From contig JAJDDY010000060.1 of assembly GCA_029260075.1 (NCBI GenBank), positions 1 through 32,006 on the forward strand: a stretch of DNA of 32,006 nt, given 5' to 3'. The DNA comes from Phycisphaerae bacterium. GTDB lineage: Bacteria > Planctomycetota > Phycisphaerae > UBA1845. Both the position numbers and the translations under genes were made by a program. The notes under the pieces are model-generated. The model was given only the letters and a program-made list of their open reading frames with translations. It did no database searches and was not told the DNA's origin. This document shows, in pieces, positions 1 to 32,006 of the stretch (positions within the stretch are counted from its first letter, which is position 1; each line of letters opens with the position of its first letter).

Positions 1-16
1 TTGAAGTTATGTTCAA

Positions 17-58
17 AGCGGGCGAGCGGATTCGAACCGCCGACGTCCAGCTTGGGAA
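17..58 (-). tRNA. tRNA-Gly(CCC) 3' half, truncated (att-like)
   Basis: Read on the minus strand this gives an anticodon loop TTCCCAA, the 3' anticodon strand GCTGG, a variable segment, a T arm (GGCGG-TTCGAAT-CCGCT) and the 3' acceptor strand CGCCCGC. Acceptor, T arm and CCC anticodon fit tRNA-Gly(CCC). The matching 5' anticodon strand (CCAGC), D arm and 5' acceptor strand (GCGGGCG) are absent from the higher-coordinate side, so the gene is cut at the anticodon loop. That is a usual crossover site for integrases that target tRNA genes. CCA is not encoded. By geometry the integrated element should lie on the right. No second copy was seen in the window. Confidence 0.75.
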
Positions 59-479
59 ACCGATAGTCGGCGCGCAAGTCCTGTGTTTTCAAGGACTTAC
101 ATCGCGTTTTTCGGCCGAAAACGAGGTTTGCAACTGACTGACAAGCTGCAGTCCGAGTGACTGACAAGTCATCACCAAGTGGAGACTGACCAACTTTTTG
201 ACCAAGTGTTCTACCCAAACATCCACCGAAACCGAGCATCCCACCAGGAGCAGCGCCTTCGAAAACCATCCCACACCTCGGTTCGCGTTCTCGACCCAAA
301 GATCGCGGGATGGCGCTTTCGGGAGCCACAACGACTTCGCGTCGCCCGCGATTTCGATCTGTTGGCGGCTCCGATAATCAGGGCATTCTCGGCCCGGCCG
401 GTCAAGACGGAGTTCTCAAAAGGCACAGCTGGGCTCGACGCCTCCTCAGGACCCTCTCGGCATGCCATACCGATATGCC
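59..479. other. Intergenic stretch without a supported gene
   Basis: Short ORFs occur on both strands, but none has a convincing ribosome-binding site or a recognisable product. The only structure seen is a direct repeat TGACTGACAAG at 135-145 and 158-168, 23 bp apart, followed by related GACTGACCAAC and TTGACCAAG sequences up to about 205. The stretch lies between the tRNA fragment and the promoter of the ATPase gene, where the end sequence of an integrated element would be expected. Confidence 0.5.
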
Positions 480-508
480 TTGTGTAATGGGAGTACCGAG
501 GCTATAAT
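480..508 (+). promoter_or_regulatory. Sigma-70-type promoter for the AAA/DUF4143 gene
   Basis: TTGTGT at 480-485 and a perfect TATAAT at 503-508 are separated by 17 bp. Transcription would start near 515, about 40 nt before the ATG at 556. Confidence 0.65.
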
Positions 509-555
509 AGCCTTGGATTCCGGTAGTTTCGGTCCCGATTTGGAGGCCCTAAGCA

Positions 556-1863
556 ATGAAGCGTGCCATAAGTGAACAGCTCCTGGCGTGGAAAAACCGG
601 CCGCGTCGTAAGCCGCTGATTCTCCGCGGGGCTCGGCAGGTCGGCAAGACCTGGTCCGTCATGGACTTCGGTCGAAAACACTTCGACGGTACGGTTCACC
701 TGGTCGATCTGGAAAAACGGCCAGACTACCACCGCATCTTCGAGGCAGACCTCGAATCGAAGCGGATCCTCTCGGAACTCGAAGTCTTGCTCAACGCGCG
801 GATCGTTCCCGGCAAGGATCTACTGTTCTTTGATGAGATCCAAAGTTGTCAGCGAGCGATCATGGCCCTGCGCTATTTCTACGAGGACTATCCCGAGCTT
901 CATGTGATTGCGGCCGGTTCACTGCTTGAGTTTGCGATGCAGGACCTGTCGTTTCCGGTTGGCCGCGTGCAGTTCATGAACATGGTCCCGATGAGCTTCC
1001 CGGAATATTTGTTCGCCATGGGCAAGAACGTCGCCGCAGAGATAGTCCTTGCCGAGCCGAAGCCGCAACCAGAAGCGGTTCATCGCATGTTGCTGGGTGA
1101 GTTGCGTTGTTATCTGTTCGTCGGTGGAATGCCGGAATGCGTCAAGGCTTATATGGATACGAACAGCATGCACGATGCGTTCGATGTCCAGGCGGAACTC
1201 GCCAACGCCTATCGTCAGGACTTCTCCAAGTACGCACCACATGCGGACAAGCAATGCCTGAACGCGGTATTCGCTTCGGCAGCCAGATCGGTCGGCCAGC
1301 AGATCAAGTATTCACGTTTGGCAGAAGACTACACGCACAAGACGATCAAGAAGGCATTCGATTTGCTGTGCCTTGCTCAGGTGATGCGTAGGGTGCCCGC
1401 TGCAACGCCGGCTGGTTTGCCGTTGGGCGCGTCAGCTTCTGCCCGCAGATTCAAGGCGTTGATGGTGGATGTCGGTCTGATGCAGCATCTATGCGGCATG
1501 CCAGTAGACATCGAATACGCCAAGACGGACCTGCTTGAAATCCACGCCGGTGCGATGGCGGAACAGTTCGTTGGGCAAGAGCTTCTCGCCGCTGGCCAGG
1601 AGCTTCACTACTGGGCACGAAGTGCCAAGAGCAGCACGGCCGAGGTGGATTTTTTGATAGTGACCCATGATGCGATCTGCCCGATCGAGGTTAAGAGCGG
1701 CGCGTCAGGCCGCCTGAGAAGCCTGCATATGCTGCTTGAAGCCTATGAGAACTGCCCGCGCGGGTATGTGTTTTCCACAGCCCGGTACTCGGAATTGCCT
1801 GAGCAGAAGCTCGTTTTTCTGCCGTTGTATCATGCATTCAGCGTTGGTCTGCCCAGCCGGTGA
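556..1863 (+). CDS. AAA ATPase with DUF4143 domain
   Basis: This 435-aa protein belongs to the AAA_14/DUF4143 group of ATPases common in mobile and defence regions; their cellular role is poorly defined. The Walker A motif GARQVGKT is at residues 25-32 and Walker B LLFFDE at 89-94. The C-terminal half is the DUF4143 region and ends with a PD-(D/E)xK nuclease-like signature (EVD at 363-365, IEVK at 377-380). Those residues are visible, but nuclease activity is only inferred. The ATG at 556 follows a GGAGG about 10 nt upstream and the promoter at 480-508. Length is normal for the family, so the gene looks intact. It is monocistronic, and the next gene starts almost 280 bp later. Confidence 0.9.
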   Translation: MKRAISEQLLAWKNRPRRKPLILRGARQVGKTWSVMDFGRKHFDGTVHLVDLEKRPDYHRIFEADLESKRILSELEVLLNARIVPGKDLLFFDEIQSCQRAIMALRYFYEDYPELHVIAAGSLLEFAMQDLSFPVGRVQFMNMVPMSFPEYLFAMGKNVAAEIVLAEPKPQPEAVHRMLLGELRCYLFVGGMPECVKAYMDTNSMHDAFDVQAELANAYRQDFSKYAPHADKQCLNAVFASAARSVGQQIKYSRLAEDYTHKTIKKAFDLLCLAQVMRRVPAATPAGLPLGASASARRFKALMVDVGLMQHLCGMPVDIEYAKTDLLEIHAGAMAEQFVGQELLAAGQELHYWARSAKSSTAEVDFLIVTHDAICPIEVKSGASGRLRSLHMLLEAYENCPRGYVFSTARYSELPEQKLVFLPLYHAFSVGLPSR

Positions 1864-2140
1864 TTTCGACCCGGATACTAGAATGGCGTGTCCTGGCAGC
1901 TGAAGACGAAGCGCAGAACCACACGGAGGTTCACGCACCTGCCCATCGAGTACCGGTTCGGCGGGGCTCCCGAGTCAACGGCAAGGAGCAGTTTTCCATC
2001 CGGTGCCCGCTCCAACGGACCTGTGGCCCTGATCGGAGGCCCGACGGAGTCGATCCCCGCACATCGTGATGCACCTGGACCCACCGGGCCAGTTCAGGCA
2101 TGGTGGTCCCGCCATCTGTGGCCGACAGATGGAGACCCCC

Positions 2141-2620
2141 ATGATTCAGGAAAAGACACGACGAGTCGCGGATCTTGCCGAACAACTCTCCGAAGCCCTC
2201 ATGACCGCCGCGATCTGCGCCGACGAAATCCGTGCCATTCTCCGGACGGAACTCGACGGCCGCGCTCCCGGCCGTTGGGGACGATCGCGGGCTGCGAAAC
2301 ATCGATACCCTCAGCCTCAGCGTCCCTTGGTCGACAGCTCAACATTCTCGGTGTTCTGGGCAGGAAAAATCTGCCCACTGCGCCGCACGATCTTGTTCCG
2401 ATTGGCCGAGCGCCTTGCGCGCCAACCCAATCAGTATATCACTGCGGACCAGCTCCTGCGCGATGTCTGGGAAGGTGGCATCAAGTCACCCGAAACGATT
2501 CGTAGTGCGGTGCGACACCTCCGGCAACGTCTGAGCAATGCCGGCATGGAGGATCTGGCCGCCGCAATCTACGGTACAGGCGGTCACTACGGTCTGATTC
2601 TCGACGGTAACCTACCGTAA
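2141..2620 (+). CDS. Winged-helix DNA-binding protein (OmpR/PhoB-type C-terminal domain)
   Basis: A protein of about 159 aa. The N-terminal 45 residues are predicted helical, then there is a linker, and the last 75 residues resemble the OmpR/PhoB winged helix (recognition-helix region ETIRSAVRHLRQRL, then a beta-hairpin ending YGTGGHYGLIL). No receiver domain is present, so it is not a two-component regulator in the usual sense. The frame stays open back to 2066, but ATG 2141 is preferred because GGAGA sits 6 nt upstream. It directly precedes a serine recombinase, an arrangement known from planctomycete mobile elements. It may control that recombinase or act as its directionality partner; this is inference. 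Confidence 0.7.
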   Translation: MIQEKTRRVADLAEQLSEALMTAAICADEIRAILRTELDGRAPGRWGRSRAAKHRYPQPQRPLVDSSTFSVFWAGKICPLRRTILFRLAERLARQPNQYITADQLLRDVWEGGIKSPETIRSAVRHLRQRLSNAGMEDLAAAIYGTGGHYGLILDGNLP

Positions 2621-2622
2621 TT

Positions 2623-2662
2623 TTGCACGAGAATTGCACACAGATGCACCCTGGATTTGCAC
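2623..2662 (+). promoter_or_regulatory. Four helically phased TTGCAC repeats upstream of the recombinase
   Basis: TTGCAC occurs at 2623-2628, 2634-2639 and 2657-2662, with ATGCAC at 2644-2649. The spacings are 11, 10 and 13 bp, close to one helical turn. The array starts three bases after the stop codon of the winged-helix gene and precedes the recombinase ORF. It could be an operator array for the winged-helix protein or an accessory or att site for the recombinase. Confidence 0.45.
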
Positions 2663-2812
2663 GGTCATGCTGTAGGCTGTCTGCGTCGGATCGAGCTAGG
2701 GGTGTGTCGTCCTCTGAGTTGCCGTTGCCGTCATGCAGAGTCGAGCACCGCCAACGTCGCATCGCTTGCGTCGGTGTGGAGCAACACTCTGCCGTCGGCG
2801 AGAGTCAAGGTA

Positions 2813-3433
2813 ATGACACTGAAGCAAGAAGCGAGTGAGGCGCAATTGGGCGGGCAATCGGATGAAAGCCAACATCGGTGGTGGGTTCAGGATACGCCGC
2901 CTACCGAGCCCGCAACTCCGGAATTCCGGGCGGTCGCATACTACCGCCACTCGGCACAAGACCGGCAAGAGAATTCTGTCGCGATACAGCAGGAGCAGGT
3001 TCAGCAATGGGCTCGTGAGAACGGCATCGAGATCATTCACGAATTCTCCGATCGCGGCAAATCGGGCCTGACGGCGGAGGGCAGGGATGGCTTCAACGAC
3101 ATGATGGACAACTGGGTCAAGGGAGGCCGTGAATTCGACTTCGTTCTCTGCCTTGACGTCAGCCGCTGGGGCCGCTTCCAGGATATCGATCTGTCGGCGA
3201 CCTACAGCGCTGAGTGCAAGCGTCACGGAAAACAGGTGATCTACACCACACTCGGCAAGCCCAAGCCCGGCGATCAGTTGTACCAGGTGTACGTCCAGTT
3301 TGAGCGCTTCCGCGCCGCGCAGTACAGCAAGGAACTGAGTGACAAGGTCTTCCGCGGTTGTCCTGGACGACTTGGACAAGCTGTACGCAGATGCGGATTG
3401 TGTCCGAATTCTGAAGCCATTGTGCAACACTGA
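2813..3433 (+). pseudogene. Serine recombinase, N-terminal part only (truncated)
   Basis: The resolvase/invertase catalytic domain is visible: YYRHSAQDRQENSVAIQQEQ (catalytic-Ser strand; nucleophile probably the Ser of RHS), then FSDRGKSGLTAEGRDGFNDM and LCLDVSRWGRFQD with the usual Arg residues. Recombinase similarity stops around 3357 in the segment SDKVFRG. A complete large serine recombinase would continue for several hundred residues with recombinase and zinc-ribbon domains. Here the reading frame runs into foreign sequence and stops at 3433. ATG 2813 is the likely start; the frame is open from a TTG at 2657. The protein should be inactive for integration because its DNA-binding part is missing. 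Confidence 0.75.
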
Positions 3434-3935
3434 ACGATCTAAGCGAATCACGTGGCTAAGCAACATAACGCTGCGGGGTGGCGACATCCCTCCTTCATTT
3501 GGGACGACCAGCCGTGTGATTCTCATTGCCAACGAGTGGCGCACGTTGAACCCGAACGTGCGCGCACTGGAGGATCGGGCGATCATCCTGCATTTTGATC
3601 CATCGAATTCCGAAGTGCACCGGAGGGTGGGCGAGTGGTTCCAAGATCACGAGGTTTACCGGTTCATCGCCCGGATCTTGCCCTCCATCAAGGCGCTCTC
3701 CATGCGGCACTACTTCAAGGCGTCGCAACTCCGTCAGGCTGGTCTCAGCGATTGGCGCACCAGTTTGCTGCAGATGGTCTTCTCCGACCCGCGCCTGGCC
3801 TGCGTCGCCGCCCTGCAGAACGAGCCGACCTTGCGTTCGGAACAGGACAGAGTCGAGCGTTTCGTTCTGCGGACAGGGTACTCCAGGGCAACGTACTACC
3901 GAATGAAAGCGCGGCTGGCGAGCGCGCTATGCTAG
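3339..3935 (+). pseudogene. C-terminal fragment of an AAA-family ATPase, joined to the recombinase
   Basis: The 198-aa frame begins inside the recombinase. From about residue 6 it reads [12 protein letters not shown], a Walker B-like strand, then [12 protein letters not shown] (sensor-1-like) and [10 protein letters not shown]. These are consistent with the second half of an AAA ATPase of mobile elements, with a helical C-terminal domain ending [12 protein letters not shown]. Walker A and everything before it are missing. The junction with the recombinase, near 3345-3360, is in a different frame, so this is a deletion or recombination scar rather than a working fusion. The only possible start is an internal GTG with no ribosome-binding site. 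Confidence 0.65.
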
Positions 3936-4020
3936 GCGTCCGTGTACGGTTGCGCCCGACGTGGACGCGGATCCCGTGTCCGTGACACCGAGTCCCGTAG
4001 GTCTGATGACCGGACATTCT

Positions 4021-4144
4021 GATGCAGCGGCTATCGGATTCTGCCCGTCACGCTACGTCACAAGGCCCGCCCGAATCTGGACGGCTGCCCAGCTTGGATC
4101 GCAACCGGACATGACGAACGGACGGGGAAATCGCCCCCCGTCCC
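4021..4144 (+). repeat. Diverged intergenic repeat, copy 1 (right part)
   Basis: This 124-bp block aligns almost without gaps to 8194-8316. Both start with GATGC, share TCTGCCC in the middle, and end in ACGAACGG followed by a GC-rich hairpin (GGACGGGG/CCCCGTCC here) and CGTCCC. Weaker similarity extends to the left towards 3940. The copy lies just downstream of the ATPase fragment. No protein-coding gene was found between 3936 and 4214. Confidence 0.55.
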
Positions 4145-4214
4145 GTGTAGCTCGAGCGCGGTCCACACTGCTCCAGCAGGACGCCCGGCAGCCCTGGGAA
4201 CAGCGACTATGGCG

Positions 4215-4346
4215 TCACCTCGTGATGCTTGCTTTCCCGCCGATGGGCAATAACCGCAGGATCCCATCCAGAACTGAGTCGAGCTGCTTCCCGACACCGC
4301 TCTCATGAATCACTGACATCACCGGCTTGATCGTACACTTCGTCAT
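4215..4346 (-). CDS. 43-codon ORF overlapping the AbiEi stop; possible toxin-gene stub
   Basis: Its ATG overlaps the TGA of the AbiEi gene (ATGA), the arrangement expected for a translationally coupled AbiEii toxin. The product starts MTKCTIKPVMSV, which is compatible with the start of AbiEii-type proteins, but the rest is not recognised and the frame stops after 43 codons. The simplest reading is that the toxin gene was deleted and only its first codons remain, fused to unrelated sequence next to repeat copy 1. It could also be a chance ORF. Confidence 0.35.
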   Translation of the reverse strand: MTKCTIKPVMSVIHESGVGKQLDSVLDGILRLLPIGGKASITR

Positions 4347-4963
4347 AGCGTGGCCTCCAGGTAGGGACGCATCACCCGCTCGACGCGACAGGCGCGAGCG
4401 TGTTCGAGCAATACCTGGAGTCGGGATCCACGGCGCCCACCAGTGGGACGGGTCCCGCAGTAGAATCGCAGGGCTTCCAGAGCAACATCCAGACCGATCT
4501 TGTTGCGGTACTTGAAGCAGTCGGCCAGGGTCTTCTCCGGACCGTACACTCGAACGGGTATCTCATCGATAATGTGTGTTTCGATTCCAGCCTCGAACGC
4601 CTCGCTAGAGAATCGGAAGATGCTGAGCGGTGGATGCGTCAGCTTGGGATTGCGCGCCGTACGCGGAAGTGCGAGGTGTACCTCGTGTGGAATCTGCGTG
4701 GTCATTTCGTGGTGGGCCAGCGCTGAGATCAAGCAGACAACTCCCTGCGGAATGCGCATGGCGACCGTGGCGAGGTCGGGCTCGCTCAGTGGCGGCAGCT
4801 CGGCCAGCCGAAACAGACCCCTGGCGAGTTGTGTCAGCTCGCCAGCGTCCCTCATGGCATAGAGCGTTCGCCGGTGGATGCCCAGGGCCAGGATATCTCG
4901 TGTGCGAAGCGTGCCCCCGCCGCTTTTGAATGCCGCGCGTGCTTTCTCGAACGTCAAGGCCAT
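4343..4963 (-). CDS. AbiEi-family antitoxin, apparently without its toxin
   Basis: A protein of about 206 aa resembling AbiEi antitoxins of type IV toxin-antitoxin systems. The N-terminal winged helix covers roughly residues 1-60 (TRDILALGIHRRTLYAMRDAG, then LARGLFRL), followed by the AbiEi middle and C-terminal region (LISALAHHEMTTQIP; YGPEKTLADCFKYRNKIGLDVALEALR). The start at 4963 is chosen because GGAGG lies 8 nt upstream and a promoter at 5004-5032 precedes it; the frame is open to 5116. AbiEi normally represses its own operon and antagonises the AbiEii nucleotidyltransferase. No AbiEii follows here, so it is an orphan, or it acts with the nearby divergent system. Confidence 0.8.
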   Translation of the reverse strand: MALTFEKARAAFKSGGGTLRTRDILALGIHRRTLYAMRDAGELTQLARGLFRLAELPPLSEPDLATVAMRIPQGVVCLISALAHHEMTTQIPHEVHLALPRTARNPKLTHPPLSIFRFSSEAFEAGIETHIIDEIPVRVYGPEKTLADCFKYRNKIGLDVALEALRFYCGTRPTGGRRGSRLQVLLEHARACRVERVMRPYLEATL

Positions 4964-5003
4964 CGCAGATGCCTCCAAGGCCATCGGACATAAACGCACG
5001 CAG

Positions 5004-5032
5004 ATACTACTAAGTGCATGCTTTATTGTCCA
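5004..5032 (-). promoter_or_regulatory. Promoter for the AbiEi gene
   Basis: On the minus strand TGGACA (5032-5027) and TAGTAT (5009-5004) are 17 bp apart, with the start codon at 4963. It is divergent from the promoter at 5161, leaving about 130 bp between the two. Confidence 0.5.
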
Positions 5033-5160
5033 CTCTGGGCTCGGGGTGGGCGGAACGATAGCTTCCTTCACTACGGTTTGCGACCATGCGATGGGTGGGC
5101 ATAGGCCGATAACCACCTTCTTCTGGCGGATCTAGTGACTAAATCGGCGAGAATAGTCGA

Positions 5161-5197
5161 TTGACTTATGTCAGATTTATGCTATACTTTTCTGACA
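5161..5197 (+). promoter_or_regulatory. Promoter with flanking inverted repeat for the DUF6088/AbiEii operon
   Basis: TTGACT (5161-5166) and TATACT (5183-5188) are separated by 16 bp. An inverted repeat TGTCAG (5169-5174) / CTGACA (5192-5197) brackets the -10 element, a good position for a self-repressing antitoxin to bind. AGGAGAGG follows just downstream and serves the ATG at 5214. Confidence 0.65.
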
Positions 5198-5213
5198 GGA
5201 GAGGTGCCGTCTA

Positions 5214-5816
5214 ATGGACACGACTAAAGCTAAGATTCTCGCCCGCGTTCGCCGCAAGGGGGCGGTAGTCACGCCCAAGGACTTTCTGGATCTCGCAGGG
5301 CGCGATGCCGTGGATCAGGCGCTTTCGCGCCTGGTTCGACAAGACGTCCTTCAGCGGATCGGCCATGGGCTGTACCACGTGCCCCGAACAAACAAACGCC
5401 TCGGCATCACTGTTCCGCCGGACCCGGACGTGGTGGCTCAAGCCATCGGGCGACGGACTGGTAGTCGCGTCGCCTTGTCGCCAGCCGTAATCGCCAATCG
5501 TCTCGGCCTATCAACCCAGGTACCGGCCAAGCCGGTTTATCTCACCGACGGTCGAAGCCGATCGGTCAGTGTCGGCAACCAAACGATCCGCCTGAAACAC
5601 GTTGCCGCCAAGCAACTCCCGGACAAGGATGATGCGACCGGCGTTGCGATCCAAGCGATCATCGCCGTCGGAGAATCATCACTTGACGACAAAGCGATCG
5701 AGGCGTTCCGGCGCAGACTGAGCCCCGCCCAGCGGAAGCATCTCCTGCGCAAAGCACGCTACGCCGATGCGTGGGTGGCCGATGCCGCACGATCCATCGC
5801 CAGCACGGAGGCATGA
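5214..5816 (+). CDS. DUF6088/AbiEi-like antitoxin
   Basis: A 200-aa protein of the DUF6088 family, the usual partner of AbiEii-type nucleotidyltransferase toxins. Residues 1-60 form a winged helix (RRKGAVVTPKDFLDL, then SRLVRQDVLQRIGHGLYHVP), followed by a conserved central segment (TGSRVALSPAVIANRLGLSTQ) and a basic C-terminus. It is preceded by AGGAGAGG and a strong promoter with an inverted repeat, consistent with autorepression. The next gene starts 7 bp after its stop. The pair is probably a complete toxin-antitoxin or abortive-infection module, divergent from the orphan AbiEi. Confidence 0.85.
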   Translation: MDTTKAKILARVRRKGAVVTPKDFLDLAGRDAVDQALSRLVRQDVLQRIGHGLYHVPRTNKRLGITVPPDPDVVAQAIGRRTGSRVALSPAVIANRLGLSTQVPAKPVYLTDGRSRSVSVGNQTIRLKHVAAKQLPDKDDATGVAIQAIIAVGESSLDDKAIEAFRRRLSPAQRKHLLRKARYADAWVADAARSIASTEA

Positions 5817-5823
5817 TACGCAA

Positions 5824-6855
5824 ATGGATCAAGTTGCCCGTTTGGAGCCGCAGGATCGTTCCGATCTCTTCCGCGCCGCAGCCGAGTCGCGCGGCGTCAC
5901 TGTTGGCATCATCGAGAAGGACTTCTGGGTCTGCTGGGTGCTTCGCCGCATGTACACGCTCATGCAGTTGCCAGCGCAGATCCATTTCAAAGGTGGGACG
6001 TCGCTCTCAAAAGTGTTTGGCGTAATCGAACGGATGTCGGAGGATGTCGATCTTGTGATTGATCGCACCGGCCTCGGATTCACCGGTACAAAGGACCCGG
6101 CGACATCAGACCTCTCCAACAAAGCTCGCCAGCGACTCGTAGAGGAAATCAAGATCAGCGCCCGCGACTTCGCTCGGGATGAGTTGAGGCCCGCCCTTGT
6201 CCATGCATGCGCTGAGGCTTTGGGCGATGCAGCAAGCTCGACTTCGTGGGAAACCACCCTTGCAGAGGATGCTCCGGATGATCAGACAATCCTCTTCCGT
6301 TACCCCACGATCGAACAACCTCCCAAGTACTTGCGTGCCATGGTCCGCTTGGAGCTCGGGGCCCGCGGGAATCCCTGGCCGTCCGTGAAAGGGACGATTC
6401 GGCCATACGCCGCAGACCCGTTCCCGGACCAATTCGACAAACCCGATACCGAGCTACCTCTCGTTGTTTCAGCGCAGAGGACTTTCTGGGACAAGGCGAC
6501 CATTCTGCACAGGCTCCACCACCAACCCGAGGACAAACGGCTTGCTCCACGCATGGCCCGTCATTACTACGATCTCTTCCGGCTCGCGCAGCATGATCTG
6601 GGACGGAAGGCCCTCGCCGACACAGGCCTGCTTGCCGAAGTCGTCGAACACACTTCGCTGTTCTTCCCTCGCGCCTGGGCCAATTACGATCTTGCGAAAC
6701 CGGGATCGCTCAGATTAACCCCGCCGGATCACTTACTCGGAAAGCTTCGCGAAGATTACAACGAGATGGCCACCGAAATGATGTTCGGTGACGTTCCCGA
6801 GTTTGATTCCGTGATCGAAGGGTTGAAGGAAATCGAAACGTCGGTGAACGCGTGA
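5824..6855 (+). CDS. AbiEii/AbiGii-family nucleotidyltransferase toxin
   Basis: A 343-aa protein. IIEKDFWV (29-36), FKGGTSLSK (55-63) and MSEDVDL (71-77) are the hallmark motifs of the AbiEii nucleotidyltransferase family. GGTSLSK is the nucleotide-binding GS motif, and the acidic pair in EDVD binds metal. The helical C-terminal half includes RPYAADPF and a conserved FWDKATILHRLHH segment. Members of the family transfer nucleotides to RNA, and some are documented to modify tRNA; the target here is unknown. ATG 5824 follows the antitoxin stop by 7 bp; the frame is open from 5767. Length is normal and the active-site residues are present, so it should be functional. Confidence 0.9.
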   Translation: MDQVARLEPQDRSDLFRAAAESRGVTVGIIEKDFWVCWVLRRMYTLMQLPAQIHFKGGTSLSKVFGVIERMSEDVDLVIDRTGLGFTGTKDPATSDLSNKARQRLVEEIKISARDFARDELRPALVHACAEALGDAASSTSWETTLAEDAPDDQTILFRYPTIEQPPKYLRAMVRLELGARGNPWPSVKGTIRPYAADPFPDQFDKPDTELPLVVSAQRTFWDKATILHRLHHQPEDKRLAPRMARHYYDLFRLAQHDLGRKALADTGLLAEVVEHTSLFFPRAWANYDLAKPGSLRLTPPDHLLGKLREDYNEMATEMMFGDVPEFDSVIEGLKEIETSVNA

Positions 6856-6890
6856 GCCATTGGGCTTCCAGCGAGTGAGTTGGACGGATC

Positions 6891-8054
6891 GTGAGTGAGT
6901 ATCAGTATTACGGATTCCAGGCAATCGACAGGCCGCTGTCCGAGGGCGACATGCAATGGCTGCGCGGTCTGTCCACGCGCGCCCAGATCACGACGACGAG
7001 TTTCGTCAACGTCTACCACTGGGGCGACTTCCGCGGCGACCCGATCAAGCTGATGGAGCGGTGCTTCGACGTATTTGTCTACGTAACGAACTGGGGCTAC
7101 CGCAGGTTCATGCTTCGCCTGCCGCTCGCGTCGTTTGACGCTGAGCTTGCCAAGGACTATTGCCATCAAGACGGCGTTTCGCTGCGGAAGAAGAAAGACT
7201 GCGTCCTGCTTGAGTTCGATCGTGACGACGGGCCCGGCGATTGGGAGGACTGGGACGACGGTTCGGGATGGATGGCGTATTTGACCCCGCTCCGCAACGA
7301 TCTTCTTGACGGCGACTGGCGGTGTCTCTATCTGGCGTGGCTCAGCGGGATCGAGACGGAGGGTCTATCCGAGAATGCCACGGAGCCGCCGGTCCCCGCC
7401 GGTTTGAAAGATCTGTCCGCGCCGCTTGGAGCGTTCGCGGACTTCTTGCAGATCGACACGGAGCTCGTCAACGTCGCCGCCGCGCGAAGCGGCTCGCGCG
7501 CGGTCAACTCCCCGCCCGCCGGGGCGTTGAAAAAGTGGATTCGTTCGCTCCCCGTCGCCCAGAAAGAGAGCCTGCTACTGAGAATCGCTCAGGGAGACGA
7601 ACCGAATCCACGCCGAAGCTTGATGCGGAGTTTCAAGGAGGCGGTACAAGATCGCCGCACGAAGCGTGCCGACGACGACGCTCCATTACGCAGGACGGTC
7701 GCCGAAATCTCCGAAGTCTGGCAACAGCGAGTTCGTGCCAAGCAGCGTCGCCTCGCAGAGCAGGCCGAAAAAGAGCGAGAGCGTCAGGCTCGCGCGGAGG
7801 CCAAAGCAAGGAAGAGACACCTGGACGAAATAGTGTCGCGCACCTCCGCAGTCTGGAAGCAGGTTTCAGCGTGGATCGCGAAACGAACGCCGAAGGGATA
7901 CGATTGCGCCGTCGAATTGCTGGTGGACTTGCGAGACGCGGCCGATCACACAAGCCGAACGGACGAGTTCAGCGAACGGCTACAGGCTCTCCGCGACCGC
8001 CACGCGAGCAAGCCCAGTCTGATTCGACGGCTCCAGAAATCCGGGCTTGCGTGA
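6891..8054 (+). CDS. Conserved protein of unknown function, charged coiled-coil C-terminus
   Basis: A 387-aa protein that starts with GTG 35 bp after the AbiEii stop and is probably co-transcribed with it. The N-terminal third resembles a widespread uncharacterised family (MSEYQYYGFQAIDRPL at the start, then TSFVNVYHWGDFRGDP and RRFMLRLP). A very acidic Trp-rich stretch follows (DWEDWDDGSGW, about 115-125). Residues about 270-330 are rich in Arg, Glu and Lys and are likely a long coiled coil (VRAKQRRLAEQAEKERERQ). No catalytic motif, signal peptide or membrane segment is visible. From memory, homologues sit beside SWIM zinc-finger proteins, but none is present here. Confidence 0.75.
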   Translation: MSEYQYYGFQAIDRPLSEGDMQWLRGLSTRAQITTTSFVNVYHWGDFRGDPIKLMERCFDVFVYVTNWGYRRFMLRLPLASFDAELAKDYCHQDGVSLRKKKDCVLLEFDRDDGPGDWEDWDDGSGWMAYLTPLRNDLLDGDWRCLYLAWLSGIETEGLSENATEPPVPAGLKDLSAPLGAFADFLQIDTELVNVAAARSGSRAVNSPPAGALKKWIRSLPVAQKESLLLRIAQGDEPNPRRSLMRSFKEAVQDRRTKRADDDAPLRRTVAEISEVWQQRVRAKQRRLAEQAEKERERQARAEAKARKRHLDEIVSRTSAVWKQVSAWIAKRTPKGYDCAVELLVDLRDAADHTSRTDEFSERLQALRDRHASKPSLIRRLQKSGLA

Positions 8055-8100
8055 GGACCGTACTGCGGGCACCACACCGTGAGGATCGGCCGACGGCCCA

Positions 8101-8316
8101 TTAGCGGTTTCGCGTGATATCGCTAATAGTGAGCGTCGCTGTTTTCACCGTCGCGGGGCCGTCTAGGACCGAACGCCCGAGAACAGGGATTACGATGCCG
8201 TGGCTTGCGGAGTCTGCCCCGCACACCACCTAACGAAGACCGCCTGAAGCCGCGCGGTGGCCCAGGTCGGATCAACCGAACACAACGAACGGCCGGGGGA
8301 AACCGCCCCCCGTCCC
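8101..8316 (+). repeat. Diverged intergenic repeat, copy 2 (most complete)
   Basis: Its first 56 bp match 16924-16979 at 48 positions, and its last 123 bp align with 4021-4144. It starts TTAGCGGTTTCG and contains an inverted repeat ATTAGCG/CGCTAAT around 8100-8126. It ends in a GC-rich hairpin (8291-8315). It follows the stop codon of the 387-aa gene by about 45 bp. No gene is seen between 8055 and 8362. Confidence 0.6.
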
Positions 8317-8362
8317 ATGGCTCCAGCGCTCTCTAAGCTCGTTCCTCAAGCAGACCACCGTC

Positions 8363-8719
8363 TTGGGGATAGGTGCTCTCGTGTTCTTGGACACACGGTG
8401 TAAGTGCTTTGCTGACAACGAGTACGGAATAAACAGGAGGGACAAGGTTCGCAATACGACGACCGAAAAGCTAAACACCGGACATGTGACGTGCGCGGAT
8501 GACATGAAAATCTGGTTCGTAATGGTCAAAGACAAGACCAACCGTTTTCCAGAAAACCCGATCTGGGGCGACGGTTGGGGTTGGGCCTTGTTCGAGGCGA
8601 AGGATCCTTCCAAGAACACAGCGACAAACTATCGGGCTAGCTGCATAGGCTGCCATATACCCGCTGAGGAGGCTGATTGGGTATTCGTTCAAGGTTACGC
8701 CGAGTTAAAAAAAAGGTGA
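8363..8719 (+). pseudogene. Cytochrome P460-like C-terminal fragment
   Basis: The frame gives 118 aa. From about residue 45 it matches the C-terminal part of cytochrome P460-family proteins (VMVKDKTNRFPENP, GDGWGWALFEAKDPSKN), with the haem-attachment motif CIGCH and the following ADWVFVQGYAELK. The N-terminal part is unrelated, has no signal peptide and begins at a TTG without a ribosome-binding site. A c-type haem protein needs export, so this copy is probably non-functional. The break lies close to repeat copy 2. Confidence 0.6.
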
Positions 8720-8840
8720 TGCGAACGCCATCGCGGCACTCATCTTACAATTCATGCAATCATGAAAGATCTCGATCAAGACGCGTTGGAAGCGCTGAAC
8801 CCGGCCAACTTGGTACAAGAACATCAGCGACCTCGATAGG

Positions 8841-9434
8841 ATGAGGACCATGAACGAGCAGAATCTCGTGAGCCTTCTGCGAGACGTCCGTGCGTGTCGA
8901 CTTTGTGAAGAGTACCTGGAGCACGGAGTGCGTCCGGTCCTCCAGGCGCATTCCAAGGCGCGAATCCTTATCGCCGGTCAAGCGCCTGGTCGTCGCGTAC
9001 ATGATCTAGGCGTTCCATTTGACGATCCGAGCGGCGATCGCTTGCGCGAGTGGATGGGAGTCTCAAGGGACACGTTCTATGATGCCACAAAGATTGCGAT
9101 CCTCCCGATGGGGTTTTGCTACCCCGGGACAGGAAAATCCGGAGACCTACCGCCGCGGCCGGAGTGTGCCGACGCATGGCGAGAAGCGCTCCTTGAGCGC
9201 CTGACTAATGTGAAGCTAACACTTGTCATAGGTCAATACGCTATTGGATGGCATCTTGAACAGCCGAAGAAGTCACTCACAGACACCGTGCATGCTTGGA
9301 AGGAGTATCGACCTCCTCTCATTCCTCTCCCTCATCCAAGCCCGCGTAACAACATCTGGCTGAAGAAGAATCCGTGGTTCGCGATCGAAGTTCTTCCCTA
9401 CCTGAGGCGCCGTGTCGGAAAGCTGCTGTCGTAG
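8841..9434 (+). CDS. Uracil-DNA glycosylase family protein, Fe-S type
   Basis: A 197-aa protein of the uracil-DNA glycosylase superfamily. Motif A is GQAPGRRVHDLGVPFDDPSG (46-65) and motif B is LPHPSPRNN (163-171). Four cysteines, C19-x2-C22 and C93-x15-C109, have the spacing of the 4Fe-4S cluster in family 4/5 enzymes. It should act in base excision repair by removing uracil or related bases from DNA. Motif A has neither the usual Asp nor Glu after GQAPG (Arg-Arg-Val here), so substrate preference cannot be read off. Start is ATG 8841 or ATG 8850. No partner gene is adjacent; it faces the minus-strand operon tail-to-tail. Confidence 0.85.
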   Translation: MRTMNEQNLVSLLRDVRACRLCEEYLEHGVRPVLQAHSKARILIAGQAPGRRVHDLGVPFDDPSGDRLREWMGVSRDTFYDATKIAILPMGFCYPGTGKSGDLPPRPECADAWREALLERLTNVKLTLVIGQYAIGWHLEQPKKSLTDTVHAWKEYRPPLIPLPHPSPRNNIWLKKNPWFAIEVLPYLRRRVGKLLS

Positions 9435-9654
9435 AAGGCGCGCAGTATGGCAACGCGGTGCGCGAATCTCCCCTTGGAAACGCCCCAGCGACAGGCCGCA
9501 TAGGGTCCTCTGAATCCACCTCCACGCAACGCGATATCCAACTCCCGTAAGCAGGTTCCCCGTACTTCCCCCGTTGGACGAAGCCTAGCCAACCGACCAA
9601 ACTTCCTACCGTTTTCTGCAGCTGACCGCAGGCCGCGGGTTTGTATCCCGCCGC

Positions 9655-9672
9655 CCGCCCATGCGTGGGCGG
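9655..9672. terminator. Hairpin between convergent genes
   Basis: CCGCCCA-tgcg-TGGGCGG is a perfect 7-bp stem with a 4-nt loop, located between the glycosylase gene and the end of the minus-strand operon. No T-run follows on either strand, so it is at best a weak or factor-dependent bidirectional terminator. Nothing else was seen between 9435 and 9713. Confidence 0.3.
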
Positions 9673-9713
9673 AAACTACGACCTGCGCGCCGAAAATCCT
9701 CGTTGCCCGTACA

Positions 9714-10322
9714 TTACTCTTTCGGTTCGCAGTTGCAGCAGTCTTCCTCCAACTGTGCGATCCGATCGCGAAGCGCCTGCATCGATTCTCCGACCTCTTC
9801 TTCGGTGAAACGCGGCTTGATGTGCTGCGGGCAATTCACGTCCCAAGCGTCAATGTGGAATAAGAACATCCGCTCCGGCTCGCTCCCGTAGTCAGGATCA
9901 TGGAGCTTCTCTCGTAGTGCGGCATCGTTTTCAACGACCTCAGCGCGGCCCCAGATTTTGATACGGCGTCGGTTCGCGAAATCCATCAGAAAAATGAAAG
10001 CCTTGGGGTTATCGTCGAGGTTTCCCACCGTAATGTACTGACGGTTTCCGCTGAAGTCAGCAAATCCAAGTGTGTGCTCGTCCAAGACCTTCAGGAAGCC
10101 CGGCGGACCACCGCGGTGTTGTATATAGGGCTGCCCCGTGGCGTTCGTGGTTGCGATAAACATGGTGTCTCGCTCACCGATGAACGCGGCCAGCTCTGGT
10201 GTGACTAATTTCTTCCAGCCTCCGCGCTGCTCCATCGATGCGTAGCCTTTGCGTGAGCCCAAGCGCTCCTGAACAGCCTTGACGGACGGGGTGAAGGCTA
10301 TGTCGCTGACAGTGTGTTTCAT
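9714..10322 (-). CDS. Pyridoxamine 5'-phosphate oxidase-like flavin-binding protein
   Basis: A 202-aa protein with the split-barrel fold of the PNPOx-like family: FIGERDTMFIATTNATGQPYIQHRGG, then LGFADFSGNRQYITVGNL and NRRRIKIWGRAEVVE. These are the segments that bind FMN and form the barrel. The C-terminus (HIDAWDVNCPQHIKPRF) is typical of a subgroup annotated as PNPOx family; its true substrates are unknown and it is unlikely to make pyridoxal phosphate. The ATG follows GGGGAGA. It is the last gene of the minus-strand cluster, 53 bp after the alpha/beta hydrolase, and its C-terminal tail ends in CCNCEPKE. Confidence 0.85.
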   Translation of the reverse strand: MKHTVSDIAFTPSVKAVQERLGSRKGYASMEQRGGWKKLVTPELAAFIGERDTMFIATTNATGQPYIQHRGGPPGFLKVLDEHTLGFADFSGNRQYITVGNLDDNPKAFIFLMDFANRRRIKIWGRAEVVENDAALREKLHDPDYGSEPERMFLFHIDAWDVNCPQHIKPRFTEEEVGESMQALRDRIAQLEEDCCNCEPKE

Positions 10323-10375
10323 CGTTTTGTCTCCCCAAATGGAGGACTCTGTTGTGTCGCCACCGACTCTGAAGC

Positions 10376-11425
10376 TCAGTCTCGCCCTTTTGAGCCGCGA
10401 CTCAAGTTCTCGCCGAGAAACCGCCGGATGTGATCGGCGATGACCTGTCCGTCTTCCTCGAGCGCGAAGTGGCCGGTGTCGAGCAAGTGAAACTCAAGGT
10501 TCTTCAGGTCGCGCTTGTACGGATACGCGCCCTCGGCCGGGAAGATCTCGTCGTTCTTGCCCCAGACCAATAGCGTTGGTGGCTGGTGCTCTCGAAAATA
10601 CGCCTGCCACGTTGGATACAAGGGCGGATTACTGCCGTAGTCATAGAACAACTGTAGCTGGATCTCCTGATTCCCAGGGCGATCGAGAAGCCGCTGATCG
10701 ACATGCCAGGCGTCGGGACTGATCGCTTCCTTGTTGCGCACGCCGTTGGTGTATTGCCATTTCGTGGCGCCAATTGTGAAGAGAAACCGAAGCGCTTCCT
10801 CATTTGACATAGAAGGCTTCTTGTATGCCGCTTTGACGTTCTTCCACCATGCGTTGTCGAGTCCCTCATTGAATGCTTTTCGGCTTTTCCAATAGGCCTT
10901 GATCGGTTCCCAAAAGTCGTTGTCGACTCCTTCATCGTAGGCGTTGCCGTTCTGCACGATCAGTGCCTGTACGCGCTCGGGATGCTTGACCGCGAGCCGG
11001 AATCCAACGGGAGCGCCATAATCCATGAGGTACAAACTGTACCGCTCCAGTCCGAGTTTCTCCGTCAACTTCTCGATGATCTCGGCGAAGCGATCGAAGC
11101 TGTAGTCGAATTCACCGACGGCTGGCATCGAACTGTTTCCGTACCCAGGATAGTCTGGAGCGATGAGGTGGTACCGATCCGACAAGGCGGGGATCAGGTT
11201 GCGAAACATATGCGAAGATGTTGGAAAACCGTGCAGCAAGAGGAGCGTTGGTGCGTCCTTTGGGCCCGCTTCACGGTAGAAGATGTCCAAGCCGTCGATT
11301 TGAACGGTCTTGTGCAACGTTGGTGGCCGCGCGGTTGCACGACCCGCTCCAGACTGCGCGCTTGAGTTCGACGACATCAGGCCCAGGACAATACCGATCA
11401 CTAGAGTGTTTCTCACGAATGTCAT
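10376..11425 (-). CDS. Secreted alpha/beta hydrolase, epoxide hydrolase/dehalogenase-like
   Basis: A 349-aa protein. Residues 1-24 are a signal peptide (hydrophobic [13 protein letters not shown], then Ser-Ala-Gln). The oxyanion-hole motif HGFP is at 65-68. The nucleophile position is Asp135 in LMDYGAP, which points to epoxide hydrolases and haloalkane dehalogenases rather than esterases. The acid is probably D292 (WGKNDEIFP) and the base H319 (DTGHFALEE). The substrate is unknown. GGGAG lies upstream of the ATG. The signal peptide and ribosome-binding region are nearly identical to those of the next gene upstream in the cluster, although the mature proteins are unrelated. Confidence 0.9.
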
Positions 11426-11450
11426 TTCGATTCTCCCATTTAGGTTGTGC
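11352..11450 (-). repeat. Duplicated leader block, copy 1
   Basis: This 99-bp segment, covering the ribosome-binding site and signal-peptide codons of the alpha/beta hydrolase, is nearly identical to 12558-12656, about 1.2 kb away in direct orientation. The encoded leaders differ at very few positions ([11 protein letters not shown] versus [23 protein letters not shown] versus SNAQSEADRATA). Confidence 0.85.
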
Positions 11451-11479
11451 TTAGTAAATTGTAAAACGGTTCTCGTTCG

Positions 11480-12631
11480 CTACTCAAGAAGGAGGTCGGC
11501 AATGCGTTTCGAGACTCCGACTATGAACTCTTTGTTACGGAAGCCTTTGCCCCATGTGTTTGTCAACAACGCCACGACAATATCGTGCTCCGGGTAGACA
11601 TCTAATGCTGATTGGACACCGGGAAACGAGCCTCCGATTAGTATGCGCCGCCGATTGAGCGAACCGAGGTTGTTCATCCAGCCATACGAGAATGGCACGG
11701 ATGCGCCGGTCGTTGTCTTGCCGGGAGTCGCGATCTGCTTCAGAATTTCGCTCGAAACGAAGCCGGGCTTGATGAAAGCCCGGCCGAAACGAACCAAGTC
11801 GGCGCTGGTACTCAACAGGTTCCCTCCGCCCATGTTGTAGCTGTGTTCTTGGGTCGGAACACGAAATAACTCTTCAGACTCAACGTCTTTCGTTAAATCG
11901 TACCAGCTATAAAGTCGGACGCGGCCGGGCATTACGCGTTGCACGTTCTCGAACTCAGTATGCGTCATACCGAGTGGCTTGCATATGCTTTCCGCAACGT
12001 ACTCGTCAAACCGTCGATTCGTGGCACCTTCAATCGCAGCGGCGAGCAAATTGTAGCCGTAGCTACTGTACCCGAATGCTGAGCCTGGAGCCGTCACCAG
12101 CGGGTCGTCCATGAAGAGCTTCAGGCCCGCGCGCGCCGTCTGGAAGTGTTGTCCGTACCAGTTGCTGTCGCGCTCGTCATCGCCATAGTGCCGGATGCCG
12201 GACACACAGTGGCTCAACTGACGTGCAGTAATCGCACCTTCTGGTTTAAGTGGGAATTCCGGGACGTAGACCTGAATTGGAGAGTCGAGGTCGAGTTTTC
12301 CATCCTCCGCCAACCTTAGCAGCGCGCACCCAGTGAATGCCTTGTTGATGCTGGCAATCGGGAATCGGCTTTTGGCAGAAACAGGAATCTCGTGTTCGAG
12401 GTCCGCAAACCCACGATACTCTTCGGCGATGACTTTCCCTTGGAAGTAAACCGTCGCCTGCAAGCCAACGAGCTTCTGCCGCTTTGCAACGTCGTCGAGA
12501 ATCCGTCGGATGCCATCAATTTTGTCATGAGTCGACGCGGTGGCCCGATCGGCTTCGGACTGCGCATTTGAGTTCGACGACATCAGGCCCAGGACGATTC
12601 CGATCACTAGAGTGTTTCTCACGAGAGTCAT
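11480..12631 (-). CDS. Secreted serine beta-lactamase/esterase-like hydrolase
   Basis: A 383-aa protein of the class C beta-lactamase/penicillin-binding family. Residues 1-24 form a signal peptide. The SxxK motif is S94-I-N-K97 in FPIASINKAFTG; the YxN-like motif is YSSYGYN (188-194), with Ser in place of the usual Asn; the third motif is probably IGGSFPG. Such proteins are esterases or peptidases at least as often as beta-lactamases. The start at 12631 has AAAGGAG upstream. The frame remains open to 12784 and adds 51 residues that contain a second hydrophobic stretch (AVLVVTCVLTAVL), possibly the gene's earlier leader. The shared leader with the next gene suggests signal-peptide copying. Confidence 0.88.
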   Translation of the reverse strand: MTLVRNTLVIGIVLGLMSSNSNAQSEADRATASTHDKIDGIRRILDDVAKRQKLVGLQATVYFQGKVIAEEYRGFADLEHEIPVSAKSRFPIASINKAFTGCALLRLAEDGKLDLDSPIQVYVPEFPLKPEGAITARQLSHCVSGIRHYGDDERDSNWYGQHFQTARAGLKLFMDDPLVTAPGSAFGYSSYGYNLLAAAIEGATNRRFDEYVAESICKPLGMTHTEFENVQRVMPGRVRLYSWYDLTKDVESEELFRVPTQEHSYNMGGGNLLSTSADLVRFGRAFIKPGFVSSEILKQIATPGKTTTGASVPFSYGWMNNLGSLNRRRILIGGSFPGVQSALDVYPEHDIVVALLTNTWGKGFRNKEFIVGVSKRIADLLLE

Positions 12632-12656
12632 CTCGTTTCTCCTTTGGATGTTGTGA
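12558..12656 (-). repeat. Duplicated leader block, copy 2
   Basis: Partner of 11352-11450. It spans the ribosome-binding site, start codon and signal-peptide codons of the serine hydrolase gene. Confidence 0.85.
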
Positions 12657-12797
12657 TTCGTACTTTGTACTGAGATCCGCAGCGGCGATTGGGCCATCCT
12701 CAACACCGCCGTCAGCACACACGTAACCACGAGTACTGCATGCCCGGAAATCATCGCTCTACGCTTCGTCTCGTCATTCCGCACAATGACTATACTG

Positions 12798-13565
12798 CTA
12801 CTGATTGCGACCGGCCATGACGCCGCCGTCCACGTTCCAGACCGCTCCGGTCACCCAACTCGCTTTGTCCGAAAGCAAGTAGACGATGGTAGACGCCACA
12901 TCGGTCGCGGTTCCTACACGTCCAATTGGATGAAAATCGTTGAAGCCTTGCAGCGTATCGTGAACCGCGTCGGGCTCGATGAAGGCGTTGTAGATCGGCG
13001 TCTCGACCACAGCGGGAGCGATGGCGTTCACGCGAATGCCGTGCTCCGCCAACTCCATCGCCAGATGCTGTGTCAACGAATGCAGACCCGCTTTAGCCAT
13101 GGAATAGGCCGACGACGGTGTGGCCTTGATTGCCTGATGCGCCCACATCGATCCCACATTCACGATGGCGCCGCCGTCGTGGTCCGCCATGTTCTTCGCC
13201 ACCTGCTGCGTGACGAAGAACGTAGCTCGGTTGATGGCCATGTACGCGTCGTAGTCGTCCGGACCGTGCTCAAGAAACGGCTTTGGCGAAAAGATGCCGG
13301 CCGCGTTGACTAGAAAGTCAATCTCTTTCAGGTCGTCACGAACTCGTTGCACGAGCTGATCGACGTCTGAATCGCTGGTCAGGTCGGCGCGGATGGCGCT
13401 GACTCGATCGGACTGGCCGAGCATTTCGCGGGCCGAATCCAGCTTCTCCGGTCGCCGTCCGACCAACGTCACCGATGCACCCTCCTCAAGAAGTAGCCTG
13501 GCTGTTTCAAGGCCGATCCCGCTGCTTCCACCGACAATCAACGCTTTTTTCCCTGAAGTATTCAT
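12798..13565 (-). CDS. Short-chain dehydrogenase/reductase
   Basis: A 255-aa classical SDR. The cofactor-binding Gly motif is GGSSGIG (12-18), with Arg37-Arg38 after the second strand, which usually favours NADP(H). NAAG is at 87-90. The catalytic residues are S139, Y154 and K158 (YSMAK). The C-terminus has the common WNVDGG signature. AAGGAAG precedes the ATG. It sits third to fourth in the minus-strand cluster, 80 bp after the DsrE gene. The substrate is unknown; in this setting reduction of a reactive carbonyl or quinone is plausible but not shown. Confidence 0.92.
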
Positions 13566-13645
13566 CTGGCTTCCTTTCGATTAGTGCTTTCTCGGTCGAC
13601 GCCCGAGCGCGGGCGTTCGGCGGCTCTCCCGATTTCGTGCAACGC

Positions 13646-14020
13646 TTAGAACGTCAGTACAGTGTATCCATCCGCGACCAGTCTTCGCACGCTGGCTAGA
13701 CCGGAAGTACCGGGAACCGGATTGTCTTTTATAAGGTCGAATCCGGACTTTTGGACGTCTTCGCCGCCTCCGAACACATCCGCACAACCGCACGATACAC
13801 CGGCCACCTTATCCTTGACCGCCTCAAAGAGATCGTGCGCAGGATGCCCGGCCTTGGTCAGTTCGCCAATCCACCGTGTGCCAGTACCCTGGAAACGTAC
13901 GGTGACTTCGTCATCCTTCTGCTTGAAGTCGTATGCCGATGCGAGGCCGTTAAACACGCGCCCCAATGCTTCTTCCGATCCGGACTTCGGATCCGACAGT
14001 ATGATGATCGCTGCTTTCAT
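13646..14020 (-). CDS. DsrE-family protein
   Basis: A 124-aa protein of the DsrE/DsrF-like family, small cytoplasmic proteins that often carry sulfur or act with thioredoxins. KAAIIILSDPKSGSEEALGRVFNGL is the first strand and helix; DKVAGVSCGCADVFGG carries two cysteines in CGC at about residue 78-80, the position where such proteins hold their reactive cysteine. AAGGAG precedes the ATG. It lies 42 bp downstream of the thioredoxin gene, so the two may form a sulfur- or redox-relay pair. Confidence 0.85.
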   Translation of the reverse strand: MKAAIIILSDPKSGSEEALGRVFNGLASAYDFKQKDDEVTVRFQGTGTRWIGELTKAGHPAHDLFEAVKDKVAGVSCGCADVFGGGEDVQKSGFDLIKDNPVPGTSGLASVRRLVADGYTVLTF

Positions 14021-14062
14021 AGTACTTCTCCTTGTCTTGAGGTTTCATTCCAAAAACGTCTG

Positions 14063-14437
14063 TCAATTAGCGTTCGCCGAGCTTTCAACAATCCTTTGTG
14101 CATGCAACCGTGACACCAGTTCGCTCTTCGACACCACGCCCGCAGCGCGATCGACGACTTCACCGTTCCTGAAGAACAACAGGCTCGGAATCGAGCCGAT
14201 GGCGTAGCGCTCTGCCAACGACTTGTTCTCGTCCACGTCGACCTTGCCGACTCTTGCGATGCCGTCGAACTCGGTCGCAATCTCTTCGATGACCGGTGCG
14301 ATCGCCTTACACGGCGGACACCATTCCGCCCAGAAGTCAACCATCACTGGTTGATCGCTCCGAAGCACCTCTTGCTCGAAATTGTCTGTATCGAGCGTAA
14401 CCGCGTTAATATGTTGCGTTTGCGTTTGCATTGTCAT
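14063..14437 (-). CDS. trxA: Thioredoxin
   Basis: A 124-aa thioredoxin with active site WCPPCK (C40, C43) instead of the common WCGPCK, and the conserved cis-Pro segment SIPSLLFF. An N-terminal extension of about 10 residues rich in Gln and Thr precedes the fold (MQTQTQHI). AAGGAG precedes the ATG; an internal ATG two codons later is possible. It should reduce disulfides in the cytoplasm. CPPC active sites generally shift the redox potential relative to CGPC. It lies between the AhpD-like and DsrE genes in one co-oriented cluster. Confidence 0.92.
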   Translation of the reverse strand: MTMQTQTQHINAVTLDTDNFEQEVLRSDQPVMVDFWAEWCPPCKAIAPVIEEIATEFDGIARVGKVDVDENKSLAERYAIGSIPSLLFFRNGEVVDRAAGVVSKSELVSRLHAQRIVESSANAN

Positions 14438-14514
14438 CGTATCGTTCTCCTTGCTTTTGCTGCTGTCGCATCAGGCGTAACCGCCCTTTGCGACATGGGC
14501 TTGTTCATAGCGGC

Positions 14515-15078
14515 TCAACCGCAGGCACAGGCGGGCTTGTTGCCCGGCGCCTCGACTTCCGGGAAGTCCACGTCCGTGTCGGCCACATGGTTGAAGTAGT
14601 TCGAGAAGATGTTGGCCGCGACGGTGGCCACGATCTCTGCGACCTCAGCGTCGCTCGCACCGACAGTGCGCAAGGCCGCGACCTCGTCATCGCTTACCCA
14701 ACCGCGATTCGTAACCACCTTGTTGGCAAACTGCAGAACGGCTTCGGTCTTTCGGTCCGGCGACACACTACGACGACTGTCCGCGACCTCTTCGTCGCTG
14801 AGCCCAACCATCTTACCCAGCGCAGAGTGCGCGGAGAGGCAATACTGGCATCCGTTGAGTTCGCCCACGGTCAGCGCGATCTGCTCGCGCAGCTTGGCGG
14901 GCAAGGAGCCCTTTCCGAGCGCGTTGCCGAACGCCAGATACGCCTCCAACACCGCTGGAGAGTTCGCCATGGTTCGCATGAGGTTGGGTGTCATACCCAG
15001 CTTCTTCTGCACTCCCTCGAGAAGTGCCTTTGCTTTGGGGTCCGCTTCCGCCGTTTCAATTGCTTTCAAACGTGGCAT
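14515..15078 (-). CDS. Carboxymuconolactone decarboxylase/AhpD-like protein
   Basis: A 187-aa alkylhydroperoxidase D-like protein. The core motif is ELNGCQYCLSAH (73-84), with the C77-x2-C80 redox pair, the acidic residue and the His that characterise AhpD-type peroxidases. The C-terminus ends ACACG, adding two more cysteines. ATG 15078 is chosen because AAAGGAG lies about 8 nt upstream; the frame extends to 15117. It is the first gene of the minus-strand cluster and lies about 60 bp downstream of a sigma-54-type promoter. A role in removing peroxides or other electrophiles, recharged by the neighbouring thioredoxin, is inferred. Confidence 0.9.
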   Translation of the reverse strand: MPRLKAIETAEADPKAKALLEGVQKKLGMTPNLMRTMANSPAVLEAYLAFGNALGKGSLPAKLREQIALTVGELNGCQYCLSAHSALGKMVGLSDEEVADSRRSVSPDRKTEAVLQFANKVVTNRGWVSDDEVAALRTVGASDAEVAEIVATVAANIFSNYFNHVADTDVDFPEVEAPGNKPACACG

Positions 15079-15139
15079 CGTTGTTCTCCTTTGCTTGTCC
15101 ATGGCCGTGCTCGTCACGACCGAAACTAAAGGGGACTAA

Positions 15140-15155
15140 CGCACTAGGCGTGCCA
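15140..15155 (-). promoter_or_regulatory. Sigma-54 (-24/-12) promoter of the minus-strand cluster
   Basis: On the minus strand the sequence is TGGCACGCCTAGTGCG. The -24 block TGGCACG is perfect, and the GC of the -12 block is 10 bp from the GG; the -12 box is GTGC instead of TTGC. Transcription would start near 15130, giving a leader of about 50 nt before the AhpD-like gene. The divergent gene encodes a sigma-54 activator, which supports the assignment. Confidence 0.7.
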
Positions 15156-15241
15156 GAAGGTCGAATGCACGCAAGTCGTTTGTTTTGCTGGAGTTACGAT
15201 CACTCTCGACAGGTTCGTCGAGTGTCGCAATTTCGTTAATC

Positions 15242-15289
15242 ACGACATTGCGTTGCGAAATGTCGTCACAATGGTATGATCCATACCAT
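15242..15289 (+). promoter_or_regulatory. Two perfect dyads overlapping the regulator promoter
   Basis: Dyad 1 is ACGACATT-N9-AATGTCGT (15242-15266). Dyad 2 is ATGGTATG-ATC-CATACCAT (15271-15289). A sigma-70-like promoter TTGCGA (15253-15258), 16 bp, TATGAT (15275-15280) has its -35 in the centre of dyad 1 and its -10 inside dyad 2. Dyad 1 is also about 110-135 bp upstream of the expected sigma-54 start site, a normal distance for an enhancer. One protein could therefore repress its own gene and activate the divergent cluster. Confidence 0.6.
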
Positions 15290-15308
15290 GCCTGCACTCG
15301 GCGAACGC

Positions 15309-16916
15309 ATGTCCGTATCAGACGCGCTGCAAAGCCTGCTTCTCGAAATGGGGCAGCAGAGGTCGCTAGATGGCGTGTTGCGCGTGGTCGTTGATCGTCT
15401 CGCTGAGGAACAGCACATCGCCCTGGCCCGCATCTGGCTCCTTCGGCCCGGTGACATCTGCCTCACATGCCCGATGCGCGAGGAGTGCTCCGATCAGACG
15501 CGCTGTCTTCACCTCGTTTCCAGCGCCGGTCGCCCACGAAGCGAAAGCGCTGATCCTTGGACACGGATCAACGGAGACTTCAGTCGTATGCCGATGGGAG
15601 TGCGCAAGGTCGGTCGGATTGGAGCGAGCGGCGAATGCGTGTCAGTGATGGATATAGAAAAGGACGCCAAGTGGATCGCGAGACCAGATTGGGCACATGA
15701 CGAAGGCATCCGGGGGTTTGCGGGACAGCCACTTGTGTTCAAAGGCGACATCCTCGGCGTGCTCGCAGTCTTTACACGAACGCCGCTCGGTCAGCCGTGT
15801 TTGGATTGGCTACGCACAATCGCCGACCTGGCCGCCGCATCGATCGCCAACGCGCGTGCGTTCGAGGAGATCGAGTCCCTTCGCGGACAGCTTGAATTGG
15901 AAAACGCCTACCTGCGCGAAGAAGTTTCTGATGCTCGCGCTTACGGAGATATCGTAGGCCAAAGCCCTGCACTGCGCACCATCATTCAGCAAATCGAGCT
16001 TGTCGCTCCAACAGATGCGAGCGTGTTGATTCTCGGAGAATCCGGGACGGGTAAGGAACTCGTCGCGCAAGAGATCCATCGGCGTAGCACCAGAAGTGCG
16101 CGGGCCCTGGTCCGCGTCAACTGCGCATCGGTGCCGCGTGAACTCTACGAGAGCGAGTTCTTCGGTCACGTCAAAGGCGCGTTCACCGGCGCTGTTCGAG
16201 ATCGGGCCGGGCGGTTCGAGCTCGCCAACGGTGGATCCCTCATGCTCGACGAGGTGGGAGAGATCCCGCTGGAACTCCAAAGTAAGCTCCTTCGCGTTTT
16301 GCAGGAAGGAACCTACGAGCGGATTGGCGAAGAGAAGACCCGAGAGGCGGACGTGCGCCTCATCGCCGCCACGAACCGCGATTTGAAGGCTGAGGTTGAA
16401 GCCGGGCGGTTTCGACAAGACCTTTTCTACCGGCTGAACGTCTTTCCCATTGAAGTCCCACCTCTTCGCAAACGCAAGGAAGACATCCCGCTCCTGGCGG
16501 AACTCTTCCTCGACAAGTCGTCGCGCCGGTTCAATCGTCCGAGCAAGGGCCTGACGCAGGGCAACATCATTTCCTTGCAAGCGTACGAATGGCCGGGCAA
16601 CGTGCGCGAGCTTCTCAACGTTATCGAGCGCGCGGTCATTACGTCGCGCTCGGGCGCCATTCGCTTTGATCTGCCTCGACCCAACTCAGGAAAGACACGC
16701 AAAGCCGACGCCACACCTACAAGCCCGTCTGCAACCGTCGTCTCCGACGCCGAAATGAAACAGCGCGATCGCGACAATATACTTGCCGCACTCAACCAAA
16801 CGAACTGGAGAGTTCATGGTCCCGGTGGAGCTGCCGAGCTACTAGGGATGAGGCCAACAACGCTGACCTCGCGGATCAAGAGGATGCAACTTGCGAAACC
16901 CGACGCGGTGGATTGA
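15309..16916 (+). CDS. GAF-domain sigma-54-dependent transcriptional activator
   Basis: A protein of about 535 aa with three parts. The N-terminal GAF sensor (about 5-185) contains a cysteine cluster C51-x2-C54-x5-C60-x5-C66. The AAA domain has Walker A GESGTGKE (243-250), the sigma-54 contact loop GAFTGA (290-295), Walker [10 protein letters not shown] (311-319) and the [13 protein letters not shown] region. A Fis-type helix-turn-helix is at the C-terminus ([28 protein letters not shown]). ATG 15309 is preferred because the apparent -10 element lies at 15275-15280; ATGs at 15276 and 15288 are alternatives. It resembles NorR in layout. It very likely drives the divergent seven-gene cluster through the -24/-12 promoter. 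The Cys cluster suggests a metal, Fe-S or thiol-based signal. Confidence 0.92.
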
Positions 16917-16923
16917 AAGGCTA

Positions 16924-17037
16924 TTAGCGGTTTCGTGGCATATCGCCAATAGCTGGCGTCGGTGTTTTCACCGTCGCGGTGTTTGAGGACCTGACGTCCG
17001 TAATTGGACCTTATGATGCACCGGTCTATCGGACGGC
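16924..17037 (+). repeat. Diverged intergenic repeat, copy 3
   Basis: The first 56 bp match copy 2 (8101-8156) at 48 positions, including GTTTTCACCGTCGCGG; similarity continues more weakly to the GATGC and CTATCGG elements shared with copy 1 (4021-4045). It starts only 7 bp after the stop codon of the sigma-54 regulator. The hairpin end seen in copies 1 and 2 is not recognisable here. Confidence 0.55.
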
Positions 17038-17317
17038 GGGGAGCGGCGAAGTCGTAGGCCGGAGTAGGATGTTCGCCGGAGCCATGACGGTCAGCATCAT
17101 CTGCAATGGGATCAGGGAACTGACGGAGGTGCGCGGTATGTCCACACTGGTCGCGTCCACATCGGTGTCGTCCGGTACGGAAGCTCCGTCGATGATCCTC
17201 TTGACTACAGTTGTTCTCCTCTCGATTCGCGGGAATCCGAGAATTTGGCTCGGAGTCTGCCAGTGCTCGCCCACTTCGCGCTTTTCAAAGCGGGGGCGGC
17301 CCTCAGGGTGTGGCAGC

Positions 17318-17333
17318 GTTCATTATAATGAAC
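17318..17333. promoter_or_regulatory. 16-bp perfect palindrome upstream of hipB
   Basis: GTTCATTATAATGAAC is a perfect palindrome about 120 bp upstream of hipB. It contains TATAAT at 17324-17329, but no clear -35 at the right distance. It is a candidate operator for HipB. The stretch 17038-17317 before it holds nothing recognised. Confidence 0.45.
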
Positions 17334-17342
17334 CGTATGGCG

Positions 17343-17457
17343 GATAGCGACCACTATCGTGCCCTGGTCATAGGTCCGATAAGTGCTTGGTTACACGTCG
17401 ATCTTGCTTTAATGTAAAGAATGTTGTACGATATATCAGATAAGGACCACTATGATG
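17343..17457 (+). promoter_or_regulatory. hipBA promoter region with duplicated 19-bp motif
   Basis: GATAGCGACCACTATCGTG (17343-17361) recurs as GATAAGGACCACTATGATG (17439-17457), 15 of 19 identical and 96 bp apart; the second copy covers the ribosome-binding site and start of hipB. Between them TTGCTT (17404-17409) and TACGAT (17427-17432), 17 bp apart, form a likely promoter, with a small GATATATC palindrome at 17430-17437. HipB-type antitoxins repress at several operators, so this layout fits autoregulation. Confidence 0.5.
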
Positions 17458-17826
17458 GACGCAATAAATGGCAAAAACAGACTCAGCACGAGAGTGCCGC
17501 TGCCGGTTCGGCGGGCGCTGCACAAACTGGGCCGGGACATCCGCGATGCACGGCTGCGGCGGCGTATCGCCACCGCCATTATGGCTCAGCGAGCGTCTAT
17601 CAGTCGCACGACGCTGAACAAAATCGAGAAAGGCGATCCCAGCGTCTCGCTGGGTAACTATGCGTCCGTGCTCTTTGTCCTGGGTCTTTCTGATCGACTA
17701 GCCACGCTCGCCGACGTGAGGAGCGATTCGGTCGGTCTCGAACTCGACGAGGAGAGCCTGCCGCAGCGCATTCGCCGGCAGACCAGAGGAAGGCACTACA
17801 CTTCCGGCAGATGGAAGTCCGGGTGA
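17452..17826 (+). CDS. hipB: HipB-like XRE-family antitoxin
   Basis: A 124-aa protein. Residues about 25-85 form an XRE-type helix-turn-helix (LGRDIRDARLRRRI, MAQRASISRTTLNKIEKGDPSVSLGNYASVLFVLGL). The C-terminal tail is basic (RRQTRGRHYTSGRWKSG). AAGGA precedes two consecutive ATG codons. Its TGA overlaps the ATG of hipA by one base, so the pair is translationally coupled. HipB proteins bind upstream operators and neutralise the HipA kinase. The palindrome at 17318 and the repeated motif at 17343/17439 are candidate operators. Confidence 0.88.
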   Translation: MMDAINGKNRLSTRVPLPVRRALHKLGRDIRDARLRRRIATAIMAQRASISRTTLNKIEKGDPSVSLGNYASVLFVLGLSDRLATLADVRSDSVGLELDEESLPQRIRRQTRGRHYTSGRWKSG

Positions 17827-19091
17827 TGGACACGGAAGCCCTGGTCTACGTGGAGCTAAGCGGCGAGGCGGTGCTGGTGGGCCGTCTGTGGGCGCGCACG
17901 CGAAAGGGCCGTGAAAGCGCTAGCTTCGAGTACGACTCGGAGTGGCTCAAGCATCCCGAACGCTTCGCATTGGAACCCGCCCTGCAACTTGGACCAGGCC
18001 CGTTTCACACTGCTGCCGACAAGCCCATGTTCGGCGCGATTGGCGATTCAGCGCCGGATCGATGGGGACGTGTGTTGATGAGGCGCGCCGAGCGCCGCCG
18101 CGCGGAACGTGCCGGCTCCACGCCGCGATCGTTGCGCGAGATCGATTACCTCCTTATGGTGAACGACGAGGCGCGCCAGGGCGCTCTGCGCTTCGCACGC
18201 GAGCCCGGCGGGCCGTTCCTGGCGTCGGGCGATGCAACCCCCATCCCGCCGCTCGTCGATCTGCCGAAGTTGCTGTCGGCAGCCGAGCACGTCAGCTCGG
18301 AGTCGGCCAGTGACGAGGACTTGCGACTCTTACTGGCCCCCGGGTCGTCGCTAGGCGGCGCGCGACCCAAGGCGTCGGTCAGGGATAGGGACGGACGACT
18401 TGCGATCGCCAAATTCCCGCACAAGGACGACGACTACGATGCGGTGCGATGGGAGGGAGTAGCCCTGAGCCTGGCAGCAAAGGCGGGCATTGCCGTGCCA
18501 GAATGGCGCATCGAGGGGGTCGCCGAGAAGCCCGTTCTACTGCTGCAACGGTTTGACCGCTCCGGCGTCGCGAGGATCCCGTTCTTGTCCGCCATGAGCA
18601 TGTTCGGGGCGAGCGACCAAGAAACGCGAAGCTATATGGAATTTGCGGATGCACTCCGACAGCACGGTGCGTCACCTAGGAAAGACATGGAAGAAATCTG
18701 GCGGCGCCTCGTATTCAACGTGCTGATCTCCAACACCGATGATCACCTTCGAAATCATGGCTTCCTGTATGACGGACAGGACGGCTGGAGACTGGCCCCC
18801 GCATATGACCTGAATCCTGTTCCGGTCGACATCAAGCCGAGGATCCTGACGACTGCCATCGATGCGGAAGACAGCACTGCCTCGTTGGAACTTGCCCTAA
18901 GCGTGGCAACGTACTTCGATTTGGACGAATCCGACGCTTGTACAATCGCCGTAGAAGTCGGCCAGGCCGTACAATGCTGGCGTGAGGAAGGCTCGCGCCT
19001 CGGTATTGCTCGACGTCAGCTCGAACGCATGGCATCCGCGTTCGAACACGACGATTTGCGTTCGGCGCTTACGATGGCGCCGTGCAGCTGA
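17826..19091 (+). CDS. hipA: HipA-family serine/threonine kinase toxin
   Basis: A 421-aa protein. It has the HipA N-terminal domain (VGRLWARTRKGRESASFEYDSEWL), the P-loop-like segment PGSSLGGARPKA (172-183) containing the usual autophosphorylation serines, the catalytic loop ISNTDDHLRNHGFLY (301-315; D305 or D306 with N310) and the metal-binding APAYDLNP (324-331). All catalytic motifs are present, so it should be active. HipA of E. coli phosphorylates glutamyl-tRNA synthetase and induces growth arrest; the target here is not evident. The start at 17826 is chosen for the one-base overlap with hipB; the frame is open from 17811. Confidence 0.92.
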   Translation: MDTEALVYVELSGEAVLVGRLWARTRKGRESASFEYDSEWLKHPERFALEPALQLGPGPFHTAADKPMFGAIGDSAPDRWGRVLMRRAERRRAERAGSTPRSLREIDYLLMVNDEARQGALRFAREPGGPFLASGDATPIPPLVDLPKLLSAAEHVSSESASDEDLRLLLAPGSSLGGARPKASVRDRDGRLAIAKFPHKDDDYDAVRWEGVALSLAAKAGIAVPEWRIEGVAEKPVLLLQRFDRSGVARIPFLSAMSMFGASDQETRSYMEFADALRQHGASPRKDMEEIWRRLVFNVLISNTDDHLRNHGFLYDGQDGWRLAPAYDLNPVPVDIKPRILTTAIDAEDSTASLELALSVATYFDLDESDACTIAVEVGQAVQCWREEGSRLGIARRQLERMASAFEHDDLRSALTMAPCS

Positions 19092-19229
19092 GTGACGACT
19101 TCGAGTGGATATCGCCCAGCGCATGGAGGTCGCAGGACGGGGGTATCATTCCCTCCGCCCTGACCGTACTCTCTCAAGTTCCTCTCGTGCGGAGCCTTGT
19201 GGTGCACTTAAGGGTGGCCCTGGCCATGC

Positions 19230-19427
19230 TCACAGATAGGCGGCCCGCAGCTTAGCATCATCATCCTGCAGTTCGGACGCCACTCCGCTGTAGGAAACAC
19301 GCCCACCGCGTAGAACGTACACTCGATCGGCAACACTGAGGATTTCCCGTACCTTCTGTTCGACAACGAGAACGGAGAAGCCTTCTTCGACAGCCACTTG
19401 CCGAATACGCTCGAATGCCCGCTTCAC
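19230..19427 (-). pseudogene. LivF-like ABC transporter ATPase, C-terminal fragment
   Basis: The 65 residues read FERIRQVAVEEGFSVLVVEQ, then KVREILSVADRVYVLRGGRV and a terminal LRAAYL. This is the region after Walker B of LivF, the branched-chain amino-acid transporter ATPase. Walker A, the ABC signature and Walker B are missing. Similarity ends at about 19428, where the hairpin and IS110-like sequence begin. There is no ribosome-binding site and the only start is GTG. It looks like the stump of a transporter gene interrupted by a mobile element. Confidence 0.75.
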
Positions 19428-19444
19428 TAGATGGGGATGAAAGC

Positions 19445-19572
19445 CCGTTGCTCCCGGGTTAGATTATCGAGCGTCGTCTCGAAACTAGCCCATCTAACAC
19501 AAAGGAGCAACGGACATGTACGATTGTAAGGTTTTTGTCGGAACTAATTCTCTACTTGACTCCGGTCCGTAA
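19445..19572 (+). mobile_element. Remnant of an IS110-like element: nested hairpin plus broken transposase start
   Basis: Three nested inverted repeats precede an ATG. The outer arms are CCGTTGCTCC (19445-19454) and GGAGCAACGG (19504-19513), the middle arms TTAGAT (19459-19464) and ATCTAA (19492-19497), and the inner arms CGAG and CTCG (19468-19481). The ATG at 19516 opens an 18-codon frame MYDCKVFVGTNS, which resembles the first residues of IS110 transposases before the conserved D-V-S-K. The frame then stops. It abuts the LivF stump. The family call rests on a few residues only. Confidence 0.4.
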
Positions 19573-19584
19573 GTTCGGTATATG
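19556..19584 (+). promoter_or_regulatory. Strong sigma-70-type promoter
   Basis: TTGACT (19556-19561) and TATATG (19579-19584) with 17-bp spacing, among the best in the window. It points at the 21-codon ORF at 19620. Confidence 0.55.
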
Positions 19585-19619
19585 TTAGGCTTTAGCGTTT
19601 TTGGCCATGGAGACGACCG

Positions 19620-19685
19620 ATGCCGACGAAGCCTGACAACGACCACAAGACGCCGATCCCGAAGGTCATTCTAAGGGCGCTCTAG
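19620..19685 (+). CDS. 21-residue ORF with good promoter and ribosome-binding site
   Basis: ATG 19620 has GGAGA six nt upstream and the promoter at 19556-19584. The product, MPTKPDNDHKTPIPKVILRAL, is polar with a hydrophobic end and is not recognised. It may be the first codons of a gene lost at the border between the IS remnant and the phage-like region, or a genuine small peptide. Confidence 0.3.
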   Translation: MPTKPDNDHKTPIPKVILRAL

Positions 19686-19779
19686 GTTTCGCACCGCGAA
19701 TACAGGTTCCGCACCAACCATAGCGCGCAGAAAACTCCTGCATCGCCCAGCCCCATCCAAGAAACCGGCGATCAGAAGA

Positions 19780-19863
19780 TTATTTTCTTCGTTCCCGAAG
19801 CAGCTTCGATACAGCCTCGAACCACGTTCGATCGTGGCTCGATATGGCCGATCGCCAACTCAT
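19780..19863 (-). CDS. 27-residue ORF coupled to the end of the tail-like operon
   Basis: Its ATG overlaps the stop of the Cys-rich gene (ATGA), giving a basic 27-residue peptide ending KLLRERRK. It contains a strong hairpin (TCGAACCACG at 19817-19826 against CGTGGCTCGA at 19833-19842, one mismatch), which could instead belong to a terminator of the operon. Product unknown. Nothing recognised was found from 19686 to 19779. Confidence 0.35.
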   Translation of the reverse strand: MSWRSAISSHDRTWFEAVSKLLRERRK

Positions 19864-20315
19864 TCGTCGAGGTTCCAAGCACCAAACGCCGGGTCCGATC
19901 TCGGGCATTCCCAAGCGGCTCGCCGGTTCTTCACTTTGTTCAGGCTCGCGTACCGAACTTGCGGGCACGAGCAGCAGAGGCAGTACATTCGTCCGTCCGG
20001 ATGAAGGGTCATGTGCGGACAAGCCGCGCACTTTTCGTTCCGCGATTCATACACCTCGTCAGGCACAATCTTCGACGCCAAGACCTTGAGCATCGACTTG
20101 GCCCGTGCGGGCAGGTCGCGCCATCGCGTCCGTTGACCGCACGGCTGCCCGTGCTTAATCGCATCGCGATTGCTGATCGGTGGCGTCGTCGACGCCCGAG
20201 GCGGCGGTCGCGTCACGACAGCGTCGGGTGCATCTGCGCCGGGCGAGGCGACGCGTCGTTCGCGCATCCTCTGAACGGCGCGAGCTGCTCGCGATTTCAT
20301 CTCCTGTCGATCCAT
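19860..20315 (-). CDS. Cys-rich zinc-ribbon-like phage protein
   Basis: A 151-aa protein. Residues 1-75 are basic and low in complexity. The C-terminal third has C96-x2-C99, then C112, C114, C115 and C117 (YCLCCSCP), then C137, arranged as CAACPH...CLCCSCP...WECP. This pattern occurs in small uncharacterised phage proteins and probably binds zinc. The start at 20315 (MDRQEMKSR) is chosen because GGTGAGG lies just upstream and it begins 7 bp after the previous stop; the frame is open to 20513. It is close to the promoter-distal end of the tail-like operon. Confidence 0.65.
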   Translation of the reverse strand: MDRQEMKSRAARAVQRMRERRVASPGADAPDAVVTRPPPRASTTPPISNRDAIKHGQPCGQRTRWRDLPARAKSMLKVLASKIVPDEVYESRNEKCAACPHMTLHPDGRMYCLCCSCPQVRYASLNKVKNRRAAWECPRSDPAFGAWNLDE

Positions 20316-20322
20316 CAAAACC

Positions 20323-22413
20323 TCACCGACATATCGCTGTTGACGCGCCCGCAGTTCCACCGAGGAACAGCACAACCTCGCCACCAAAATGCTGCAGACC
20401 CGTGGGATCGTTCGTGTCATTGACTTGGCCAGGGATGACCAGTTCGTCCATCGCACAGAGTAGATCGTGGCACGGCTCGTTGAGAATCGCCCTGGCCTTG
20501 TACCCGAAGTCACCAGTCGCCCACGGTGCCGGACCGACCAAACCCTTCCAGGTGAAGTCGAGTGGCACGCGTGTGCATGTTCCGCTCGCCAAGATGAGGT
20601 ATCGATCCGGATCAGACAGTTGCGGGTTACACGGCGAGTTCACATCGTTCTTGACTTTGATCGGACAGTCAACGTCTTGCCATCCGGGCAGCAGTCGAAC
20701 CGAGAGCGTGATCCTGCAATGAAACACCGCCGCAATCCGAACGCCGCCACCGCCAGGATCACCCGAGACCCACAGGCTCGCCTCAATACCAGTCATCACC
20801 AATTCGGCAGGGAAGCGGCACGCCGTCTTGTACGGCTCGACCGTCACAAGTCCAACCACCGGCGCCTCCGCACAGTCGATGAAGATGTTCTCCCTCCACA
20901 GGTTCATTCCGGCGCCGTCATAGCTATGAAAGCGACCGCGCATAGTCAGTGCGAGCAGTCGATCATCGACCAACGCGAGTGCGGAATTGGCAAGCGTCAC
21001 ACACTCCGGCTCAAACTTGGGATAGCGATCCGCCGGTTCGTCCGTGGGCTCGGCGAACCGCATGTTGGCGACGAGGCCCAAGCTATCCAGTCGTATAATT
21101 TCATTGGAACCGTCTTCGATATGGAACCAACATGGGTCGGCGCCACATGAGGTCGACGTCGGCCCGGTCGAGAAGCAGTGCGGATCGAACACTTGGAAGC
21201 ACCTGCGGGCTATGGTGCTGAACGAGAAGTGCACGAAGGCAATGGGCACTCCGAGGTTCAGGAACATGGGTCGCGGGTCAAGGTTGGGATCGGCATCCGA
21301 CCCACAGTCGACGCCGGGCGTCGCACACCGCGAGAACAGACCTTGGAACACACCACCGTGGCACACACACTGCGACTCAGTCACTTCGATGCACTGATGG
21401 TTCGGCAAGCAGCACGCGCCCTTGGGATCAGTGAAGAACGGATCACAGTTCACGCATTCACACGACGTGCCGTCCCCCATCCACCGAGCGCCCGCCTGTT
21501 GTATTTCGCACATGTCCTTCGGCGTCGCGAAGCCGGCCAGTGCCGCGTCGTCCGGCGTGATCGTGATGCACGCACCATTACTCAGGCAACACGCGCCAGA
21601 CGTGTCGCGCGTCCGGAACGGCAGCACATCTGTACACTGAACACGCCATGACACACCGATGTCCACGTAGTGCCGCATGGTCGCACACAGCCACGTGCCA
21701 CACTCAGTGCATGACGGCCCTGATAACACCGGGTCGACCGTGGTGAAGACATTGTCTCGCGTATATGCTTTCACAACGCCGCCCGATTGCCCACCAGCCC
21801 CAAACGGATCGCCGTCACCGAAAATGTCCGCCATGCCCGGGTCAGGTATCACAGTCGCCCCGAACGACTCGTCGATCTGTCGGTCGCCGCCAATCGGAGA
21901 ACCGCCGACAATCGGCAGCCCCAGAGCAGTGCAGGGATGCGTCACCGTGTCCTGCTCGATCGTGCATCGCACATGCGGGTTCTCTTGCGCGACGCAGTAG
22001 ATACACTCTTGGCCAGGCGGAATCGGTCGCTCCAAGCACTCGGGCGTCGGCGGGTTCGGTGGCGGATTACAATCACCTGCGGCGGCGGCGTTGCTCTGAA
22101 TGGCGGCCCGAGCGATACAGTCGGTCGAGGTGAAGAAAATTACGATGTGTACGGCGAGCGTGGCACGCAGGGCACCGACCAGGTTATTCTGCACGGGCAC
22201 GAATCCTCCATACGCCAACTCGCCCTCGGTGCGCACGGACAATCCAAACTTCCCACGTCCCGGATTCATCACGAGGTCAGCGCACAGTCGTTTGCAACCG
22301 GAGATACCAACCTGCGTGCGATGAGCCGATACAAACCCCACATAGCCCACGCCGTCGCGCACAACGTGGGCCAGCCGGAAGTTCACTCGGGCGCATAGGT
22401 CGGGTAGTGCCAT
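20323..22413 (-). CDS. Large Cys-rich structural protein with planctomycete GACC repeats
   Basis: A 696-aa protein and the most host-like one in the operon. Two repeats begin at GACC (273-276 and 332-335). Their pattern is GACCLSNGACI...CEIQQAGARWMGDGTSCECVNC and GACCLPNHQCIEV...C-C-HGGVFQGLFSRC, matching the Cys-rich repeats frequent in secreted planctomycete proteins. The N-terminal 80 residues are not a signal peptide; a hydrophobic segment follows (RATLAVHIVIFFTS, about 83-96). The C-terminal half is beta-rich and Cys-poor, ending near LPGWQDVDCPIKV and LQHFGGEVVLFL. Genes on both sides are 2-7 bp away. It may be a tail adhesin that borrowed host surface repeats. Confidence 0.7.
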   Translation of the reverse strand: MALPDLCARVNFRLAHVVRDGVGYVGFVSAHRTQVGISGCKRLCADLVMNPGRGKFGLSVRTEGELAYGGFVPVQNNLVGALRATLAVHIVIFFTSTDCIARAAIQSNAAAAGDCNPPPNPPTPECLERPIPPGQECIYCVAQENPHVRCTIEQDTVTHPCTALGLPIVGGSPIGGDRQIDESFGATVIPDPGMADIFGDGDPFGAGGQSGGVVKAYTRDNVFTTVDPVLSGPSCTECGTWLCATMRHYVDIGVSWRVQCTDVLPFRTRDTSGACCLSNGACITITPDDAALAGFATPKDMCEIQQAGARWMGDGTSCECVNCDPFFTDPKGACCLPNHQCIEVTESQCVCHGGVFQGLFSRCATPGVDCGSDADPNLDPRPMFLNLGVPIAFVHFSFSTIARRCFQVFDPHCFSTGPTSTSCGADPCWFHIEDGSNEIIRLDSLGLVANMRFAEPTDEPADRYPKFEPECVTLANSALALVDDRLLALTMRGRFHSYDGAGMNLWRENIFIDCAEAPVVGLVTVEPYKTACRFPAELVMTGIEASLWVSGDPGGGGVRIAAVFHCRITLSVRLLPGWQDVDCPIKVKNDVNSPCNPQLSDPDRYLILASGTCTRVPLDFTWKGLVGPAPWATGDFGYKARAILNEPCHDLLCAMDELVIPGQVNDTNDPTGLQHFGGEVVLFLGGTAGASTAICR

Positions 22414-22415
22414 GA

Positions 22416-22916
22416 TTACGCGAAGCTACATCCACTGCTCGGTTCGTCCGCCGGCAACAGCGACGCGTCGCACTTGAGCGGAATCATCAGGATCCAGAAC
22501 CCACGCGCATCCAAGTCCGCCAGCAGCGGGACGGTGCGTTGCGATATCGGATTGTCCTTCATGATCGGATTGCCGTTGCCGTCCAAAACCGGATCGCCGT
22601 TCGCGTCCTCCTCCGGAACCTGCTCCGGCCAGGCGAACACTTCGTAGTCTTTGAAATCAGCCGTCTCTAACGGGTAGGCGGTCAAAATTTCACCAAACGC
22701 TTCGTAGTCGCCGATGACCGGCGGCACACTGTTGTACCGCACACGCTGAAACGTCATCCTGTTCGTGGCGCCGAGCTCGACCGAGCGAAGCACGACGCGG
22801 ATCCAGTTGTCTCGCGTAGGCGGCACCTCGCGCACAGACGGTTGATCAAGCGGCGTGACGCGTCCGGCGTTCAAACGACGCTGTCGATCGCGTTGCGCTT
22901 CCGAGTCAATGGGCAT
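22416..22916 (-). CDS. Phage operon protein, unknown function
   Basis: A 166-aa acidic protein between the FnIII-like and the Cys-rich gene, separated from them by 3 and 2 bp. It contains an Asp/Gly/Asn stretch, EEDANGDPVLDGNGNPIMKD (about 102-121), that looks like a calcium-binding or turn-rich loop, and a single C-terminal Cys pair. No family recognised. Tight spacing supports it being translated with its neighbours. Confidence 0.6.
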   Translation of the reverse strand: MPIDSEAQRDRQRRLNAGRVTPLDQPSVREVPPTRDNWIRVVLRSVELGATNRMTFQRVRYNSVPPVIGDYEAFGEILTAYPLETADFKDYEVFAWPEQVPEEDANGDPVLDGNGNPIMKDNPISQRTVPLLADLDARGFWILMIPLKCDASLLPADEPSSGCSFA

Positions 22917-22919
22917 CCG

Positions 22920-23678
22920 TCAAACTCCAATCCGGCTGTACGGAGCAATCTCCGCGCTGATCGCCGCCGACGACGCGGTCGGCGACACGTTGCGAACGAC
23001 GACCACATCCGTCGTGTCTTGGTTTTTCTCGGCCACGCCGCCACTGTTGCGACCGCGCACTGCAAACGCGTGACTGGACAGGTCAGCCAATGCGGCACTG
23101 GTGAACGAAAACGACACCTGCCGTGCGGAGTATGCCACGGTGTTCAGTGCGGTGTCTGAGTCGACCAGCGGCGTCTCATAGTCGATCGTGGCGACCGTCG
23201 GTCCGCTGAACACTTGGAAGTCGGTGGGATAGTCGCCGTGTCCATGAGCAACATACTCCCATTGCACAAGCACCTTGCCACCGGCGAGCGGTTCGGCGAC
23301 GACGCCAACCGGAGCGTTAGGCATCGCCGGTAGAATGCGGTTCACACCGGCGTCGAAGTCGATTCGAATCGGCGGGAACATCTCCGATATCATCCCGTTG
23401 CCGAGGAATCGCACGGCCGTGTATTGGTACGCTTGGTCAGCCTTGTGTGTCATGCCCGGGTAGTTTTTGATCTGCGTGTCCGCGCCGATCGCCAAGCCGC
23501 AGTACGTCCATGCATGCGGCTGCGGATAGAGCTCGCGGCGCAGCAACGCCACACCGCCTTGTCGCCACGGAAACGTCGCCCCGCGCGTCAGGGTCATCAT
23601 CAGCCCAAAGTGTGCGGGCTGATCCGCCTGACCGAATGGGTCACTAACGACTCGGTGATGGTCGACCATGTAACTCAT
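22920..23678 (-). CDS. Tail-associated protein with fibronectin III-like domain
   Basis: A 252-aa protein. The N-terminal half (LTRGATFPWRQGGVALLRRE, WTYCGLAIGAD) is not recognised. Residues about 120-215 have the strand pattern of an FnIII domain (APVGVVAEPLAGGKVLVQWEY, TDFQVFSG, ADLSSHAFAVRGRN). Such domains are common on phage tails and tail fibres. Its start overlaps the previous gene's stop by one base. Confidence 0.65.
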   Translation of the reverse strand: MSYMVDHHRVVSDPFGQADQPAHFGLMMTLTRGATFPWRQGGVALLRRELYPQPHAWTYCGLAIGADTQIKNYPGMTHKADQAYQYTAVRFLGNGMISEMFPPIRIDFDAGVNRILPAMPNAPVGVVAEPLAGGKVLVQWEYVAHGHGDYPTDFQVFSGPTVATIDYETPLVDSDTALNTVAYSARQVSFSFTSAALADLSSHAFAVRGRNSGGVAEKNQDTTDVVVVRNVSPTASSAAISAEIAPYSRIGV

Positions 23679-25609
23679 CAGACGCGTACGAACTCCACCT
23701 TGTCATCCGTCAAGCCCTGCTGCACGCGCTCCTTGTAGAGCGACGTCACACCGTCCGAGTCGAACACTTCAGTTTCTCCGGTAGCCTTGTCGGCCACCTT
23801 CTTCGTGGGTGCGACGGACTGCACCACAGTGTTGACCTGCACACCCATCGACCCGTTGGCCTTGTTGGCCGACTGCAACGCCGCCCACACCGTAGTGGCC
23901 ACCGTGGCGGCACTTGGCGCCGTGGCTCCGGGTATGGTGCCCAGTGGCAGGATGACGAACGTCGTGGTCGCGTCGGGCGCCGTCGCCCACGCTGCGGCCA
24001 TGGTCGCGACCTTGGTGCTGCCGACGTAACTGTTGACGATCTGTGACTGCCCGGCACCGGTGCCTCCGGTGAGTGCGATGATGGCGTGCTTGTAGTAGTC
24101 GTCCACGGCCGACGCCCCCGCGTCGAGCGTGATGGTCGAAGCCGCTCCGGCCTGCGCCGTGTTCGCACGTAGCTGTGTCTCGCCCAATCCACCGCCGCCG
24201 GCCGGCGCCTGAGCCAAAGCAGCGGCCGTATACCGCGACACCCCGGCGTTGTTCTCAATGAGCTCATTGAAAAGGGCGGTCGCCACGCCCGGTGGAACGG
24301 CCGGGTCATAGTCGACGGCGAGTAGATGATCCAAGTGGATGTCAGCCAGCGCCGTATCCACCTCCGCGTTAACCAGTGCCTGCGACAAGTCGTTGAGTGC
24401 ATCGAGCGTGTTCTTTGTGCCCGCAATCCCCGCGATCCGGTTGGACGCATCCACCGTGGCCAGTCCGCCGTTGGTGCCGGGCGCGATGTTCGGCACTCCG
24501 GTCGCGATGTTGCCCAGTGTCGTGCGGTCAGCGGCGGTGAAGTCCACCGCCGTCGTATCCACGATTTGCGCCACGCGGTTGAACTTGCGCGTCGCACCGC
24601 CCTCGATCACCGTGAAGGTGAAGACCAGTCCTTCGATGGGAGAGGCTGCGGTCATGTCGTACTCGATCCAATACCGCCCGGCTTCCAGTTGCACCATTGT
24701 GGTTTGAGCCACGTGCGTTGTAGGATGCTGAAGGTTGGCGCTGCGTGCGGTGCCTTCCTCATTGACGACCGCGACGGTCGGCGCCGAGTCCGGCTCTTCC
24801 ATGTTGCCCATCGTGTCGTAGTTGTTGAGGTACAGTTTGAAGCGCGTGCTACCACTGTCCGGTCGCTCCATCGCACCGGGCGCAGCGATCGTCGTGCGCG
24901 TGTTGTTTTGAATCGCCTGCACGTCAGCCAGGCTCGCCGCAAGACCGCCCACGTTCAGGTTGTCGAGGTACCCCGCTCGTAGGGCGGTCAGCCGCGCTTC
25001 CAGTTTCGTGATCAGATCGTTCACCGAATTCACCGTCGGCGATCCCGGCACGGCGGTGTTGAGTGCGGCGTCCACTTCCGTATTGACCTCGCCCTTCATC
25101 GTGGCACTCATACCACCGAGGCCGGTGAGTCCGGCACCGGCCACACCGATCGTTGTATTAGTCGTGTTGACCGTGGTGTTCATGCCGTCGATATCAAGCC
25201 CGCCGGCGTCGCTGATCGCCAGTCCGCCCGCCGCGTCGGCCGCAGCATTAGGCAGGGCGGTCATACCGCCGCGCACCGAATCGTCGAAGTCCATCGCGTG
25301 CTGGGCGCTGGCGTGCCCATATGTCTCGATCACCACGGCCTTGTCGAGCCACGCCTTGGCGCCCTGATCAACGACATACAGCACGATCCGTGCGGCCTGC
25401 ATTTCCGTGGCGGTGAGCACGATGCTGTAGCCTTGCCCCTCATCCGTAAACGCGTTGGTTGTGTTGGCCTCGACGCCTTCGTCCGTCATGACCTTCGTGT
25501 CACCGAGCGCATGAACCGCAGCCACGTTGAAGTTCACGCCGTCCGTGTTGTAGAGCTCGAAGTTGATCGTCGCCGACGCCCCGTATTTTCTCATGTGTAC
25601 GCCCTGCAT
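23678..25609 (-). CDS. Long phage tail/fibre-like structural protein
   Basis: A 643-aa, Ala/Thr-rich, low-Cys protein. The N-terminal beta domain (ATINFELYNTDGVNF) is followed by a fibrous Asn/Thr-rich part (DGMNTTVNTTNTTIGVAGAGL), a second beta domain (STRFKLYLNNYDTMGNMEEPDS) and the segment ALADIHLDHLLAVDYDP, which I recall from tail proteins of environmental phages. The C-terminus repeats Val/Ala strands. ATG 25609 directly follows the upstream TAG; an alternative start is MRKYGAS 15 bp inside. Likely a tail fibre or spike. Confidence 0.7.
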   Translation of the reverse strand: MQGVHMRKYGASATINFELYNTDGVNFNVAAVHALGDTKVMTDEGVEANTTNAFTDEGQGYSIVLTATEMQAARIVLYVVDQGAKAWLDKAVVIETYGHASAQHAMDFDDSVRGGMTALPNAAADAAGGLAISDAGGLDIDGMNTTVNTTNTTIGVAGAGLTGLGGMSATMKGEVNTEVDAALNTAVPGSPTVNSVNDLITKLEARLTALRAGYLDNLNVGGLAASLADVQAIQNNTRTTIAAPGAMERPDSGSTRFKLYLNNYDTMGNMEEPDSAPTVAVVNEEGTARSANLQHPTTHVAQTTMVQLEAGRYWIEYDMTAASPIEGLVFTFTVIEGGATRKFNRVAQIVDTTAVDFTAADRTTLGNIATGVPNIAPGTNGGLATVDASNRIAGIAGTKNTLDALNDLSQALVNAEVDTALADIHLDHLLAVDYDPAVPPGVATALFNELIENNAGVSRYTAAALAQAPAGGGGLGETQLRANTAQAGAASTITLDAGASAVDDYYKHAIIALTGGTGAGQSQIVNSYVGSTKVATMAAAWATAPDATTTFVILPLGTIPGATAPSAATVATTVWAALQSANKANGSMGVQVNTVVQSVAPTKKVADKATGETEVFDSDGVTSLYKERVQQGLTDDKVEFVRV

Positions 25610-26839
25610 CTAGCACGTCTCCCGTCTGCGTCGCAGCACCGTAATGTCAGACAATGGTTCCTGATGCAGAAACTGATTCCACATATCCACGCACTCGCCC
25701 GTCTTCTGTGCGGTGAAGTTGTTGACGATCCGAAACCCCTGCTGGCACCATTCCACCTCATTGGGCACATTGCCGTTGATGCTGTCGAAGATTTCGACGA
25801 CGGACAGGTTAGCTTTCGTCGTGGTGAGCGCCACACCGAAGGCCGGCGTCTCCACCACGGCGGGCAGATTCTTGTTGACGTTCGATTGCCGCCCATACCG
25901 GCCGAAGAACTTCATGTCCTGTCCGAACTGGGCGTTCGGTCCCGTGTGCCGCCACGTCCACTTGCCGCCCTTAATCAGGTAGTCGAAATCCGGATTGTCT
26001 CTCGGCCCGCCCACGCTGTTGGTGGTGTGGTCCGTCACGATGCCGATCTTCTGCTGGGTTTCTCCGACGATCACCAGCTTGGCGCTGTCACCGTCGTCGG
26101 CGGGCGTGTCCTGACACATCGCAAGCGTCGACGCCGAACCCAGCGTATCCTCGCCCGCGAAGTCGCCCGTGCTGCCCTGCGTGTCGGACTCGAACGAACC
26201 GAGCACCGTATAGTCACCCAGGAATGTATTGTTCGTGTCGATGGTCGCCCCGTCGTCGGTGAACACGTAGTACGATCCGATGAACACGTTGACGATGTCG
26301 GCGGGGTTGGAACCGTTCGTCCACATCGGCGCTACGTTCGTTGCGCTTCCGCTTTGGCAGTCCATCGAACTCAGGTTGACCACGAGCGATTCGCCAATGC
26401 GTAGTTGGAAGGCGCTGGTGTTGGACAGCTTGAACTTCATCTCCATCAGCGGCCAGGTGTCCACGGTAATGGCTCCGGCCACCGTCGCCACCAGGCTGTT
26501 GTTCGCATCGTACACCTTGACGTCGCCGTTGCTCTTGTCCCACTTCAGATAGACATGCGGCGACGCTTCATTGGCTCGGAAGAACTCCGGAATCGCCGTC
26601 GTCGTGCCCAGGCTGTCCCACCGAGCAAGGAATCCGATCGTGATCCAATCGGTACCCGGTGCGAACGTGTCCGCCACGAGCTTAGACGGGCTGGCGACGT
26701 TGGCGATCTTGTAGACGTACGTTTCCTTCGAGCTCAGCGGCGCCGGCGACGTCACCACGGTGACATCCACCTGCCCGGGTACGAGCGTGTGCAAGCTCCC
26801 GGAATTGGCGCCGTCAAAGTCTGGGAGCTTAATAGCCAT
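25610..26839 (-). CDS. Phage structural protein with lectin/LamG-like part
   Basis: A 409-aa protein. Residues about 1-215 show a beta-sandwich pattern (WITIGFLARWDSL, HVYLKWDKSNGDVKVYDANNSLVATV, AFQLRIGESLVVNL, VFIGSYYVFTDDGATID) similar to concanavalin/LamG-like domains that bind glycans. The remainder is unfamiliar and ends SDITVLRRRRETC. It is probably surface exposed on the tail. The spacing to its ribosome-binding site (GGAG, about 12 nt) is longer than usual. Confidence 0.6.
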   Translation of the reverse strand: MAIKLPDFDGANSGSLHTLVPGQVDVTVVTSPAPLSSKETYVYKIANVASPSKLVADTFAPGTDWITIGFLARWDSLGTTTAIPEFFRANEASPHVYLKWDKSNGDVKVYDANNSLVATVAGAITVDTWPLMEMKFKLSNTSAFQLRIGESLVVNLSSMDCQSGSATNVAPMWTNGSNPADIVNVFIGSYYVFTDDGATIDTNNTFLGDYTVLGSFESDTQGSTGDFAGEDTLGSASTLAMCQDTPADDGDSAKLVIVGETQQKIGIVTDHTTNSVGGPRDNPDFDYLIKGGKWTWRHTGPNAQFGQDMKFFGRYGRQSNVNKNLPAVVETPAFGVALTTTKANLSVVEIFDSINGNVPNEVEWCQQGFRIVNNFTAQKTGECVDMWNQFLHQEPLSDITVLRRRRETC

Positions 26840-26854
26840 GCGTTTCGCGAGCTC

Positions 26855-28462
26855 CTATGTCGGCGGTGTTTGCGCTGCGATGAACCCGCCGATCACCACC
26901 GTCGCGTCCGCCGCCCCATTCGCCGCCTCGATCTCAAACGTCAGCGTCGACCCGGCGGCGACCACGTGGTTCTTCACCACCGACTGATCGAACGTCGCCG
27001 CATCAAGTATGTTGATCATCTCCGACTGGTTCGAGAAAATGCTCAACCCGTCGTCCATGATGTCGATAATGCACGGCCCACCCGCAGGCGCCGTGCCGAG
27101 CGATCCGTAGGCCTCCTTGATCGTAAACGCGATCGGGCAGTAGAGTTTGATCTTGGTCACCGCCACGGTGAGCGCACCGGGAATAACGACGTCGCGCGTG
27201 TAGGGAATCGCCTCGCTCGTTCCCGCCAGGTCCGCCGCATCCATGTCCGACCGACCCGTCTCCACCCAGAACGATCCATCGAAACGCAGGTCGAGCGTGC
27301 GCAATCTGTCGGACAACTTGTAGTCCTTGCCGTTGGCAAGCCTGATGTTGCCTGTCGCGTGCTTGACCACGACTACCTCGCCGGTCACGTTGGGCACGAG
27401 TCGCACCAAAGTTCCTCGGGTTATCACGCCGCTGATCGTGTCCAGGTCATCGGTGGCCGCAGCCGCTTCGGTCGCCACATGGGTAAACGTCTTGGTGATG
27501 TTGATGACGCCCGCCGCCATGGTCGCCACGGTGTTGTCCTCCATGTCCAGCAACCCAAGGTCGGCGATGCCGAACCCGGCGGCGTCCAGGTCCGTGGACA
27601 ACAGATTGGGTGTAGAGAAACTCCGGAACAGTTCCCTTAGATTGGCGCCGTCAGAGATGAAGGCGATGAACTTGGTGGTGTCGTCCATCACATAAGCACC
27701 TTGCGGCCCTGTTAAGTTGGCTTGGATGGTCACGGTCCTGGCGGCGTCGGCCGCCTGCAGAATATAGATGCGTCCGAAGTCACCGGCAGTAAACGCGCCG
27801 AAGCCGGTCAGCATATCGGACGCGTCGCCGTTGAACGTGTCGACCAGGATGTAGCTCGGCTGGCCGCTAAGCGTGATCGCACCGGACGCGCTGAGCACCA
27901 CCGTAGGCGGATCGGCCAGCCCCAGGTTTCGCACGTTGTCAATGTCCTGGTTGTTGAAGTCCACCAGTGCCGTCGGGTTGAACAGCCACCAACTCGTGAT
28001 CGCTCCCACCTGATAGTTCTCGGGCCGTCGATCGGTCACCGTCGTCACCGTCGTCGCATCGGTCACCACCGTCGCTAACTTGACATGGTCACCCACCGGC
28101 CAGCCCGACGTGCCCACGGTCAGCGTTTGCGTCGCGTCGAGCGATAGGTAGTTCGTGGCGCTGGCGGTCATGGCCACACTGGCATCACCCGCGTAGGTTT
28201 TCGAGGCAGCGGCGATCGAGTACTGCATCTTAAACACACCAACGTTTAGCCCGCTGTCCAGATCGATCACCAGCCCCTGCGCCGCAGCGGCCACCAGCGT
28301 CATGAGATTGTTCTCCAGGTTCATCAGCCGCGCAAACGCTGAGGGTGCGGAGTTTTCGTCGGCACCGAACGTCTGGTGTTTGATCCCGGTACCGGGATCC
28401 GTCGTACTCCCCAGCGCTTCGGCGCTTGCTTCCACCAATTCCGACATCACCGGATTCGCCAT
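26855..28462 (-). CDS. Phage tail-like structural protein
   Basis: A 535-aa, Thr/Ala/Asp-rich protein with few charged residues and almost no Cys. The N-terminus (SAFARLMNLENNLMTLVAAAAQ) then YLSLDATQTLTVGTSGWPVGDHVKLATVVTD resembles the start of tail fibre or appendage proteins of siphophages. The central part contains short repeated beta motifs (SGAITLSGQPSYILVD, DDLDTISGVITRG) and the C-terminus is a beta domain ending FIAAQTPPT. AGGAG precedes the ATG. Confidence 0.65.
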   Translation of the reverse strand: MANPVMSELVEASAEALGSTTDPGTGIKHQTFGADENSAPSAFARLMNLENNLMTLVAAAAQGLVIDLDSGLNVGVFKMQYSIAAASKTYAGDASVAMTASATNYLSLDATQTLTVGTSGWPVGDHVKLATVVTDATTVTTVTDRRPENYQVGAITSWWLFNPTALVDFNNQDIDNVRNLGLADPPTVVLSASGAITLSGQPSYILVDTFNGDASDMLTGFGAFTAGDFGRIYILQAADAARTVTIQANLTGPQGAYVMDDTTKFIAFISDGANLRELFRSFSTPNLLSTDLDAAGFGIADLGLLDMEDNTVATMAAGVINITKTFTHVATEAAAATDDLDTISGVITRGTLVRLVPNVTGEVVVVKHATGNIRLANGKDYKLSDRLRTLDLRFDGSFWVETGRSDMDAADLAGTSEAIPYTRDVVIPGALTVAVTKIKLYCPIAFTIKEAYGSLGTAPAGGPCIIDIMDDGLSIFSNQSEMINILDAATFDQSVVKNHVVAAGSTLTFEIEAANGAADATVVIGGFIAAQTPPT

Positions 28463-28471
28463 CTCAAACTC

Positions 28472-28954
28472 CTATGCAAAATCGAACGTCAGCACACTGC
28501 TCGGCTGATCGAAGCCATTGATCGTCAACGAGTCCAGTGGGTCGGGGTCGGTCCCGCTCACCACGATCGTCGTCTCGACAAGCGCCGCCGATTGCACCAC
28601 ACCGTCCGCACCGATCGCCTGCACCGCAAACTTCCACGCACCGAACGCCGCCGGCACATCCACAACAACGGTCACAAACGGCGGGGCCGTACCCACCGGC
28701 GTAACGCCCACCCGCGTGCGACCGATGCCGCCGCGTGGCCGTGCCGCGCGACTGTCACCCACGCGCCCCACACCAACCGGTCGCCGCCCCACACCGCCCA
28801 GGCGATCGCGCCCCGGAAACACATCGTGCCCCCGAACGAGCAGCGGTTTCGTCAGGTCGATCGCCCCCGTACCGCCGTCGGTAAACACCTGCAACCGATC
28901 ACCCGCATCCCACCCCTCATCCACCGGAACCTTGAATCGTATCGCCTGCCTCAT
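28472..28954 (-). CDS. Small tail-like protein with Gly/Arg-rich insert
   Basis: A 160-aa protein. Residues 1-45 and 90-160 form beta segments (RLQVFTDGGTGAIDL; FVTVVVDVPAAFGAWKFAVQ) of Ig-like type. Between them, at 49-86, lies a stretch of Gly, Arg and Val (GGVGRRPVGVGRVGDSRAAR) that looks disordered or linker-like. The ATG overlaps the upstream stop by 4 bp (ATGA), and the downstream neighbour follows after 9 bp. Function unknown. Confidence 0.6.
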   Translation of the reverse strand: MRQAIRFKVPVDEGWDAGDRLQVFTDGGTGAIDLTKPLLVRGHDVFPGRDRLGGVGRRPVGVGRVGDSRAARPRGGIGRTRVGVTPVGTAPPFVTVVVDVPAAFGAWKFAVQAIGADGVVQSAALVETTIVVSGTDPDPLDSLTINGFDQPSSVLTFDFA

Positions 28955-31452
28955 TCCGTCCCCACCTCCGGCGCCCCGCGCAGGTCCGACAGATGCAGCA
29001 CCGTCCGAAACCCCGCACCCGGCGAGTTGATGTACTCCGTGCGAATGATCATCGGGTTGCGGTCGAAGTGCAGGTCGAGGCCGGACGCTCCCTCGAACAC
29101 GTCGCCGATTCGGTAGCTCGGGTCGATCCAGAACGACTCCACCGACCCGCTGACAACGTCCTGCACCATCTCGCTCGACGTATCGAGTGCGAAGTGCACG
29201 AGTCGTATCTTGTCGTTGCGGTCCTCGAACCGTGGATCGCCGTCGACGGCCTGCGTGTTGAGCGAACTGTTCTGTCCGCGCCGATTGCGCACCACGAATC
29301 GGTCACGCCCGAGATCAACAACCTGTGATCGCCGTCGCGTAAACGATGCCCCACCAGGCGTCGCGGTAAAACTCAGCCGATCGTCACCGCGTATCGTGCA
29401 GGTGACCGACACCATGAAACTGGGCTCACCGAACAGGTCACCGTTGTTGTCGTCACAGTTGTCGGTGTCCTTCCCGAACCCGGTCAGCCCCAGGTAGGCT
29501 TCAATCATTCGCACGCCGTTCGCCGGAAACTCCGGCTCACTATTGAGCAGCGGACTCTCAAGCAGGTTCGGTTCCGTCAACGTGATCGACGCACGGTCCG
29601 GGTCGATGTGTACCCCGCCCGAGTAGCGCACCCACTTCGTCGAGGCCAACGCAGTGCGTGGATCGGTCTCCGAGAAGTTCAGGCGCACCACAGGACGACG
29701 ATCACCCGTCAGTTCAATGCGCCCGATCAGTTCACCGAAAGGCCGACGACGCGGCACCCAGTCCTTTGATTGAAACAGATCGCCGCCGATGGCCGGGTCG
29801 ACCAGAACAAGCGTGGCGTTAGCAAAATCGGGTGGCCCGACCTCAGGGTCTGCCTCATTGAAATACGGGCTGTACAACGCCTTAGACCAACCGATCCGTT
29901 CATAGTCCGACGTGCCGTCCGCGTTGAACCACCGCCAGTCATCCGGAAAAATCCACAGCCGGCCCACGTCGGCCACGCTCGCATGGTCAGGGTTGTTGCC
30001 GTGGTAGACTGACAGGTCCGGCTTGGGTTGCCCGTTCGCATCGAACTGGCTGAACTCATCCCGCCAGAACTTCATGGCCGCCCGCTTCATCGTCAGGATT
30101 TTGCACGCGCGGGTCTGGTCGGTTTCATCCGCGTCGATCATCGCCTCCGTCACGTCCAGCTTGTCCGTCGGCATCCAACCCGGCCGCAGCAGCAGCGTCA
30201 CCTCAAACAGTTGATCGCCGCCGAGAAATATCGACCGGTTGATCCCCCGGCGATCGATGGTCAGGTCCACCTGCGCCGCCCGATTCGCGATCGCCACGTC
30301 GCGATCACTGCGCCCCGTGCCGTCGCTAAACGGCGCCTCGCGGGCAATGTCGAAAAGCTTCGGCTTACCCATCCGCCGCCCGCGCCGCGCCGAGACACTG
30401 CCCGAATCTTCAATCGCCTCGAACACCCGCAGGAACCAATCCACGCCGCCGCTGATCGCGCGGATCGGGATTTCGTAATGCAGCCCGGCGGATTCGGTGA
30501 TGGCCGCGATCGCCTCCTCCGCGTTGGTCGACGTGATGGACAGGTCGTTCACCCGCGCGGTCAACAGGCGAACAATCGGGTCCGTCGACGACAGCCCTCC
30601 GGTCCGATCGCTCGGCGGTTCAATCTCGGCCAGCGACTTGGTGTCCAAAAGGAACTCGTCCGGCGACACCCCGTCCGATTGAAACACATAGAAGATCACC
30701 ACATAGCGCAGCGCCTGGGCGAACGTCCAGAACTTCGCCTCAGGCGCGTTGTCCTCAGTAAACAGATGCACCGGCTGTCCGCCCGCCTTATCCACCGGGA
30801 AGGCCGTCGCCGTCCGGTTCGGCAGTCCTTGGGCGTTGAAGATCGCTGGCAGCGCCGAAACGTTCCGGGCCAGCGTGGCCGACTTCTCGGGATCCCACGG
30901 CCCGAACCGCTCGAGCGGATCGAACATCAGCAGCCGCCCGGTGATCTGCGCCGCATCGCTACCCCGCAATCGTTCCTGCCCCTCCGACAAACAGGTGCAG
31001 TCCACCTCCTGCGTCTTCTCGTTCCAGATGATGCGCGACGTCTGCGGGAACCCCTGAAAGTACACCACGCGGTCTCTGCCTATCCCCTGCGAAATGCGTA
31101 TGCGCCGATCCGGGCTCAGTTGCCGTATCAGATCAGCGAAGTGCTGGTCACCCACAGAACCGCCAACAGTGAGTTTCGAGGCATCCAGTCCGGCCGCGAT
31201 GGTCGCCGTCGTATCGCCCCCGTCCATCGCTTCGGTAATGCCACGCCAGTCGAACACATTCGAGGCGATGTACCGGTTGCTGCCGAAGGACGTTTCCAGC
31301 CGCAGCGTCACCGGCGGATGCACCCGCTGCAGCGCGGTGGGCGCATTGCTGACGCTCTTGAGCGACGGACCAAGCGGCGAGCTCCCTAGCCCAGACCCTG
31401 GTCGCGGCGCCGAACCCGGCAGCTCACCCGCACTGGTTCCCGGCAGCGCCAT
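28951..31452 (-). CDS. Large tail hub/baseplate-like protein
   Basis: An 833-aa protein, the largest in the operon. The N-terminal 45 residues are Pro/Gly/Ser-rich. Residues about 50-170 (VTLRLETSFGSNRYIASNVFDWRG, YFQGFPQTSRIIWNEKTQEVDCTCLSEGQERL) resemble the first domain of phage tail hub proteins. The rest is beta-rich, with WRDEFSQFDANGQPKPDLSVYHG and an Asp/Asn-rich CDDNNGDLFGEPS. It overlaps the previous stop by one base and the next gene by 4 bp. A hub or tail tip is the best guess, from size, position and composition; no diagnostic motif was found. Confidence 0.6.
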   Translation of the reverse strand: MALPGTSAGELPGSAPRPGSGLGSSPLGPSLKSVSNAPTALQRVHPPVTLRLETSFGSNRYIASNVFDWRGITEAMDGGDTTATIAAGLDASKLTVGGSVGDQHFADLIRQLSPDRRIRISQGIGRDRVVYFQGFPQTSRIIWNEKTQEVDCTCLSEGQERLRGSDAAQITGRLLMFDPLERFGPWDPEKSATLARNVSALPAIFNAQGLPNRTATAFPVDKAGGQPVHLFTEDNAPEAKFWTFAQALRYVVIFYVFQSDGVSPDEFLLDTKSLAEIEPPSDRTGGLSSTDPIVRLLTARVNDLSITSTNAEEAIAAITESAGLHYEIPIRAISGGVDWFLRVFEAIEDSGSVSARRGRRMGKPKLFDIAREAPFSDGTGRSDRDVAIANRAAQVDLTIDRRGINRSIFLGGDQLFEVTLLLRPGWMPTDKLDVTEAMIDADETDQTRACKILTMKRAAMKFWRDEFSQFDANGQPKPDLSVYHGNNPDHASVADVGRLWIFPDDWRWFNADGTSDYERIGWSKALYSPYFNEADPEVGPPDFANATLVLVDPAIGGDLFQSKDWVPRRRPFGELIGRIELTGDRRPVVRLNFSETDPRTALASTKWVRYSGGVHIDPDRASITLTEPNLLESPLLNSEPEFPANGVRMIEAYLGLTGFGKDTDNCDDNNGDLFGEPSFMVSVTCTIRGDDRLSFTATPGGASFTRRRSQVVDLGRDRFVVRNRRGQNSSLNTQAVDGDPRFEDRNDKIRLVHFALDTSSEMVQDVVSGSVESFWIDPSYRIGDVFEGASGLDLHFDRNPMIIRTEYINSPGAGFRTVLHLSDLRGAPEVGTE

Positions 31453-31919
31453 TACGCCAGCACCCTAAAGGTCAGTTCCACGTCCATGATCGCGCCCCAC
31501 GTCGAACCCTTGCGCCGCCGCGACGTCTGTCTCCATTCCGAAAGCACCGCCTTTTCGCCGAGCACGTTACCGTCCGAGTCGGTCAGCTTGGTCGGCTTGA
31601 TCAGCGACGGGTTCGGCTTAATGAGTCCGCCGTGCAGCCGCTCGTTCATCTCCACGATGATCGCGTTCATCGTGGCCCCGTCCTTGGCAAATATTGTGCC
31701 CGCCCAGCGATGCGTCGCCCCATCCGAGCCCAGGTTATCGCGATACACCACGTTGCTCTGCGGCAACTTGTGCTCCACCGCCGCCGGTTCATCGCGGCCG
31801 ACAAGCACCCGCACCGAAAACAGCGCATCCGACGCCGTGTTGCGTGCCCCCCCGCGCTGACCCAGGTCGAGCACCGGAACACCGCCGGAACTGATACCGA
31901 ACTCAGGTGGCGCAGGCAT
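31452..31919 (-). CDS. Small tail/baseplate-adaptor-like protein
   Basis: A 155-aa protein. The middle (ATHRWAGTIFAKDGATMNAIIVEMNERLHGG) followed by a short linker and the C-terminal IMDVELTFRVLA strand resembles small hub-adaptor proteins that sit before the hub gene in phage tail operons. Its ATG overlaps the stop of the gene entering from the right (TGATG), and its own stop overlaps the next ATG (TAATG). Confidence 0.55.
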   Translation of the reverse strand: MPAPPEFGISSGGVPVLDLGQRGGARNTASDALFSVRVLVGRDEPAAVEHKLPQSNVVYRDNLGSDGATHRWAGTIFAKDGATMNAIIVEMNERLHGGLIKPNPSLIKPTKLTDSDGNVLGEKAVLSEWRQTSRRRKGSTWGAIMDVELTFRVLA

Positions 31920-32006
31920 CAGGGCTCACTCCGCTGGCGTAGTTGATCTTCAGGGATACGCGAACGGCGACGCTGACTCAAGGCGTCCATACCGATGTTC
32001 TTCGAG
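31919..32006 (-). CDS. C-terminal end of a further tail-operon gene (partial)
   Basis: The window contains only the last 28 residues, SKNIGMDALSQRRRSRIPED followed by QLRQRSEP, ending in a TGA that overlaps the next ATG by one base. The gene continues past the right edge. Too short to classify. Confidence 0.6.
   Translation of the reverse strand, partial: SKNIGMDALSQRRRSRIPEDQLRQRSEP

Follow-up and report, generated by a model that had tools for sequence, protein, structure and literature searches.

Cysteine-rich GACC repeats inserted in a protein at the end of a putative prophage tail operon from a Phycisphaerae bacterium

Two cysteine-rich repeats, each beginning with the residues Gly-Ala-Cys-Cys (GACC), are encoded in the window, by which we mean the whole stretch of DNA analysed here (32,006 nucleotides, Phycisphaerae bacterium). 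They lie in the middle of a 696-residue protein, w696, at the end of a putative phage tail operon. In our best reading, the pair is a disulphide-rich surface module that would be common to secreted planctomycete proteins and to phages, and that may have been grafted onto tail-end proteins. By analogy with the Ig-like domains of other phages, the grafted module probably serves attachment. To our knowledge, the ways in which phages recognise planctomycetes are poorly understood.

Results

GACC repeats of w696

The carrier protein and its two repeats are encoded as follows.

20323..22413, (-) strand: w696, an open 696-residue ORF that closes the tail operon and encodes the GACC pair
21442..21597, (-) strand: GACC repeat 1, divergent, residues 273-324, located by a profile search of the genome
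21304..21420, (-) strand: GACC repeat 2, residues 332-370, located by the same search

A preliminary description of this DNA had placed two GACC repeats at 21304-21597, in the middle of the 696-residue protein, and these coordinates proved exact: the motifs begin at residue 273 (position 21597) and residue 332 (position 21420). When the residues of w696 were shuffled, at least two GACC motifs arose in 8 of 20,000 trials. The genome search used a profile that itself includes both window repeats. An independent profile, built from 33 repeats in ORFs of related genomes and containing neither the window repeats nor the repeat of a second prophage (G030, described below), also found both, with 37.3 bits for repeat 2 (i-E 1.6e-10, Z = 1000) and 12.6 bits for repeat 1 (i-E 0.0087, Z = 1000).

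The typical spacing of the family, read from the repeat alignment, is CC-x5-C-x7-C-x13-C-x4-C. The GACC motif followed by four further cysteines in order is clear in repeat 2 and can be traced with shifts in repeat 1, which has a long insertion, displaced cysteines and a length of 53 residues versus about 39 in a typical unit. Judged by profile score and cysteine order, both repeats qualify as members of the GACC Cys-repeat family as defined here. Among the eight best-scoring other units, none for repeat 1 and one for repeat 2 came from the window's own genome, and on these scores the phage repeats were not recently copied from any of the units compared.

The operon and its relatives in prophages

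Eight further tail-operon genes and a small CxxC gene accompany w696.

31452..31919, (-) strand: w155, tail operon gene
28951..31452, (-) strand: w833, tail operon gene matched in 31 of 200 related genomes, counting the window's own, and frequently located directly behind head genes
28472..28954, (-) strand: w160, tail operon gene
26855..28462, (-) strand: w535, tail operon gene
25610..26839, (-) strand: w409, 68% identical to a gene on contig C4, from the same genome, that comes after a Mu-type head module
23678..25609, (-) strand: w643, tail operon gene with matches in 16 of 200 related genomes (own included) and on one IMG/VR contig
22920..23678, (-) strand: w252, tail operon gene matched in 32 of 114 genomes from the order, counting the window's own
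22416..22916, (-) strand: w166, operon gene for which BLAST found no relative, in a place like that of a 152-residue gene of the G067 prophage
19860..20315, (-) strand: w217, small CxxC protein with ATG at 20315, after w696

The cysteine content of w696 (42 residues, 6.0%) compares with 0-1.2% for the other eight tail-operon genes. No credible Pfam or PHROGs match was obtained for any of the ten operon ORFs (best E 0.024), and the window, which is the whole contig, ends at 32006 with no head gene on it. The designation as a phage tail operon, already used in the preliminary description, is therefore owed to relatives: it gains support from synteny with a prophage in genome G067, but none from database matches of the window by itself.

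On contig C7 of G067, a terminase, a Mu-type portal (Pfam E 3.7e-62), gpF, the gpI protease, the gpT major head protein, an adaptor and neck genes were recognised with PHROGs and Pfam. These head genes are followed by relatives of w155, w833, w535, w643 and w252 in the same order as in the window, and BLAST found no relatives of w160, w409 or w166 at this locus. The w252 relative is followed by genes of 152, 258 and 536 residues and then by a 137-residue gene and a 203-residue CxxC gene, and the 536-residue protein is a relative of w696 (25%, 1.1e-16). From this gene order, the relatives of the window operon appear to belong to phages with Mu-type heads. In the window's own genome, four Mu-type portals are encoded on other contigs, one of them followed by a head module and the w409 copy. 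Because of the synteny of the relatives and the presence of portals and a head module elsewhere in the genome, the window operon is most simply interpreted as the tail module of a prophage, in which w696 is the last of the large genes.

Chromosome-like genes occupy the left part of the window, including HipA, AbiE, a sigma-54 regulator and others. The stretches 4343-6855 and 17452-19091 hold AbiEi/AbiEii type IV toxin-antitoxin genes and an HTH and HipA-like pair, which adjoins the prophage end.

Proteins of the w696 type were detected with a four-row profile in 4 of the 114 genomes of the order, namely in the window, G067, G010 and, as a contig-edge fragment, G009; against 392 genomes of the phylum, the four-row alignment matched the window alone. 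Outside the repeats, w696 matches the proteins of the G067 prophage and of short contigs from G010 and G009, and no relation of this part to chromosomal secreted proteins was found. Among the three relatives, recognised phage genes surround that of G067 only, and three ORFs beside the G010 relative gave no PHROGs matches. The place between a w252-type gene and a CxxC gene is seen in the window and in G067, with only the CxxC side visible in G010 and G009.

The preliminary description had stated that homologues found only as chromosomal secreted proteins would speak against a phage gene; a relative of w696 was found in the G067 prophage. Its suggestion that the gene is a host cargo is rejected, because this relative of the carrier, matching the rest of w696, occupies the same place in G067. 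Viral and genome collections contained no relatives of w696, of the G067 protein or of the four-row alignment, and viral contigs none of w833 or of the G067 portal. In isolate phage records, neither the operon proteins w696, w833 and w643 nor a typed consensus pair nor three IMG/VR GACC proteins had a match, in a search where the BLAST low-complexity filter may hide Cys-rich matches.

A compact head-tail cluster recurs in several families of the order (L114-L119, L121, L122, L124, L126, L127 and L129-L132). It comprises a Mu-type head gene, an adaptor, a gene of about 280 aa, a w833-like gene of about 715 aa, a gene of about 163 aa, w535-like and w252-like genes and a gene of about 117 aa. Apparently without a long tape-measure gene, this cluster might represent a small phage or an element resembling a gene transfer agent. 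In the 17 of 38 compact-cluster loci that were annotated, where several contigs stop early, the only match to w696 was short and weak (L121, 8e-4). A weak 25-residue match to w696 was also seen at L276, and the last gene of G022 (522 aa) is Cys-rich and matches neither w696 nor the GACC profile.

Insertion of the GACC pair

Comparison with the repeat-less relatives divides the protein as follows.

21298..21621, (-) strand: insertion relative to the repeat-less relatives, about residues 265-372, from a deletion scan and alignment
20326..21297, (-) strand: C-terminal part of w696, residues 373-696, shared with the repeat-less proteins of G067, G010 and G009 (fragment)

The GACC pair is absent from the other three rows of the w696-type alignment (G067, G010 and G009). 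In the deletion scan, stretches of 60-140 residues were removed along w696 and the products were scored with a profile built from the two repeat-less relatives that are complete. The best of 802 deletions, that of residues 265-364, reached 59.2 bits versus 43.6 bits for intact w696. Although 208 of the 802 outscored the intact protein, only seven exceeded 47.1 bits, all of them of 100 residues with starts at residues 257-281. The part after the insert is clearly homologous to the relatives, with none of 300 shuffles reaching the local score against either of two proteins. The part before it is weakly alike, with 18 and 59 of 300 shuffles reaching the respective local scores. On this evidence, the GACC pair behaves as an insertion, like a module added to w696.

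Start and N-terminus of w696

22205..22209, (-) strand: GGAGG, candidate ribosome-binding site just before GTG codon 72 (22200)

No clear ribosome-binding site precedes codon 1 of w696, unlike GTG codon 72, and because GGAGG stands directly ahead of the latter, codon 1 is doubted as the start. Translation perhaps begins at codon 72 (22200), which would give a protein of 625 aa. Read from this codon, w696 opens with a hydrophobic stretch ending ARA-A, which could be a Sec-like signal peptide. Its hydrophobic 11-mer, at residue 84, has a mean Kyte-Doolittle value of 2.41 and five other phage-type proteins compared gave weaker values of 0.86-1.84; this measure of export is crude, and the hydrophobic segment is N-terminal only with the codon 72 start. 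The first ~97 residues of w696 were also considered as the tail of the 258-residue gene of G067, a candidate rejected for want of significant similarity (E about 2). A simple scan of 19000-23800 for promoter-like sigma-70-type sites found none, versus 1.4 expected by chance. Two single-sequence fold predictions had mean pLDDT values of 45.3 and 33.3, too low for a fold search.

GACC proteins of the host and related bacteria

The preliminary description had likened the repeats to those of secreted planctomycete proteins, and the comparison bears this out: the same family occurs in long, mostly secreted-type ORFs of the window's own and related genomes. With 150 of 199 candidates scored, the window's genome contains at least 58 repeat-profile matches at E 0.001 or better, two of which are those in the window. 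By the crude hydropathy measure, a hydrophobic 11-mer scoring 2.15 or more occurs among the first 90 residues in 12 of 13 distinct complete host GACC ORFs, the exception being 137 aa long. Pfam searches with seven host examples gave two sub-threshold dockerin matches and nothing for the other five, and NCBIfam gave nothing for six examples. The pattern used against the genome collection lacked one residue of the consensus (Cx6C in place of Cx7C), and its 13 matches, 6 of them from one isolate, are therefore a biased sample; all are from Planctomycetota or Phycisphaer- entries and all are profile-positive.

GACC proteins in other phages and the CxxC partner gene

A search for GACC proteins in prophages, as proposed in the preliminary description, yielded contig C268 of G030 and IMG/VR contigs, among them L274. 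The G030 contig encodes a terminase (1.6e-46), a gpT head gene (1.4e-18) and tail genes. After its relatives of w643 and w252 comes a 533-residue protein with two C-terminal GACC repeats, and then a CxxC gene. The independent profile gave 37.5 bits for the second of these repeats and 3.6 bits for the first, and the 533-residue protein matches w696 in the repeats alone. Contig L274 encodes a 680-residue protein in which eight motifs read GACC or GSCC (profile E 1.4e-45), and whose gene is overlapped by a CxxC gene related to w217 (37%, 4e-12). An 869-residue gene that precedes the GACC gene, with two genes in between, looks like a tape measure, and two other L274 genes had no match in PHROGs.

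A GACC protein thus stands directly before a small CxxC gene in the window, G030 and L274. By BLAST, w217 is related to the L274 and G009 CxxC genes; the counterparts in G067, G010 and G030 were recognised by motif and alignment only. The small CxxC protein is possibly a zinc-ribbon helper. Small proteins with CxxC, YC, C.CP and CP motifs were observed after GACC proteins or repeat-less Cys-rich tail-end proteins in the window (19860-20315) and at L084, L088, L092, L093 and L274.

Among 35 places marked by w252, some on stretches ending after 1.4-3 kb, two (window and G030) have a GACC protein in the operon position. The same two carry a CxxC-motif gene by a strict pattern, which misses the G067 variant. 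Two further w252 places (L238 = G095 and L242 = G097, two species of one genus) have two GACC ORFs each, 1.7-7.4 kb downstream, which may be host genes.

The IMG/VR scan with one degenerate pattern selected 15 contigs, and all 15 contain ORFs with GACC domains (i-E 0.01 or better). Not all of them are independent cases: the proteins of L249 and L253, for example, have identical scores, as have those of L251 and L258. PHROGs matched 6 of 10 neighbour proteins tested on five of the IMG/VR contigs, including a baseplate wedge on two contigs (1.6e-80 and 6.5e-119), a tail protein, a head closure protein and a terminase. The Mu portal was found in none of 11 IMG/VR records with GACC loci, and these records are therefore other phage types or fragments.

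Very large ORFs with numerous Cys repeats were observed at L246, L249, L252, L253, L254 and L256; their lengths are 848-2015 aa, two being truncated, and their Cys content is 8.7-12%. The large Cys-rich ORF of L249 lies near a baseplate wedge gene, and its protein has no match in isolate phage records. Collagen-like stretches of the GPTGPTG type are combined with GACC-type repeats at L251, L258 and L259.

The preliminary description had also proposed that a phage copied host repeats. This stands as only one possible direction of transfer, because the 15 IMG/VR contigs encode GACC repeats, which are thus not confined to planctomycete proteins. Taken together, the comparisons indicate that GACC repeats in phages are neither host cargo nor a one-off.

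Discussion

Proposed role and alternatives

We see an even chance that 21304-21597 is a GACC pair inserted in a virion-associated protein at the end of a prophage tail operon, where it would act as an exchangeable, disulphide-bonded adhesive module. From its gene position, w696 would be a late protein of the virion, located in the tail-tip or baseplate region. Upon lysis, its cysteines would oxidise, and the oxidised repeats would form compact, protease-resistant knobs on the particle. Such knobs could be exchangeable adhesive modules that bind the host surface or matrix, comparable to phage Ig-like domains. A broader proposal is possible, if doubtful: phages may repeatedly equip their tail-end proteins with GACC disulphide knobs, next to a dedicated gene for a CxxC helper, and so engage the surface network of host GACC proteins, a shared adhesive currency.

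Export is the chief doubt about placing w696 in the virion. The prophage could encode a protein with a Sec signal that is made in lysogeny or late infection and exposed on the host in the same way as native host GACC proteins, for example to block superinfection or to mediate adhesion. The GGAGG ahead of GTG codon 72, the hydrophobic stretch (2.41) followed by ARA-A, the 12 of 13 host GACC ORFs scoring at least 2.15 by the same crude measure, and the formation of disulphides outside the cytoplasm are all consistent with this account. We nevertheless consider it rather unlikely, as the five other phage-type proteins score only 0.86-1.84 and w696 lies inside an operon, where the sigma-70-type scan gave no site against 1.4 expected, itself weak evidence. 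Virions assemble in the reducing cytoplasm, and the cysteines of w696 might therefore bind zinc or another metal there instead, in which case the repeats would be a structural element inside a virion protein, with assistance from the CxxC protein encoded next door. The adjacency of CxxC genes to both GACC and repeat-less Cys-rich proteins would fit such a role, but secreted-type proteins use the same repeats, and the closest, albeit weak, matches among solved structures are to iRhom proteins, whose Cys-rich region is extracellular; metal binding thus seems unlikely to us.

It is quite improbable that the pair is a passenger, a host gene fragment brought in by chance recombination and functionless for the phage. 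Donors are abundant, given the 58 repeat matches in the host genome (two in the window), and the insert is missing from the three relatives. However, the repeats are in frame, have kept GACC and further cysteines and differ from the host units used for comparison, and GACC proteins precede a CxxC gene again in two other phages. Finally, w696 might be a chromosomal secreted protein and no part of a phage, as secreted-type ORFs in these genomes commonly contain GACC repeats and the window contig has no head gene. This candidate was rejected as extremely improbable, since the operon and the carrier are syntenic with the G067 prophage and the G030 GACC protein shares its contig with a terminase and head genes.

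In the adhesive reading that we prefer, the existence of natural repeat-less relatives and of a recurrent partner gene makes the attachment role directly testable. The GACC module, nameless in Pfam and NCBIfam for the examples tested, is present in secreted-type bacterial, prophage and uncultivated-phage proteins, and its profile can be used to annotate long Cys-rich phage proteins now labelled "hypothetical".

Comparison with known systems

Among the matches listed by a literature search, with subscription journals mostly outside its reach, no title dealt with this repeat in either planctomycetes or phages. In two articles (PMC6339383, PMC7379824), the subjects are six-Cys repeats and phage-linked gene transfer, and the repeat spacing given there differs from that of GACC. 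The Cys-rich repeats of rusticalin, as described in PMC6339383, are short six-Cys units like the GACC repeats, but have the spacing Cx6Cx6-7Cx8Cx7CC, which the GACC repeats do not follow.

The secreted-type GACC proteins of Planctomycetota share with w696 a unit of about 39 aa that contains GACC and then, in order, four more cysteines. They differ in having between 1 and 21 repeats and, in most cases, a hydrophobic segment at the N-terminus, whereas w696 has two repeats in mid-protein on another scaffold. Tailed prophages with Mu-like heads (portal PF06074, gpF, gpI, gpT) are represented by G067, where the head module lies upstream of the same tail operon; in contrast, the tail genes of the window have no Pfam or PHROGs family and its head genes are off the contig.

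The best PDB matches of the GACC profile are chains of iRhom1 and iRhom2, with two stretches each and weak sequence E-values of 0.013-0.98. One stretch covers profile positions 3-37 and keeps every cysteine in register; the second aligns over the first part only. The Cys-rich region of iRhom is extracellular, as noted above, but these are animal membrane proteins and the match is weak; a remote kinship between the bacterial GACC repeat and this region is possible. Phage Ig-like domains, which differ from GACC repeats in fold, cysteine content and phage group, offer a likeness of another kind: they are modular, optional additions to structural proteins and are thought to aid attachment, the part that we presume for the GACC pair of w696.
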